Below, piece by piece: positions 1 to 64,000 of a DNA stretch of 64,000 nucleotides. The stretch spans positions 62,001 through 126,000 of the forward strand of contig JADCHX010000019.1 in NCBI GenBank assembly GCA_020248265.1, given 5' to 3'. Position 1 is the stretch's first letter. Every line of letters starts with the position of its first letter. This DNA comes from Rhodocyclaceae bacterium (lineage in GTDB: Bacteria > Pseudomonadota > Gammaproteobacteria > Burkholderiales > CAIKXV01). The translations under genes were made by a program, and so were the position numbers. The notes beneath the pieces were generated by a model. It saw only the letters and a program-made list of their open reading frames with translations. It ran no database searches and was not told where the DNA came from.

Positions 1-141
1 GTGTACTTCGTCGAGGGCGTGATGCGCGGCTACGCCGACGGCGGCGCGAGCGCCGTGGCCGGCTGGAGCCAGGCCGCGCTCGCCATCGTCTTCATCGTCG
101 CTGCAGCCTACTACGCGCGCGACGCACACCGCCGGGGCTGA
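1..141 (+). CDS. C-terminal fragment of a DUF2069-like small membrane protein
   Basis: The reading frame is open from the window edge to a TGA at 139-141 and gives the last 46 residues; the true start lies outside the window. The fragment begins with YFVEGVMRGYAD, then has one hydrophobic stretch (about residues 23-38) and a short basic tail. As I recall the family, DUF2069 proteins are about 110-120 residue inner-membrane proteins with this kind of 'YF-x-G-V-R-A' segment before the last helix. The function of that family is unknown. It runs convergent with leuA, only 45 bases away. The family call is from memory on a short fragment, so only moderately sure. Confidence 0.5.
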   Translation: MYFVEGVMRGYADGGASAVAGWSQAALAIVFIVAAAYYARDAHRRG

Positions 142-186
142 CCCCGGCGGTCCCCGCCCTGGCCAGCGCGCCGGCGGAATCCGGCA

Positions 187-1725
<1,539 letters not shown>

Positions 1726-1766
1726 GATGTCTCCTTGCCGCAGGATATGCGGTTCGTGGCTTCGAT

Positions 1767-1792
1767 CGCCGGCTTCAGGTCATGAGCCGGCG
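1767..1792 (-). promoter_or_regulatory. Perfect 8-bp hairpin in the leuA leader
   Basis: CGCCGGCT at 1767-1774 pairs exactly with AGCCGGCG at 1785-1792 across a 10-base loop, in the 96 bases between the short ORF at 1822-1908 and leuA. There is no T-run after it on the minus strand, so it is not a classical terminator. It may be part of a leader that controls leuA or stabilises the mRNA; this is inference. Confidence 0.4.
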
Positions 1793-1821
1793 CGGGGTAA
1801 CGCAACAGGGGTCGTGGAAGG

Positions 1822-1908
1822 CTAGCGCGCGGGGCGCAGCAGCCAGCTGGCGAGTAGGGTGCTGGTCAGCAGGGCAAAGATCACGACGCGTTGGGTTACC
1901 GAGGACAT
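1822..1908 (-). CDS. Possible 28-residue leucine-rich leader peptide or small membrane protein
   Basis: A 28-codon frame from ATG at 1906-1908 to TAG at 1822-1824 sits between pssA and leuA. It starts MSSVTQR and then has one hydrophobic stretch of about 17 residues with three pairs of adjacent leucines (13-14, 18-19, 23-24), ending LLRPAR. Six of 28 residues are Leu. No strong Shine-Dalgarno is visible before the ATG. It could be a single-span membrane peptide, or a leader whose translation senses leucine charging, given the hairpin downstream and leuA next. A chance ORF cannot be excluded. Confidence 0.35.
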   Translation of the reverse strand: MSSVTQRVVIFALLTSTLLASWLLRPAR

Positions 1909-1979
1909 GGCCGAAGTCTAGGACCTGGCGCGCCCGAGCGCAAGCACTGCCCGCCCGACGGGGACGGCCCATGCGCCGG

Positions 1980-2873
1980 TCAGCGCCTGGACTCGTCGGA
2001 TGGGTCCGCCGCCGCGACCGGATCGGAAGCGGCCGGCTCGCCTGCACCCCCACCGATCACTGGTGCCGCCGCGCGGGCGGGGGGTCTGCGCAAACGGTCG
2101 GCCAACGCCATCGCGTACCCGGACAGCGCGTAGAGCACCGACACCGCGAGCAGGAGTTCGGCCAGGGTATCGGCGACGAAGCTCAGCAACCCGACGCCGA
2201 TCGCCGTGCCCACGATCACCCGGAACGACACCACCTTACGCAGGTTGATGTCCTTCCCACTGTAGAAGCGGAAGTTGCTGACCATCGAGAAGCCGGCGAA
2301 CACCGTGACGATCCAGGCCAGCCACATCACGTCGCCGCCCTGTACCTGGTAGAGGCTGAAAGCCCAGACCAGGCTCGCAACGAGGCTGGCAGCAGCCGGA
2401 CTGGGCAGGCCGGTGAAGTAGCGCTTGTCGGCGATGTCCAGTTGCGTGTTGAACCGGGCCAGCCGCAGCGCGGCGCATGCGCAGTAGATGAACGCGGCGA
2501 CCCAGCCCAGCCGGCTCACCATCCACTGCGACTTGCTGCCGACCTCGCCGAGCTGGGAGAAGTCCTTCAGCGCCCAGACGTAGACCACCAGCGCCGGGGC
2601 GACACCGAACGACACCATGTCGGACAGGGAATCGTACTCGGCCCCGAATGCGCTCTGCGTGCGCGTCCAGCGCGCGACCCGACCATCCAGCCCATCGAGG
2701 ATGCCGGCGATGAAGATCGCCGCCGCAGCCACCTCGAACCGGCCGTTCATCGCCTGCACGATCGCGAAGAATCCCGCGAACAGCGCAGCGGTGGTAAATG
2801 CGTTGGGCAGCCAGTAGATGCCGCGCCGGCGGCCCTCGATCTTCGCCACCCTGTGCGGATCGTGGCGGATCAC
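1980..2873 (-). CDS. pssA: CDP-diacylglycerol-serine O-phosphatidyltransferase
   Basis: It makes phosphatidylserine from CDP-diacylglycerol and serine in the inner membrane, the precursor that the neighbouring decarboxylase turns into phosphatidylethanolamine. The 297-residue protein has the CDP-alcohol phosphotransferase signature DG-x2-AR-x8-G-x3-D-x3-D at about residues 62-84 (LDGRVARW ... EYDSLSD). Several membrane segments follow (for example the stretches starting [20 protein letters not shown] and [10 protein letters not shown]). The C-terminal 50 residues are Ala/Pro-rich and poorly conserved. Its start overlaps the psd stop by 4 bases (ATGA, 2870-2873), so the two lipid genes are translationally coupled. 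Confidence 0.93.
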
Positions 2874-3549
2874 CGGGACTGCCCCTGCGCGGCGGCGGCC
2901 GCCGATGGACTGAGTTCGGCCAGCACGGTGTGCCCGGCATGCACCACGTCGCCCAGCGACGCACGCGGGATGGCATCGAGCGGCAGGTAGAGATCGACGC
3001 GCGAACCGAAACGGATGAAGCCGAAGCGCTGCCCGCGCTCGACCCGGTCACCCGGCCGGGCATAGCAGAGGATGCGCCGGGCGACCAGCCCGGCGATCTG
3101 CACGCAGGTGATCGGCGTGCCGTCGGCCATGACGATCACCATCGCATTGCGCTCGTTCTCGATCGAAGCCTTGTCGATCGCCGCATTGAAGAACCGGCCC
3201 GGAAAGTAGCGCACCTCGCGCACCTCGCCATCGACCGGCACCCGGTTGGAATGGACGTTGAACACGTTCATGAATACCGACACCTTGAGCGCGTCGCGCT
3301 CGAGGTAGGGATCGCGGGCCTTCTCGACCACGACGATCCGCCCGTCGGCCGGGGAAATCACCGCATTGCCCGCAGCCTCGAAGCCGCGCGCCGGATCGCG
3401 GAAGAACTGCACCACGAAAACCGCGACGAGCCACAGCGGAAGCGACCACCAGGGCCCCGCGAACACGGCGGCCACGAGGGCCGCACCCACCGCCAGCGCG
3501 ATGAAGGGCCAGCCCTCGCGCGCCAGGATGGGATGCGGGTACGGGGTCA

Positions 3550-3550
<1 letters not shown>
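2870..3550 (-). CDS. psd: Phosphatidylserine decarboxylase proenzyme (short form)
   Basis: It decarboxylates phosphatidylserine to phosphatidylethanolamine at the inner membrane. The 226-residue protein is the short PSD-A type. There is an N-terminal hydrophobic region (about 15-50), a HSNRVPVDG motif near residue 100, and the self-cleavage site RFGSRVD with Gly182-Ser183, where serinolysis would create the pyruvoyl group. The frame stays open far upstream, but the start is set by ATG at 3550, which shares one base with the ilvC stop (TGATG), and by the family's length. The placement between ilvC and pssA is a typical betaproteobacterial arrangement. Confidence 0.93.
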
Positions 3551-5162
<1,612 letters not shown>

Positions 5163-5303
5163 CGGGTATCGATCAGTACGGTGTAGGTTCGGAAAGCGGG
5201 CACGGCATCGGCCGCGCCGGGGTGCCGGAGGGGTCCGGCGTGACGGCTGCAGCCGTTGCCGCCGGCAGGCGGGCGTGGGCCCGGGCGCCGTACGGGGACG
5301 GGA

Positions 5304-7025
5304 TCAGACCAGGATCATCTCCGACAGGCCCTTGCCGCCGGGCACCATCGGAAACACGTTTTCGGTCTGGTCGGTGATGAAGTCCATGAACACCAGCCGG
5401 TTCTTCATGGCGAACGCCTCGCGCATCGCGCCTTCCACGTCTGCCGGCTTCTCGATGCGCATGCCCACGTGCCCGTACGATTCCGCGAGCTTCACGAAAT
5501 CGGGCAGTGCGTCCATGTACGACTCGGCATGCCGGTTGCCATGGAAGAACTCCTGCCACTGCCGGACCATGCCCATGTAGCGATTGTTCAGCATCACCAC
5601 CTTGATCGGCAGCCGGTACTGGGTACAGGTGGACAACTCCTGGATGCACATCTGGATGCTGGCCTCGCCGGTCACGCAGGCCACCTGCGCATCGCGGTGC
5701 GCCAGCTGCACGCCCATGGCTGAAGGCAGTCCGAAACCCATCGTGCCCAGGCCACCGGAATTGATCCAGCGCCGCGGCTGGTCGAACTTGTAGAACTGCG
5801 CGGCCCACATCTGGTGCTGGCCGACGTCGGAAGTGACGTACGCGTTGCCCTCGGTGACCTTGTAGAGCGTTTCGACCACGGACTGCGGCTTGATGATCGC
5901 GCTCGTGCGGTCGTACTTCAGGCAGTCGCGGCCGCGCCATTCGTCGATCTGCTTCCACCATGCCGCGAGCGCGGGCGCATCTGGGCGTTCCTGGGACGAG
6001 GCAACCTGCGCCAGCATGTCCGCCAGCACGTCCTTGACGTTGCCGACGATCGGGACGTCGACCTTGACCCGCTTCGAGATCGACGACGGATCGATATCGA
6101 TGTGGATGATCTTCCGGTCTTCCTCGTGGAAGTGCTTCGGGTTGCCGATCACCCGGTCGTCGAAGCGCGCGCCCACCGCAAGCAGCACGTCGCAGTGCTG
6201 CATTGCCATGTTCGCTTCATAGGTTCCGTGCATGCCGAGCATGCCGACGAACTGCCGGTCGGTGGCGGGGAAGCCGCCCAGCCCCATCAGCGTATTGGTG
6301 CACGGGAAGCCGAGGGTGCGCACGAGCTTCGTGAGGTCGGCAGCCGCCTCGCCGAGCACGACGCCGCCGCCGCTGTAGATCATCGGGCGCTTGGCTTCCA
6401 TCAGAAGCTGCATCGCCTTCTTGATCTGGCCGGAGTGCCCGCGCGTCACCGGGCTGTAGGAGCGCATCGGTACGTTCTGCGGGTAGCTGAACACCGCCTT
6501 TTCGACAGTGATGTCCTTCGGGATGTCGACCAGCACCGGGCCGGGCCGGCCGGTGGTCGCGATCTGGAAGGCCTTGCGGATCGTCGTCGCGATGTCGCGC
6601 ACGTCTTTCACCAGGAAGTTGTGCTTCACGCAGGGCCGCGTGATGCCGACGGTATCGACTTCCTGGAACGCGTCCTGCCCGATCGCATGGGTCGGCACCT
6701 GGCCGCTGATGATCACCATCGGGATCGAATCCATGTACGCGGTCGCGATGCCGGTCACGGCGTTGGTCACGCCTGGCCCGGAGGTGACCAGCGCGACGCC
6801 GGGCCGGGTGGTCGAGCGTGCGTAGCCATCTGCGGCGTGCACGGCAGCCTGCTCGTGGCGCACGAGAATGTGCTTGACCTTGTCCTGCTTGCAGATCTCG
6901 TCGTAGATATACAGCACGGCCCCGCCCGGGTAGCCGAACACGAACTCGACCTGCTCTTCCTGCAGGCAGCGGATGACGATCTCCGCGCCGGAGAGTTCCA
7001 TCACGTTCGCAGCGATCCTGTCCAT
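5304..7025 (-). CDS. ilvB: Acetolactate synthase large (catalytic) subunit
   Basis: This thiamine diphosphate enzyme condenses two pyruvates, or pyruvate and 2-oxobutyrate, in the first common step of branched-chain amino acid synthesis. The 573-residue protein has the catalytic glutamate in LVRHEQAAVHAADGY (about residue 52), the central FAD-binding domain and a C-terminal TPP domain. The usual GDGS metal motif reads GEAS; as I recall, a Glu here is common in betaproteobacterial enzymes. I chose ATG at 7025 (MDRIAANVMELSG), preceded by AGAGGTAAAG; the 44-codon upstream extension is Pro/Gly-rich and unlike the family. It is the first gene of the operon. Confidence 0.95.
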   Translation of the reverse strand: MDRIAANVMELSGAEIVIRCLQEEQVEFVFGYPGGAVLYIYDEICKQDKVKHILVRHEQAAVHAADGYARSTTRPGVALVTSGPGVTNAVTGIATAYMDSIPMVIISGQVPTHAIGQDAFQEVDTVGITRPCVKHNFLVKDVRDIATTIRKAFQIATTGRPGPVLVDIPKDITVEKAVFSYPQNVPMRSYSPVTRGHSGQIKKAMQLLMEAKRPMIYSGGGVVLGEAAADLTKLVRTLGFPCTNTLMGLGGFPATDRQFVGMLGMHGTYEANMAMQHCDVLLAVGARFDDRVIGNPKHFHEEDRKIIHIDIDPSSISKRVKVDVPIVGNVKDVLADMLAQVASSQERPDAPALAAWWKQIDEWRGRDCLKYDRTSAIIKPQSVVETLYKVTEGNAYVTSDVGQHQMWAAQFYKFDQPRRWINSGGLGTMGFGLPSAMGVQLAHRDAQVACVTGEASIQMCIQELSTCTQYRLPIKVVMLNNRYMGMVRQWQEFFHGNRHAESYMDALPDFVKLAESYGHVGMRIEKPADVEGAMREAFAMKNRLVFMDFITDQTENVFPMVPGGKGLSEMILV

Positions 7026-7144
7026 TGCTTTACCTCTGGGTACCGTGGGTACTTCTTGCGGGGGCTGCCATCCGGGTGGCACCGGGGTGCCGCGCCCGCG
7101 TGGACACCCGGACCCCATCCTGACGATTCGAAACCGAACCAGAG

Positions 7145-7173
7145 AGGCTACCGGCAAGGGGTCATGGGGTCAA
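7145..7173 (-). promoter_or_regulatory. Candidate sigma-70 promoter of ilvB, in a 302-base divergent spacer
   Basis: On the minus strand TTGACC (7173-7168) and TAGCCT (7150-7145) are separated by 17 bases, giving a predicted start near 7138 and a leader of about 113 bases before ilvB. The -35 is good and the -10 weak. The whole spacer 7026-7327 also holds an 11-bp hairpin (listed separately) and must carry the promoter of the sigma-factor gene on the other strand. I see no other gene in it. Confidence 0.4.
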
Positions 7174-7177
7174 GCAA

Positions 7178-7205
7178 CCCCCCTGCCGCGCGCACGGCAG
7201 GGGGG
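7178..7205. repeat. Perfect 11-bp inverted repeat between ilvB and the sigma-factor gene
   Basis: CCCCCCTGCCG (7178-7188) and CGGCAGGGGGG (7195-7205) form a perfect stem with a 6-base loop, directly upstream of the predicted ilvB -35. Neither strand has a T-run after it. It could be an operator, a cruciform-forming insulator between divergent promoters, or a terminator for spurious transcription; the role is unknown. Confidence 0.55.
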
Positions 7206-7327
7206 ATGTGCAGCGCGGCGGGTGGACGCAGCGGAGGCTTTGGTACCATTGCGCGCCCCGGACAGTCGTACGCAAGCGCCGTACCGGGCGGACTCCCCGC
7301 TGCGCACCCCCGTGACCGAGAACGATC

Positions 7328-7897
7328 CTGGCTTCAGAAAGTGAACTGTCGAGTTTCCTGACCGACGTCGAGCGGCGCGCCTTCAAGCAGGCGACCTATG
7401 CGGTGCGCGATCCAGAGGCCGGGCTGGACATCGTCCAGGATTCGATGATGAAGCTTGCCGAGAAGTATGCTGACAGGCCGGTTGAAGAATTGCCCATGCT
7501 GTTCCAGCGGATCCTCCAGAACACGATCCGCGACTGGTATCGGCGTACCAAGGTACGCAACACATGGACTACGCTTTTCTCGTCGTTCTCGGTCAACAAG
7601 GACGACGATGATGTCGATCCGCTCGAAACATTGCAGGCGGCGGCCGATCCGAATGGCCAGGGAATCAATCCGTCCGACCGCCTGCAACGCATCCAAACCC
7701 TTGAAACGATTGAGGAAGCATTGTCGCGGTTACCCGCACGTCAACGCGAAGCGTTCCTGCTTCGTTATTGGGAAGAACTCGATGTCTCCGAAACCGCAGA
7801 AGCCATGGGTTGTTCGGAAGGCAGTGTGAAGACACATTGCTCGCGAGCCACCCACGCGCTCGCCGAGCTGTTGAAAGCCAAAGGAATTTCCCTGTGA
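7328..7897 (+). CDS. RNA polymerase sigma factor, sigma-70/ECF type
   Basis: It directs RNA polymerase to a specific promoter set. Region 2 is visible as ALDIVQDSMMKLAEKYA-like sequence (DIVQD) followed by FQRILQNTIRDWYRR; region 4 as LPARQREAFLLRYWEELDVSETAEAMGCSEGSVKTH, a full helix-turn-helix. The start is uncertain: I chose CTG at 7328 because the residues it adds (ASESELSSFLTDVERRAFKQATYAV) match the family N terminus as I recall it; the first conventional start in frame is GTG at 7403, which would cut into region 2. The stop overlaps the next gene by 4 bases (GTGA). No anti-sigma factor with recognisable zinc motif is present, but the next gene may serve that role. Confidence 0.85.
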   Translation: MASESELSSFLTDVERRAFKQATYAVRDPEAGLDIVQDSMMKLAEKYADRPVEELPMLFQRILQNTIRDWYRRTKVRNTWTTLFSSFSVNKDDDDVDPLETLQAAADPNGQGINPSDRLQRIQTLETIEEALSRLPARQREAFLLRYWEELDVSETAEAMGCSEGSVKTHCSRATHALAELLKAKGISL

Positions 7898-8298
7898 ACG
7901 ACGCGCAATTCGGCAGTCAGGTCGCAGCGTTGCTCGACGAGGGGCTTTCTCGCGTCGAGCAGGACGTGCTCACCCGGCTGCAGGTGGCACGCAAGTCAGC
8001 GCTCGGCATCGCCGGCGCGCCGCGCCATGTGCGCGCGCTGGCGGTGGCCAGTGCCGGGTCGGCGACCGGTACCGGCGGCCTGCGGCACTGGTTCACCGGT
8101 CCGCGGCTGTGGCTCGCGCTCGGGATGCTCACGCTGGCGATCTCCGGGGCGACGCTGACCGAGTTCGGCTCGGATGCCGAAGCCGATGCCGCGGCAGACC
8201 TCGACCTCGCCATCCTCGCGGATGACCTGCCGGTGACGGCCTACATCGACAATGGGTTCGATACATGGCTGAAGCGCCCGGTCGAACCGCAGCAGTAG
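7894..8298 (+). CDS. DUF3619 family membrane protein, partner of the sigma factor
   Basis: This 134-residue protein starts at GTG 7894, overlapping the sigma-factor stop. It has a soluble N-terminal part (MNDAQFGSQVAALLDEGLSRVE), one membrane segment at about residues 70-88 (LWLALGMLTLAISGATLTEF), then an acidic stretch and a short C-terminal tail ending LKRPVEPQQ. DUF3619 proteins in betaproteobacteria commonly sit directly after this sigma factor. The layout (cytoplasmic N terminus, one span, outside domain) is compatible with an anti-sigma role, but this is inference; no zinc-binding anti-sigma motif is seen. Confidence 0.75.
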   Translation: MNDAQFGSQVAALLDEGLSRVEQDVLTRLQVARKSALGIAGAPRHVRALAVASAGSATGTGGLRHWFTGPRLWLALGMLTLAISGATLTEFGSDAEADAAADLDLAILADDLPVTAYIDNGFDTWLKRPVEPQQ

Positions 8299-8828
8299 GG
8301 GGCGACGCGGCCCACCAGACTTCACGGAGCCTGGTGGGCCGGTCCGCCCGCCGTCCTCGCGCCGCGCTGGGCACGTCCGCGCTGGTCGCGGTGATGTTTT
8401 CCTTCGGGGCCTTGCCGCTCGGCGGCACGGCTTGGGCCGTCGGCGCGGCGCATGCCGCCAGTGCGACCTCGGCACGCGCACCTGCGTGGGCGCAACTGCC
8501 GCAGGCGCAGAAAGCATTTCTTGCACCGATCGAAGAGAGCTGGGATTCACTCAGCGTCCAGACACGCCGCAAGCTGATCGGCATTGCGCAGCGGCAGGCC
8601 ACGATGACCTCGGAGCAGCGCGAGCGCGTGCAGTCCCGCCTGTCGCAGTGGGCACAGTTGTCGACCGAAGAACGTGACCTCGCGCGCAGGAACTACCAGC
8701 AATTGAACAGGCTCCCTCCCGACCAGCGGCAGGATCTCGCGCGTCGCTGGCAGGAAGCGAAGCAACCCGCGCCCGCAGGCACCGCAGAAGTCGGTGGCGA
8801 GGGAGCGACCCCGGCACCCCAGCAGTAG
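8265..8828 (+). CDS. DUF3106 family exported protein
   Basis: The 187-residue product has an N-terminal hydrophobic segment (about 38-62, ALVAVMFSFGALPLGGTAW) that looks like a signal peptide or anchor. A helical region of repeated W/R/L motifs follows (WAQLPQAQKAFL, LSQWAQLSTEERDLARRNYQQLNRLPPDQRQ), which is the DUF3106 pattern, and then a Pro/Ala tail. The helical W-x-x-L-S-x-E-E/Q-R motifs resemble periplasmic stress-sensor repeats, though no function is established. The ATG at 8265 overlaps the previous gene by 34 bases; a start further downstream would remove the n-region, so the start is only probable. Confidence 0.75.
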   Translation: MAEAPGRTAAVGGDAAHQTSRSLVGRSARRPRAALGTSALVAVMFSFGALPLGGTAWAVGAAHAASATSARAPAWAQLPQAQKAFLAPIEESWDSLSVQTRRKLIGIAQRQATMTSEQRERVQSRLSQWAQLSTEERDLARRNYQQLNRLPPDQRQDLARRWQEAKQPAPAGTAEVGGEGATPAPQQ

Positions 8829-8837
8829 GCGGGCCCG

Positions 8838-9278
8838 ATGGATTCCGCGCTCGCACCCACGGCGACGCTGCTGCGGCGCCTGGGCAGCCTGGTCTACGAA
8901 TCACTGATCGTGGTCGCGCTGCTGCTGCTGTCCGGCCTGGCCTTCCTGCTGCCGCTGCACGCCCTCACTGGCCATGATGCGTCGGGCGGCTGGGCGCTGT
9001 GGCTGTTCCGCGCGTGGATCCTGGCCGTGCTCGGCACCTACTTCGTCTGGTTCTGGACCCGTGGCGGGCAGACGCTGCCGATGCGCACATGGCGTCTGCG
9101 GGTCGTCGATGCCCGGGGATCTCCGCTGCGCCTTCGGCGGGCCCTCTACCGCTACCTCCTCGCATGGCCGAGTGTCCTCGCGGCTGGTGCCGGACTCGCC
9201 TGGGCACTCGTCGATCGCGACCGCCAGTTCCTCCACGATCGGCTGGCCGGCACGCGGCTGGTGCGCATCGAGGCCTGA
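8838..9278 (+). CDS. RDD family integral membrane protein
   Basis: At 146 residues it has the RDD family layout: a first pair of membrane helices (about 20-42 and 52-78), the family's R/D motif region around VVDARGSPLRLRRALYRYLLAWP, and a C-terminal D-R-D segment (LVDRDRQFLHDRLAGTRLV) with the conserved Asp residues. Role in the cell is not firmly known; some family members have been linked to ion transport. It ends the sigma factor-DUF3619-DUF3106-RDD series and is convergent with lptG. Confidence 0.85.
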   Translation: MDSALAPTATLLRRLGSLVYESLIVVALLLLSGLAFLLPLHALTGHDASGGWALWLFRAWILAVLGTYFVWFWTRGGQTLPMRTWRLRVVDARGSPLRLRRALYRYLLAWPSVLAAGAGLAWALVDRDRQFLHDRLAGTRLVRIEA

Positions 9279-9303
9279 CCGGCTGCCAAGGTCGAGACTG
9301 CGC

Positions 9304-10374
9304 TCAGCGCCTCTCGAAAAAGGCGATCAGGCCGACCGCGACCGACAGGAATGCCAGCGGCGCCAGCAGTGCGGTCAGCAACGGCGGCCAGTCGTACAGC
9401 CATCCGGCATGGGATGCCAGCGTGTTGAGGAAGAAGAAGGCCAGTCCCAGCATGATGGCGGCGAACACACGCGGTCCGGCGCTCGCCCGGCGCGCCTGCT
9501 GCGCGAACGGCAGCGCGAGTACCAGCATCACGACGATGCCGAGCGGATACGCCGCCTTGCGCCAGAGCGCGATCTCATAGCGGCTGGCTGCCTGCCGGTT
9601 GCCGCGCAGGTGCTGCACGTACTCCCAGAGGCTGGCTGCCGACATGGCATCGGGCTTGACCAGCAGCACGGTGAGCAATCCGGGCGTCAGCACGGATGTC
9701 CATTCGCGCGTGAGGGCGCGCTCCACGACCGTCCGATCTGCGTGGAAGCGCGTCTCGCTGACCGTCTCCATCTGCCAGCGGTTGTCGCCGACGTAGTTGC
9801 CCTGCGCGGCGACCCAGACGCGGCTAAGTCGCCATGCCGCATCGAACTCGTAGACGCGGACACCGAACAGCCGCAGCTCGGGCGTGACCTGCGCGACGTT
9901 GATGAAGCTGTTGCCGTCCTTCACCCACAGCCCCGACCGGAACTCCTGCGCAACGACCGCCGCCTTGGCCTGCAGGCGCAGCGCCTGGGCCGCGCGTTCC
10001 GCCGCCGGGGCGACCGCTTCGCCGACCAGCGCGCCGACCAGCGCGATGATCACGCCGGCACGCACCAGCACGAGCGCCATGCGCAACGCCGACACGCCGG
10101 AGGCCCGGATTACCGTGTACTCGGACTGCTGGGCCATCTGAGTCAGGGCGAAGGTGGTGCCGATCAAGGCTGCCACCGGCAGGATGCCGTACAAGTGGCC
10201 GGGCATGTTGAGCAGCACGAACAGGAACATCTCGCGCAGGCTGTACGAGCCTTTGCCCATGTCGTCGAGTTCGCCGATCAGGTCGAACAGCGCGAACAGG
10301 CCGAGCAGCCCGCCGGCCACCAGCGCGGTCGTGGTGTATATCTCGCGCCTCAGGTAGCGGCTGATGACCACCAT
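9304..10374 (-). CDS. lptG: LPS export ABC transporter permease LptG
   Basis: It is one of the two inner-membrane permeases of the LptB2FG machine that extracts lipopolysaccharide from the inner membrane and feeds it to the LptC-LptA-LptDE bridge. The 356-residue YjgP/YjgQ family protein starts MVVISRYLRREIYTTTAL, has N-terminal helices, a periplasmic beta-rich domain in the middle and three C-terminal helices (LGIVVMLVLALPFA, VFAAIMLGLAFFFLN, LLTVLLAPLAFLSV-like). The start is ATG at 10374; the open frame upstream belongs to the lptF region. It lies 11 bases after lptF, as an operon. Confidence 0.93.
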   Translation of the reverse strand: MVVISRYLRREIYTTTALVAGGLLGLFALFDLIGELDDMGKGSYSLREMFLFVLLNMPGHLYGILPVAALIGTTFALTQMAQQSEYTVIRASGVSALRMALVLVRAGVIIALVGALVGEAVAPAAERAAQALRLQAKAAVVAQEFRSGLWVKDGNSFINVAQVTPELRLFGVRVYEFDAAWRLSRVWVAAQGNYVGDNRWQMETVSETRFHADRTVVERALTREWTSVLTPGLLTVLLVKPDAMSAASLWEYVQHLRGNRQAASRYEIALWRKAAYPLGIVVMLVLALPFAQQARRASAGPRVFAAIMLGLAFFFLNTLASHAGWLYDWPPLLTALLAPLAFLSVAVGLIAFFERR

Positions 10375-10385
10375 CGTCGCTGGCC

Positions 10386-11501
10386 TCAGCTCGCCCGGCC
10401 GGTGGCCGGTGCGCGCCGCGGCCAGCGCAGCTGCGCCCATGACAGGACGACCGCACGGCGCGAGAACAGCAGCAGTGTCACCCCGAGCATCAGCGCATGC
10501 ACGACCCAGAACCCGATCGCCGGTGCCACCCGCTCCTGCGCGATCCACGCCTGCACGATCGACAGCAGGTTGCTGTAGAGCATGTAGAGCAAGACAGCGA
10601 ACACGTAGTTGAGCGACCGGCCCATCCGCGGATTGAAATGGGACAGCGGGATCGCCGCCAGCGCAAGGATCACGGCCATGATCGGCAGTCCGCAGCGCCA
10701 TGTGAATTCCGCGATGTGCGCAGGCAGCGGGTTCGACAGCAGTTCGAGCGTGGACAGGCCCTTGATCGGACGATTGCCGGCGCGCGAATCGGCGGCCTCG
10801 ATCCGGATCGCGTAGCGCTCGAACACGGTGGTGCGGAACGACGCCGACCCTGGCTCGCCCTCATAGCGGCGCCCCTGCTCGAGGACCAGGAAGCGGTCGC
10901 CGTTCTCGCGTGTCTCGAGGAACCCCCGGCGCGCGACCATGCTGCCGCCTTTCTGGTTCTGGACCGAGTGCACGAACACGTTGCCCACCGTGTTGTCCTC
11001 GCGCGAGACGGACTCGACGAAATACACGCGGTCGCCGCCGCGCGACTCACGGAAGACGCCGGCCGCCACGCTCGCCGACTCGTCGCGCGATTCGAGCTGG
11101 CGGCGGAACTCGTCGCTCTTCTGGTTCGCCCACGGCGACAGGCCAAGGCTCAGCGCGGCAATGATCGCCGACAGCGGCAGCGAGAATGCGAGCACCGGCC
11201 CGATCCATGCCAGCGGGGACACGCCGCTGGCCGACCACACAACCATCTCTGAATCGCGGTGCAGGCGGGTCAGGCAGCTGAGAACCGTGATGAACAGAGT
11301 AAGCGACAGGACGATCGGCAGATAGTTGAACGCCGTGAAGCCGAGGATCGCCACCACCCCGTCTGCGGCGAACCTGCCGCCCGCCGCCATCCCCAGCAAC
11401 CGGATGAACTGCGTGGTGACCATGATCGCCAGCAGCACCGCGCACACAGCCGAGGCGGTGAGGAAGAACTCCTTGAGCTGCGCGCGGTAGAAGATCAACA
11501 C
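10386..11501 (-). CDS. lptF: LPS export ABC transporter permease LptF
   Basis: It is the partner permease of LptG in lipopolysaccharide export. The product of about 371 residues begins VLIFYRAQLKEFFLTASAV and has the YjgP/YjgQ pattern: helices at the N terminus (VCAVLLAIMVTTQFIRLLG, FNYLPIVLSLTLFITVLSCL, VLAFSLPLSAIIAALSL), a periplasmic jellyroll, and C-terminal helices. I placed the start at GTG 11501; TTG at 11498 is equally possible (M-IFYRAQLKEF). There is no strong ribosome site, and the 20-residue extension upstream is not family-like. It is transcribed divergently from pepA. Confidence 0.9.
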   Translation of the reverse strand: MLIFYRAQLKEFFLTASAVCAVLLAIMVTTQFIRLLGMAAGGRFAADGVVAILGFTAFNYLPIVLSLTLFITVLSCLTRLHRDSEMVVWSASGVSPLAWIGPVLAFSLPLSAIIAALSLGLSPWANQKSDEFRRQLESRDESASVAAGVFRESRGGDRVYFVESVSREDNTVGNVFVHSVQNQKGGSMVARRGFLETRENGDRFLVLEQGRRYEGEPGSASFRTTVFERYAIRIEAADSRAGNRPIKGLSTLELLSNPLPAHIAEFTWRCGLPIMAVILALAAIPLSHFNPRMGRSLNYVFAVLLYMLYSNLLSIVQAWIAQERVAPAIGFWVVHALMLGVTLLLFSRRAVVLSWAQLRWPRRAPATGRAS

Positions 11502-11599
11502 GCGCGCGCCGCCGGTGGGCCCCAGGGACAAGGCGGCGACAGTGGCCGCAGCGAACGGCACCGTGCCGGCGGCACGACGCCGGCAGCCGCCCGATCGTT

Positions 11600-11629
11600 T
11601 TGACTTGGGAGAGAACCCACGCCGATAAT
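11600..11629 (+). promoter_or_regulatory. Sigma-70 promoter of pepA
   Basis: TTGACT (11600-11605) and GATAAT (11624-11629) with an 18-base spacer predict a start near 11636, about 45 bases before the pepA ATG. Each hexamer has one mismatch to consensus. It is the best-looking housekeeping promoter in the window. Confidence 0.65.
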
Positions 11630-11680
11630 CGGACGCAGCATGGCAGCGGCCAGAGCGGTTACCTGAGCGAGGGACATCAG

Positions 11681-13177
11681 ATGGAATTTAGCATAAAGAC
11701 CGGCAGCCCCGAGAAGCTGAAGAGCGCGTGCGCCGTGGTCGGCGTGTTCCAGACGCGCGAATTGTCGGCCTCTGCGCTGGCAGTCGACAAGGCGACCCGC
11801 GGCGCGCTGTCCGCCATCGTCAAGCAGGGCGATTTCGACGGCAAGGCGGGCACCACCCTGCTCGTGCCCCGGGTCGAGGGAAAGGTGTTCGAACGCATAC
11901 TGCTGGTCGGGCTCGGTCCGGCCGGAGAATTCCGCGAGAAAGGCTACCGAGAGGCTGTGCGCGCGGCGGTATCGGCGCTGCGTCAGACCGGCGCCCGCGA
12001 TGCACTGCTGTGCCTGACCGAGGTGCCGGTGGCCGGCCGCAGCCAGGCATGGGCGATCACGCAGGCCGTCGTCGTCGCGATGGAAACGCTCTACCGATTC
12101 GAGCAGATGAAGAGCCAGCCGGAGCGCAGCGCGCCCGCGCTCCGCTCGCTCTCGCTGAAGGTCAATGCGCGAAGCAACGTCGATGCCGAGGCTGCACTTG
12201 CCCAGGGCGTCGCCACCGCGCAGGGGATGAACCTCGCCAGAGACCTCGCGAACCTGCCGCCGAACATCTGCCATCCGACCTATCTGGCGGCACAGGCGGC
12301 GGCGCTGGCAAGGTCGCACCGCCTCAAGCTCGAGGTACTCGATCAGAAGGACATGGAGCGGCTCGGCATGGGCGCCCTGCTCGCCGTCGCGAGGGGCAGC
12401 CGGCAGCCCCCGAAGCTCATCTCGCTGGCATGGAACGGCGGCGATCGCAAGTCGGCACCGGTGGTGCTGATCGGCAAGGGAATCACCTTCGATACCGGCG
12501 GCATCTCGATGAAGTCGCCCGCTGAAATGGACGAGATGAAGTTCGACATGGCCGGTGGTGCCAGCGTCCTCGGCACCATGAAGGCAGTGGCGATGCTCAA
12601 GCTGCCGATCAACGTGATCGGCGTCGTGGCCGCGGCCGAGAACATGCCCGGCGGCAATGCCACCCGACCCGGCGACATCGTGACCACGATGTCCGGCCAG
12701 ACGGTCGAGATCCTGAACACAGATGCCGAGGGGCGGCTGGTGCTGTGCGACGCGATGACCTGGTGCGAACGCCACCAGCCGGCGCTGGTGATCGACATCG
12801 CAACCCTGACCGGCGCCTGCGTGATCGCGCTCGGCCATGTCGCCTCGGGCCTGTACGCGAACAACGAGACGCTGGCGCGCGAGGTACAGCAGGCCGGCGA
12901 TGCCGCCTGGGACCGCGTCTGGCAGATGCCGCTGTGGGACGACTACCAGGAGCAGTTGAAGAGCAACTTCGCCGACTTCGCGAACATTGGCGGCCGGCCG
13001 GCCGGCAGCGTGACCGCCGCCTGCTACCTCGCGCGTTTCGCGCGCAAGTTTCCCTGGGCACACCTGGACATCGCCGGTACCGCCTGGAAGTCCGGGCGCG
13101 ACAAGGGGGCGACCGGGCGTCCGGTACCCCTGCTCACCGAGTTCCTGGTGGCGCGCGCCCGTGCGGCACGAGCATGA
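11681..13177 (+). CDS. pepA: Leucyl aminopeptidase (cytosol aminopeptidase, M17)
   Basis: It is a hexameric dizinc/manganese exopeptidase that removes N-terminal residues from peptides; E. coli PepA also binds DNA. The 498 residues are typical. The catalytic domain shows GKGITFDTGGISMKS (Lys and Asp metal ligands) and the family signature NTDAEGRL with metal-binding Asp/Glu. ATG 11681 is preceded by GAGGG at 8-12 bases and is the family start. It leads the pepA-holC-valS order found in many Proteobacteria. Confidence 0.96.
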   Translation: MEFSIKTGSPEKLKSACAVVGVFQTRELSASALAVDKATRGALSAIVKQGDFDGKAGTTLLVPRVEGKVFERILLVGLGPAGEFREKGYREAVRAAVSALRQTGARDALLCLTEVPVAGRSQAWAITQAVVVAMETLYRFEQMKSQPERSAPALRSLSLKVNARSNVDAEAALAQGVATAQGMNLARDLANLPPNICHPTYLAAQAAALARSHRLKLEVLDQKDMERLGMGALLAVARGSRQPPKLISLAWNGGDRKSAPVVLIGKGITFDTGGISMKSPAEMDEMKFDMAGGASVLGTMKAVAMLKLPINVIGVVAAAENMPGGNATRPGDIVTTMSGQTVEILNTDAEGRLVLCDAMTWCERHQPALVIDIATLTGACVIALGHVASGLYANNETLAREVQQAGDAAWDRVWQMPLWDDYQEQLKSNFADFANIGGRPAGSVTAACYLARFARKFPWAHLDIAGTAWKSGRDKGATGRPVPLLTEFLVARARAARA

Positions 13178-13246
13178 CCGGTCATCGCCGTTGACGATGC
13201 CTGACCGTCCATCCATGCCAGACTCATCGACCACGGCCGGTGCGCG

Positions 13247-13708
13247 ATGACCCGGATCGACTTCTACACCAATGTCGAGTCGCGCGAGCGCACCGCCTGC
13301 ACCATCGCTGCCAAGGCACTGGAGCGGGGGATGCGCCTGCTGGTCCTCACCGCCGACGAAGCCCAGTCCGACCGGCTCGACCGGCTGCTGTGGACATTCG
13401 CACAGCTCAGCTTCCTGCCGCATGTACGGGCCAACCATCCGCTGGCTGCGCAGACGCCGGTGATCGTCGACCATGCCTTCGATCCGCTGCCGCACGACGA
13501 GGTGCTGCTCAACCTGACCGATGCGACGCCGCAGGTGTTCAGCCGCTTCCAGCGCCTGGTCGAGATCGTCTCGCTCGACCCCGATGACCGCCAGCGGGCA
13601 CGGGGCCGATGGCGCTTCTACTCCGAGCGCGGGTATCCGCTCGCGTCGCACGACCTGGCGAAGCCCGCGCATAGCGGCGCTGCCGCCCCGCGCGGCGTGG
13701 CAGGCTGA
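13247..13708 (+). CDS. holC: DNA polymerase III chi subunit
   Basis: Chi links the clamp loader to single-strand binding protein at the replication fork. The 153-residue protein begins MTRIDFYTNVESRERTACTIAAKAL, the HolC pattern, with the conserved RLDRLLWTFAQLSFLPH (W and the F-L-P-H segment) at about residues 45-62 and LLNLTDATPQVFSRFQRLVEIVS further on. The basic/Ala C-terminal tail is variable. Its position after pepA and before valS supports the assignment. Confidence 0.92.
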   Translation: MTRIDFYTNVESRERTACTIAAKALERGMRLLVLTADEAQSDRLDRLLWTFAQLSFLPHVRANHPLAAQTPVIVDHAFDPLPHDEVLLNLTDATPQVFSRFQRLVEIVSLDPDDRQRARGRWRFYSERGYPLASHDLAKPAHSGAAAPRGVAG

Positions 13709-13716
13709 TCCAGGCG

Positions 13717-14244
13717 ATGGCAGAGAAACCACTCGACCCTGCCCAGGCTGGCGGTGACTCGGACGAGGTGCTCGAAAAGCTCGAAGCACTGCTCGGACGA
13801 TCGCGCGGGCCGGATTCGCGCGGCGAAGATCCGCCGGCCAGGGCACAGATCCCGACGCTCGACGAACCGGTCCACTGGCCCGCGCCGGCTGCAGGCCTGC
13901 ATGCCATCCCTGTCGGCGGACACATCCCGACGCTGACCGAACCGGTCGCACTGCCGGGCAAGAGCCTGCGGCAGCCGGCGCCAGACCCGATGAGCCGCCA
14001 GGCACTGCGCCAGCGCGTCGAATCCCTCCTCGATCCCGACCTCGAGCAGCGGCTGTACCGGCGTGCGCTGGCCGACCTCGAGCGCACCCTGATCGATGTC
14101 GAGCGCGGCTTTCGCGACGAACTCGCTGCCTGGCGCGAAGAACACATGGCGCAGATGCGCGACCAGGTCCGGGGCGAGATCGAGCGCGCGGTCGACGAAG
14201 CGGTGGCCGAGCTGGCGCGCCGGCGGGGGCCCGGCTCGCGCTGA
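13717..14244 (+). CDS. Hypothetical protein with repeated IPTLxEPV motifs (DUF2486-like)
   Basis: This 175-residue protein lies between holC and valS. It has two copies of an 8-residue motif, IPTLDEPV (about 45-52) and IPTLTEPV (about 70-77), in a Pro/Ala-rich low-complexity N-terminal half. The C-terminal half is a predicted long charged helix (residues 90-170, LRQRVESLLDPDLEQRLYRR ... VRGEIERAVDEAVAELARRR), probably coiled coil. It has no signal peptide or membrane span. Betaproteobacterial proteins at this locus with an 'IP-x-LT' motif are called DUF2486, as I recall; the function is unknown. The motif spacing suggests short linear peptides for partner binding. Confidence 0.7.
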   Translation: MAEKPLDPAQAGGDSDEVLEKLEALLGRSRGPDSRGEDPPARAQIPTLDEPVHWPAPAAGLHAIPVGGHIPTLTEPVALPGKSLRQPAPDPMSRQALRQRVESLLDPDLEQRLYRRALADLERTLIDVERGFRDELAAWREEHMAQMRDQVRGEIERAVDEAVAELARRRGPGSR

Positions 14245-14289
14245 ACGGGCTGGCCGGCAGGCCTGCCGGGGGGCGGCGCTGCCTGCCCC

Positions 14290-14295
14290 TATAAT
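14290..14295 (+). promoter_or_regulatory. Consensus -10 hexamer before valS
   Basis: TATAAT at 14290-14295 lies 38 bases before the valS ATG, with no good -35 at the right distance. A perfect palindrome CCGGCAGGCCTGCCGG lies just upstream (about 14253-14268). valS may thus have its own start as well as readthrough from holC. Confidence 0.4.
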
Positions 14296-14333
14296 CGTCG
14301 GCCAACCACACTCGCCAGCACGCGCCACGATCC

Positions 14334-17201
14334 ATGGAACTTCCGAAGAGCTTCGACCCGGGTAGCATCGAATCGTTCTGGGGCCCGGAATGGGAGCGCC
14401 GCGGCTACTTCGCCGCCGGAACCGAAGCAGGCCGTCCGGCGTTCGCGATCCAGCTGCCACCGCCGAACGTGACCGGCATCCTGCACATGGGCCATGCGTT
14501 CAACCAGACGATCATGGACGCGCTGACCCGCTACCACCGGATGCGCGGCTTCAACACGCTCTGGCTGCCGGGCACCGACCATGCCGGCATCGCCACCCAG
14601 ATCGTGGTCGAGCGGCAGCTGGAGGCGAAGGGACAGTCGCGCCATGCCCTGGGCCGCGAGGCTTTCATCGAGCAGGTCTGGGACTGGAAGCGCTACTCCG
14701 GCGACACCATCATCAACCAGATGAAGCGCCTCGGCGCCTCGGCGGACTTCGAACGCGAGTACTTCACGATGGACGAGTCGCTGTCGACCGTGGTGGTCGA
14801 CACGTTCGTTCGTCTGTACGAGCAGGGCCTGATCTACCGCGGCAAGCGGCTCGTCAACTGGGATCCGAAGCTCGGCACGGCGGTCTCCGACCTGGAGGTG
14901 GAGAGCGAGGAGGAAGACGGCCGCCTGTGGGAAATCCGCTACCCGATCGCCGGCAGCGCAGACGGTGGCCTGGTGGTTGCGACCACCCGCCCCGAGACGA
15001 TGCTCGGCGATGTGGCCGTCGCCGTGCACCCGGACGACGAACGTTACCGCGCGCTGGTCGGGCGCAGCCTGATGCTGCCGCTCTGCGGGCGCGAGATCCC
15101 GGTGATCGCCGATGCCTATGTCGACCCGGCGTTCGGCACCGGCTGCGTGAAGATCACCCCGGCGCACGACTTCAACGACTTCCAGGTCGGCGAGCGCCAC
15201 GGGCTGGCGCCGATCGGCATCCTGACCCTGGACGCGAAGTTGAACGACCATGCGCCGGAGAAGTACCGCGGCATGGATCGTTACGTCGCACGCAAGGCGG
15301 TGCTGGCCGATCTGCGCGAGGCCGGCCTGCTGGTGGGCGAGAAGCCGCACAAGATGATGGTGCCGCGCTGCGCGCGCACCGGCGAGGTGGTCGAGCCGAT
15401 GCTCACCGACCAGTGGTTCGTCGCGATGGGCAAGCCAGCCCCGGAAGGCACACTGCATCCCGGACGGTCGATCAGCGCGGTCGCGCGCGATGCGGTGCGC
15501 GATGGCCAGGTACGCTTCTTCCCCGAGAACTGGACAAGCACCTACAACCAGTGGCTGGACAACATCCAGGACTGGTGCATCTCGCGCCAGCTCTGGTGGG
15601 GCCACCAGATCCCGGCCTGGTACGGTCCCGATGGCCATGTCTACGTCGCACGCAGCGAAGCCGATGCGCTGGCACAGGCACGCGCGCGCGGCAGCGCCGG
15701 CCCGCTCACGCGCGACCCCGACGTGCTCGACACCTGGTACTCCTCGGCGCTGGTCTGCTTCTCGACGCTCGGCTGGCCGGAGGCCGCAAAGCCCGACGCG
15801 GCGTCTGCGCAGAAGGGTGCCTACGACCTCTACCTGCCGTCTTCGGTGCTGGTGACCGGCTACGAGATCATCTTCTTCTGGGTGGCGCGCATGGTGATGA
15901 TGACCCTGCACTTCACCGGCCGGATTCCGTTCCGCGACGTCTACATCCACGGCATCGTGCGCGATGCCGAGGGCAAGAAGATGTCGAAGTCCGAGGGCAA
16001 CACGATCGACCCGGTCGATCTGATCGACGGCATCGCGATCGAGCCGCTGCTGGAGAAGCGCACGACCGGCTTGCGGCGTCCCGAGACCGCGCCGAAGGTC
16101 GCGGCGCGCACGAAGAAGGAGTTCCCTGCCGGCATCCCGCCCTACGGCGCCGATGCCCTGCGCTTCACGATGGCCGCCTACGCGACGCTCGGGCGCAACG
16201 TGAACTTCGACTTCAAGCGCTGCGAGGGCTACCGCAACTTCTGCAACAAGCTCTGGAATGCCACGCGCTTCGTGCTGATGAACACCGATGGCCACGACTG
16301 CGGGCTGGACGAACAGGCGGCCGTGGTGCTGTCCGATGCCGACCGCTGGATCATCGGCGAACTGCAGCGGGTGGAAGCCGAGGTGGCGCGCGGCTTCGCC
16401 GACTACCGGCTCGACAACGTCGCGCAGGCGATCTACCGCTTCGCCTGGGACGAGTACTGCGACTGGTACGTCGAACTGGCGAAGGTGCAGTTGCAGGACG
16501 AAGACCCGGCCGCGCAGCGCGGTACCCGGCGCACGCTGCTGCGCGTGCTCGAGGCCACGCTGCGCCTGGCGCATCCGGTGATTCCATTCATCACCGAAGC
16601 GCTCTGGCAGACGGTGTCGGTGGCCGCCGGCAGGCGCCGCTCGGACGAGACCTCCAGCATCATGGTGCAGCCGTATCCGCAGCCGCAGCCGGAGCGGGTC
16701 GATCCGGCCAGCGACGCCGCGATCGAGCGCCTGAAGGCGCTGGTCAATGCCTGCCGCCAGTTGCGCGGGGAGCTGAACCTCTCGCCAGCGCAGAAGGTAC
16801 CGCTGGTGGCCTTCGGCGACGACGGCACGGTCGCCCGGTTCGGGCACTACCTGGTACCGCTTGCCCGGCTGTCGACGGTCACCGTCGCCGATGACGCGCC
16901 AGCGGGCTCGGGCACGGGTACCGCAGCGGCGGACGACGGCGCCGCGGACGCACCGGTCGCCGTGGTGGGGACCACGCGCCTGGTTCTGAAGGTCGAGGTG
17001 GACATCGTTGCCGAGCGCGAACGCCTCGGCAAGGAGGCCGCCCGGCTCGAGAACGAGATCGCGAAAGCGCACGGCAAGCTCGCCAACGAGAACTTCGTGG
17101 CGCGCGCGCCGGCCCAGGTTCTCGAACAGGAGAAGGCGCGGCTGGCCGGATTCACCGCGACGCTGGAAAAGGTCAGCGCCCAGTTGGCGCGGTTGAAGTG
17201 A
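14334..17201 (+). CDS. valS: Valyl-tRNA synthetase
   Basis: It charges tRNA-Val and edits mischarged threonine. The 955-residue class I synthetase shows the HIGH-type motif HMGH in [15 protein letters not shown] (about residues 42-56), the KMSKS loop as [10 protein letters not shown] (about 543-552), the central CP1 editing domain with [10 protein letters not shown], an anticodon-binding domain, and a C-terminal coiled-coil arm (about 880-955). Between the anticodon domain and the coiled coil is a low-complexity Gly/Ala/Asp insert (around residue 855-875) that looks like a lineage-specific linker. Confidence 0.97.
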
Positions 17202-17223
17202 AGGCGCGCCGCGCCCGATCTCC

Positions 17224-17252
17224 CAGCGGCTGCGCCTGGCGCGCAGCCGCTG
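17224..17252. terminator. Bidirectional hairpin between valS and the HD-GYP-like gene
   Basis: CAGCGGCTGCGC (17224-17235) pairs perfectly with GCGCAGCCGCTG (17241-17252) across 5 bases, midway in the 96-base convergent spacer. There is no strong T-run on either side, so it may work with Rho. It is the only structured element there. Confidence 0.5.
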
Positions 17253-17297
17253 ACTGTCGGTGAATGCCCGCGCGGGGTTCCCGGTCCCCGGAACGGC

Positions 17298-18428
17298 TCA
17301 GCGTGCGTAACCCCACAGCCGCTCCAGGTCGAAGCGGTGGAGCGCCGGATCGAACGACACGAAGCTGCGGATGGACGTGGCGATCTTCGATGCCTGGCGC
17401 ACGGTGGGCTGCGGCAGCGGCTCGTCCTTCGGGTTGAGCACGCTGACCAGCACCGGCTGGCCACCGGGGGCGTTGTGCGTGATCACGGCGACCTCGCGGT
17501 TGGCCAGGCGCGCCAGCGTGCCCGGAGGATGCACGCCCATGAACCGGAACAGGATGCCGGCGAGCATCGGATCGACGCCGCTGCGCCGTCCGCGCAGGAT
17601 ATCGTGCGCGGCCGCCGAGGGCAGCTTGGGCGGCCGGTAGAAGCGCTCCCCGGTCTTCGCGCAATAGATGTCCGCGAGCGCGATCAGCCGGGCAGGCAGG
17701 GCGATCATCGATCCGGTCAGCCCGCGCGGGTAGCCACGACCGTCGAGCAGCTCATGATGGTCGGCGACCGCGGCCAGCCAGACCTCATCGACCACTCCGC
17801 GTGCCTGCAGCCACGCATGGCTGCGTTCCGGGTGCGCGGCGATCTGCGCGCGCTCCTCCGGTTCGAGCTGGGCGCCGCGACTGTTCAGCCGGTCCTGCAG
17901 GGCGTGCATGCCGGCATTCATCGTCAGCGCGGCGCAGATCATTGATCGCTGCTCGGCCCCGGGCAGGCTCAGCTCGTTGGCGATCAGTTCGCAGATCAGG
18001 GCGACCGCGATGCTGTGACGCACGCAGTAGGAGGCGCTGCGGTCCAGCGCGATCCAGCCGAGGCACGCGTCCTGGTCGGTCGCGATCACGGCCCGCAGCG
18101 AGTCGGCCATGCGCAGCACCTGCGGCACGACGCCCTGCCCGACGCCGGCATCGAACACCGCGCGCAGCGACGCGGCCACCTCGCCGAGCGCCGTGAACGG
18201 CGACAGGATCTCCGACACGTCCAGGTCACCGAGGTCTTCGGCGCGCGCGAACAGCTTGCGGGCGTTCAGGCGGCCGATCTGCACCGCACCGTCGAGCACG
18301 GTCCCCCGCGCCAGCAACAGCACGCCATAGCGATCGTAGACATCCCACGGCAGGGTCTGGCCCAGCAGTTCGGGCGTGATTTCGATCGGGCGCAGCATCT
18401 GGATGCGTTCGGAAATGCCGGTCGGCAA
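17298..18428 (-). CDS. Degenerate HD-GYP domain protein, probably not a catalytic phosphodiesterase
   Basis: HD-GYP proteins normally hydrolyse cyclic-di-GMP. In this 376-residue protein the GYP side is intact (HHELLDGRGYPRGLTG, residues 224-239) and the first histidine region (VRHSIAVALI, 137-146) is there. But the HD dyad segment, normally LLHDIGK, reads LTMNAGM (168-174), so His, Asp and Lys are all lost. The N terminus has a LRPIEITPELLGQTLPWDVYDRYGVLLLARG segment as in PilZ-less HD-GYP sensors, and the C terminus has a beta-rich extension. The start is ATG 18428 or ATG 18398 (MLRPIEI); I give the longer. It probably acts as a cyclic-di-GMP or protein-binding adaptor (inference). Confidence 0.8.
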   Translation of the reverse strand: MPTGISERIQMLRPIEITPELLGQTLPWDVYDRYGVLLLARGTVLDGAVQIGRLNARKLFARAEDLGDLDVSEILSPFTALGEVAASLRAVFDAGVGQGVVPQVLRMADSLRAVIATDQDACLGWIALDRSASYCVRHSIAVALICELIANELSLPGAEQRSMICAALTMNAGMHALQDRLNSRGAQLEPEERAQIAAHPERSHAWLQARGVVDEVWLAAVADHHELLDGRGYPRGLTGSMIALPARLIALADIYCAKTGERFYRPPKLPSAAAHDILRGRRSGVDPMLAGILFRFMGVHPPGTLARLANREVAVITHNAPGGQPVLVSVLNPKDEPLPQPTVRQASKIATSIRSFVSFDPALHRFDLERLWGYAR

Positions 18429-18576
18429 CGGGGCGGGAGGCGGGACCGGCAGGTCGGAACAATGGACGGCAGGACGTTGCAGGACGCCGGATACCCTGCC
18501 CCTCTAACGGCAGCCTGGACGAAAACTTCAGCGCGGCGGGTACACGGCCATGCACGGGCGTTTGGTACGATCGGGT

Positions 18577-18804
18577 ATGAACCGCGTGCCAGCCCGCCCT
18601 GCCGCCGCCCGCGAAGCGTCCGATCCGCTGCCCCTGCCGCCGGTCGAGCCCGCGCTCGAGGACTGCTGCGGCAGTGGCTGCACGCCATGCATCTTCGACC
18701 TCTACCACGATGCGTACGACCGCTACCAGTCGGCGCTGGACGCCTGGCACGCCCGGCAGGCCGTGGCCGGCACCGGCAAGGCCGGATCCGACAGCCCCGC
18801 ATGA
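18577..18804 (+). CDS. Small oxidoreductase-like domain protein (PF09791 type)
   Basis: This is a 75-residue soluble protein with the cysteine signature CCGSGCTPCIFDLYHDAYDRY (Cys doublet, then C-x3-C-x2-C pattern) after a Pro-rich N terminus. It is the family usually called 'oxidoreductase-like, N-terminal'. The biochemical role is unproven; the cysteines suggest metal or redox chemistry. I used ATG 18577; ATG 18550 in frame is possible. Its stop overlaps the ABC ATPase start (ATGA at 18801-18804), so it heads that operon. It is divergent from the HD-GYP-like gene. Confidence 0.75.
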   Translation: MNRVPARPAAAREASDPLPLPPVEPALEDCCGSGCTPCIFDLYHDAYDRYQSALDAWHARQAVAGTGKAGSDSPA

Positions 18805-19544
18805 TCCATGTGCGCGGCCTGTGCCGGTCATTCGGCGAGCGCGTTGCACTCGCCCCGCTGACCGCGCATTTCGCGCGCGGCCGGGTGAGTGTGCTTCTCG
18901 GCCCGAGCGGCTGCGGCAAGTCGACGCTGCTGCGGCTGCTGATCGGTCTGATCGAACCTGACGCAGGCTCGGTCGAGATCGACGGCGTCGTGCTCGGCCC
19001 GGCGACCGTCGAGCCGCTGCGCCACCGTACCGGCTACGTGATCCAGGACGGCGGGCTGTTCCCGCACCTGACCGCCCGCGACAACATCACCCTGCTCGCC
19101 CGGCACCTGGGCTGGGACAGCGGGCGCATCGGCGAGCGCCTCGGCTCGGTGGTCGAACTCGCGCGCATCGATCCGCGCCTGCTCGACCAGTATCCCGGCA
19201 CACTGTCCGGCGGCGAGCGCCAGCGCGTCGGCATCGCGCGCGCCCTGCTGCCCGATCCGCCGCTGCTGCTCTGCGATGAACCGTTGTCCGCGCTCGACCC
19301 GATCACCCGCGACGAACTGCAGCGGGAGTTGCGCGACCTGTTCGACGCACTCGGCAAGACGGTACTCTGGGTCACGCACGACCTGCATGAGGCTGCCGCG
19401 CTGGCGGACGACATCCTGCTGATGCGCGCCGGGCAGGTGGTGCAACGGGGGGCCCTGTCCGACCTGATGGAACATCCCGCCGACCCGTTCGTCACGCAGT
19501 TCATCCGCGCACAGCACGGCCCGCTGCCGGGTGGCGGACGATGA
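18801..19544 (+). CDS. ABC transporter ATP-binding protein, osmoprotectant/quaternary amine type
   Basis: It supplies ATP hydrolysis for the fused permease/binding protein encoded next. The 247-residue ATPase has Walker A GPSGCGKST (about 33-41), Q-loop VIQDGG, signature LSGGERQRVGIARAL (about 137-151), Walker B LLLCDEP and the switch His in VTHDLHEA. It is short: it lacks the CBS domains of OpuCA/ProV. ATG 18801 overlaps the previous stop and its own stop overlaps the next start by 4 bases, so translational coupling is likely. The substrate is inferred from the partner. Confidence 0.9.
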   Translation: MIHVRGLCRSFGERVALAPLTAHFARGRVSVLLGPSGCGKSTLLRLLIGLIEPDAGSVEIDGVVLGPATVEPLRHRTGYVIQDGGLFPHLTARDNITLLARHLGWDSGRIGERLGSVVELARIDPRLLDQYPGTLSGGERQRVGIARALLPDPPLLLCDEPLSALDPITRDELQRELRDLFDALGKTVLWVTHDLHEAAALADDILLMRAGQVVQRGALSDLMEHPADPFVTQFIRAQHGPLPGGGR

Positions 19545-21205
19545 CGGCGTCGGGCGCGGCGCCACACTGCCGGTTCGCCCGGACCCTCGCCATGGCGATG
19601 GTGGCGATGGTGCTGGCCTCGGCTGCGGCGCAGGCGGGGACGGCGCGCGCGCCAGGGAGCACGGGCGCCGGGCCGGACCGGCCGGCCGCCGGCACGCTGG
19701 TGGTCGGCAGCAAGCGGTTCACGGAGTCCTACATCCTGGGCGAAATCCTGCGCCGCACGGCCGAGTCCGCCGGCGAAGCACGGGTACGCCACGAGCAGGG
19801 CCTGGGCAACACCGGCATCGTCCAGTCCGCACTGGCATCGGGCGCGATCGACCTCTACGTCGAGTACACCGGTACGCTGGCACGCGAGATCCTGCGCCTG
19901 GACGATCCGGACGACGCGGCGGCGATGGCCGAAGCGCTGCGGCAGCGCGGGCTCGCGATGTCGCGGCCGCTGGGCTTCAACAATACCTATGCGCTGGCGA
20001 TGCAGCGGGCGCAGGCAGCCCGACTGGGCATCGCCCGTATCTCCGACCTCGCGGCACACCCGGCGCTGCGCCTGGGCCTGACCCAGGAGTTCATCGGCCG
20101 CGCCGATGGCTGGCCCGGGCTGCGCAACCGCTACGCCCTGCCGTTCGGCACCCCCCGCGGCGTCGAGCACGGACTGAAGTTCGGCGCGCTCGCCGCCGGC
20201 CAGCTCGACGTGATCGACGTCTACTCGACCGACGCCGCGATCGAACGCCATGGCCTGCGGGTGCTGCAGGACGACCGCAGCTGGTTTCCGCGCTACGACG
20301 CGGTGCTGCTCTACCGTGCAGGGCTGGAGCACCGCCTGCCGCGCACCTACGCGGCGCTCATCGCCCTCGAGGGCCGCCTCGACGACGCGACGATGCGGGG
20401 CCTGAACGCCCGGGCGGAAGTCGGCGGTGAAACGTTCGCGGCGATCGCCGCCCGGTTCGTCGCCGGCCCGGCTCCTGGCGCCGACGGCACGCCACCGGCC
20501 ATGGCTGGCGATGCGTCACCGCGTCGGGGGCCGCCCGGCAGCGCCGGGCGCACCCTGTACGACGCCGTGTTCGACCAGGACTTCATCCGCCTCACCGGTG
20601 AACACCTGGTACTGGTGTTCGCCTCGCTGCTGCTGTCGATGTTCGTCGGCGTCCCGCTCGGCATCTGGTGCGCCGGCAGCGCATCGGCACGGCGCTGGGT
20701 GCTGCCGGCCGTCGGCCTGGTACAGACCATCCCGTCGCTGGCCCTGCTGGCCTTCCTGATCACGCTGTATTCACGCATCGGCATGCTGCCGGCGCTGACG
20801 GCCCTGTTCCTGTACGGTCTGCTGCCGATCGTGCGCAGCACCTGCGCCGGCCTGGACGCCATCCCGCAACCGCTCCGCGACTCGGCGCGCGCACTCGGAC
20901 TGCCACGCACCGCGCGCCTGATGCGCATCGAACTGCCGCTGGCGCTCGGGGCCATCCTCGCCGGCATACAGACCTCGGCGGTGATCAACGTCGGCACCGC
21001 CACCATCGCCGCCTTCATCGGTGCCGGTGGCTATGGCGAGCGCATCGCCACCGGCCTCGCCCTGAACGACGCCACGACGCTGCTTGCCGGCGCGCTGCCC
21101 GCGGCGGCGCTGGCGGTCCTGGTGCAGGTGCTGTTCTCGGCGCTGGAGCAACGGTTGCTGGCGCCACCGCTCAGGCAGGCTGCGCGCGATCGTCGCGGCG
21201 CCTGA
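19541..21205 (+). CDS. Fused substrate-binding protein and permease of a glycine betaine/choline-type ABC transporter
   Basis: This 554-residue protein joins two transporter parts in one chain. After a signal-anchor (about 12-33) comes an OpuAC/ProX-like binding domain (about 51-310: TLVVGSKRFTESYILGEILRRTAE, EQGLGNTGIVQSAL, IDLYVEYTGTLAREIL). A linker of about 35 residues follows, and then an MetI-type permease domain (about 345-550, with the coupling loop ALGLPRTARLMRIELPLALGAILAG). In the fused transporters I know best (OpuFB/EgtU, OpuABC) the permease comes first; here the binding domain is first. Likely ligands are compatible solutes or quaternary amines, by family only. Confidence 0.87.
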   Translation: MTASGAAPHCRFARTLAMAMVAMVLASAAAQAGTARAPGSTGAGPDRPAAGTLVVGSKRFTESYILGEILRRTAESAGEARVRHEQGLGNTGIVQSALASGAIDLYVEYTGTLAREILRLDDPDDAAAMAEALRQRGLAMSRPLGFNNTYALAMQRAQAARLGIARISDLAAHPALRLGLTQEFIGRADGWPGLRNRYALPFGTPRGVEHGLKFGALAAGQLDVIDVYSTDAAIERHGLRVLQDDRSWFPRYDAVLLYRAGLEHRLPRTYAALIALEGRLDDATMRGLNARAEVGGETFAAIAARFVAGPAPGADGTPPAMAGDASPRRGPPGSAGRTLYDAVFDQDFIRLTGEHLVLVFASLLLSMFVGVPLGIWCAGSASARRWVLPAVGLVQTIPSLALLAFLITLYSRIGMLPALTALFLYGLLPIVRSTCAGLDAIPQPLRDSARALGLPRTARLMRIELPLALGAILAGIQTSAVINVGTATIAAFIGAGGYGERIATGLALNDATTLLAGALPAAALAVLVQVLFSALEQRLLAPPLRQAARDRRGA

Positions 21206-21212
21206 CGACCGC

Positions 21213-21452
21213 CTACTTCTTCTTCAGGTAGAAGACGAATTCGCCTGCGACCTCGGAGGCGCTCAACAGCGCGTTGCCGGTCTGGCGCGAAAACGCCTGG
21301 AAGTCTTTCGTGGCGCCAGGGTCGGTCGAGACGACCTTCAGGACCTGCCCAGTGATCAGCTCGTTCAACGCCTTCTTGGTGCGCAGAATCGGCAGCGGAC
21401 AGTTCAGGCCGCGCGTGTCGAGCTCACGGTCGGATTCGATCGTGTCAGTCAT
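21213..21452 (-). CDS. TusA-family sulfurtransferase
   Basis: TusA-family proteins carry sulfur as a persulfide on one cysteine for tRNA thiolation, molybdenum cofactor or sulfur oxidation. The 79-residue protein has the signature RGLNCPLPILRTKKALNE with the active Cys at residue 17, and ends FYLKKK. ATG 21452 gives the canonical length; the longer frame is upstream leader. It is convergent with the ABC operon by 7 bases. With soxYZ and moaC about 2 kb away, a link to sulfur oxidation or cofactor sulfur is possible, though a general TusA role fits equally. Confidence 0.88.
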   Translation of the reverse strand: MTDTIESDRELDTRGLNCPLPILRTKKALNELITGQVLKVVSTDPGATKDFQAFSRQTGNALLSASEVAGEFVFYLKKK

Positions 21453-21486
21453 TGTCGTTCTCCCCGCCCCGCCTGAAGATGACCGG

Positions 21487-21514
21487 ATTCTAAACAACCT
21501 GCCGGCAGGCGCAA
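21487..21514 (-). promoter_or_regulatory. Candidate promoter of the tusA-like gene
   Basis: On the minus strand TTGCGC (21514-21509) and TAGAAT (21492-21487), spaced by 16 bases, predict a start near 21480, 28 bases before the ATG. The spacer contains the palindrome CCTGCCGGCAGG. Confidence 0.45.
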
Positions 21515-21566
21515 GCATGCATGCTGCAGTCGGCGCCCGGCGAACAGGACGCTCGGCCCTGGCCGC

Positions 21567-23063
21567 TCAGCTCCTGCCCTTGCGCGGTGGCTGCTGGGCG
21601 CGCAGTTCGCGCAGCCGCGACTCGGCCGAGGAGAGTTCGAAGAAGTCGCCGTCGCCGGCGCGCAGCGCATTCTGCAGCTGTTCGATCGCGAGCGCGCGAT
21701 TGCCGAGCAGCACGTTCGCCTCGGCCTGCGCCCGGCCCTGCGAGAGCACCTGGCCGAGTTCGGCATGGGCCCTCGCCTGGATGAAGAACAGCCGGTGGTC
21801 CGACGGGTAGTACTGCTGGGCATCGGAGGCGATCCTGATCGCGTCGCGCGGCTGGCCGGTGCGGATCAGCACGTCGGCATAGTCGTAGACCAGCGCCCGG
21901 TAGCGCGGATGCTCGATCAGCGCCGCCTGGTAGAACGCGGCCGCGCCCTTCAGGTTGCCCGAGGCGACCAGCAGGTCGCCCTCGAGGGCATCGATCAGCG
22001 GCAGGCGCGGCGCGATCGGCCGCAGCGCGCGCAGCTCTTTCTGCGCACGCGCGTAGTCACGGTTGCGCATCAGCGCATGGACCAGCCCGAAGCGCTGCGC
22101 CGCCTCGTTGATATAGGCCCCCTGCCGCAGGCCGTTGTCGAAGGTCTGTACGGCCTCGCGCGGCGTGCCCTGCATCGCGAGCAGCCGGGTGCGGACGAAC
22201 TGGAACTCCGGGTCGTCGCGAACCTGGCGGTAGGGCAGCGCATCGATCCGGTTCAGCGTATCGGCGATCCGCTCGGTGGTCATCGGGTGGGTACGCAGGT
22301 AGGCGGGCGCCGAGGTCTCGAAGCTGCGGGTCGCCCGCTGCAGCCGCTCGAAGAAGGACGACATTCCGCGCACGTCGAAGCCCGAGCGCTCGAGGATGGA
22401 CAGTCCGACCCGGTCGGCATCGCGCTCCATGTCGCGCGTGAAGTTGAGCTGGCTCTGCACGACCGCCGCCTGCGCGCCGACGATCGCGCCCTGCGCGAGC
22501 TGCGGGTTCGACCGCGCAGCCAGCAGTGCCAGCGCCATCGCGACGATCGAACCCACCTGCGCCTGCTGCTGGTTGGCGACCAGCCGTGCGATATGGCCCT
22601 GGGTGACATGCGCGATCTCGTGCGCGATCACCGCTGCCAGCTCGGATTCGCTCTGCGCAGTGGCCATCAGGCCGGTGTGCACGCCGATGAATCCGCCGGG
22701 CAGCGCGAACGCATTGATCATGCGATCGTCCATCACGAAGAATTCGAACGGGATACGTGCATCGGGACTGTTGGCTGCGAGCCGGTAACCGAGGTTGGCC
22801 AGGTAGGCGTTGAGTTCGGCGTCATCCAGGAAGCTGCGGTCGTTGCGCACCTCGCGCATCACCTCGATGCCGATCTGCCGCTCCTGCACCACGGACAGCA
22901 CGCCGCGCGATACATCGCCCAGGTCGGGCAGTTCACTGGCACCGGCCAGCGGCACCGAGATCGCTGCCGCCAGCGCGCAGGATCGCAGCACGCGCAGCGC
23001 GCGCGAACGGCGTGAGCCGGACGTGTGCGTCTGGGTCTGCGGGAGACGGGAGTGGAAACGCAT
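21567..23063 (-). CDS. Periplasmic M48 metalloprotease with TPR repeats (BepA-like)
   Basis: BepA-type proteases help assemble or degrade LptD and other outer-membrane proteins. The 498-residue protein has a signal peptide (about 24-42, VLRSCALAAAISVPLAGAS) after a long basic n-region. An M48 peptidase domain with zinc motif HEIAH (about residue 146-150) and the third ligand Glu in ERDADRVGL follows. The C-terminal half is TPR repeats (about 300-490). Start ATG 23063 gives an unusually long n-region; GTG codons just before the hydrophobic core are alternatives. It is divergent from moaC and runs toward tusA. Confidence 0.88.
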   Translation of the reverse strand: MRFHSRLPQTQTHTSGSRRSRALRVLRSCALAAAISVPLAGASELPDLGDVSRGVLSVVQERQIGIEVMREVRNDRSFLDDAELNAYLANLGYRLAANSPDARIPFEFFVMDDRMINAFALPGGFIGVHTGLMATAQSESELAAVIAHEIAHVTQGHIARLVANQQQAQVGSIVAMALALLAARSNPQLAQGAIVGAQAAVVQSQLNFTRDMERDADRVGLSILERSGFDVRGMSSFFERLQRATRSFETSAPAYLRTHPMTTERIADTLNRIDALPYRQVRDDPEFQFVRTRLLAMQGTPREAVQTFDNGLRQGAYINEAAQRFGLVHALMRNRDYARAQKELRALRPIAPRLPLIDALEGDLLVASGNLKGAAAFYQAALIEHPRYRALVYDYADVLIRTGQPRDAIRIASDAQQYYPSDHRLFFIQARAHAELGQVLSQGRAQAEANVLLGNRALAIEQLQNALRAGDGDFFELSSAESRLRELRAQQPPRKGRS

Positions 23064-23069
23064 GGTGTT

Positions 23070-23075
23070 ATCATA
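23070..23075 (-). promoter_or_regulatory. -10-like hexamer next to the BepA-like gene start
   Basis: TATGAT on the minus strand (23075-23070) lies only 6 bases before the annotated ATG at 23063. If it is used, transcription would start at about the A of that ATG, so the mRNA is leaderless or translation starts downstream. No convincing -35 is seen. Confidence 0.25.
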
Positions 23076-23163
23076 AAGTCATTGTCCGTTCGGGGGTTAT
23101 CCCTGCGTTATCGGCCGGCTTTATCCGTCGGTCCATCGCCGAGGTCCGTTGCCGCTCCTGCCC

Positions 23164-23687
<524 letters not shown>

Positions 23688-23691
<4 letters not shown>

Positions 23692-24152
23692 AGCGCCGCG
23701 CGCTGCTGCAGGGCAGCTCAGTCGCCTTCGTGCTGGCCGCGCCCGGCCTGGTCGGGCCCGTCTTCGCGCAGCCGGCCCTGTCGACGGCCGACTGGAACAG
23801 GGCCGGGTTCGAGGCGAAGACCGCAGCCGAGGCGATACGCCACCTGGGCAGCGGCTCGGTCGTGGCGAGCCGCGACATCCTGATCGAGATGCAGGACGTC
23901 ATCGAGAACGGCGCGCGCACTCGCATCGAGGTCACCAGCCGCATCCCGAACACCCAGGCGCTGTCGATCGTCACCGACCGCAACCCTTACCCGCTCGCGG
24001 CCACCTTCCATTTCGCCAACGGCGCCGAACCCTATGTGTCGACGCTGATCAAGGTCGCCGAGTCGGGCACCATCCGGGTGATCGTCAGCGCCGACGGCAG
24101 GCTGCATGCCGCGACGCGCGACGTGAAGACCACCATCGGCGGCTGTGGCTGA
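23688..24152 (+). CDS. soxY: Thiosulfate oxidation carrier protein SoxY
   Basis: SoxY carries sulfur intermediates covalently on a C-terminal cysteine in the periplasmic Sox pathway. The 154-residue product has a twin-arginine-like start [20 protein letters not shown] and a mature part with the SoxY fold ([19 protein letters not shown]). It ends TTIGGCG, the swinging-arm motif with the carrier Cys at the penultimate position. GTG 23688 overlaps the moaC stop. SoxZ follows after 28 bases. No soxA, B, X, C or D is in the window, so this pair may serve another sulfur route. Confidence 0.9.
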
Positions 24153-24180
24153 CCCCGCCCGGAACGCACAGAGACCTTCG

Positions 24181-24498
24181 ATGGCTGAATCCACCACCCG
24201 GATCACCGCGCGCATGCGCCAGGATTTCGTCGACGTGCGCGCGCTCGTGATGCATCCGATGGAGACCGGCAACCGGCGCGATGCGAAGGGACAGCTCGTC
24301 CCGCTCCACTTCATCCAGCGCGTGCAGATCACGCACAACGGCCGCATCGTGCTCGACGCGCAGTGGAGCCAGGCCATCGCGCGCGATCCGTTCGTCGGCA
24401 TCCGGGTGCGCGGCGCGAAGCCGGGCGACAAGGTCGCGCTGGCCTGGGTCGACAACCGCGGCGCCCGCGAGAGCGTAGAGACGGTGGTGACGACCTGA
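24181..24498 (+). CDS. soxZ: Thiosulfate oxidation carrier complex protein SoxZ
   Basis: SoxZ forms the heterodimer that presents the SoxY arm. The 105-residue protein is all beta, with the SoxZ markers VRALVMHPMETG, RDAKGQLVPLHFIQRVQI and FVGIRVRGAKPGDKVALAWVDN. It has no signal peptide, as expected because it is co-exported with SoxY. ATG 24181 was chosen at the family start rather than the in-frame ATG at 24145. It ends 6 bases before the convergent oligosaccharyltransferase gene. Confidence 0.92.
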   Translation: MAESTTRITARMRQDFVDVRALVMHPMETGNRRDAKGQLVPLHFIQRVQITHNGRIVLDAQWSQAIARDPFVGIRVRGAKPGDKVALAWVDNRGARESVETVVTT

Positions 24499-24504
24499 CT
24501 GGCG

Positions 24505-26016
24505 CTAGCGCGGCACCTGTCTCAGGAATCGCACCCGCTCGATGTCCACCGCGTCGGTGAGCCAGCCTTGTATCCAGAAGCGGGTGAACGTTGGACGATC
24601 GTCAGCTGCGGCCTGCAGCCGGTCAAGCTGCAGGTAGAGCGACCGCGCCTCGGGCGCGGCGCCATGGAACAGGGCAATCATGGCTGCGCCGATGGCCACC
24701 GCCGTGCAGCGGCCCGGCCATCGCGCGCGCGCAGGCACCGCCGCCGCGGGCGGCAACAGGCAGGCAGCCGTCCATCCGGCGACGCCTGCCAGCATCAGCT
24801 GCGTGCACGGCATCACGATCACGCCATCCACCAGCGCGTTGATGGCGGCCCCGGTCAACGCAATGGCGAGCGCGACCCCGACCAACCGCTCCGCGCCACC
24901 ATCCGCCGGGGTATCCGTAACCTGCCGGCGCAGCCCCATCGACAGGCCCGACGCGGCACCGAGTACCGCAATGGCCATCAGCAAGCTCGCGGGCAGGCCC
25001 CACTCGGCAGCGATCTGCAACGGTGCGTTGTGGGGATGCGCAGCCACCGGGTTGACGTCCAGCGCGAGGCCCATCGGGCCGATGCCGAGCATCGGAAACT
25101 GTCCGATCCATCCCAGGGCCCTCGACCACAGCACGTCGCGCATGCTGAGACCAAACTGGCCGAGGCGGCCGAACGAGGCCTCCATCACGTCGAACTGCCA
25201 GCCCTCGATCAGCAGCGGCGGCAGCACATAGAACATCGCGTAGAACACTGCCGCGCTGCAGCACAGCGCGGCGGCCAGGGCCGACAGCATCGCCCGGCAG
25301 GGCGGACGAAACACGACCAGCACCGCCAGCGTGGCCGCCAGCCAGGCGTACCAGGTGGCTCGGCTCGCGGTGAGCAGCGCCAGCGCCAGGCTCATCACGA
25401 GTACGGCGAATGCCATTGCACGCCAGCGCGCCGGGAACGCCGGATACACGCAGGCAGCCAGCAACAACGGCAGTGCCATCGTGTGGAACTGTCCGAGGAA
25501 GCGGGGGTTCGAGAACCCGCCACGATACAGGTTGTCGACGACCAAGCCTGCGCCGCCGAACAGCGCGGCCGCGTAGGCGCTCATGAACTGCACGACCAGC
25601 ACGGTACCGGCCGCCACCACCATCGCCAGCGCGATGGCATCGAAGGCGCGCGGCGACCGCCGGGCCGCCATCACGCTCGTCACAAGCAGCGTCGACAGAG
25701 CGAACAGCGCCACTTCGAGCAGCCCGAACCGGGGGAAACCGCTCCAGATCGCCGAGACCACCCCCAGGCCCAGCGCCGCCATCCATGCGAGCGCGGTACG
25801 CCGCCCGAAGCGACCGGCCTGTACCAGCAGTCGGTCGCGCAGGCCGCTGTCGAACAGCCAGGTCGCACCGGCAGCCAGCAGCAGCAGACACTGCAGCATC
25901 CGCTGTGAATCGTGCCAGTCGCGCAGGTCGAACCAGCGCCATGCCATGGCAACAAGGAGACAGAGCGCGGTGCCGAAGGCAACCGCCTGTTCGGACGACA
26001 GGCGCGAGCGATTCAA
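24505..26016 (-). CDS. Pilin O-oligosaccharyltransferase of the PglL/TfpO (Wzy_C) family
   Basis: It probably transfers a lipid-linked glycan to the pilin encoded immediately upstream, at the periplasmic face of the inner membrane. The 503-residue protein has about ten membrane helices, the family's NPRFLGQFHTMALPLLL segment (about 175) and the catalytic-loop motif AAHPHNAPLQIAAEWGL (about 320), as in PglL, Wzy and WaaL. A C-terminal soluble part of about 55 residues follows. I start at TTG 26016 (M-NRSRLSSEQAVAFG), because the frame upstream crosses the pilA terminator; no ribosome site is evident. In Pseudomonas aeruginosa tfpO is likewise directly after pilA. Confidence 0.8.
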   Translation of the reverse strand: MNRSRLSSEQAVAFGTALCLLVAMAWRWFDLRDWHDSQRMLQCLLLLAAGATWLFDSGLRDRLLVQAGRFGRRTALAWMAALGLGVVSAIWSGFPRFGLLEVALFALSTLLVTSVMAARRSPRAFDAIALAMVVAAGTVLVVQFMSAYAAALFGGAGLVVDNLYRGGFSNPRFLGQFHTMALPLLLAACVYPAFPARWRAMAFAVLVMSLALALLTASRATWYAWLAATLAVLVVFRPPCRAMLSALAAALCCSAAVFYAMFYVLPPLLIEGWQFDVMEASFGRLGQFGLSMRDVLWSRALGWIGQFPMLGIGPMGLALDVNPVAAHPHNAPLQIAAEWGLPASLLMAIAVLGAASGLSMGLRRQVTDTPADGGAERLVGVALAIALTGAAINALVDGVIVMPCTQLMLAGVAGWTAACLLPPAAAVPARARWPGRCTAVAIGAAMIALFHGAAPEARSLYLQLDRLQAAADDRPTFTRFWIQGWLTDAVDIERVRFLRQVPR

Positions 26017-26036
26017 GGGGGGATACGGGCAGGGCC

Positions 26037-26067
26037 AAAAAAAAGCCCCTGGCACAGGCCAGGGGCT
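26037..26067 (-). terminator. Intrinsic terminator of pilA
   Basis: On the minus strand AGCCCCTGGC and GCCAGGGGCT (26067-26058 and 26053-26044) form a perfect 10-bp stem with a 4-base loop, followed by eight T. It lies 19 bases after the pilA stop and 21 bases before the chosen oligosaccharyltransferase start, so that gene would be read only by readthrough. Confidence 0.9.
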
Positions 26068-26085
26068 CTTCGGGATTCTCCCGGA

Positions 26086-26574
26086 TCAGCTGCGGACAAA
26101 GCCTGTGCGCGACCGAGCGCAAAGGTCTGGTCCGGACGAAGTATAGGACCAGACCACCGCAGTCGCAGTGACGGTGGCGACCGCGGTCACGATACAACCT
26201 GCAGTCAAGGCTGCGCCGTCGGCACCCGTTTGCGCGGTCAATGTCCAGGTCGAGGTGCCGCCCAAACCGTTGGTACCCGCAGTTGCACCAAGACTCAAAA
26301 GATCAACCCGCGCCGGAGGGTTGCCAAGGGTAGTCGGCAAGGCATTAAGACCCAACTCAATATTGGTTCTACAAATGGTGGGATCGCCAGCACTACGCTG
26401 GATACACTCCGACACGGAGGTACGGATCGACGAGAACTCGGACATCGTGTTCGCCCAACGCGTGCGGCTCACGTAGTCCTGATACTGCGGAATGGCAACG
26501 GCAGCGAGAATACCGATGATCGCAACCACGATCATCAGTTCGATCAGGGTGAAGCCTTTTTGAATCGTTTTCAT
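26086..26574 (-). CDS. pilA: Type IV major pilin (type IVa prepilin)
   Basis: It is the main subunit of type IV pili. The 162-residue prepilin has leader MKTIQKG, cleavage before Phe8, then the hydrophobic helix [20 protein letters not shown] with the key Glu at mature position 5. A tyrosine pair region ([15 protein letters not shown]) and a head with four cysteines follow, including a C-terminal disulfide-type loop (AGC ... PDLC). The last residue is Ser, of interest because P. aeruginosa group I pilin is glycosylated on its C-terminal serine. Start ATG 26574 follows GGAGATGAT. A sigma-54 site lies about 65 bases upstream and a strong terminator follows. Confidence 0.95.
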
Positions 26575-26636
26575 ATCATCTCCAGCAGCAAATGGAAGGT
26601 AAGCGGAAGCGTTCGGCATTCCACGGCCAAGGATAC

Positions 26637-26652
26637 AGCAAAGTGCATGCCA
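26637..26652 (-). promoter_or_regulatory. Sigma-54 (RpoN) promoter of pilA
   Basis: On the minus strand TGGCATGCACTTTGCT matches the -24/-12 consensus TGGCAC-N5-TTGCW at every position but one (T for C), with exact spacing. The predicted start is near 26627, giving a leader of about 52 bases. pilA genes are classically RpoN- and PilR-dependent, which supports the call. Confidence 0.75.
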
Positions 26653-26781
26653 GCAGCAGCTGCCCATTGTAAATCATTGACCCTGAAAGCGTTTTAGAAA
26701 TTCGCGCAGGCGCTGTATGCAGTCTGCGACCGGCATCTGCCGTCCATGAGTGACGAAAACCGGCAGCTTGTGTGCAATTCC

Positions 26782-26814
26782 CGCCGCGACCGTGAATCAT
26801 TCACGGTCGCGGCG
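26782..26814 (-). terminator. Perfect 15-bp hairpin after the GAF-HD-GYP gene
   Basis: CGCCGCGACCGTGAA (26782-26796) pairs with TTCACGGTCGCGGCG (26800-26814) across a 3-base loop, starting 5 bases after the stop of the HD-GYP gene. There is no T-run, but the stem is very strong; it should end or stabilise that transcript and separate it from pilA. Confidence 0.65.
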
Positions 26815-26819
26815 ACGCA

Positions 26820-28439
26820 TCAGCCGCGGAAACCCGGGATCGCTGCCATATCGACGTCGTCGATCTGCTCGGGATCGAGGAACTGCTCGGCGTAGCGCAG
26901 GTAGACTTTCTCGCGCAGGAAGACATCGAACAGGTCGGGGTCGATGTGGCCGTTGATCCGCATCCTGCCGAGGATGGTCAATGCCTCCGTCAGGGTCTTT
27001 CCGGCCTTGTAGGGACGGTCTTTGGCGGTCAGCGCCTCGAACACGTCGGCGATCGCCATCATGCGCGCCTGCACCGACATCTGCTCGCCCGACAGCCCGC
27101 GCGGATAGCCCCTGCCATCCATCCGCTCGTGGTGCCCGCCAGCGAACTCGGGCACGTTCTGCAGGTGCTTGGGCCAGGGCAGCGCCTCGAGCATCTGGAT
27201 CGTGACGTCGATGTGGTGGTTGATGACCCGGCGCTCTTCCTCGGTGAGCGTGCCGTGCGGGATGGTCAGGTTGGCGATCTCGTCGGCTGTCAGCAAAGGC
27301 GTTTCGAAACCCGCCTCGTCCATCCGCGGCCAGCGGGTGGCGATCTCGTGCACGCGCGCCCGGTCTTCGGCACTCATCGATTCGCTGCCGATGTTCGCCC
27401 CGCGCAGGAAGTCGCGGTCTTCGTTCACCGCCCGCACCCGCCGCTTCAGCTCGGCCTCCATGTCGACCAGGTTGGCCCGCTCGCCCGCCTGCATCGCGGC
27501 GATGCGTTCGCGCAGGAGTTCGACCTCGAGGTCGCGGCGCACGATCTCGAACCGGGTGTCGATCAGGTGGATCCGGTCGAAGATGGTCTCGAGCTTGGTG
27601 GCCTTGTCCACCACGTGAACAGGGGTCGTCACCTTGCCGCAGTCGTGCAGCAGCCCCGCGATCTTGAGTTCGTAGCGCTGCGCGTCGTCCATGCCGAAGT
27701 CGGCCAGCGGGCCGGTGGTGGTGGCGCACGCTGCATCGGCCAGCATCGTCGTCAGCACCGGCACCCGCGCGCAATGCCCCCCGGTATAGGGCGACTTGTC
27801 GTCGATGGCCGAGTTGATGAGGTTGATGAACGACTCGAACAGATTCTCGAGATGGGAGATCAGCAGCCGGTTGGTCAGCACCACCGCAGCCTGCGACGCC
27901 AGCGACTCTGCCAGGCGCTGATCGGTGCCGGAAAACGGGTGCACGGCACCCGAAGCATCCCGGGCGTTGATCAACTGCAGCACGCCGATGATCTCGTCCT
28001 CGTGGTTCTTCATGGGGACGGTCAGGAACGAGCGCGAGCGGTAGCCGGTCTGCCTGTCGAAACGCCGCGTCCCAGAGAAGTCGAAGCCCGCCTCGGCGTA
28101 GGCATCCTCGATATTGACGGTGCGATCCTGGTTCACCGCGCAGGCGGCGACGTTGTGCACGTTGGGCGCCCCGTCGTCCTCGAACAGCGGGATCGGCGCG
28201 AACGGCACCTTGAGCCCGGTGCTGCCGCCCATCGCGATGCCCAGCGAGTCGGTGCGGATGATCTCGAAGGCCAGCGACCGGCGGTCGTCGCCGACGCGAT
28301 AAAGCGTCCCGCCATCGGCGCGGGCGATATGCTTCGCGGCCACCAGGATCGACTCCAGCAGGCGATCGATGTCCTTCTCGCGGGACAGGGCTGCGCCGAC
28401 CTCGTTCAGGTACTCGAGGCGCGCCAGCATGTCGTCCAC
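26820..28439 (-). CDS. GAF-HD-GYP cyclic-di-GMP phosphodiesterase
   Basis: It would hydrolyse cyclic-di-GMP in response to a signal bound by the GAF domain. The 539-residue protein has a GAF domain at about 8-180 (DIDRLLESILVAAKHIARADGGTLY ... FLTVPMKNHEDEIIGVLQLINA), then an HD-GYP domain with all key parts: HCARVPVLTTML, the dyad GLLHDCGK, a 120-residue charged insert, HHIDVT, and GHHERMDGRGYPRGL. The insert (about 275-390) is a helical region rich in Arg/Glu that I do not recognise from short HD-GYPs. It follows the GAF-ATPase gene by 11 bases, and both have related GAF domains. Confidence 0.9.
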   Translation of the reverse strand: MDDMLARLEYLNEVGAALSREKDIDRLLESILVAAKHIARADGGTLYRVGDDRRSLAFEIIRTDSLGIAMGGSTGLKVPFAPIPLFEDDGAPNVHNVAACAVNQDRTVNIEDAYAEAGFDFSGTRRFDRQTGYRSRSFLTVPMKNHEDEIIGVLQLINARDASGAVHPFSGTDQRLAESLASQAAVVLTNRLLISHLENLFESFINLINSAIDDKSPYTGGHCARVPVLTTMLADAACATTTGPLADFGMDDAQRYELKIAGLLHDCGKVTTPVHVVDKATKLETIFDRIHLIDTRFEIVRRDLEVELLRERIAAMQAGERANLVDMEAELKRRVRAVNEDRDFLRGANIGSESMSAEDRARVHEIATRWPRMDEAGFETPLLTADEIANLTIPHGTLTEEERRVINHHIDVTIQMLEALPWPKHLQNVPEFAGGHHERMDGRGYPRGLSGEQMSVQARMMAIADVFEALTAKDRPYKAGKTLTEALTILGRMRINGHIDPDLFDVFLREKVYLRYAEQFLDPEQIDDVDMAAIPGFRG

Positions 28440-28450
28440 ATCGCCCCCGG

Positions 28451-30892
28451 TTACTTGATGCAGACCGCGCGTACCTGCTGGATGTCGGTGATGCCGAGCA
28501 GCACCTTCTCGATGCCGTCCATCTTCAGTGTGCGCATGCCTTCTTCGAGCGCGATCGCCAGCAGATCTGCGACGCGGGCGTGTTCCTGGATTCCCTTCTT
28601 CAGGCGGTCGGTGCCGATCAGCAGTTCATGCAGGCCCGCCCTGCCCTTGTAGCCAGTGCCGTTGCAGGTGTCGCAGCCGACCTTGCTTTGGAGCACGATC
28701 TCGCCCTTCGGGTTGCCGAACTGGCGGACCCAGCGCTGGCGGACCTGCTCGCGTGCCGCCTCGGGGTCTTTCTTCCAGGTTTCGGTCTGCCGGAGTTCCT
28801 GCACGTATTCGTCGAGCAGCAGCGTGAGTTCGTCCTCGCCGGCGACCCGCGGCTTGCGGCACTTCGAGCACAGCCGTTTCGCCAGGCGCTGCGCGAGGAT
28901 GCCGAGCAGCGCGTCGGAGAAGTTGAACGGGTCCATGCCCATGTCGAGCAGGCGGGTGATCGACTCCGGCGCGCTGTTGGTGTGCAGCGTGGCGAACACC
29001 AGGTGGCCGGTTAGGGACGCCTCGATGCCGATCGCAACGGTTTCCTTGTCGCGCATCTCGCCGACCATGATCACGTCGGGATCGGCCCGCAGGAAGGCCT
29101 TCATGGCGGTGGCGAAGGTCAGCCCGGCCTTCGGGTTCATCTGCACCTGGCGCAGCCCGCGCTGCGTGATCTCGACCGGGTCTTCCGCCGTCCAGATCTT
29201 GGTCTCGGGCGTGTTGATGTAGCCGAGCACCGAGTGCAGCGAAGTGGTCTTGCCGGAGCCCGTCGGGCCGCAGACGAAGAACAACCCGTACGGCTTGGTG
29301 ATCGCGCCCTTGAGCAGGCCGAGGTTGTGGTCCGACACGCCCAGCTTGTCGAGCGGGATCGGCTCGCCTGCGGCCAGGATACGCATCACGATATCCTCGA
29401 CGCCGCCCTGACTGGGGATGGTCGCGACCCGCAGTTCGATGTCGAGCGGGCCGAACTTGCGGAACTTGATCTTGCCGTCCTGCGGCCTGCGCTTCTCGGA
29501 GATGTCGAGGTCGCACATGATCTTCAACCGCGCGGCGATCGCCTGGCGGTAGCTGGCCGGCACCTCGATGTAGTTGTGCAGCGAGCCGTCCCTGCGGAAG
29601 CGGATCAGCGTCTTCTGCTTGCCGGGGCCGGGCTCCACATGGATATCCGACGCGCCCTGATGGTACGCATCGATGATGATCTTGTTCACCAGCCGGACCA
29701 CTTCGTTCTCGGAGGCGGCCGAGAGTTCGGCAACCGCGGAGCCCTCGTCTTCGGCCTCTTCCGACAGTTCGGAGAGCAGGTCGCCGACCGAGCTGGTATC
29801 GACCGCGATTTCCGGGCCGCCGCCGCCGAACACCTGGTTCATCGTCGCGGCGAACTCGCGCTTCGTCGTGACCCGGTAATCGACCTTCGCCTTCGGGAAC
29901 ACGTTGGCGACCTGGCGCGAACCACGCACCTTCTCGGGGTCGGTGCAGAGCACGACCAGGCCGTCCTTGCCCTCTTCGAGCGGCAGCCAGCCGCTCTCGG
30001 CGGCGAATTCGCGCCGGATGTTCTTCAGCAGATCGAGCGGCTTGAGCCGGTCGGCACGGAACGGCTCGTAGGGGCACTGGAAGAACAGCGCCAGCGACTC
30101 GCCGAGCAGCGGGACCTTGACCTGGAATTCGTCGATCAGCACATCTTCGATATCGATGTTCTTGCGCCGCGACGAGCGCAGTGCGAGCTCCATCTCGTCT
30201 GCGGACAGCACGGCACCCGCGACAAGCTGGTCGTACTTGCCACGGATCTTGAACGCCGGCTGCTTCTGCCGCTGCAGCACCGCGATCGCCAGCGTCTCGG
30301 CCAGCTGGCGCGCACCGTCCTCGGCGGTCTTCGAGAATGCCTCGCCCGTGCGGGAGTTGATGAGCTGGATCACGCCGACGAGGGGCCCCTGGGCCGCGCT
30401 GCCGGCACCCGGCTGCGCCTGCCTGACCGACTCGCAGATGGGAACGACCAGCATGTGCCGGGTGCGGTAGCCGGTACGCTTGTCGACTTCCTTCAGGAAG
30501 TGCAGCTGCGGACTGTAGCGCTTCAGTTCGTCGTCGTTGTAGACGTCTGCGACGTTGACCACGCGCCGGGTGCTCGCCACGAACCCCGCGATGCTCTGCT
30601 CGTTGATCGGAAGCTTCAGGTCCTTGAACGAATTCAGACCGGTCTTGACCTTCGAGACGATCGAATTGCCGTCTTCCGTGCTGACGTAGATGGTCAGCCG
30701 GTCGGCTTCGAACAGCGCGCAGATGTCCTGCGACAGCTCGACCATGATCTCGTCGAGTTCGCTCAAGGAGTGGATGCGGTTCGTGACCGCCTGCAGGCCC
30801 TGCGAAAACCTGAGCCTGTCCGCCAGCACTTCCCCGCCAGCTGCGGACGCCCCACCCTGCGCCTGGGGCCGGGTTTCGAGAACGCTGCTCAT
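28451..30892 (-). CDS. GAF-domain GspE/PilB-type secretion ATPase
   Basis: It is a hexameric traffic ATPase of the type II secretion/type IV pilus class. Of 813 residues, about 35-205 form a GAF sensor, with a middle region (220-350) partly like the T2SSE N domain. The ATPase has Walker A GPTGSGKT (542-549), the Asp-box and Walker B (LRADPDVIMVGEMRD, 601-615), the His-box LVFATLHTN and a four-cysteine zinc site (Cys675, 678, 740, 743). Normal GspE/PilB lacks GAF. No gspF/pilC or other pilus assembly gene lies in the window. It sits between the hydrolase and GAF-HD-GYP genes on one strand. Confidence 0.9.
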   Translation of the reverse strand: MSSVLETRPQAQGGASAAGGEVLADRLRFSQGLQAVTNRIHSLSELDEIMVELSQDICALFEADRLTIYVSTEDGNSIVSKVKTGLNSFKDLKLPINEQSIAGFVASTRRVVNVADVYNDDELKRYSPQLHFLKEVDKRTGYRTRHMLVVPICESVRQAQPGAGSAAQGPLVGVIQLINSRTGEAFSKTAEDGARQLAETLAIAVLQRQKQPAFKIRGKYDQLVAGAVLSADEMELALRSSRRKNIDIEDVLIDEFQVKVPLLGESLALFFQCPYEPFRADRLKPLDLLKNIRREFAAESGWLPLEEGKDGLVVLCTDPEKVRGSRQVANVFPKAKVDYRVTTKREFAATMNQVFGGGGPEIAVDTSSVGDLLSELSEEAEDEGSAVAELSAASENEVVRLVNKIIIDAYHQGASDIHVEPGPGKQKTLIRFRRDGSLHNYIEVPASYRQAIAARLKIMCDLDISEKRRPQDGKIKFRKFGPLDIELRVATIPSQGGVEDIVMRILAAGEPIPLDKLGVSDHNLGLLKGAITKPYGLFFVCGPTGSGKTTSLHSVLGYINTPETKIWTAEDPVEITQRGLRQVQMNPKAGLTFATAMKAFLRADPDVIMVGEMRDKETVAIGIEASLTGHLVFATLHTNSAPESITRLLDMGMDPFNFSDALLGILAQRLAKRLCSKCRKPRVAGEDELTLLLDEYVQELRQTETWKKDPEAAREQVRQRWVRQFGNPKGEIVLQSKVGCDTCNGTGYKGRAGLHELLIGTDRLKKGIQEHARVADLLAIALEEGMRTLKMDGIEKVLLGITDIQQVRAVCIK

Positions 30893-30938
30893 GGTGGGTT
30901 GCCCCCGGGTCGGAATCGCATCATGTCGATCATGGCTG

Positions 30939-31715
30939 TCAGAACTCGAACTGCTGGAACGTCAGCAGCATCTGCGGGGCGAACCGGCCCGCGCACGACT
31001 GGATTTCCTCCATGATGGCCTCGTACTCGCCCGGCTTCAAGTGCGTGATGTAAATGTCGACCTGCCGCTGCAGCTTTTCGAGCTCGTCGGCCAGCATCAT
31101 CGGACTCAGGTGTTTGGATGTACGCGCGAGGTCATGTTCCCGGTTGCGGAACGCGGTCTCGATGATCAGGTAGCGGAGGTTGTCGATGCGGTTGACCATC
31201 GGCCAGAGGGCCTCGTTGACCGTCGTGTCGCCGGTATACACCAGGCTTGCCCGACCACTGTCGAGGTGGTAGCCGACCGCAGGCACCACATGATTTGCCG
31301 GCAACGGCGTGATGCTGCGCCCTCGCCCCAGGTCGAGCCGCTCCCCGACAGCTACCGGCTGGTAGTGCATCCACGGATTCAGTGCATCGGGAATCTGCGC
31401 GAAATCCGGCCACAGCTTCCAGTTGAACAGATGCTGGCGCAGCACCTCGATGGTCTCGGGCAGCGCATGCACGGTGAGCGGACGGTCGCGCATCCAGCCG
31501 ACCGTATCGACCAGGAATGGCAGCGACGTCACGTGGTCCAGGTGGGAGTGCGTCAGGAACACCCGATCGATACGCTGGAGCTCTTCGATGTTGAGGTCTC
31601 CGACGCCGGTTCCGGCATCGACCAGCACATCTTCGTCGAGCACGAACGACGTCGTGCGCAGACTGCCGCCGATACCGCCACTGCAACCGAGCACGCGCAA
31701 CTTCATCCGGGACAT
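30939..31715 (-). CDS. Metallo-beta-lactamase-fold hydrolase, class II cyclic-nucleotide phosphodiesterase-like
   Basis: The 258-residue soluble protein has the metal motif THSHLDH (about residues 55-61), an early LRVLGCSGGIGGSLRTTSF segment, a distal PANHVVPAVGYH and TGDTT, and ITHLKPGE near the end. That arrangement is the one seen in class II cAMP phosphodiesterases and related RNase Z-like hydrolases. The substrate cannot be told from sequence; a cyclic nucleotide is attractive because both neighbours carry GAF domains. It lies between the FHA protein gene (185-base spacer) and the GAF-ATPase gene (46-base spacer). Confidence 0.8.
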   Translation of the reverse strand: MSRMKLRVLGCSGGIGGSLRTTSFVLDEDVLVDAGTGVGDLNIEELQRIDRVFLTHSHLDHVTSLPFLVDTVGWMRDRPLTVHALPETIEVLRQHLFNWKLWPDFAQIPDALNPWMHYQPVAVGERLDLGRGRSITPLPANHVVPAVGYHLDSGRASLVYTGDTTVNEALWPMVNRIDNLRYLIIETAFRNREHDLARTSKHLSPMMLADELEKLQRQVDIYITHLKPGEYEAIMEEIQSCAGRFAPQMLLTFQQFEF

Positions 31716-31900
31716 CTGCCTTGTCTGTGATAACGTCCACCCGGGAAGATGTCGTCCCCGTGTCGTCCGTCACAGCACGAGCGAGACATACTACCGATCC
31801 CCGGCGCTCCGAAGCGCCTTCGGGACGTATCCTCACCAGGTTGATGCTTATCGGCAGCCAGCCGCCGGCCTTGAGCGGTGGCCGCAGCACAGCCATCGGA

Positions 31901-32785
31901 TCAATCGGGCTTGTGGAAGAACTCCATCTTGACGCCCGCCAGATCGATGATGTCGTGATCGTGCAATTGCCGCGGTTGTCCGTCGAGCGCGTTTCCGTTG
32001 ACGCTCGGATACTGCACCCCCTCGACATGCGTGAGGAAGAAGCCGTGCGGGCGCCGGGTGATGACTGCCACCTGCACACCCGGCTTGCCGAGCGTGGTGA
32101 GGTTCTTCACGAGGTCCAGTTCCTTGCCGGCGCTCGGACCCGTGAGGATCTGGATCGCTGCAGGTGGTGGCGATGCAGGGCGCGGCGCCGGTATCGATGC
32201 GCTCGCAGCCGACGCTGGCGCCATCGCCGGGGAGAGACCGGCCAGCGGCTGCGGGACGCCTTGCGCGACGGGCGGCGCAGACGCCGGGGACGAAGACTGC
32301 TGGCCCACCACGCTGGTCGACAGCGCGGGCATCGGACCCGGCACGGTCGCGGTCGGGTCGACGTAGCCACCCGGACGCGTGCTGGTCGGATCGCCGGCGC
32401 GCGGGCTGCCGGGCGCCGATGCCGGCTGGGCGGCTGCGACCTGGGCCGGGCGCAGCAGCATGGTCTTCTCGAAGTCGCCGGCCGAGGCCTGGGACGCCTT
32501 CTCGTTGATGTACTTGAGCTTGTACTTCCCGATCTCGACAACGTCGTTGTTCTGCAGGAAATGCTTCTTGATCGGGTGGCCGTTGACCGTCGTCCCGTTC
32601 GTGCTGCCGAGATCCTCGAGAAACGAATCGTTCAGGATCGTGACGATCGCCGCATGTTCGCCGCTGACGGCGAGATTCTCGATGCGCACGTCGTTGTGCG
32701 GCTTGCGACCGACGGTCGTGCGCTCCTTGACGAGGTCGACCTCGTCAAGCACCTGCCCGTCCACACTGATAATCAATTTTGCCAT
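31901..32785 (-). CDS. Protein with two FHA domains joined by a Pro/Ala linker
   Basis: FHA domains bind phosphothreonine in partner proteins. The 294-residue protein has an intact N-terminal FHA (about 1-95: GR at 26-27, Ser41, His44 and STNG around Asn63). A linker of about 115 residues rich in Pro, Ala and Ser follows, then a second FHA-like domain (about 212-292) in which the phosphate-binding Arg and Ser/His are not conserved (LGKPGVQVAV, SVNG retained). ATG 32785 gives MAKLIISVDG; the longer frame runs into the phosphatase gene. It lies 17 bases after the PP2C gene. It presumably reads phosphorylation that the phosphatase erases; no kinase is in the window. Confidence 0.9.
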   Translation of the reverse strand: MAKLIISVDGQVLDEVDLVKERTTVGRKPHNDVRIENLAVSGEHAAIVTILNDSFLEDLGSTNGTTVNGHPIKKHFLQNNDVVEIGKYKLKYINEKASQASAGDFEKTMLLRPAQVAAAQPASAPGSPRAGDPTSTRPGGYVDPTATVPGPMPALSTSVVGQQSSSPASAPPVAQGVPQPLAGLSPAMAPASAASASIPAPRPASPPPAAIQILTGPSAGKELDLVKNLTTLGKPGVQVAVITRRPHGFFLTHVEGVQYPSVNGNALDGQPRQLHDHDIIDLAGVKMEFFHKPD

Positions 32786-32802
32786 GGCGAGGTGGTTATA
32801 CC

Positions 32803-33627
32803 TTATTTTAACCAGGACATAAATCTGGACATCCAGCCGGCTTCGGCCGAAAACGGTCCGTTCACCTGCACCAGCACGACCGACACGTTGTCCCGCCCGC
32901 CGTAGTCGTTGGCCGTCTGCACCAGTTGGTCGGCCGCCAGTTGCAGGTTCGCCTTCAGCGTGTCGAGCGTGCTGTGGATCTCGGCTTCCGGGATCATGTC
33001 GGACAACCCGTCCGAGCACAGCAGGTAGATGTCACCTGGCAGCGCTTCGTAGCTGTGGATCTCGGTCTCGACCTCCGGGTCGACCCCGAGCGCGCGCGTG
33101 ACCAGATTCTTGTTCATGGAATGCCGCGCGTCTTCCTTGGAGATCATCCCGCTGTCGATCTGCTCCTGGAGCAGGGAGTGGTCGCGCGTGATCTGCTCGA
33201 AACTGTCACCGCGCAGACGGTACAGCCGGGAGTCGCCGATGTGGGCGACCGATACCTGGTTGTCGACGAACAGCACCGAAACCAGCGTGGTACCCATTCC
33301 AGCGTACTGCGGCTGGGTCTGCGACGAATGGAAGATCGACGCGTTCGCCAGGGTGGACTGTTCGCGCAATACGCGTTCCGCGCGCTGCACTGGCGAAGCC
33401 TCCGAGTTGGACGGATCCGTGTCAGCCAGCGCCTTGCGCACTTCCTCGCGGATGAGTGCCACGGCGATGCCACTTGCGACCTCGCCGGCGTTGTAGCCAC
33501 CCATGCCGTCTGCCAGGATCGCGAGCCCGATATCGGGCTCGATGGCAAGGCTGTCTTCATTGTGGGAGCGAACCATGCCCGGATCGGTGCTGCTGGCCAT
33601 GGTCAACGCAGTGGAAAGGTCGGTCAT
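32803..33627 (-). CDS. PP2C-family serine/threonine protein phosphatase (Stp1/PppA type)
   Basis: It removes phosphate from Ser/Thr residues using two metal ions. The 274-residue protein shows the bacterial PP2C motifs in order: MVRSHNEDS, ILADGMGGYNAGEVAS, VAHIGDSRLYR, LLCSDGLSDM and GGRDNVSVVLV, so all metal-binding aspartates are present. ATG 33627 is the family start. It is the first gene of a minus-strand series with the FHA, hydrolase, GAF-ATPase and GAF-HD-GYP genes. In other bacteria PP2C and FHA genes near a secretion ATPase mark threonine-phosphorylation control of secretion. Confidence 0.93.
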   Translation of the reverse strand: MTDLSTALTMASSTDPGMVRSHNEDSLAIEPDIGLAILADGMGGYNAGEVASGIAVALIREEVRKALADTDPSNSEASPVQRAERVLREQSTLANASIFHSSQTQPQYAGMGTTLVSVLFVDNQVSVAHIGDSRLYRLRGDSFEQITRDHSLLQEQIDSGMISKEDARHSMNKNLVTRALGVDPEVETEIHSYEALPGDIYLLCSDGLSDMIPEAEIHSTLDTLKANLQLAADQLVQTANDYGGRDNVSVVLVQVNGPFSAEAGWMSRFMSWLK

Positions 33628-33661
33628 CGGGGAGGGTACCCGGCAGTGGTTCTACAGCAGA

Positions 33662-33677
33662 TGTACGGAATCGTACA
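33662..33677. promoter_or_regulatory. Palindrome upstream of the phosphatase gene
   Basis: TGTACG-GAAT-CGTACA is a perfect 6+6 inverted repeat centred about 43 bases before the phosphatase ATG, in the 186-base spacer after the formyltransferase-like gene. It could be an operator for the signalling operon. No clear -10/-35 pair is visible beside it. Confidence 0.3.
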
Positions 33678-33813
33678 CGGGATGATGCCAGCATCTCGAG
33701 GCATTCGCGCAGCGCAGCTGACCGCTCGTCGGCGCGACACCGAAGAATCCGACGGACGCCCCGCGCCGCATGCGCCGGGATCGCGTGCGGGCGCGCCCGT
33801 CCCGAGCCCTGGT

Positions 33814-34746
33814 TCAGGTGCCCAGGAAGCTGCCGGCAGCCACTGCCCCGCCGGCCGCATACTCGCCGGCACCCATCTTCTTGCCGTCCTCCGGCTTGAC
33901 CCGGAGCACCTCGATCCGCCCGCCCTGGCAGCCGACGAAGAAGCCGTTCTCGGACACGTCAGTTACCTCGCCGACCTTCCCCTTCGTCGCGCCGAAGGTG
34001 CGGTAGGCATGCTTGCGCGCCTCGAAGATCTGCAGCTTCTTCCCGCCGAGGGTCGTCCAGGCACCGGGGGCCGGATTGCAGCCCCGGATCAGGTCGTAGG
34101 TGAAGTCGACGTGGCTCGCCCAGTTGATCCGCGCTTCGGCGTCACGGCACCAGCCTTCGTACGTGGCGAGCGTCTCGTCCTGCACCACTTCGCAGTGCTT
34201 GCCGGCGAACACCAGGTCGGCCGCCTCGAGCATCGCCGCGACGCCCATCGGGTACAGCTTGTTGAAGTAGACCTCGCCGATCGTCTCGTCGGGCCCGATG
34301 TCGCATTCCTTCTGCAGGATCACCGGGCCTTCGTCCAGCCCGTCGGTCGGCCGGAAGATGGTCAGGCCGGTCTTCTTCTCGCCGCGGATGATCGGCCAGT
34401 TGATGGACGACGGACCGCGGTACTTCGGCAGCAGCGACGGGTGATACTGGATCGTGCCCAGACGCGGAATACCGACGAAAGCCTGCGGTGCGAACTGCAG
34501 CACATAGGCCATCACACCGATGTCCGCGTTCAGGCTGCGCATCGCCGCTTCCGCCTCTGGCGTCTTCAGCGACGGGAACTGGTGCACGGTCAGGCCCTTC
34601 TCGACCGCAGCCACCTTCAGGGGGTCAGGCCTGCCACCCGCCTTTTCCGGGGCACAGAACACCGCAGCGACCTCGTCGCCTCGCTCCAGAAACTTCTCCA
34701 GCACGGACTTGCCGAAGTCCTGCTGGCCGATGATCACAACCTTCAT
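33814..34746 (-). CDS. Formyltransferase-fold hydrolase/transferase linked to formyl-CoA metabolism
   Basis: The 310-residue protein resembles the N-terminal 10-formyl-THF hydrolase domain of ALDH1L1 more than Met-tRNA formyltransferase: MKVVIIGQQDFGKSV, TIQYHPSLLPKYRG, INWPIIRGEKKTGLTIFRPTDGLDEGPVILQKE. Catalytic His102 and Asp138 are present, but the Asn usual in Fmt (I-N-x-H) is Gln100. It follows frc by 16 bases with a good ribosome site (GGAGGT), so it is the third gene of the oxalate operon. I infer it moves or hydrolyses the formyl group from formyl-CoA or formyl-THF. ATG 34746 is the family start. True Fmt would be expected beside def/rsmB. Confidence 0.75.
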   Translation of the reverse strand: MKVVIIGQQDFGKSVLEKFLERGDEVAAVFCAPEKAGGRPDPLKVAAVEKGLTVHQFPSLKTPEAEAAMRSLNADIGVMAYVLQFAPQAFVGIPRLGTIQYHPSLLPKYRGPSSINWPIIRGEKKTGLTIFRPTDGLDEGPVILQKECDIGPDETIGEVYFNKLYPMGVAAMLEAADLVFAGKHCEVVQDETLATYEGWCRDAEARINWASHVDFTYDLIRGCNPAPGAWTTLGGKKLQIFEARKHAYRTFGATKGKVGEVTDVSENGFFVGCQGGRIEVLRVKPEDGKKMGAGEYAAGGAVAAGSFLGT

Positions 34747-34762
34747 GGGGGCAACCTCCGTC

Positions 34763-36034
34763 TTATTTCGGCTTCTTCGGCGGGGCAGTGAATGCACCGG
34801 CCGTCTTGAGCGCGTCGACCTTCTGCGCGTCGTATCCGAGCACCGCGGTCAGCACCTCGTCGGTGTGCTCGCCCAGCGTGGGCGAACGCTCGATCTTCGC
34901 GGGCGACGCGGACAGCTTGATCGGCATGCCCACGTTGTACCACTTGCCGCGCTGCGGATGGTCGAGCTCGACCATCATCTCGCGGCCCTTCACATGCTCG
35001 TCGGTGAACAGATCCTCGGTCGACATGATCGGGCCGCAGGGCACGTTCAACTCGTTCAGGATGCCCATCATCTCGCGCTTGGTGTGCTTGCGCGCGAACT
35101 CGCCGAGCATCTCCCAGATCGAGGCCTGGTTGCGGCGGCGCTCGTCGATCGTCGAGAAGCGCGGGTCGGTGTCGAGGCCGGGTTCGCCGAGGTCGGGGCC
35201 GATGCGTTTCGCGAGCGCGACCCAGACCGCCTCCTGGACCACGACGTAGATGAAGTCGTTCGGACCGCCGGGCGCGCAACGGATCGCGTTGCCGAGCTGG
35301 CCACCGCCGGAATCGTTGCCGGCACGCGGCGTCTCGCCCATTCCCTTGTGCGTACCGACCGAATACTCGGCCAGCGGACCATGCCACAGCCGCTGGTGGT
35401 CGCGCCACTTGACGCGGCAGAGGTTCATCACGCCGTCCATCATGGCGACTTCGACATACTGGCCGACGCCGTCACGGTCGCGCTGGTGGAGCGCCGCGAG
35501 CAGGCCGATCGCCAGGTGCAGGCCGGTGCCCGAGTCGCCGATCTGCGCGCCCGTGACGAACGGCGGCCCGTCGGGCACGCCGGTGGTGCTCATCGCCCCG
35601 CCCATCGCCTGCGCCACGTTCTCGTAGGCCTTGAAGTCGGCGTACGGACCGGAGGAACCGAATCCCTTGATCGACCCCATGACGATACGCGGGTTGATCT
35701 CGTGGACCTTTTCCCAGGTGAAGCCAAGGCGGTCGAGCACGCCCGGACCGAAGTTCTCCATCACGATGTCACAGGTCTTCAGCAGGTCGGTGAACACCTG
35801 CCGTCCCTCGGCGGTCTTCATGTTCACGGTGATCGAACGCTTGTTGCAGTTGAGCATCGTGAAATAGAGGCTGTCGGCACCGGGCACGTCACGCAGCTGA
35901 CCGCGCGTCGCGTCACCCTGCGGCGGCTCGAACTTGATCACGTCGGCCCCCATCCAGGCGAGCAACTGCGAACAGGTGGGACCCGCCTGCACATGGGTCA
36001 TGTCGAGAATTCGAACGTCCTTCAGGGCTTGCAT
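34763..36034 (-). CDS. frc: Formyl-CoA:oxalate CoA-transferase (family III)
   Basis: It transfers CoA from formyl-CoA to oxalate, giving oxalyl-CoA for the decarboxylase encoded upstream. The 423-residue protein aligns well with Frc as I remember it: THVQAGPTCSQ near the N terminus, the catalytic aspartate in GAQIGDSGTGLH (Asp167), a GGGQ glycine loop near residue 258 and LGEHTDEVL near the end. At the site of Trp48 in Oxalobacter Frc it has Gln (TRGQLRD), like E. coli YfdW. ATG 36034 is preceded by a near-perfect AGGAGGTGAC. A large palindrome separates it from oxc. Confidence 0.93.
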   Translation of the reverse strand: MQALKDVRILDMTHVQAGPTCSQLLAWMGADVIKFEPPQGDATRGQLRDVPGADSLYFTMLNCNKRSITVNMKTAEGRQVFTDLLKTCDIVMENFGPGVLDRLGFTWEKVHEINPRIVMGSIKGFGSSGPYADFKAYENVAQAMGGAMSTTGVPDGPPFVTGAQIGDSGTGLHLAIGLLAALHQRDRDGVGQYVEVAMMDGVMNLCRVKWRDHQRLWHGPLAEYSVGTHKGMGETPRAGNDSGGGQLGNAIRCAPGGPNDFIYVVVQEAVWVALAKRIGPDLGEPGLDTDPRFSTIDERRRNQASIWEMLGEFARKHTKREMMGILNELNVPCGPIMSTEDLFTDEHVKGREMMVELDHPQRGKWYNVGMPIKLSASPAKIERSPTLGEHTDEVLTAVLGYDAQKVDALKTAGAFTAPPKKPK

Positions 36035-36049
36035 GTCACCTCCTGTGCG

Positions 36050-36102
36050 GGGGTCAGGTCTTGAGTTTTGCATCTGTGATGCAAAACTCAAGACCTGACC
36101 CC
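36050..36102. repeat. REP-like 25-bp perfect palindrome between oxc and frc
   Basis: The arm at 36050-36074 (beginning GGGGTCAGGTCTTGAG) is the exact reverse complement of 36078-36102, with only a TGT loop. The stem is 25 bp. It looks like the GGGGTCAGGTCTTGA-type dispersed palindromes seen near RAYT transposases in betaproteobacteria, as I recall. In the oxc-frc mRNA it would form a very strong hairpin just before the frc ribosome site and could set the ratio of the two products. Confidence 0.85.
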
Positions 36103-36114
36103 ATGTTCCACGAT

Positions 36115-37869
36115 TTACTTCTTCTTCGCGGCTGACGGGTTGAGGCTGGTGATGCGTCCGCTTTCCGTTCCAGCGGTCTCGTCGATCACCGCATTGATCA
36201 GGGTCGGCCGCCGCGAACGGACGGCTTCTTCCATCGCAGCGCGCAGTTCGGCCGGCGTCGTCGCATGGACGCCGGTGCCGCCGAAAGCCTCCATCAGCCT
36301 GTCGTAGCGCGCGCCCTTCACGAACACGGTAGGCGCCACGTCGGCGCTGCCCGACGGATTGACGTCGGTGCCACGATAGACGCCGTTGTTGTTGAAGACG
36401 ACGATGCACACCGGCAGGTTGTAGCGGCAGATCGTCTCGACTTCCATGCCGGAGAAGCCGAACGCGCTGTCACCCTCGATCGCGATGACCTGCTCGCCGC
36501 TGACCACGGCGGCCGCCACGGCGAAGCCCATGCCGATCCCCATCACGCCCCAGGTGCCGACGTCGAGCCGCTTGCGCGGCTTGTACATGTCGACGATGCT
36601 GCGCGTGAAGTCGAGTGCATTGGCGCCCTCGTTCACCATGATCGCGTCCGGGTTCGCCTTGAAGATGTCGCGTACCACGTTGAGCGCGCTGTGGAAGTTC
36701 ATCGGCGAAGGATCCTTCGCCAGCGTCTCGGCCATCTTCGCGATGTTGCGGTTCTTCCGGTCGGCCACCGCCGACAGCCACTCCGCCGGCGGCTTCTGCC
36801 AGCCGCTGTCCATGCCCGCCAGCAACGCCGACACGCACGAGCCGATGTCCCCGACCAGCGGTGCGTCGATCGCGACGTTGCTGTCGGCCTCCTGCGGCGA
36901 GATGTCGATCTGGATGAACTTCTGCCCACCCGCGTCCTTGTGCGACTTGCCGCCCCAGGTCTTGCCCTTGCCGTGCGACAGCAGCCAGTTCAGGCGCGCG
37001 CCCACCAGCATCACCACGTCAGCCTCGGGCAGCACGAACGACCGCGCAGCTGCGGCCGACTGCTCGTGGGTATCCGGGAGCAGTCCCTTCGCCATCGACA
37101 TGGGCAGGTAGGGAATGCCGGTCTTCTCGACCAGCGCACGGATATCGGCATCCGCCTGGGCATAGGCCGCACCCTTGCCGAGCAGGATCAGCGGCCGCTT
37201 CGCGCCCTTCAGCAGGTCGAGCGCACGCTGCACGGCATCGGGCGCCGGGATCTGGCGCGGCGCCGGATCGACCACCTTGATCAGCGAACGCCGCCCAGCC
37301 TGGGCATCCATGGTCTGCGCGAACAGCTTCGCCGGCAGGTCGAGGTAGACCCCGCCGGGACGGCCGGACACCGCCGCGCGGATCGCACGGGCCACGCCGA
37401 CACCGATGTCCTCGGCATGCAGTACGCGGAACGCCGCCTTGCACAGCGGCCGGGCGATGGCCAGCTGGTCCATTTCCTCGTAGTCGCCCTGCTGCAGGTC
37501 GACGATCTCGCGCTCGCTCGAGCCGCTGACCAGGATCATCGGGAAACAGTTGGTGGTGGCGTTGGCGAGCGCCGTCAGGCCGTTCAGGAAGCCCGGCGCC
37601 GATACCGTCAGGCAGATGCCGGGCTTCTGGGTCATGAAGCCGGCGATCGCCGCAGCGTTGCCGGCATTCTGTTCATGCCGGAACGAGATCACGCGCACTC
37701 CCTCCGCCTGAAGCATCCGGGTGAGGTCGGTGATCGGGATACCCGGCAGGCCGAACACGGTATCGATGCCGTTCAGCTTCAACGCTTCGATGACCAGGTG
37801 GAAGCCGTCGATCTGTTCGGCTTGCGGTACGTCCGCCGGGGCGGAGACTTGCGGTTCAACGGTGCCCAT
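36115..37869 (-). CDS. oxc: Oxalyl-CoA decarboxylase (thiamine diphosphate enzyme)
   Basis: It decarboxylates oxalyl-CoA to formyl-CoA and CO2. The 584-residue enzyme has an N-terminal TPP domain with the catalytic Glu in [17 protein letters not shown], a central domain, and a C-terminal TPP domain with [31 protein letters not shown]. The [16 protein letters not shown] and GVYRGTD stretches and the context with frc mark it as Oxc rather than acetolactate synthase. It ends with a basic KKK tail. It is transcribed divergently from the Crp/Fnr-family gene, and a -10 hexamer (TACAGT) sits 23 bases from the shared FNR-type box. No ribosome site stronger than AGGA before ATG 37869. Confidence 0.95.
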
Positions 37870-38034
37870 GGAGGCGTCCTCCTCAGGAGAGGTTACGTGA
37901 CTGGAATGAGGCGCTCATGGCCACGCCCGGTTTCCCTGCGGCGGCGACTGAACTCGCGGCCGCAAGGCACCCGCAGCCGTCGACGGTTGCGGGTCTGCAC
38001 GGACCGGCGTCGAGTCCGCCGGGGATAGGCGCGG

Positions 38035-38103
38035 ACTGTAGGTTCTGAAACGCCCGGAATACATTGACCACGGTCAAGAACCGTCGCCGCGCCGGTCTAT
38101 ACT
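38035..38103. promoter_or_regulatory. Shared divergent promoter with FNR/FixK-type box (oxc and regulator gene)
   Basis: TTGACCACGGTCAA at 38064-38077 is a palindrome of the TTGA-N6-TCAA type. On the plus strand TATACT (38098-38103) lies 20 bases beyond it, for the regulator gene. On the minus strand TACAGT (38040-38035) lies 23 bases beyond it, for oxc. One dimer could thus act near -40 of both genes, giving autoregulation. The rest of the spacer 37870-38152 holds no other gene. Confidence 0.65.
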
Positions 38104-38152
38104 CAGGCATTACCGAACGGAGTATTTTCGCTGCATTGCAGCGAACGACGCG

Positions 38153-38767
38153 ATGACGACGGTAGCCAGGCACCCCCACGCGGCCGCGATCCGGCTCCAG
38201 TTGCGCCAGAATCTGCTCCTCGGCGCCCTGCCCCTCGAGGCCTGGGCCGAACTCGAGCCGCTGCTGTCGGTGATCGACTGCCGCAAAGGCGAACTGCTCG
38301 AGTGCCAGGGCGCGGTGAGCATGGAACAGTACTTCATCCTCGACGGCATCCTGAAGCGCGTGGTGTCCAATGCCGAGGGCAAGGAAATGATCCTGCGCTT
38401 CGCCAGCGAGCAGGAGTTCGACACCAGCTACGCCGCCTGGCGGCTGGGTACGCCGATGCCGTTCTCGATCCGGGCCGTGACCCCCGTACGCGCCGCGACA
38501 CTCGGCATGGAGGAGTGGGTCGGCTTCATCGAGCGATTCCCTGCGCTGAAAGCACATTTCGAGTTCGAGGTGATGAGGCTGATGAGTGAGGTGATGGCCC
38601 ATACCATCACGCTGCACCTGCTCGACGCTCCGGGCCGGGTGGCGCGCTTCATCCGAAAGCATGGGGAACTGGTCGAGCGACTGCCGAAAAAGGAACTCGC
38701 CGCCTATCTGAACCTGTCGCCCGAGACCCTGTCACGGCTGAAGCAGCGCGGGAAGATATCGGTCTGA
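38153..38767 (+). CDS. Crp/Fnr-family transcription regulator of the oxalate genes
   Basis: The 204-residue protein has an N-terminal cyclic-nucleotide-type effector domain (about 20-140) and a C-terminal helix-turn-helix (about 178-197). The recognition helix reads SPETLSRLKQRG with Glu191, Ser194 and Arg195, the residues that in FNR contact TTGA half-sites. It lacks FNR's N-terminal cysteines (only Cys43 and Cys51), so an Fe-S sensor is unlikely and the effector is unknown. It is divergent from oxc and shares the box at 38064-38077. Boxes of the same sequence before ftfL and sucC suggest a small regulon. ATG 38153 chosen; the frame begins there. Confidence 0.88.
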   Translation: MTTVARHPHAAAIRLQLRQNLLLGALPLEAWAELEPLLSVIDCRKGELLECQGAVSMEQYFILDGILKRVVSNAEGKEMILRFASEQEFDTSYAAWRLGTPMPFSIRAVTPVRAATLGMEEWVGFIERFPALKAHFEFEVMRLMSEVMAHTITLHLLDAPGRVARFIRKHGELVERLPKKELAAYLNLSPETLSRLKQRGKISV

Positions 38768-38785
38768 CCGCGGCCCGGGCTGCTG

Positions 38786-40291
38786 TCAGGCCGGCCCGGG
38801 CCTGGCCTTGAACCTCGCCCGCAGCGGGGCCAGGAACGGCCACAGCAGCAGCGCGATCGCCAGCGCGCTGATGCTGCCGACCAGCCAGTTCTGCCAGAGG
38901 ATCGACAGGCTCCCCTGCGACATCAGCATCGCCTGCCGGAACGAGTCTTCCGCCCGGTCGCCGAGTACCAGTGCCAGGACCATCGGCGCCATCGGGTAGT
39001 CGAGCTTTTTGAATACGTAGCCGGCCACGCCGAAGAGCATCATCAGCCAGACATCGAGCATCGCGTTGTTCACGGTGTAGGCGCCGATCGCGCACACCAC
39101 GATGATCACCGGCGCGATGATCGAGAACGGGATGCGCAGGATGGCCGCGAACAGCGGCACGGTGGTCAGCACCACGATCAGCCCGACGATGTTGCCCAGG
39201 TACATGCTCGCGATCAGCCCCCAGACGAAGTCTTTCTGTTCTACGAACAGCAGCGGACCCGGTTGCAGCCCCCAGATCAGCAGGCCGCCCAGCAGGACCG
39301 CCGCGGTCGGCGAGCCGGGAATGCCCAGGGCCAGCATCGGCAGCAGCGCCGAGGTGCCGGCCGCATGGGCGGCGACTTCCGGCGCCACCACCCCTTCCAT
39401 CTCGCCCTTGCCGAAGTTGTGTCCGTTCTTCGATACCTGCCTGGCCACGCCATAACTCATGAACGAGGCCGGCGTCGCGCCGCCCGGGGTCACGCCCATC
39501 CAGCAGCCGATCAGCACCCCGCGGATCGAGGTCGCCCAGAAGCGGGGCAGCTGCTTCCAGGTCTCCCACACTACCCGCGCATTGATCTTCGCGCTGCGTC
39601 CCTTGAACTCGAGGCCTTCCTCCATGGTAAGCAGGATCTCGCCGATGCCGAACAGCCCGATCACCGCCACCAGGAAGTCGAAGCCGCGCATCAGCTCGGT
39701 GCTGCCGAAGGTCATGCGTAGCTGGCCGGTAACCGTATCCATGCCGACCGCGGCCAGCGCAAAGCCGAGCATCATCGCGGCTATGGTCTTCCAGGGCGAC
39801 CCCTTGCCCATGCCGACGAAGCTGCAGAATGCGAGCAGGTAGACCGCGAAGTATTCCGGCGGCCCGAACCGCAGCGCGAACTGCGCAACCATCGGCGCGA
39901 GGAAGGTGATCATCACCACCGCGAAGAAGGCGCCGATGAAAGATCCGGTGAAGGCCGCGGTCAGCGCCTCGCCCGCCCTGCCCTGGCGCGCCATCGGATG
40001 GCCGTCGAACGTGGTGGCCACCGACCACGGTTCGCCCGGAATGTTGAACAGGATGGAGGTGATCGCGCCGCCGAACAACGCGCCCCAGTAGATGCACGAG
40101 AGCAGGATGATCGCCGAGGTCGGCGACATGGTGAAGGTCAGCGGCAGCAGGATCGCGATGCCGTTGGCACCGCCCAGCCCGGGCAGCACGCCGATCAGCA
40201 CCCCGAGGACGATGCCGAGGAACATCAGCATCAGGTTCTGCCAGGTCAGCGCGATCGCGAAGCCATGCAGCAGCGACTGCAGTTCATCCAT
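38786..40291 (-). CDS. tctA: Tripartite tricarboxylate transporter, large membrane subunit
   Basis: It forms the 12-helix channel of a TTT-family secondary transporter that takes up carboxylates with a periplasmic binding protein. The 501-residue protein has the TctA hallmark GVLPGLGGANGIAILLPLTF (about 34-53) and its internal repeat-like second segment CWMGVTPGGATPASFMSYGVARQVSK with LALGIPGSPTAAVLLGGL. It ends the tctC-tctB-tctA series (29 bases after tctB), and is convergent with the regulator gene by 18 bases. The substrate is unknown; oxalate or another dicarboxylate is a reasonable guess from the neighbours. Confidence 0.93.
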   Translation of the reverse strand: MDELQSLLHGFAIALTWQNLMLMFLGIVLGVLIGVLPGLGGANGIAILLPLTFTMSPTSAIILLSCIYWGALFGGAITSILFNIPGEPWSVATTFDGHPMARQGRAGEALTAAFTGSFIGAFFAVVMITFLAPMVAQFALRFGPPEYFAVYLLAFCSFVGMGKGSPWKTIAAMMLGFALAAVGMDTVTGQLRMTFGSTELMRGFDFLVAVIGLFGIGEILLTMEEGLEFKGRSAKINARVVWETWKQLPRFWATSIRGVLIGCWMGVTPGGATPASFMSYGVARQVSKNGHNFGKGEMEGVVAPEVAAHAAGTSALLPMLALGIPGSPTAAVLLGGLLIWGLQPGPLLFVEQKDFVWGLIASMYLGNIVGLIVVLTTVPLFAAILRIPFSIIAPVIIVVCAIGAYTVNNAMLDVWLMMLFGVAGYVFKKLDYPMAPMVLALVLGDRAEDSFRQAMLMSQGSLSILWQNWLVGSISALAIALLLWPFLAPLRARFKARPGPA

Positions 40292-40321
40292 CGGATACCC
40301 CGGTAATCGCCATCGACCCGG

Positions 40322-40828
40322 CTAGAAGCCCAGCGCCCGCTCGACGAAGCCCTTGGGCAGCGGGATCTGGAACCAGCGCTCGAACAGCAGGAATGCGAAC
40401 ACACCGACCGATAGCCCGACTGCGCCGCTGCGCAACCAGGTGTAGTGGCCGAGGAACACCATGAACAGCGCGATGTAGACGGTGGAGGCGACGTAGATGC
40501 CGACCAGCTGGATGCCACCGACGTAGATCAGGGCCGGGAAGAACACCAGCGCCACCTGGCGCAGCGGCCCTGCCTCGACGAACGAAAGCGCGACGCGAGC
40601 CCGCTGGCGCAACCCCTGGACCAGCAGCACGAGTGCCGAGACGCAGATGATCAGGCCTGTGTAGAACGGGAAATAGCCCGATTCGGGGCCGTCGCTCGCC
40701 CAGGATGCGCCGAGCCGATAGCTGTCGAACATCACCAATGCACCGAATGCGAAGAACAGCGCCGCGACGATGATCTCCATCGTCGCCACGCCGACTGCGC
40801 CGGTGTCGTCGTCTTCCGGTCTGGTCAT
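40322..40828 (-). CDS. tctB: Tripartite tricarboxylate transporter, small membrane subunit
   Basis: This 168-residue protein has four predicted membrane helices (about 17-34, 54-72, 88-105 with VALVFFPALIYVGGIQLVGIYV, and 130-150), the usual TctB design. The first 16 residues are acidic and variable; ATG 40828 has GGAG upstream, though an internal ATG (residue 17, MEIIVAALFF) is possible. It stabilises or assists TctA in the family. It lies 25 bases after tctC. Confidence 0.88.
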   Translation of the reverse strand: MTRPEDDDTGAVGVATMEIIVAALFFAFGALVMFDSYRLGASWASDGPESGYFPFYTGLIICVSALVLLVQGLRQRARVALSFVEAGPLRQVALVFFPALIYVGGIQLVGIYVASTVYIALFMVFLGHYTWLRSGAVGLSVGVFAFLLFERWFQIPLPKGFVERALGF

Positions 40829-40853
40829 GGCTGCTCCAGCGCTGGCCGGCGGG

Positions 40854-41894
40854 TTACTTCGTGACCCAGCCGGCTTCCTTCATCAAGCCCCGGTGCTCTT
40901 CCTTTGCACGCGTGAGCCACTTGACGAACGCGTCTCCCTCGAGCGCGGTCGGGTTGAATGCGCCCTCGGCGATGAACCGCTTCCACTCGGGGGTTTCACG
41001 CACCCGGCGCATCAGGCCGGCGAAGTAGTCGCGCTGCGCCGGCGTCACGCCACCCGGCATGAAGATGCCGCGCAACATCACGTAGTCGGTAGGAACACCC
41101 GCTTCCCGGCAGGTCGGGATGTCGTTCCAGGACATCGTGTCGGTGACACGTGCCGTGTACGGCATCCGCTCGTCGTCGAACACGCACAGCGGGCGCAGTC
41201 CGCCCGCGCGCCATTGCGCCACCGCTTCGATCGGGTTGTTCACCGTGGAGTCCACATGGCCGCCGACCAGCTGGGTGGCCACCTCGCCGCCTCCCTTGAA
41301 CGGGATGTAGGTGAACTTCACCTTGGCCGCGCGTTCGATGCTTACCGTGATGATCTGGTCTTCCTGGCGCGCCCCGGTGCCGCCCATGCGCATCTTGCCG
41401 CCCGCGGCGCGCACCTGCTCGATGAACTCGGTCGCCGACTTCGCAGGGCTCTTGGCGTTGACCCAGAGTACGAACTGGTCGAGTGCCATCATGGATACCG
41501 GCGTGAACTCGGTCCAGTCGAAGGTGCCCGTGGAAAGTCCGGTCGTGAACAGGTTGGACAACGTGATGACGATCTTGTGCGGATCGCCCTTCGCGTTCTT
41601 GACTTCGAGGAACCCTTCAGCCCCGGCACCGCCGCCCTTGTTGACGACGATGATCGACTGCTTCATCAGGTTGTTCTTCTGGATGATGCCCTGGATGAAC
41701 CGGGCCATCTGGTCGGCCCCCCCGCCAGTGCCGGCCGGTACGATGAACTCGACGGTGCGGGTCGGTTCCCAGGCCTGGGCCAGCGCCGTGCCCGCCGTCG
41801 CGGCGAATGCCAGCGCAGAGGACAGCGCGGCGACCCAGCGGCGCAGGGACGGGCGAGCGTGAACGCTGCGGGCGCAGCGGATCGATTCTTCCAT
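40854..41894 (-). CDS. tctC: Bug/TctC-family periplasmic substrate-binding protein
   Basis: It captures the carboxylate for the TctAB channel. The 346-residue precursor has a signal peptide (about 19-40, RRWVAALSSALAFAATAGTALAQA) and the Bug-family start WEPTRTVEFIVPAGTGGGADQMARFIQ. The two-lobe fold shows VVNKGGGAGAEGFLEVKNAKGDPHKIVI and the ligand-loop region KMRMGGTGARQEDQIITV. ATG 41894 is preceded by AGGAGGAGTACG. It has its own sigma-70-like promoter and no FNR-type box. Bug proteins bind very diverse carboxylates, so the ligand is not predictable from sequence. Confidence 0.92.
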   Translation of the reverse strand: MEESIRCARSVHARPSLRRWVAALSSALAFAATAGTALAQAWEPTRTVEFIVPAGTGGGADQMARFIQGIIQKNNLMKQSIIVVNKGGGAGAEGFLEVKNAKGDPHKIVITLSNLFTTGLSTGTFDWTEFTPVSMMALDQFVLWVNAKSPAKSATEFIEQVRAAGGKMRMGGTGARQEDQIITVSIERAAKVKFTYIPFKGGGEVATQLVGGHVDSTVNNPIEAVAQWRAGGLRPLCVFDDERMPYTARVTDTMSWNDIPTCREAGVPTDYVMLRGIFMPGGVTPAQRDYFAGLMRRVRETPEWKRFIAEGAFNPTALEGDAFVKWLTRAKEEHRGLMKEAGWVTK

Positions 41895-41982
41895 CGTACT
41901 CCTCCTCGTGGGCGTCCCCGCCGCCGGTCGCGATGCGCCAGCGATTCTGTCGGGACTGCAGGTCGATCAGCGACCCGCCGCT

Positions 41983-42012
41983 TTTATACCGCCATCCAGT
42001 GGCCGTTGTCAC
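41983..42012 (-). promoter_or_regulatory. Sigma-70-type promoter of tctCBA
   Basis: On the minus strand GTGACA (42012-42007) and TATAAA (41988-41983) with an 18-base spacer predict a start near 41976 and a leader of about 80 bases. No TTGA-N6-TCAA box lies nearby. Confidence 0.55.
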
Positions 42013-42068
42013 GTCCGGCCACGCAACTATTCCGATCCGGCAGACCGCGCCGGCAGACCTGTCATCCA

Positions 42069-42092
42069 CCCGGCCGGCGTTCGCCGGCCGGG
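42069..42092 (-). terminator. Hairpin after the TerC-family gene
   Basis: CCCGGCCGGCG (42069-42079) pairs perfectly with CGCCGGCCGGG (42082-42092) across TT, starting 7 bases after the terC stop on the minus strand. There is no T-run. Confidence 0.55.
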
Positions 42093-42099
42093 CATACCC

Positions 42100-42825
42100 T
42101 CAGTGGCCGGGTTTTTCCGGCGCCAGGTCGGATACGGCTCCCGCCTTCGAGGCTGCGGCACTGCGCGCGAGGTACCAGCCGATCGCCATCACGATGGTGG
42201 CCCCGATGGCCGGCAGAACGTACTCCGCCCAGGGCCAGTTGCTGGAGACCCAGTCACGCACCGCGACATCGTGGATCGCCATTCCGGCGGCGATCCAGCC
42301 CAGCAGTCCGCCACCCAGGATGATGATCCAGGGGAAGCGATCCATCAGCTTGAGGACCAGCGTGCTGCAGTAGACGATGATCGGGATGCTGACCAGCAGG
42401 CCGAAGACGATCAGTGCCCAGCTGTCCTTCGCCGCACCGGCGACAGCCAGCACGTTATCGAGGCTCATCACCAGGTCGGCGATGATGATGGTCTTGATGG
42501 CTCCCACCAGTGAATCGCTGGCATCGATGTCGTGCCCGCCGTCGCCCTCCTGGGGCAGCACCAGCTTGATCGCGATCCAGGCGAGCAGCACCGCGCCGAC
42601 GATCTTCAGGTACGGGATCGACAGCAGCGTCACCGCGAAGATCGTGAGGATCACGCGCAGCGTGATCGCACCCGCCACCCCCCACATGATGCCCAGCTTG
42701 CGCTGCTTCTCGGGCAGGTTGCGGCAGGCCAGCGCGATCACGACCGCATTGTCGCCGCCCAGCAGGATGTCGATCGCGATGATCTGCAGCACCGCAACCC
42801 AGAACTCAGGACTTCCGAACTCCAC
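42100..42825 (-). CDS. TerC-family integral membrane protein (YjbE type)
   Basis: TerC-family proteins are multi-span membrane proteins tied to metal (often manganese) export and metalation of exported proteins, or to tellurite resistance. The 241-residue protein has about seven helices and the two family motifs with acidic residues in the membrane: DILLGGDNAVVIALACRNLP (about 17-36) and ADLVMSLDNVLAVAGAA (about 110-126). I chose GTG 42825, preceded by GGAGGTG at 5 bases; the 19-codon upstream extension is not family-like. No metal riboswitch could be recognised upstream. Confidence 0.9.
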   Translation of the reverse strand: MEFGSPEFWVAVLQIIAIDILLGGDNAVVIALACRNLPEKQRKLGIMWGVAGAITLRVILTIFAVTLLSIPYLKIVGAVLLAWIAIKLVLPQEGDGGHDIDASDSLVGAIKTIIIADLVMSLDNVLAVAGAAKDSWALIVFGLLVSIPIIVYCSTLVLKLMDRFPWIIILGGGLLGWIAAGMAIHDVAVRDWVSSNWPWAEYVLPAIGATIVMAIGWYLARSAAASKAGAVSDLAPEKPGH

Positions 42826-43005
42826 CGAACACCTCCCTAAAGGCCCCGTTGTTGAATTCCACCGGCCAGGGCGCAAGCGCATCGCGCCGATGGCTGCGCA
42901 GGCCGGATGGAGCGGAGGCCGCTGACGCAGCCCCGTCTCTTCTTGTCAACCGGATGATACCTAACGCGCGCGCCCGCGACCACCCGCGCCGGTGCCCTGC
43001 GGGGG

Positions 43006-44676
43006 CTAGAACAGCCCGATCACCTTGCCATCTTCGGTGATGTCGATCTTTTCAGCGGACGGCACCTTGGGCAGACCCGGCATCGTCATGATGTCGCCGC
43101 AGACCATCACGATGAACTCGGCACCGGCCGCCAGGCGGACTTCGCGCACGTTGACGACGTGGCCGCTGGGGGCACCGCGCAGGCTGGCATCGGTCGAGAA
43201 AGAAGACTGGGTCTTGGCCACGCACACCGGGTAGTGGCCATAGCCGGCTTCCTGGAGCTCCTTGATTCGGTTGCGTACCTTGGTGTCGGCGGTGACGTCG
43301 GAGGCACCGTACACCTTCGTGGCGATTTTCTTGACCTTGTCCCACAGCGTGTCGGCGTCGTCGTAGACGAAGGTCGGCTTCGACGGCTGGTCGCACAGAT
43401 CGACCACCATCTTCGCCAGTTCGGCCGCCCCCTTGCCGCCGTCGGCCCAGTGCGTCGCCACGACCACCCTGGCACCCAGCTTGCCGATGCGGTCGGACAG
43501 CAGTGCCATCTCGGCATCGGTATCTGCGGTGAAGCGGTTGATCGACACCACGCAGGGGATGCCGTAGACATCCTTCACGTTCTGCACATGCCGCTCGAGG
43601 TTGGCGAGGCCCTTCTCGAGCGCCGGCAGGTTTTCCTTGTTGAGGTCTTCCTTGCCGACGCCGCCGTGGTGCTTGAGCGCGCGCACCGTGGCGACGATCA
43701 CGGCTGCGCTCGGCATGATGCCGGCCTTGCGGCACTTGATGTCGAGGAACTTCTCGGCGCCAAGATCGGCGCCGAAGCCGGCTTCGGTGACCACGTAGTC
43801 GACCAGCTTGAGCGCAGTCTTCGTCGCGATCACGGTATTGCAGCCGTGCGCGATGTTCGCGAACGGACCGCCGTGGATGAACGCCGGGTTGTTCTCGAGC
43901 GTCTGGACCAGGTTTGGCGCGAGCTGGTCCTTCAGCAGCACCGTCATCGCGCCGTGCGCCTTCAGGTCGCGTGCGCGCAGCGGCTTGCCGTCGCGGGTGT
44001 AGCCGAACACGATGTTGCCGAGGCGCTCCTTCAGTTCCTTCACCGAGCGCGACAGGCAGAAGATCGCCATCACTTCCGAGGCGACGACGATGTCGAAGCC
44101 GTCCTCGCGTGGATAGCCGTTCGCCGTGCCGCCCAGCGCGACGGTGATGTCGCGCAGCGCCCGGTCGTTCATGTCCATCACCCGCTTCCAGGTGATGCGG
44201 CGGATGTCGATGCCCAGTTCGTTGCCGTGCGAGATGTGGTTGTCGATCAGCGCGGACAGCAGGTTGTTGGCCAGAGCGATCGCATTGAAGTCGCCAGTGA
44301 AGTGCAGGTTGATGTCCTCCATCGGGACGACCTGCGCGTAGCCACCGCCTGCCGCGCCGCCCTTCACGCCGAACACCGGCCCGAGCGAGGGCTCACGCAG
44401 GCAGATCATCGCCTTCTTGCCGATGTGGTTGAGCGCGTCGCCGAGGCCGACCGTGGTGGTGGTCTTGCCTTCACCGGCCGGCGTCGGGCTCATCGCGGTG
44501 ACCAGGATCAGCTTGCCGTCGGGCTTGTCCTGCAGGCTGTCGATGAACGCCATCGACAGCTTCGACTTGTAGTGCCCATAGGGCTCGAGGTGTTCCTCGG
44601 CGATGCCGAGTTTCGCAGCGACCTTCGTGATGCGCTGCATGGTCGCCTTCTGGGCGATTTCGATATCCGATGACAT
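43006..44676 (-). CDS. ftfL: Formate-tetrahydrofolate ligase
   Basis: It uses ATP to join formate to tetrahydrofolate, giving 10-formyl-THF for assimilation or purine synthesis. The 556-residue enzyme shows the nucleotide motif [18 protein letters not shown] (about 66-83), the family signature with [27 protein letters not shown], and the [13 protein letters not shown] segment. ATG 44676 is the family start. A -10-like TATAGT and an FNR-type box lie 50-95 bases upstream, so it appears to have its own regulated promoter although it follows fdhA on the same strand. It would use formate made by the oxalate pathway. Confidence 0.96.
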
Positions 44677-44726
44677 GCTGTCTCCCCTCGATACGGTTGA
44701 GCGCGGCCTGCCCGCGTCGCCGCCGG

Positions 44727-44769
44727 ACTATAGGCCGGTGCCCGCGGGCGGAACCTTGACCATGGTCAA
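44727..44769 (-). promoter_or_regulatory. ftfL promoter with FNR/FixK-type box
   Basis: TTGACCATGGTCAA (44756-44769) is a perfect palindrome. On the minus strand the -10-like TATAGT (44732-44727) lies 23 bases beyond it, placing the box centre near -42 of a start around 44720, the position expected for class II activation by FNR-family proteins. The spacer 44677-44833 holds nothing else that I recognise. Confidence 0.65.
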
Positions 44770-44833
44770 TTCCCCGGCTGGCGCGGCCTCGCGGCCGCAG
44801 GTCACGCCCGGCCACCGCTCCTGCCGGGGTACC

Positions 44834-47647
44834 TCAGGCGGTTTCGGCCTGCCCTGCCATCACCTGCCCGGCGCCGAACGTCGATGCCGGCTTCAGCGTG
44901 CCTCCGGCGCTCACGCGCACCGCGCAGTACTTGAACTCCGGGATCTTGCCGAACGGATCGAGCGCGGCATTGGTCAGCAGGTTCGCCGCGGCCTCGTGGT
45001 AGCAGAACGGGATGAACACGGCGCCGCGCGGCGTGCCGTCATCGGCCCGGGCATACAGCGCGATCTTCCCGCGGCGCGACTCGACGGTGACCACGTCGCC
45101 GGGCTTCGCGCCGAAGGCGTCGATATCGAGCGGATGCATCAGGGCGACCGGATCCGGCTCGATCGCGTCGAGCACCGACGCACGCCGGGTCATCGCCCCA
45201 GTGTGCCAGTGCTCGAGCTGGCGACCGGTGATCAGCACCATCGGAAACTCGGCGTCCGGGCGTTCGTCGGCCGGTATCACGTCGGCCGGCACGAACTTCG
45301 CCTTGCCGGTCGCGGTCGGGAAGCGATCGATGAACACCGTCGGTTGCCCGGGGTCTCCCACCTCCATGCACGGATAGGTGACCGAACTCTCCCGCTCGAG
45401 GCGGTCCCAGGTGATGCCGGCGATGCTGGGCATCGCCTGGCGCATCTCGTTGAACACGTCCGATACATGTCCGTAGTTCCAGCCCAGCCCGAGGCGCTTC
45501 GCCAGCTGCTGGATGATCCACAGGTCTTCCTTCGCGTCGCCCGGCAGGTCGAGCGCCTTGCGGCCGAGCTGCACCATGCGGTCCGTGTTGATCACCGTGC
45601 CGTCCTTCTCCGGCCAGGCGGATGCCGGCAGCACGACGTCGGCGAGGTAGGCGGTCTCGGTGAGGAAGATCTCCTGCACCAGCAGGAAGTCGAGCCCGGC
45701 CAGGGCCTCGCGGGCATGGTTGAGGTCGGGATCGGACATCGCCGGGTTCTCGCCCATCACGTACATGCCGCGGATCTCCTTGCGCAACGCAGCGTTCATG
45801 ATCTCGACCACGGTCAGCCCGCGTTTCGGATCGAGCGGTACGCCCCAGAGTTTCTCGAACTTGGCCTGCGCCTTCGGATCGTCGACGAACTGGTAGTCGG
45901 GGTACACCATCGGGATAAGCCCCGAATCGGACGCGCCCTGGACGTTGTTCTGTCCGCGCAGCGGATGCAACCCGCTGCCCGGCTTGCCGACCTGGCCAGT
46001 CATCAGGCACAGCGCGATCAGGCAGCGTGCGTTGTCGGTGCCATGCACGTGCTGCGAGATACCCATGCCCCACAGGATCATCGACCCTTTCGAGGTGGCG
46101 AAGGCGCGCGCCACCTCGCGGATGGTCTGCGCGTCGATGCCGCACACCGGTGCCATGGCCTCCGGGCTGTAGCCTTCGACGTTCTTCTTCAGCTCATCGT
46201 AGCCGAGCGTGCGCGAGGCGATGAAGCCCTCGTCGACCAGCCCCTCGTGCACGATCACGTGCATCATGGCGTTGAGCAGGGCGACGTCGGTGTCGGCCTT
46301 GAACTGCAGCGTCCAGGTCGCATGGCGCGCGAGTTCGCCGCGGCGCGGATCGGCGACGATCAGCCGGGTACCGTTCTTCACCGCGTTCTTGATCCAGGTC
46401 GCGGCCACCGGATGGTTCACCGTCGGGTTGGCGCCGATCACCAGAACCACGTCCGCATGGATCACGTCGTTGACCTGGTTCGACACGGCAGCCGAGCCCA
46501 GCCCTTCGAGCAGCGCGGCCACGGAAGACGCATGGCACAGGCGGGTGCAGTGGTCGACGTTGTTGCTGCCGAAGCCGGTGCGCACCAGCTTCTGGAACAG
46601 GTAGGCCTCCTCGTTCGTGCCCTTGGCCGACCCGAAGCCGGCCAGCGACTTGCGGCCGAACGTGTCGCGGATGGACTTCAGCTTCGATGCCGCGAGGTCG
46701 AGCGCCTCTTCCCAGGTAGCCTCGCGGAACACCGACAGCGGGTTGCCCGGGTCCATCGTGAAATCGGCATGCTTGCCGATGCCTTCGCGGCGGATCAGCG
46801 GCGTGGTCAGGCGCTGCTTGTGGTGGACGTAGTCGAAACCGTAGCGGCCCTTCACGCACAGCCGTTCATGGTTCGCCGGGCCGTCTCGACCGTCGACCGA
46901 GAGAATCCGGTTGTCCTTGACGTTGTAGGTGAGCTGGCAGCCGACGCCGCAGAACGGGCAGACCGAATGGACCTGCCTGTCAGGCACCTGCAGGCCGACT
47001 TCGCGCGCGGGCATCAGTGCGCCGGTCGGGCAGGCCTGCACGCATTCGCCGCAGGCAACGCAACTGCTGTTGCCCATCGGGTCGTCGAGGTCGAACGCGA
47101 TCTTCGAATGGTCGCCGCGGAACGCATAGCCGATCACGTCGTTCACCTGCTCTTCCCGGCAGGCACGCACGCAGCGGGTGCACTGGATGCAGGCGTCGAG
47201 GTTGACCGCGATGCCCGGATGCGACAGGTCGGACGCAACCTTCGGCCGCGCCGCGAAGCGGGGCAGCCCCATGTCGAGCTTGCGCGCCCACTGGTCGAGT
47301 TCGGAATCGAGCGTATGGGCCTTCGCCGGCATGTCCGACAGCAGCAGTTCCAGAACCATCTTCTGCGACTGCAGCGCGCGCGGGCTGGCGGTCTCGACTT
47401 CCATGCCGGCCTTCGGCGACCGGCAGCACGACGGCGCCAGCACCCGCTCGCCCTTGATCTCGACCACGCAGGCCCGGCAGTTGCCGTCCGGACGCATGCC
47501 GGGCTTGTAGCACAGCCGCGGCACCTCGACACCCAGCCGGTCGGCGGCCTCGATCAGCGTCTCGTCGGCGAACGCGGTGACCGTGCGGCCGTTCAGCGTG
47601 AACTCGACCTCGTCGCGCGCGGCGACCGGCTCTGACATCATGTTCAT
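44834..47647 (-). CDS. fdhA: NAD-dependent formate dehydrogenase, catalytic (alpha) subunit
   Basis: It oxidises formate to CO2 at a molybdenum (or tungsten) bis-pyranopterin centre. The 937 residues start with a NuoG-like part carrying a [2Fe-2S] site (LCYKPGMRPDGNCRACVVE ... CCRSP), a C-x2-C-x2-C ferredoxin pair (CIQCTRCVRAC, CVACGECVQAC) and a further cluster (CPFCGVGC). The catalytic residue is Cys371 followed by His372, so no selenocysteine is used. ATG 47647 overlaps the fdhB stop by 4 bases; the upstream open frame belongs to fdhB. It resembles the two-subunit FDH1 enzymes of methylotrophs. Confidence 0.94.
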   Translation of the reverse strand: MNMMSEPVAARDEVEFTLNGRTVTAFADETLIEAADRLGVEVPRLCYKPGMRPDGNCRACVVEIKGERVLAPSCCRSPKAGMEVETASPRALQSQKMVLELLLSDMPAKAHTLDSELDQWARKLDMGLPRFAARPKVASDLSHPGIAVNLDACIQCTRCVRACREEQVNDVIGYAFRGDHSKIAFDLDDPMGNSSCVACGECVQACPTGALMPAREVGLQVPDRQVHSVCPFCGVGCQLTYNVKDNRILSVDGRDGPANHERLCVKGRYGFDYVHHKQRLTTPLIRREGIGKHADFTMDPGNPLSVFREATWEEALDLAASKLKSIRDTFGRKSLAGFGSAKGTNEEAYLFQKLVRTGFGSNNVDHCTRLCHASSVAALLEGLGSAAVSNQVNDVIHADVVLVIGANPTVNHPVAATWIKNAVKNGTRLIVADPRRGELARHATWTLQFKADTDVALLNAMMHVIVHEGLVDEGFIASRTLGYDELKKNVEGYSPEAMAPVCGIDAQTIREVARAFATSKGSMILWGMGISQHVHGTDNARCLIALCLMTGQVGKPGSGLHPLRGQNNVQGASDSGLIPMVYPDYQFVDDPKAQAKFEKLWGVPLDPKRGLTVVEIMNAALRKEIRGMYVMGENPAMSDPDLNHAREALAGLDFLLVQEIFLTETAYLADVVLPASAWPEKDGTVINTDRMVQLGRKALDLPGDAKEDLWIIQQLAKRLGLGWNYGHVSDVFNEMRQAMPSIAGITWDRLERESSVTYPCMEVGDPGQPTVFIDRFPTATGKAKFVPADVIPADERPDAEFPMVLITGRQLEHWHTGAMTRRASVLDAIEPDPVALMHPLDIDAFGAKPGDVVTVESRRGKIALYARADDGTPRGAVFIPFCYHEAAANLLTNAALDPFGKIPEFKYCAVRVSAGGTLKPASTFGAGQVMAGQAETA

Positions 47648-49443
47648 CGAAGTTCTTCCGGGAAGTACTTGATCACGCAGCGGATCGGGTTGGGCGCAGC
47701 CTGGCCCAGGCCACAGATCGAGGCATCGGCCATCACCTGCGACAGTTCCTCGAGCAGCGGTGCATCCCATTTGGGCTGGCGCAGCAGGTCGAGCGCCTTG
47801 GCCGTGCCGACACGGCAGGGGGTGCACTGGCCGCAGGACTCTTCCTTGAAGAACGCCAGCAGGTTGCGTGCGGCGTCGGCTGCGCGATCCTTGTCGGACA
47901 GCACCACCACCGCAGCCGAGCCGATGAAGCAGCCGTAGGCGTTCAGGGTATCGAAATCGAGGGGGATATCGCCGAGCGAGGCGGGCAGGATGCCCCCGGA
48001 TGCGCCCCCCGGCAGGTAGCCGTAGAACGCATGCCCCGGCAGCATGCCGCCACAGTACTCGTCGATCAGTTCGCGCACCGTGATGCCGGCCGGTGCCAGG
48101 TGCACGCCCGGCTTCTTCACCCGGCCCGACACCGAGAACGAGCGCAGCCCCTTGCGCTCGTGCCGGCCGTGCCCGGCAAACCAGCCGGCACCCTTCTCGA
48201 CGATGTCGCGGACCCAGTACAGGGTCTCCATGTTGTGCTCGAGGGTCGGCCGGTCGAACAGACCGACCTGCGCGACATACGGTGGCCGCAGGCGCGGCAT
48301 GCCGCGCTTGCCTTCGATCGACTCGATCATCGCCGATTCTTCACCGCAGATGTATGCGCCGGCACCGCGCCGCAGGTGGATCGGGGGCAGTCCCCACGGC
48401 GGATCGGCCTTCAGCTTCGCCAGCTCGCGTTCCAGCATCTCGCGAATGCCGTGGTACTCGTCGCGCAGGTAGATCCAGATGCCGCCCACGCCGCAGGCGG
48501 TGGCCGCGATCAGCATGCCCTCGAGGAACCGGTGCGGGTCTCGCTCGAGGTACCAGCGGTCCTTGAACGTGCCGGGCTCGCCCTCGTCGATGTTGATGGC
48601 CATCAGGCGCGGCGCGGGTTCGGCACGCACGATGCGCCACTTGCGGCCGGCGGGAAAGCCGGCACCACCGAGGCCGCGCAACCCCGAGTCTTCCATGGCC
48701 TTGATCACCGACTCGATGTCGCGCGCACCGCTGACGCATTCCGCGAACAGCCGGTAGCCGCCGGCGGCACGATAGGCATCGTAGTCGACCACCGCGGGCG
48801 CCGGGCAGCGCAGCGCATTCGCACGGATGGTCTTGTGCACCGATTCGGCGGTGGCGTGGGCGATCGGGTTCTGGTGCACGACCGCAGCAGGCGCAACCTC
48901 GCATCTGCCGAGGCAGGGTGCGTGCAGTACCCGGACCTCGCGGCCGACGGTCTTCTTCAGGTTATCGATCAGCCGCTTCGATCCGGCCAGCTCGCAGCTG
49001 ATGGAATCGCAGACCCGGACGGTCAGCCGCGGCGGCGCGTCCTCGCCCTCCTTCACCACGTCGAAGTGGTGATAGAAAGTCGCGACTTCGTACACCTCGG
49101 CCGGAGCCATCCGCATCTCGGCGGCGAGCGCCACCAGGTGCGGCGCGGACAGGTGTCCGTAGCGGTCCTGGATCAGGTGCAGGTGCTCGATCAGCAGATC
49201 GCGATCGCGCGGCGCGCAGCCGAGCAGTTCGCGCACCTGCTGCAGCGCCTGCGGATCGACCGCTCGGCCCTTCGGCCGATTGCCGCGTCCGCCACGGAAG
49301 CTGATCGGCCGGACCTCGGCCACCACGCCACCGGCACCACCCGCACCGCTGCGGGTGGCATTGCCCTTGCCGGCATCCGGGGAGGAGGCGCCAGGGGCGC
49401 CTCCCGTCGAATGGCTCGCCGCGCCTTCGTCCTGCTCCTGCAT
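47644..49443 (-). CDS. fdhB: Formate dehydrogenase, fused NuoE-NuoF (beta) diaphorase subunit
   Basis: It passes electrons from the alpha subunit to NAD+ through FMN. Of 599 residues, the N-terminal ~60 are low-complexity. A NuoE-like domain (about 65-200) with four [2Fe-2S] cysteines (CDSISCELAG, APCLGRCEVAP) follows, then a NuoF domain (about 215-595) with NAD/FMN region GLRGLGGAGFPAGRKW, GAGAYICGEESAMIESIEGKRG and the [4Fe-4S] motif ESCGQCTPCRVGT. I chose ATG 49443, preceded by AGAGGT, over TTG 49464. No separate gamma subunit, fdsC or fdsD is nearby. It follows sucD by 39 bases and probably shares its transcript. Confidence 0.93.
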   Translation of the reverse strand: MQEQDEGAASHSTGGAPGASSPDAGKGNATRSGAGGAGGVVAEVRPISFRGGRGNRPKGRAVDPQALQQVRELLGCAPRDRDLLIEHLHLIQDRYGHLSAPHLVALAAEMRMAPAEVYEVATFYHHFDVVKEGEDAPPRLTVRVCDSISCELAGSKRLIDNLKKTVGREVRVLHAPCLGRCEVAPAAVVHQNPIAHATAESVHKTIRANALRCPAPAVVDYDAYRAAGGYRLFAECVSGARDIESVIKAMEDSGLRGLGGAGFPAGRKWRIVRAEPAPRLMAINIDEGEPGTFKDRWYLERDPHRFLEGMLIAATACGVGGIWIYLRDEYHGIREMLERELAKLKADPPWGLPPIHLRRGAGAYICGEESAMIESIEGKRGMPRLRPPYVAQVGLFDRPTLEHNMETLYWVRDIVEKGAGWFAGHGRHERKGLRSFSVSGRVKKPGVHLAPAGITVRELIDEYCGGMLPGHAFYGYLPGGASGGILPASLGDIPLDFDTLNAYGCFIGSAAVVVLSDKDRAADAARNLLAFFKEESCGQCTPCRVGTAKALDLLRQPKWDAPLLEELSQVMADASICGLGQAAPNPIRCVIKYFPEELR

Positions 49444-49482
49444 GTGAACCTCTGTCTGTCGCAACCGCAGTGATGCGTGAAG

Positions 49483-50364
49483 TCAGATGACCGACTTCAG
49501 GAGCTTCCCCATCTCCGACGGGTTGCGGGTCACCTTGATGCCGCACTCTTCCATGATGGCGAGTTTCTCCTGCGCCGTGCCCTTGCCGCCGGAGATGATC
49601 GCGCCGGCGTGGCCCATGCGCTTGCCGGGCGGTGCGGTGACCCCGGCGATGAAGCCGATCACCGGCTTCTTCATGTTGGCCTTTATCCACCGCGCGCACT
49701 CTTCCTCGTCCGAGCCGCCGATCTCGCCGACCATGATCACCGCATCGGTCTCGGCGTCGTCGTTGAACAGGCGCATCACGTCGATGTGCTTCATGCCGTT
49801 GACCGGGTCACCGCCGATGCCGACGCAGCTCGACTGGCCGATACCGAGTTCGGCCAGTTGCCCGACCGCCTCGTAGGTCAGCGTGCCCGAGCGCGACACC
49901 ACGCCGACGCGGCCCTTCTTGTGGATGTGGCCGGGCATGATGCCGATCTTGATCTCGTCGGGCGTGATCACGCCCGGGCAGTTCGGCCCGACCAGCAGGG
50001 TCTTCTTGCCCTGCTTGCGCATGCGGTCGCGTACCACGATCATGTCGCGCACCGGGATGCCTTCGGTGATGCAGATGACGAGGTCGAGGTCGGCGTCGAC
50101 CGCTTCCCAGATCGCCTCGGCGGCGAACGGCGGCGGCACATAGACCACGCTGACGTTGGCCCCGGTCTGTGCCTTCGCTTCCTTCACGGTGCCGAAGATC
50201 GGGATGCCTTCGTACTTCTCGCCGGGCCGCTTCGGGTTCACGCCTGCGACGTAGCAGTTGGCGCCGTTCGCGTATTCCTTGCCCATCTTGGTGTGGAACT
50301 GGCCGGTCTTGCCGGTGATGCCCTGGGTCATCACGCGGGTGTTCTTGTCGATCAGGATGCTCAT
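49483..50364 (-). CDS. sucD: Succinyl-CoA synthetase alpha subunit
   Basis: It carries the phospho-histidine and CoA site of the ADP-forming succinate-CoA ligase of the TCA cycle. The 293-residue protein starts [25 protein letters not shown], with the CoA-binding domain, [26 protein letters not shown], and the phosphorylated histidine in [15 protein letters not shown] (His about 245). Its sequence is of the betaproteobacterial SucD type, not the malate thiokinase type. ATG 50364 with GGAAGG upstream; it follows sucC by 11 bases. Confidence 0.94.
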
Positions 50365-50375
50365 CGGAAGGTCCC

Positions 50376-51554
50376 TTATTTCCTGGCGGCGTGCGCGTTG
50401 GCACCGGCGACGACGCGCTCGGCAGCCTCGGCCATGTTGTTCGCGGTGATGATCGGCAGGCCGGACTCGGCCAGGATCTTCTTGCCGAGGTCTTCGTTGG
50501 TGCCCTTCATGCGCACCACCAGCGGCACAGACAGCTTCACCTCGCGCGCGGCGCTGACCACGCCGTTGGCGATGGTGTCGCAGCGCATGATGCCGCCGAA
50601 GATGTTCACCAGGATCGCCTGCAGGTTCGGGTTCTTCAGCATGATCTTGAAGGCTTCGGTCACCTTCTCGGTGGTCGCGCCACCGCCGACATCCAGGAAG
50701 TTGGCCGGGCTGCCGCCGTAGAGCTTGATCACGTCCATCGTCGCCATCGCCAGGCCGGCGCCGTTCACCAGGCAGCCGATGTTGCCGTCGAGCGAGATGT
50801 AGGACAGGTCGAACTTCGAGGCCTCGATCTCGGCCGGGTCTTCCTCGTCGAGATCGCGGTAGGCAACGATGTCCGGGTGCCGGAACAGCGCGTTGGAGTC
50901 GAAGTTGAACTTGGCGTCGAGCGCGATCACGTCGCCGCTGCCGGTGACGATCAGGGGGTTGATCTCGGCCAGGCTGGCGTCGGTATCCCAGAATGCGTTG
51001 TACAGGCCCTGAAGGATCGTGCGCGCCTGCGGGATCGAGCCGGCCGGCACGCCGATCTTCGCTGCCACGTCGTCCGCGTCGGCATCGGTGAGGCGGGTAT
51101 CCGGATCGATGAACACCTTGTGGATCTTCTCGGGCGTGTGCTCGGCCACTTCCTCGATGTCCATGCCCCCCTCGGAGCTGGCCATCAGCGTCACCTTCTG
51201 GGTGACACGGTCTACCACCATGCCCAGGTAGAGCTCCTTCTGGATGTCTGCGCCTTCTTCCACCAGCAGCCGGCGCACTTTCTGGCCCTCGGCCCCGGTC
51301 TGGTGGGTGACGAGTTGCATGCCGAGGATCGCGGTGGCGTGGCTGCGCACCTCGTCGATCGACTTCGCCACCTTCACGCCCCCACCCTTGCCCCGGCCCC
51401 CGGCGTGGATCTGGGCCTTGACCACCCAGACCTTGCCACCGAGTTCCTGTGCCGCCTTGACGGCCTCGTCGACGCTGAATGCCGGTATGCCGCGCGGCGT
51501 GCGCACCCCGAACCTGCGCAGGATTTCCTTGCCCTGGTACTCGTGAATCTTCAT
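50376..51554 (-). CDS. sucC: Succinyl-CoA synthetase beta subunit
   Basis: It contains the ATP-grasp nucleotide site and the succinate site of succinyl-CoA synthetase. The 392-residue protein starts [17 protein letters not shown], with the grasp loop [23 protein letters not shown] (metal ligands) and [12 protein letters not shown] near the C terminus. ATG 51554 is standard. It heads a probable sucC-sucD-fdhB-fdhA transcript and has an FNR-type box about 118 bases upstream. In the oxalate context succinyl-CoA could prime oxalyl-CoA formation, which is inference. Confidence 0.94.
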
Positions 51555-51901
51555 CTGGATTGGCCCTGTTGTTGCCCGACGGATGGCCGGCGAGCGGAGC
51601 GTGCGAAGCGGAGAAGGCTGCGGGCGCACCCGCCCGGGAAGACAATCTAAGCGAGCGCCCCGGAGACAGCCTTGACCATGGTCAAGCGGCACCCGGCAGG
51701 CCAGCCCGGTCGGGCGTTCGGCGAGGCACCAACAGCCTATTGTACGGCCGCCAGCGTCCGAGAACACGGCGCACGGCAGCCCGCCCGGTGCCACAGGGCG
51801 ACACAAAGAGATACACAACAGTCGTCACCGTTGCCGCCCGGCTTCCTGCATTGCAGTAGATTAGTCCGCATTCTCCTTGCGCCCGTGCAGCGATCCCGCC
51901 C
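51555..51901. other. Divergent spacer between sucC and the efflux operon
   Basis: This 347-base stretch holds the sucC promoter with its box (listed separately) and must hold the promoter of the plus-strand efflux operon, for which I see no convincing -35/-10 pair; TAGATT at about 51858-51863 is a weak candidate. No gene, RNA or repeat is recognisable in the rest. Confidence 0.5.
51644..51685 (-). promoter_or_regulatory. sucC promoter with FNR/FixK-type box
   Basis: TTGACCATGGTCAA (51672-51685), identical to the ftfL box, lies 22 bases from a -10-like TAGATT on the minus strand (51649-51644). The box centre is then at -41.5 from a start at 51637, the classic class II position. It would drive sucCD and, by readthrough, fdhBA. 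Confidence 0.65.
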
Positions 51902-53401
51902 ATGTCCGAATCCGATCCCGCAGCCCGCCCGGAAATGGCAGACGGCCGTTCCGCCACCGCACCCGGAGGCCCGGCCGCCATGCCTCGACGCAGGCGCTGG
52001 CTCGGCTGGACCGTGCTGGCGGCGGTGCTGTGCGGCGCGGCGGCCACCGTCTGGCTGGCTGTCGAGCGCAGCCGAAGCGCGGCGGCCACGGCGACGAAGG
52101 GGCCGGCGAAGGCAGCGGGTGCCGAGAAGGCGGCAGGCGCGGACAAGGGGGGTGCCGACGGCAAGTCGGCGGCGGTGCCGGCCGAGGGGCGACGCGACGG
52201 CACCGGCAGGAAGGGCGGCGGTGGCCCGCCCTCGGTGGTAGGCGTACGCCAGGTGCGGGTCGGTCCGATGGACATCGTGCAGGCCGGGCTGGGCACGGTC
52301 ACCCCGCGCAACACCGTGGTGGTGCGCTCCCGGGTCGACGGACCGCTGCAGCGCGTGCTGTTCCGCGAGGGCGAAATGGTCAAGGCCGGCCAGTTGCTGG
52401 CCGAGATCGACCCGGCACCGTACGAGGTCGCCCTGCAGCAGGCGACCGGCGCACTGGCGCGCGACGAAGCGCTGCTGCGCAATGCTCGGGTCGACCTGGA
52501 ACGGTTCCGCACCCTGCTCGCCCAGGACTCGATCGCCCGGCAACAGGTCGATACCCAGGAGGCCCTGGTCCGCCAGTACGAGGGCACGCTGCTCGCCAAC
52601 CGGGCGCAGGTCGACAACGCGAAGCTGCAGTTGTCGTACACCCGGATCACGGCACCGATCGGCGGCCGCGCCGGCCTGCGTCTGGTCGACGCCGGCAACC
52701 TGATCCGCGCCGGCGACACCACCGGGCTGGTCACCCTGGCCCAGATCGCGCCGATCACCGTGGTGTTCCCGATCCCCGAGGACTCCCTGCCGCCAGTACT
52801 CGCGCAGCTAAAGGCGGGCGCGCGCCTGCGCGTCGAGGCCTGGGACCGCTCCAACCTGAACCGGCTGGCGACCGGCGTGCTGCTCACCGCGGACAACCAG
52901 ATCGACACGCAGACCGGAACCGTCCGGCTGAAGGCGCAGTTCGCGAATGCGGACGGCGCCCTGTTCCCGAACCAGTTCGTGAACGTGCGGCTCAAGCTCG
53001 ACCGGCTCGAGGATGCCATCCTGGTGCCGCCGGCGGCGATACAGCGCGGTCGCGAGGGCACGTTCGTCTATGCACTGGACGAGGAGAACCGGGTACGGGT
53101 GGTGCCGGTGAAGCCGGGTCCATCGACGCCGGAACAGGTGGCCGTCGAAGGGGAACTCACCGCCGGTACCCGGGTGGTGATCGATGGCGCAGACCGGTTG
53201 CGTCCAGGCATGCGGGTCGAGGTCGCCGACCGCTCCGGCCAGGGCAAGGGCGGCCAGCGGCGGCGCGACGGCGAAAAGAAGGGCGATGCCCCCGCCGGCG
53301 GCGCTCCGGCCACCGAGGTGCCGGCCGGAGCAGCCCCCGGCAGCACCGCCGCAACCGCGCCTGCCGCCGGCACCGGAGCCGCCCCCGGCGCCGCGAAGTG
53401 A
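51902..53401 (+). CDS. mdtA: RND efflux periplasmic adaptor (MdtA-like)
   Basis: It is the membrane fusion protein that links the RND pumps to the outer-membrane channel. The 499 residues include one N-terminal membrane anchor (about 33-55, [22 protein letters not shown]) and a low-complexity Ala/Lys/Gly linker (58-105). The HlyD/MdtA core follows ([33 protein letters not shown], barrel-sandwich and helical hairpin, [22 protein letters not shown]). The tail after residue 440 is Gly/Ala/Pro-rich and longer than usual. The stop overlaps the mdtB GTG by 3 bases. Confidence 0.92.
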
Positions 53402-56400
53402 ATCCGTCGCGGCTGTTCATCCAGCGCCCGGTCGCGACCTCGCTCGCGATGCTGGCGATCCTGCTGTGCGGGCTGGTCGCCTGGCGGCTGCTGCCGCTGT
53501 CGGCGCTGCCGCAGGTCGACTATCCGACGATCCAGGTGGTCACGCTCTATCCGGGGGCCAGCCCGGACATCGTCGCCTCGGTCATCACCGCGCCGCTGGA
53601 GCGGCAGTTCGGGCAGATGCCGGGGCTGGACGAGATGTCATCCAGCAGCTCCGGCGGAGCGTCGGTGATCACGCTGCGCTTCTCGCTCGGGCTGGATCTG
53701 TCCATCGGCGAACAGCAGGTGCAGGCGGCGATCAACGCCGCATCGAACCTGCTGCCGCAGGACCTCCCCGCCCCGCCCATCTACAACAAGGTGAACCCGG
53801 CCGACACGCCGATCCTGACCCTCGCGGTGACCTCGCCGACGCTGCCGCTGCCTCGGGTGCGCGACCTGATCGAGACACGTATCGCCCAGCGCATCGCGCA
53901 GGTGCCAGGCGTGGGCCTGGTGTCGATCGCCGGCGGGCAGCGACCGGCGGTGCGCGTGCGCCTGAACCCGGCGGCGCTCGCCGCCTACGGCCTGAACCTG
54001 GACGACGTGCGCACCGCGATCGCCGCGTGGAACGTCAACCAGCCGAAAGGCAGCTTCGACGGACCGCTCGAAGCCTCGACGATCGACGCCAACGACCAGT
54101 TGCGCAGCGCAGACGAGTACCGAAACCTGACGCTCGCCTTCCGCAACGGAGCGCCGATACGCCTGCGCGAGGTCGCGGACGTGGTCGACGGTGCCGAGAA
54201 CACCCGGCTCGCGGCGTGGAGCGGCTCGGCGCCGGCGATCATCCTGTCGGTGCAGCGCCAGCCCGGCGCAAACGTGATCCAGGTGGTGGACGCGGTGAAG
54301 GCGATGCTGCCGCAGGTCAGCGCCGGATTGCCCGGGGCGGTCGAGGTGACGGTGTTGACCGACCGTACCGTGACCATCCGCGCCGCGATCGCCGACACCG
54401 AGTTCGAACTGATCCTGGCGATCGTGCTGGTGATCCTGGTGATATTCCTGTTCCTGCGCAGCCTGCCGGCCACGCTGATCCCCGGCCTCGCGGTGCCGCT
54501 CTCGCTGGTCGGTACCTTCGGCGTGATGTACCTCGCCGGCTTCTCGATCAACAACCTCACCCTGATGGCGCTGACCATCGCCACCGGCTTCGTGGTCGAC
54601 GATGCGATCGTGATGATCGAGAACATCGCGCGCCATGTCGAGGAAGGCAAGTCACCGATGGAAGCGGCACTGATCGGTGCAGGCGAGATCGGCTTCACGA
54701 TCATCTCGCTCACGTTCTCGCTGATCGCGGTGCTGATCCCGCTGCTGTTCATGGGCGACGTCGTCGGCCGGCTGTTCCGCGAATTCGCGATAACGCTGGC
54801 GGTCGCCATCCTAATCTCTGCCGTGGTTTCGTTGACGCTCACGCCGATGATGTGCGCACGGCTGCTCAAGGAAAAGGCCGGGCAGACGCCGGGCAGGCTG
54901 TTCCGGGCGAGCGAACGATTCCTCGATGCCATCGTCGCCGGCTATGGCCGGGCACTGACCCGCGTGCTGGAACACCAGGCGCTGACCCTGCTGGTCGCCG
55001 CGATCACGCTCGTGCTCACGGTACTGCTGTGGATCGCGGTGCCGAAAGGCTTCTTCCCGGCACAGGACACCGGCCTGCTGCAGGGGATCACCCAGGCACC
55101 CGCATCGGTGTCGTTCCAGGCGATGTCCGACCGGTCGCAGCGCCTGGCGGCGGTAATCGAAAAGGACCCGGCGGTAGCCAGCCTGACCAGCTTCATCGGA
55201 GTCGACGGTACCAACGCCACCCTGAACACCGGCCGCCTGCTGATCAACCTGAAGCCACTCGAGGAACGCGGCGAGCGGGCGCCAGCCGTGATGGCGCGGC
55301 TGCTCGCGCGCGCGCGCGAAGTCGATGGCATCGAGCTGTCGCTGCAGCCGGTTCAGGACCTGTCGATCGAAGACCGCGTCAGCAAGGCGCCCTACCAGTT
55401 CACGCTGCAGGACAGCGATCCGGCCAAGGTCGCCGAATGGGTGCCCAGGCTCACCGAGCGGCTGCGCGCGCTGCCCCAGCTCGCGACGGTCGGCAACGAC
55501 CTGCAGGACGGCGGCCTGCAGGCCTATGTCGACATCGATCGCGACACCGCCGGACGGCTCGGGATCTCGGTGCAGCAGGTGGGCAATGCGTTGTACAACG
55601 CGTTCGGCCAGCGGCTGGTCTCCACCATATTCACCCAGTCCAACCAGTACCGCGTCGTGATCGAGGTCGATCCGGCGCTGGCACGCGGCCCGCGCGGCAT
55701 CGACGCGATCCACCTGGTGCAGCCCGGCGGCGGTGCGCTGCCACTGTCGGCGATCGCACGCGTGTACGAGCGGCAGACGCCGCTGGTGATCTCGCGCCTG
55801 TCGCAGTTTCCGTCATCGACGATCTCGTTCGCCGTGGCACCCGGCCATTCGCTCGGCGAAGCCGTCGAGGCGATCCGGGCGGCACAGGCCGGAATGGGCC
55901 TGCCCGCCAGCATGACCAGTGCCTTCCAGGGTGCCGCGCGCGCGTTCGAGGCCTCGCTCTCGAACACCCTGCTGCTGGTGCTGGCGGCGATCGTCACGAT
56001 GTACATCGTGCTGGGCGTGCTCTACGAGAGCTTCATCCATCCGGTGACCATCCTGTCGACGCTGCCCTCGGCGGCGATCGGCGCGCTGGCAGCGCTGATC
56101 CTCGCCGGCTCGGAGCTGTCGATCGTCGCGATCATCGGCGTGATCCTGCTGATCGGCATCGTCAAGAAGAACGCGATCCTGATGATCGACTTCGCGCTCG
56201 ACGCCGAACGCCGGCATGGCATGGCGCCCCGCGAGGCCATCTACCAGGCCTGCCTGCTGCGCTTCCGACCGATCATGATGACCACCCTCGCAGCGCTGTT
56301 CGCGGCGCTGCCGCTGATGCTCGGCAGCGGCACCGGCTCAGAACTGCGCAACCCGCTCGGCATCGTGCTGGTCGGCGGCCTGCTGGTGAGCCAGGTACTC

Positions 56401-56484
56401 ACGCTGTTCACCACGCCGGTGATCTACCTGGCGTTCGACCGGCTGTCCTCAGGGCGGCGCGGCGACGTGCACCAGCCCGCATGA
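53398..56484 (+). CDS. mdtB: RND multidrug efflux permease (MdtB-like)
   Basis: It is the first of two proton-driven RND pump subunits. The 1028-residue protein starts at GTG 53398 ([23 protein letters not shown]) and has 12 membrane helices and two large periplasmic loops. The proton-relay aspartates are in TM4 ([14 protein letters not shown]). MdtB and MdtC normally form a mixed trimer, and the adjacent second permease fits that. The stop overlaps mdtC by 4 bases. Confidence 0.94.
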
Positions 56485-59400
56485 AGCCGGTCGGGCTGAA
56501 CCTGAGCGCGCCGTTCATCGCGCGGCCGATCGCCACCACCCTGCTGACGCTGGCGATCCTGCTGTCGGGCCTGGCCGCCTTCACGCAATTGCCGGTGTCG
56601 CCGCTGCCGCAGGTGGACTTCCCGACCATCGTGGTCAACGCGGGGCTGCCCGGCGCGAGCCCCGAGACGATGGCAGCCACCATCGCCACCCCGCTGGAGC
56701 GTACGCTCGGACGGATCGCCGGGGTCACCGAGATCACCTCCTCGAGCTCGCTCGGTTCGACCCGGATCACGATCCAGTTCGACCTGTCGCGCAACATCCA
56801 CGATGCCGGCAACGACGTGCAGGCGGGCATCAATGCCGCACGCCCGCTGCTGCCAACCGGCATGCCGAGCAACCCGACCTGGCGCAAGGTGAACCCGGCC
56901 GACGCGCCGATCGTGATCCTCGCGCTGACCTCGCCGACGCTGTCGCGGGGCCAGATGTACGACGCGGCCTCGACCGTGCTGGCGCAACGGCTGGCGCAGG
57001 TCGATGGCGTCGGCCAGGTCACCGTCGGTGGCAGCGCGCTGCCGGCGGTACGCATCGGGCTGAACCCCGATGCGCTGGCGCGCCAGGGCATGGGTACCGA
57101 GGAGATCCGCGCGGCGATCGCCGCGGCCAACGCGAACCGCCCCAAAGGATCGGTCGACGACGGCGAGCGAACCTGGCAGATCGGCGCAAACGACCAGGCG
57201 CGCACTGCGGCCGACTATGTTCCGCTGATCGTCGGCTACCGCAACGGCAACCCGATCCGGCTCGGCGACATCGCGAAGATCGAGGATTCGGTACAGGACC
57301 TGCGCAACGCCGGGCTCGCCAACGGCAGGCCGGCGGTGCTGCTGGTCGTCAACCGCCAGCCCAATGCGAACATCATCGACACGGTCGACCGGATCTACGC
57401 GCTGATGCCCCTGCTGCGCGCGTCGATCCCGGACAGCATCCAGCTCGACATCGTGCAGGACCGCACCCCCAGCATCCGCGCATCGCTGCGCGAGGTGTGG
57501 CACACGCTGCTGATCGCGATTGCGCTGGTCATCGGCGTCACCTTCGTATTCCTGGGGCAGTGGCGTTCCGCGCTGATCCCGGCCGTCGCGGTCCCGGTGT
57601 CGCTGGTGGGGACGCTGGGCTTCATGTACCTCGCCGGCTTCTCGCTGAACAACCTGTCGCTGATGGCGCTGACCATCGCCACCGGCTTCGTTGTCGATGA
57701 CGCGATCATCGTGCTGGAGAACACCACACGGCACATCGAGCAAGGGATGGCGCCCATGCGTGCCGCGCTGGTCGGCGCGGGCGAAGTCGCCTTCACGGTG
57801 CTGTCGATGACCCTGTCGCTGATCGCGGTGTTCATCCCGATCCTCTTCATGGGCGGGCTGATCGGGCGCCTGTTCCGGGAATTCGCGATCACGCTGTCGG
57901 CCGCGGTGCTGGTCTCGCTGGTGGTGTCGCTGACCGTGACGCCGATGATGTGCGCCCGGCTGCTGAAGGCGCGCGTCGCCGGCACGGGCCTCGCCGGCCT
58001 GCCGCGCCGCCCCGGCATTCTGCTGCGCGGCGTATCCCGCGCCTGGCGCGGCGTGGTCGACGGCTACGCGTCGAGCCTGTCCTGGGTGCTCGACCACGCA
58101 TGGCTGATGCTGCTGATCCTGTTCGCGACCATCGGCCTGAACGTGTGGCTGTACACGATCGTGCCCAAGGGCTTCTTCCCGCAGCAGGACACCGGCCGGC
58201 TGGCCGGCGGGCTGCGCGCCGACCAGAGCAGTTCGTTCCAGTCGATGCAGGGCAAGCTCGAGGCCTTCGTCGCTATCGTCGGCAAGGACCCGGCGGTCGA
58301 GACCGTCGTCGGCTTCACCGGTGGCGGCGCGCGCAACTCGGGGTTCCTGTTCATCACGCTGAAGCCACTGTCCGAGCGACACCTGTCCACCGACCAGGTG
58401 ATCGCCCGACTGCGGCCGCAGCTCACCCAGGTACCGGGGGCACAACTGTTCCTGTCGGCCGTGCAGGAACTGCGCGCAGGCGCGCGCGAATCGAACGCCC
58501 AGTTCCAGTACACGATCCTGGCCGAGGAACTGTCGGCGCTCCGGACCTGGGAGCCGAGGTTGCGCAATGCGCTTGCCGCGCTGCCGGAACTGGTCGACGT
58601 CAGCACCGACATCCAGGACCGCGGCGAACAGACGACGATCACCTTCGACCGAGACGCCGCCGCGCGTCTGGGCCTGGATATGCGCCGGATCAGCGCGTCG
58701 CTCAACAATGCGTTCGGGCAGCGCCAGGTGTCGACCATCTACAACCCGTTGAACCAGTACCGGGTGGTGATGGAAGTCGAGCCGCGCTACTGGCAGAGCC
58801 CGGAGATCCTGCGCGATTTCAACTTCGTCACCGCCGATGGCCGCACGGTGCCATTGACCCGTATCGCAACCTTCGGCCCGGCCAACACCCCGCTGTCGAT
58901 CTTCCACCAGGGCGGCTTCGCGGCTGCCACCGCTTCGTTCAACCTGCCACCGGGCGTATCCCTGTCGACCGCACAGGCCGCGATCGACCGCACGTTCGCC
59001 ACCATCGGTGCGCCGAGCAGCCTCTACGGCGGCTTCCAGGGCACCGCGCGACTGTTCACGCAATCGCTCGACAGCCAGCCGCTGCTGATCCTCGCGGCCT
59101 TCATCGCGATGTACATCGTGCTCGGCATGCTCTACGAAAGCACCCTGCATCCGGTCACGATCCTGTCCACGCTGCCGTCGGCTGGCGTCGGCGCGCTGCT
59201 CGCGCTGATGATCGCGCAGAGCGATTTCAACCTGATCGCCATGATCGGCGTGCTGCTGCTGATCGGCATCGTGAAAAAGAACGCAATCATGATGGTCGAC
59301 TTCGCGCTCGCCGCAGAGCGCGATCGCGGCGCAGGCCCGCGCGAGGCCATCGAGGAGGCCTGCCGCCTGCGACTGCGGCCGATCCTGATGACCACGCTCG

Positions 59401-59627
59401 CGGCGCTGTTCGGTGCGCTGCCGCTTGCGCTGGGCCAGGGCGACGGCGCGGAGCTGCGCCAGCCGCTCGGCATCGCGATCGTCGGCGGCCTGCTGGTCAG
59501 CCAGGTGCTGACGCTCTACACCACGCCGGTCGTCTACCTGCACCTCGACCGCCTTCGTCACTTCTTCATCCGCCGCCGCGCCAGCCGCAGCGGTGGCGGG
59601 CACCCGGACCGGGAGGTCCCTGCATGA
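56481..59627 (+). CDS. mdtC: RND multidrug efflux permease (MdtC-like)
   Basis: It is the second pump subunit, 1048 residues, starting [28 protein letters not shown]. It shows the same architecture as its neighbour, with the TM4 aspartates in [15 protein letters not shown] short Arg/Gly-rich insert (about residues 495-515, [20 protein letters not shown]) interrupts the cytoplasmic loop between the two halves. In the E. coli system the two subunits pump bile salts, novobiocin and similar compounds; the substrates here are unknown. Stop overlaps the outer-membrane factor start by 4 bases. Confidence 0.94.
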
Positions 59628-61126
59628 CGAGACCCGATCGCGCCGCGCCGCCCGGCGCTGCCCTGACGCGCACGACGACCGCGTGGGTGCGCCCGTGTCT
59701 GGCCGCGCCGGCCCTGGCGCTGCTGCTCGGCGGATGCATCGCGGTGGGACCGGACTACCGCCGCCCGGAAGCCCCCGTGTCGGCGGACTGGAAACAGGCC
59801 GGCCTCTGGAAGCCGGCGACGCCGCAGGACCTGTCGCGCAACGATGCCTGGTGGACTGTGTTCGGCGACCCCCGGCTCGACACGCTGATCGCCGCGATCG
59901 AACCGTCGAACCAGAACATCCGCGCCGCGGAAGCGCAGTACCGGCAGGCGCTGGCGCTGATCACCCAGGCGCGCGCCGGCCTGTTCCCGACGATCACGGC
60001 CAACGCGCAGGCCACGCGCAGCCAGTCGCCGGCGACGACCAACCCGCGCACCGGCATCACCACCGCGGGCGGTAACGCGACCGTACAGGACGGCGGGGTC
60101 AGCGTCAGCTGGGAGGTCGATCTGTGGGGCCGCATCGCGCGCACCCTGGAAGCCGGCGAGGCGAGCGCCCAGGCGAGCGCAGCCGATCTCGCGGCCGCAC
60201 GGCTGTCCGCGCGCGCCGCGCTGGCGCAGGCCTACTTCCAGTTGCGCGTGGCCGAACGTCGGGCGCAACTGCTGGCCGAGACCGTCGAGGCGAACCGCCG
60301 CGCATTGCTGATCGCCGAGAACCGCTACGCCGCCGGCGTCGTGCCGCGCTCCGACGTGATCCAGGCCCGGAGCCAGCTCGCTTCGGTCGAGGCGCAGCTC
60401 ATCGACACCCAGGTGCCGCAGGCGCAGTTGCAGCATGCGATCGCACTGCTGATCGGTCGACCACCGGCCGCGCTGACGATAGCGCCAGGGACACTGCCAC
60501 CGCTGCCGTCGCCACTGCCGCTGGTCCTGCCCTCGGCACTGCTCGAGCGGCGCCCGGACATCGCGGCTGCCGAGCGGCGGGTCGCCGCAGCCAATGCGCA
60601 GATCGGCGTGGCCGCCGCCGCCTGGTTCCCTTCGCTCACGCTGTCCGGCGCAGCCGGGTTCCGGTCGACCGACCTGTCCACCTGGATCACGGCTCCGGCC
60701 CGCTACTGGTCGCTCGGCCCGTCGCTCGCGCTGCCCCTGTTCGATGCGGGCCGCCGCCGCGGCGTGGTCGAGCAGAACGTGGCGGTCTACGATCAGCGCG
60801 TCGCGCAGTACCGGCAGACGGTGCTGGCTGCGCTGGTCGAGGTGGAGGATAACCTGGTCGCATTGCGGGTACTGTCCGACGAAGCGGCAGTACAGGCGCG
60901 CGCCGTCGACCTCGCACGCCAGACGCTGCAGATCACGCTGAACCAGTACAAGGCCGGGCTGGTCGGCTTCAGCAGCGTGGTGATCGCGCAGACGTCGCTG
61001 CTGTCGGCCGAACAGGCCGCACTCTCGGTGCTGGGGCGCCAGTTCGACGCATCGGTGGTGCTGGTGCGGGCGCTGGGCGGAGGATGGTCCGGCGGCGAGT
61101 CCGAGCCTGCGACCGGCGGGCGCTAG
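59624..61126 (+). CDS. Outer-membrane efflux lipoprotein (OprM/NodT family)
   Basis: It forms the trimeric exit duct for the MdtABC-type pump. The 500-residue precursor has a lipoprotein signal with lipobox LLLGGC (Cys about 37), then [12 protein letters not shown] and the two TolC-like repeats (around [24 protein letters not shown] and [34 protein letters not shown]). It is the last gene of the four-gene efflux operon, all translationally overlapped. It is convergent with the Hsp70-like gene, with stops overlapping by 4 bases (61123-61126). Confidence 0.93.
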
Positions 61127-62412
61127 CCGAATCGCCTCGATGCATCCAGCGCAAGGCCGCTCACCACGCTGGTGAAGCGGTCACCCTCGACCTGCGCCGC
61201 ATCGGGCACTACCGCGGCGATCGCCGTGGCGAGCGAGGCGAGCGCTGTCGAGCCGCCGGTGAAGTACAGTGCATCGATCTGCGACGGCGACAGCCCCGCC
61301 TGCTCGATGGCCTGCCGCGCGGCGCCGGCGATCCGGCCGATGGACTCCGACAGCGCGGCCTGCTGGCGTCCGGCGTCGAAGCTGCCCGCCAGTGCGTCCT
61401 CGACCATAGACAGGTCGATCTGCGCATGGCCGTGCATCGAGACGTCGATCTTCGCGGCTTCGGCCATCGCGGCCAGCCCATGCCCGAGCCGGCATTCGAG
61501 CACCGTCATCAGCCGCCGGTGCAGGCGCTGGTCGACATAGAGGCTCGCCATCTGGCGCAGCTCGATCAGCCGGTTCGGCAGGTATACCGTGTTGATCAGG
61601 TGCCAGGTCGACAGCGCATGGTAGATCGCATTCGGCACGCGGATGGACGCGCCCGACTCGCTGCGTCCCTCGGAACCGAGGCCGAGCAGCGGCATGATCG
61701 CCGCCAGGTTCACCTCGCGGTCGAAGTCGGTGCCGGCCACGTGCACGCCATGGTTCGCCAGCACGTCGGCGCTGCGGTCGACCCGTCTGCGCAGCTTCGG
61801 ACCCACGCGCACCACCGAGAAGTCGGAGGTTCCGCCACCGATATCCGCGACGAGCACCAGCGTCTCGCGCGAGACGGTGCGCTCGAAGTCGAGCGCAGCG
61901 GCGATCGGCTCGAACTGGAACGCGACCTCGGTGAAACCCGCCGTGCGGGCAGCGGCAGCCAGCGTGCGCTCGGCCGCTGCGTCGCGCGCCGGGTCGTCGT
62001 CGACGAAGAACACCGGACGCCCGATCACCGCACGATCCACCGACTTGCCGGCGGCCTGCGTGGCGCGCTGGCGCAGGTGGCGCAGGAACGCGACCACCAC
62101 GTCCAGGTACTTCACCATGAAGCCGGGACCGACCTCGGTGGTACGGTCGATCAGGTCGGAGCCGAGGATGCTCTTGATCGAGCGCATCAGCCGGCCTTCA
62201 TGGCCCTCGACGTGCGCCTGCACCGCCGCACGCCCGAACGCGCGCGATCCGTCCTCGCCGCTGAAGAACACCGCGGTCGGGATCGCTGTTTGCGTATCTT
62301 CCAGCGAGACCAGCCTGAAGGCTTCATGCGCCGTGATGCCCCCAACGGCACCCAGCAGAGCCACGGAGGAATTGGAGGTACCGAAATCGATAGCACACCC
62401 TGCCGTTGACAC
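61123..62412 (-). CDS. yegD: YegD-like Hsp70-family chaperone/ATPase
   Basis: This is an Hsp70/actin-fold ATPase without the full substrate-binding domain of DnaK. The product of about 429 residues shows the phosphate-1 loop IDFGTSNSSVAL, VIGRPVFFV, phosphate-2 ADIGGGTSDFSVVRVG and a late adenosine motif YFTGGSTALASL, in the YegD arrangement. I start at GTG 62412 (VSTAGCAIDFG); GTG 62421 three codons upstream is as good, and the longer ORF to 62619 adds a cysteine-rich, non-family stretch. The role of YegD is not established. Confidence 0.85.
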   Translation of the reverse strand: MSTAGCAIDFGTSNSSVALLGAVGGITAHEAFRLVSLEDTQTAIPTAVFFSGEDGSRAFGRAAVQAHVEGHEGRLMRSIKSILGSDLIDRTTEVGPGFMVKYLDVVVAFLRHLRQRATQAAGKSVDRAVIGRPVFFVDDDPARDAAAERTLAAAARTAGFTEVAFQFEPIAAALDFERTVSRETLVLVADIGGGTSDFSVVRVGPKLRRRVDRSADVLANHGVHVAGTDFDREVNLAAIMPLLGLGSEGRSESGASIRVPNAIYHALSTWHLINTVYLPNRLIELRQMASLYVDQRLHRRLMTVLECRLGHGLAAMAEAAKIDVSMHGHAQIDLSMVEDALAGSFDAGRQQAALSESIGRIAGAARQAIEQAGLSPSQIDALYFTGGSTALASLATAIAAVVPDAAQVEGDRFTSVVSGLALDASRRFG

Positions 62413-62605
62413 CCTGACCACTCCACTCGAAACAGGCGCCACGCAGCGCAGACAACGCGAGTCTAGCAGCCACCGGGCGCGTGGCGGCGTGCATCCGCTT
62501 GCGGACGGCAGGATCGGAAACGACTCGAAGCAGTCAACGGAGCGACTCGGTATTGCGCTACAGTCGCGGGTTTTCCGAATCCAGGCAACGACGGAGTACC
62601 GATAC

Positions 62606-63001
62606 GTGTCAGAACTCACCGATCAGCAGATGGACCAGTTGCGCGCCGCACTCGAGAAGCGGCATGCCGAGCTCGCCCGCGACATCCGCGAAGACCTCAA
62701 GGCGACCGGCTCGGAGCGTTACGCCGATCTCGCCGGCGAGGTGAACGACTCCGGCGACGAATCGGTCGCCGACCAGATGGTCGACATCAATGCAGCGATG
62801 ATCGAACGCGAACTGGTCGAGCTCAAGGCGGTGGAAGGTGCGCGCAAGCGCATGGAAGAAGGCGACTACGGCGACTGCATCGACTGCGGCGTCGACATCC
62901 CGTTCGCCCGCCTGTTCGCCTATCCGGCAGCCACGCGCTGCATCGCCTGCCAGAGCCAGCGCGAGAAGACCTACGCCCAGGGACGCAGCGCACCAGCATG
63001 A
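62606..63001 (+). CDS. DksA/TraR-family zinc-finger transcription factor
   Basis: DksA-type proteins bind in the RNA polymerase secondary channel and adjust promoter output, often with ppGpp. The 131-residue protein has an N-terminal coiled coil (about 5-90) with the acidic tip region (AGEVNDSGDESVADQMVD) and a C4 zinc finger CIDCGVDIPFARLF ... CIACQ. It is shorter than classic DksA (about 150) and resembles the second, DksA-like paralogs. GTG 62606 has GGAG 8 bases upstream; ATG 62630 is the alternative. The stop overlaps the hydrolase start by 4 bases. Confidence 0.88.
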   Translation: MSELTDQQMDQLRAALEKRHAELARDIREDLKATGSERYADLAGEVNDSGDESVADQMVDINAAMIERELVELKAVEGARKRMEEGDYGDCIDCGVDIPFARLFAYPAATRCIACQSQREKTYAQGRSAPA

Positions 63002-63867
63002 CCAGAAGGCAAGACCGGTCGCGCTGGCTGGCAGTCCACGGGCTCGACCTGCATGTGCGCGAGTGGGGTACCGAAGGCGCGCCGAAGCTGTTCCTCCTGC
63101 ACGGCTGGATGGATGTTTCGGCGTCCTTTGCCTTCCTGGTCGACGCGCTGCAGCGCGACTGGCATGTGATCGCTCCCGACTGGCGCGGCTTCGGCCTGTC
63201 CTCGTGGGCTTCACACGGCTACGAGTTCCCGGATTACTTCGCAGATCTCGATGCATTGCTCGATCGGCTGTCGCCCGATGAACCAGCGCGGGTGGTCGGC
63301 CATTCGATGGGCGGCAACGTGCTGATGTCCTATGCCGGCCTGCGCCCGGTACGCCTGTCGCGGATCGTGTCCCTCGAAGGTTTCGGCGGACACCGCTACG
63401 ATGCCACGCGCGCCCCGGAGCATTTCGTCCGCTGGCTCGACCAGCAGCGCAAGCCGGCGACGTTCCGGCCCTACCCGTCGCTCGACGACGTCGCGCGACG
63501 GCTGCGCAAGAACAACCCGCGCCTGACAGCGGAACGCGCAGCCTTCCTGGCGCCCCACTGGGCCCGGCCGGCCGTCGGCGGCGGTTTCGTGCTGCGTGCC
63601 GACCCCCGGCACAAGCAACTGCATGCACAGCAGACCCGCCTCGACGAGGTCTACGCCTGCTGGAACCGGATCGCCTGCCCGGTGCTGTGGGTGATGGCCA
63701 GCGACCCTGCGAAGCAGGGTTTCCGGCTCGACACGCCCGAGCAGTTCGCGCAGCGCTGCGCCGCGGTCCCCGGCATGCGGCTGGAACGGCTCGAGGAATG
63801 CGGGCACATGCTGCACCACGACCAGCCGGCGGCCGTCGCGCAGCTGCTGGAGTCGTTCTTCGCCTGA
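62998..63867 (+). CDS. Alpha/beta-fold hydrolase
   Basis: The 289-residue soluble protein has the alpha/beta hydrolase pattern: oxyanion motif LFLLHGWMD (about 31-39), APDWRGFGLS, nucleophile elbow GHSMGG (about 100-105), and the C-terminal Asp (ASDPAK) and His (EECGHMLHHD) of the triad. Substrate is not predictable; a lipase/esterase or MhpC-like role is possible. It is translationally coupled to the DksA-family gene. Confidence 0.85.
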   Translation: MTRRQDRSRWLAVHGLDLHVREWGTEGAPKLFLLHGWMDVSASFAFLVDALQRDWHVIAPDWRGFGLSSWASHGYEFPDYFADLDALLDRLSPDEPARVVGHSMGGNVLMSYAGLRPVRLSRIVSLEGFGGHRYDATRAPEHFVRWLDQQRKPATFRPYPSLDDVARRLRKNNPRLTAERAAFLAPHWARPAVGGGFVLRADPRHKQLHAQQTRLDEVYACWNRIACPVLWVMASDPAKQGFRLDTPEQFAQRCAAVPGMRLERLEECGHMLHHDQPAAVAQLLESFFA

Positions 63868-63877
63868 GCGGCCGCGG

Positions 63878-64000
63878 TCAGCGCTGGATGATCGAGTAGT
63901 CCACCGCCCGCCCGATGCCGAGGCGGAACCCTTCCAGCCGCAGCACCTGCCCGGGCGTGATGTTCGCGAGGTTCACTTCGGGCCCGAACGTCTGCACCAG
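63878..64000 (-). CDS. C-terminal fragment of a possible phosphosulfolactate synthase-like protein
   Basis: The minus-strand frame from the window edge to TGA at 63878-63880 gives 40 residues, including TFGPEVNLANITPGQVLRLE and ending SIIQR. The FGP-x-VNL-x-NI segment before a helix is how I remember the C terminus of the ComA/Hsa32 (phosphosulfolactate synthase) family. The fragment is short, so this is tentative. It is convergent with the hydrolase gene by 10 bases. The start lies beyond the window. Confidence 0.4.
   Translation of the reverse strand: MVQTFGPEVNLANITPGQVLRLEGFRLGIGRAVDYSIIQR

Follow-up and report, generated by a model that had tools for sequence, protein, structure and literature searches.

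A pilA-adjacent signalling block in a Rhodocyclaceae bacterium: core of a reduced betaproteobacterial operon that may control a type IV pilus motor through cAMP and phosphothreonine

What do a Ser/Thr phosphatase and a phosphothreonine reader do beside a pilus-type motor ATPase, in a stretch of DNA that holds no matching kinase? The question is raised by a block of genes in the window (the whole 64,000-nucleotide stretch analysed here), which the first-pass annotation had described as five consecutive minus-strand genes lying directly ahead of pilA. Coordinates and domain matches bear this out: genes for a PP2C phosphatase, an FHA protein, an MBL-fold hydrolase, a GAF-MshEN-T2SSE ATPase and a GAF-HD-GYP protein follow one another, and the pilin gene (26574–26086) comes next. 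These genes, with a further neighbour and two remnants discussed below, are:

32803–33627, minus strand: PP2C-family Ser/Thr phosphatase, Stp1 type (274 aa; NF033484, 251.8 bits)
31901–32785, minus strand: FHA adaptor (294 aa; PF00498, 7.7e-20)
30939–31715, minus strand: MBL-fold hydrolase, class II cyclic-nucleotide phosphodiesterase-like (258 aa; PF12706; PF02112, 53.5 bits)
28451–30892, minus strand: GAF-MshEN-T2SSE motor ATPase of the PilB/GspE superfamily (813 aa; PF00437, 7.6e-113; PF01590, 1.7e-10)
26820–28439, minus strand: GAF-HD-GYP protein, predicted cyclic-di-GMP phosphodiesterase (539 aa; PF13487, 2.9e-45; GAF, 3e-13)
26086–26574, minus strand (ATG at 26574): pilA, type IVa major pilin-like (162 aa; N_methyl PF07963, Pilin PF00114)
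24505–26055, minus strand: Wzy_C/O-antigen-ligase-like gene, probable pilin glycosyl transferase (PF04932, 3.8e-13; weak TfpM match)
31781–31898, minus strand: scar of a deleted CHASE2-adenylate cyclase gene, from within the cyclase-domain coding region (blastn to sister genomes)
33686–33735, minus strand: scar of a deleted CHASE2-kinase gene, the last ~49 bp of the frame, running into old intergenic DNA (match to G010; weaker than the cyclase scar)

The catalytic motifs of all block enzymes are intact. The pilA product carries the N-methylation motif, and the Wzy_C-like gene downstream of it is conserved within the genus. At the other end, a formyltransferase gene precedes the block, and directly upstream of that gene stands a pair for oxalate breakdown (34766–37869), comprising formyl-CoA transferase (TIGR03253) and oxalyl-CoA decarboxylase (TIGR03254).

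A scan for the motor in one genome per species returned more than 586 loci, and the best 80 of these, all from Burkholderiales in the broad sense, were examined with their flanks. The genes stay together in these relatives, usually in the order formyltransferase, CHASE2-Ser/Thr kinase, PP2C, FHA, CHASE2-adenylate cyclase, MBL, motor, HD-GYP, pilA. A kinase gene thus does join the block in most relatives, upstream of PP2C; the kinase (~850 aa) and the cyclase (~745 aa) had their domains confirmed by Pfam. Among 88 loci in which PP2C and FHA precede the motor (three are duplicates), 71 have both CHASE2 enzymes. Because relatives were chosen by motor similarity, these frequencies apply to carriers of the motor rather than to all Betaproteobacteria. 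An arrangement met with again in dozens of Burkholderiales genomes is not a product of chance. The operon can also be smaller: in Herbaspirillum/Noviherbaspirillum-type loci (L037, L042, L054), MBL, HD-GYP and CHASE2-cyclase genes lie beside the motor, divergent from it, and kinase, PP2C and FHA are all missing, so that the cAMP module and the motor can evidently stand alone. The block in the window is what remains of a conserved operon of Betaproteobacteria from which two membrane enzymes were deleted.

The matching Ser/Thr kinase that had been reported missing from the window is accordingly the relatives' CHASE2-kinase, which lies directly upstream of PP2C there and has been deleted here. 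Both CHASE2 genes are gone, leaving gaps of ~200 bp each between formyltransferase and PP2C and between FHA and MBL. Within the same genus, both enzymes are kept in six genomes (G001, G003, G005, G008, G009, G010) and lost from three (G000, which is the genome of the window, G007 and G004); in G002 the cyclase is gone and the kinase position falls beyond the contig end. In blastn, the FHA–MBL gap (31781–31898) matches the cyclase genes of G003 (78% over 55 bp), G009 (79% over 53 bp) and G008 (70% over 108 bp), and G004 retains a longer cyclase scar (324 bp, 72%). The formyltransferase–PP2C gap matches positions 4129–4292 of the G010 locus (72% over 164 bp), where the kinase frame ends near 4178; ~49 bp of the match is therefore kinase coding sequence and the remainder is spacer beyond the kinase. 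By these alignments, the two intergenic gaps are deletion scars, one left by the cyclase gene and the other by the end of the kinase gene.

Aligned with one another, the cyclase scars of G000, G007, G002 and G004 share a 5' breakpoint to within ~10 bp. In a concatenated tree of the operon, G004 stands apart from the window clade (G000/G002/G007; loci L151, L149, L153). That a common breakpoint persists despite this separation suggests a single deletion followed by recombination of the operon between species; two independent double losses within the genus were considered and not adopted, as all four scars share the breakpoint. Relocation of kinase and cyclase to another place in the genome was likewise rejected: only one CHASE2 protein is left and no CHASE2-kinase. 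The remaining CHASE2 protein is an unrelated-looking cyclase, at no more than 129 bits against the type found in the operon. More widely, the kinase has been lost with PP2C and FHA kept in about nine clades. Kinase and cyclase were lost in the same direction in five of nine contrasts and never in opposite directions, which falls below significance (p ~0.06), and their co-loss on the tree is suggestive only.

The genes left behind have not been released from selection. Among lineages that lost the membrane enzymes, dN/dS was 0.08–0.15 for PP2C, 0.18–0.20 for FHA and 0.08–0.10 for MBL, in each case the same as among intact lineages, and with motor and HD-GYP included the five genes span 0.06–0.20, again matching intact lineages. 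Such unchanged constraint after the loss implies that the parts are still in use. The idea that a phosphatase without its kinase is mere decay was rejected on the same values.

On the phospho side of the block, the phosphatase reaches the Stp1/IreP equivalog cut-off of 230 bits and has the motifs DGMGG, GDSR, SDG and DN. The FHA protein has the canonical FHA residues in its N-terminal domain (R27, S41, H44, N63), and residues 1–98 of its AlphaFold model match the FhaB/OdhI/GarA structures with Z ~16. It scores 50.3 bits against the OdhI equivalog (cut-off 200) and 40.6 bits against T6SS TagH/Fha (TIGR03354, cut-off 120.25), that is, below both cut-offs, so with OdhI only the fold matches. In the model a disordered linker follows the FHA domain and leads into a second, beta-rich domain, which may be FHA-like to judge by its strand pattern and sequence position. 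The linker holds the stretch DFEKTMLLR, with T108 (DFEKTM(V/I)LR in orthologs). T108 and the FHA residues are invariant in 31 of 31 proteins, and the linker threonine is kept in every complete ortholog, including those of kinase-less lineages. By analogy with OdhI (PMC9769921), we propose that T108 is the target of kinase and PP2C and the ligand of an FHA domain, in the same protein or in a partner.

The cyclic-nucleotide side is centred on a GAF domain fused to the motor. Its best profile match in the PDB is Anabaena CyaB2 (1ykd, 4.5e-33), followed by the HD-GYP protein PmGH, PDE10 and PDE2. CyaB2 was crystallized with cAMP, which its GAFb domain contacts through R291, T293, I308, D356 and N359 (PMC4411481). 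These positions align with R65, T67, V82, D137 and T140 of the motor, and among 31 orthologs R65, T67, D137 and T140 are invariant and V82 is conserved in at least 90%; a threonine replaces N359 in PDE10 as well. The NKFDE motif, on the other hand, is only partly kept (N179 and F186 are invariant, K is changed to N or S, and D is not conserved), which counts against cyclic-nucleotide binding. The contact residues suggest that the motor GAF domain may bind cAMP. The GAF domain of the HD-GYP protein has PDE5 as its best PDB match, an incomplete NKFDE motif and no counterpart of the Arg contact. Its HD-GYP domain matches PmGH (4mcw), with HDCGK in 92 of 92 orthologs and HHExxDGxGYP in 91 of 92 (HHERMDGRGYP here). 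As to the MBL protein, an initial reading as a possible cyclic-nucleotide hydrolase gains strength from its score to class II cAMP phosphodiesterases (PF02112, gathering score 23.7), from yeast PDE1 being its nearest structure (4ojv, 8.3e-10, with an FNxxIWPD stretch in common) and from the adenylate cyclase gene adjacent to it in most relatives; its metal and catalytic motifs HxHLDH, GDT and THLKP are intact.

What, then, does the motor drive? It falls below the cut-offs of the PilB equivalog (TIGR02538, 469.2 bits vs 675.65), the TfpB equivalog (NF053534, 368.5 bits vs 850) and GspE, while its Walker A (GPTGSGKT), Walker B (GEMRD) and His box (TLHTN) are present in 107 of 107 orthologs. Control by c-di-GMP through MshEN was the expected reading, as MshEN domains that bind this ligand carry two RLGxx(L/V/I)2xxG(L/V/I)2xxxxLxxxLxxQ motifs (PMC5013675). 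It was rejected: the motif is lost in all 107 orthologs, with the Arg and Gln positions replaced, and the motor family has its own conserved residues in that place. The genome has pilMNOPQ, pilC-pilD-coaE-zapD and pilT/pilU, and a search for PilB above the TIGR02538 cut-off found none here or in the whole genus. Usually, pilB precedes pilC. In this genome pilC-pilD-coaE-zapD comes directly after a CorC/GldE-like gene that takes this place, with no pilB (L181, G000:C4:684000-700000, ~6000–9600). Given a complete type IV pilus core without canonical PilB, the GAF motor, beside a TfpB encoded separately at C5 (901.6 bits vs 850), is probably an extension ATPase in this organism. In the TfpB region (L097, G000:C5:97000-109000), the TfpB-type motor gene is immediately followed by one for a PAS-rich GGDEF-EAL protein (4500–9903), a possible c-di-GMP partner of TfpB.

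A survey of 60 relatives, in which PilM-positive families were counted and the genus entered once, gave 11 families with the block and no PilB, 11 with both, 17 with PilB and no block, and one with neither. PilB loss among pilM-bearing families is thus largely confined to carriers of the block motor (Fisher p 0.0043, from counts that ignore shared ancestry). Three genomes (G024, G025, G045) combine PilM with the block motor while lacking both a PilB above the cut-off and a TfpB ortholog; together with the PilB counts they fit a GAF motor able to extend pili. In one further PilM-positive genome (G057) the block motor, PilB and TfpB are all missing, so other motors can suffice.

We therefore read the block as the reduced core of an operon through which cAMP and phosphothreonine control the extension motor of a type IV pilus, and give this reading a probability of roughly 0.5. 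Ancestrally, the operon would have had two branches, each fed by a CHASE2 receptor in the membrane. The CHASE2-kinase would phosphorylate the linker threonine of the FHA protein and PP2C would strip the phosphate off again, with the FHA domain reading the phosphothreonine and acting as a switch on the motor. The CHASE2-adenylate cyclase would produce cAMP and the MBL class II phosphodiesterase would degrade it, with the motor GAF domain sensing cAMP directly; the GAF-HD-GYP enzyme may respond to a cyclic nucleotide and bring c-di-GMP down. The lineage of the window then lost both membrane enzymes by deletion, and selection kept acting on the parts downstream of them. The pathway from phosphoprotein and cyclic-nucleotide signals to motor control envisaged by the first-pass annotation is likewise a proposal.

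That annotation had left the motor as one for secretion or a pilus. The pilus half is favoured by the adjacent pilA, the type IV pilus core and the missing canonical PilB, and secretion fits less well. Service in a secretion or pseudopilus system of type II-like or MSHA-like kind is conceivable, as PilB, GspE and MshE ATPases resemble one another closely, the motor falls under both the PilB and GspE cut-offs, and an Msh-like secretin-ATPase-GspF cluster exists at C11 of the same genome; yet that cluster has its own ATPase, the canonical pilC locus is the one without a motor, and the neighbours of the block are genes for a type IVa pilin and a pilin-glycosylase-like Wzy_C protein, so we regard a secretion role as unlikely. 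Harder to set aside, if still doubtful, is an accessory role like that of TfpB in Acinetobacter baylyi: TfpB would here be the main extension ATPase, with the GAF motor priming or modulating pili and the block tuning pilus number. TfpB is present in this genome and in most PilB-less carriers, and canonical PilB is kept beside the block in 11 carrier families. Against this, G024, G025 and G045 carry the block motor and PilM in the absence of both PilB above the cut-off and TfpB, and the block motor is the only motor to adjoin pilA. Finally, the deletion of two genes with scars, and the recurrent loss of the kinase, might mean that the block is decaying and controls nothing any more, but this is very unlikely given the dN/dS of the five remaining genes, their intact catalytic motifs and the retention of T108.

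Several known systems resemble parts of the block. PilB and TfpB motors (PMC11656802) belong to the same superfamily as the block motor and have the same fold order, an MshEN-like N-domain and then T2SSE; the block motor likewise has Walker and His boxes and a C-terminal Cys motif, and differs by its extra N-terminal GAF domain of cyclic-nucleotide type and by the family-wide loss of the c-di-GMP motif. In the threonine phosphorylation pathway of T6SS (PpkA-PppA-Fha1/TagH), kinase, PP2C and FHA genes similarly adjoin the machine they control, whereas here the machine would be a pilus motor, the kinase is a CHASE2 receptor and a cAMP branch is added. The phospho-switches OdhI and GarA (PMC9769921) have the nearest FHA fold and a threonine in a flexible segment beside it, but that segment precedes the FHA domain there and follows it in the block protein, which also has a second FHA-like domain and whose presumed partner is the motor and not oxoglutarate dehydrogenase. 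ArnA and ArnB of archaea (PMC6509490) include an FHA protein that controls a type IV-pilus-like machine, the archaellum, in a phosphorylation-dependent manner; they do so by repressing archaellum gene expression, while the FHA gene of the block lies inside the motor's own operon together with a cAMP branch. In Pseudomonas, type IV pili are likewise under cAMP regulation (Pil-Chp/CyaB-Vfr; PMC11656802), but there cAMP acts on transcription via Vfr, in contrast to a motor that itself bears a cyclic-nucleotide-type GAF domain. Among open-access papers we found no description of this operon. The single ingredients are known; their combination appears undescribed, above all that of a pilus motor bearing a cyclic-nucleotide-type GAF domain with a dedicated cyclase, phosphodiesterase, kinase and phosphatase in one operon.

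If the preferred reading is right, cAMP exerts a direct, post-translational second-messenger control over a type IV pilus motor, in contrast to the known cAMP route, which is transcriptional, and to the known direct ligand of such motors, which is c-di-GMP. It would also give a function to the kinase-phosphatase-FHA-cyclase operon of dozens of Burkholderiales genomes and explain how pilus-bearing Burkholderiales live without PilB. More speculatively, some of the Betaproteobacteria may have exchanged canonical PilB for a pilus-extension ATPase that cAMP gates directly through its fused GAF domain and that is gated in parallel by a phospho-switch of receptor kinase, phosphatase and FHA protein; certain lineages, that of the window included, would then have given up the membrane receptors of the operon in favour of cAMP-responsive kinases from other loci.

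Since the remaining genes are under purifying selection, their partners probably act in trans. The genome encodes four Ser/Thr kinases, two of which have a C-terminal cNMP-binding domain (C4:516085, C11:370333), as well as three class III cyclases outside the block, and in about eight relatives an ortholog of the C4:516085 kinase is encoded on the downstream side of the block, at a distance of a few kb. These two kinases and the other class III cyclases probably now supply the inputs. The cNMP-binding kinases (L096:4984-6333, L095:6283-7890) are reminiscent of cAMP/cGMP-dependent kinases. Elsewhere on C4, two further Ser/Thr kinases lie close together, both of them fusions with tandem receiver domains (L094:2753-8864).
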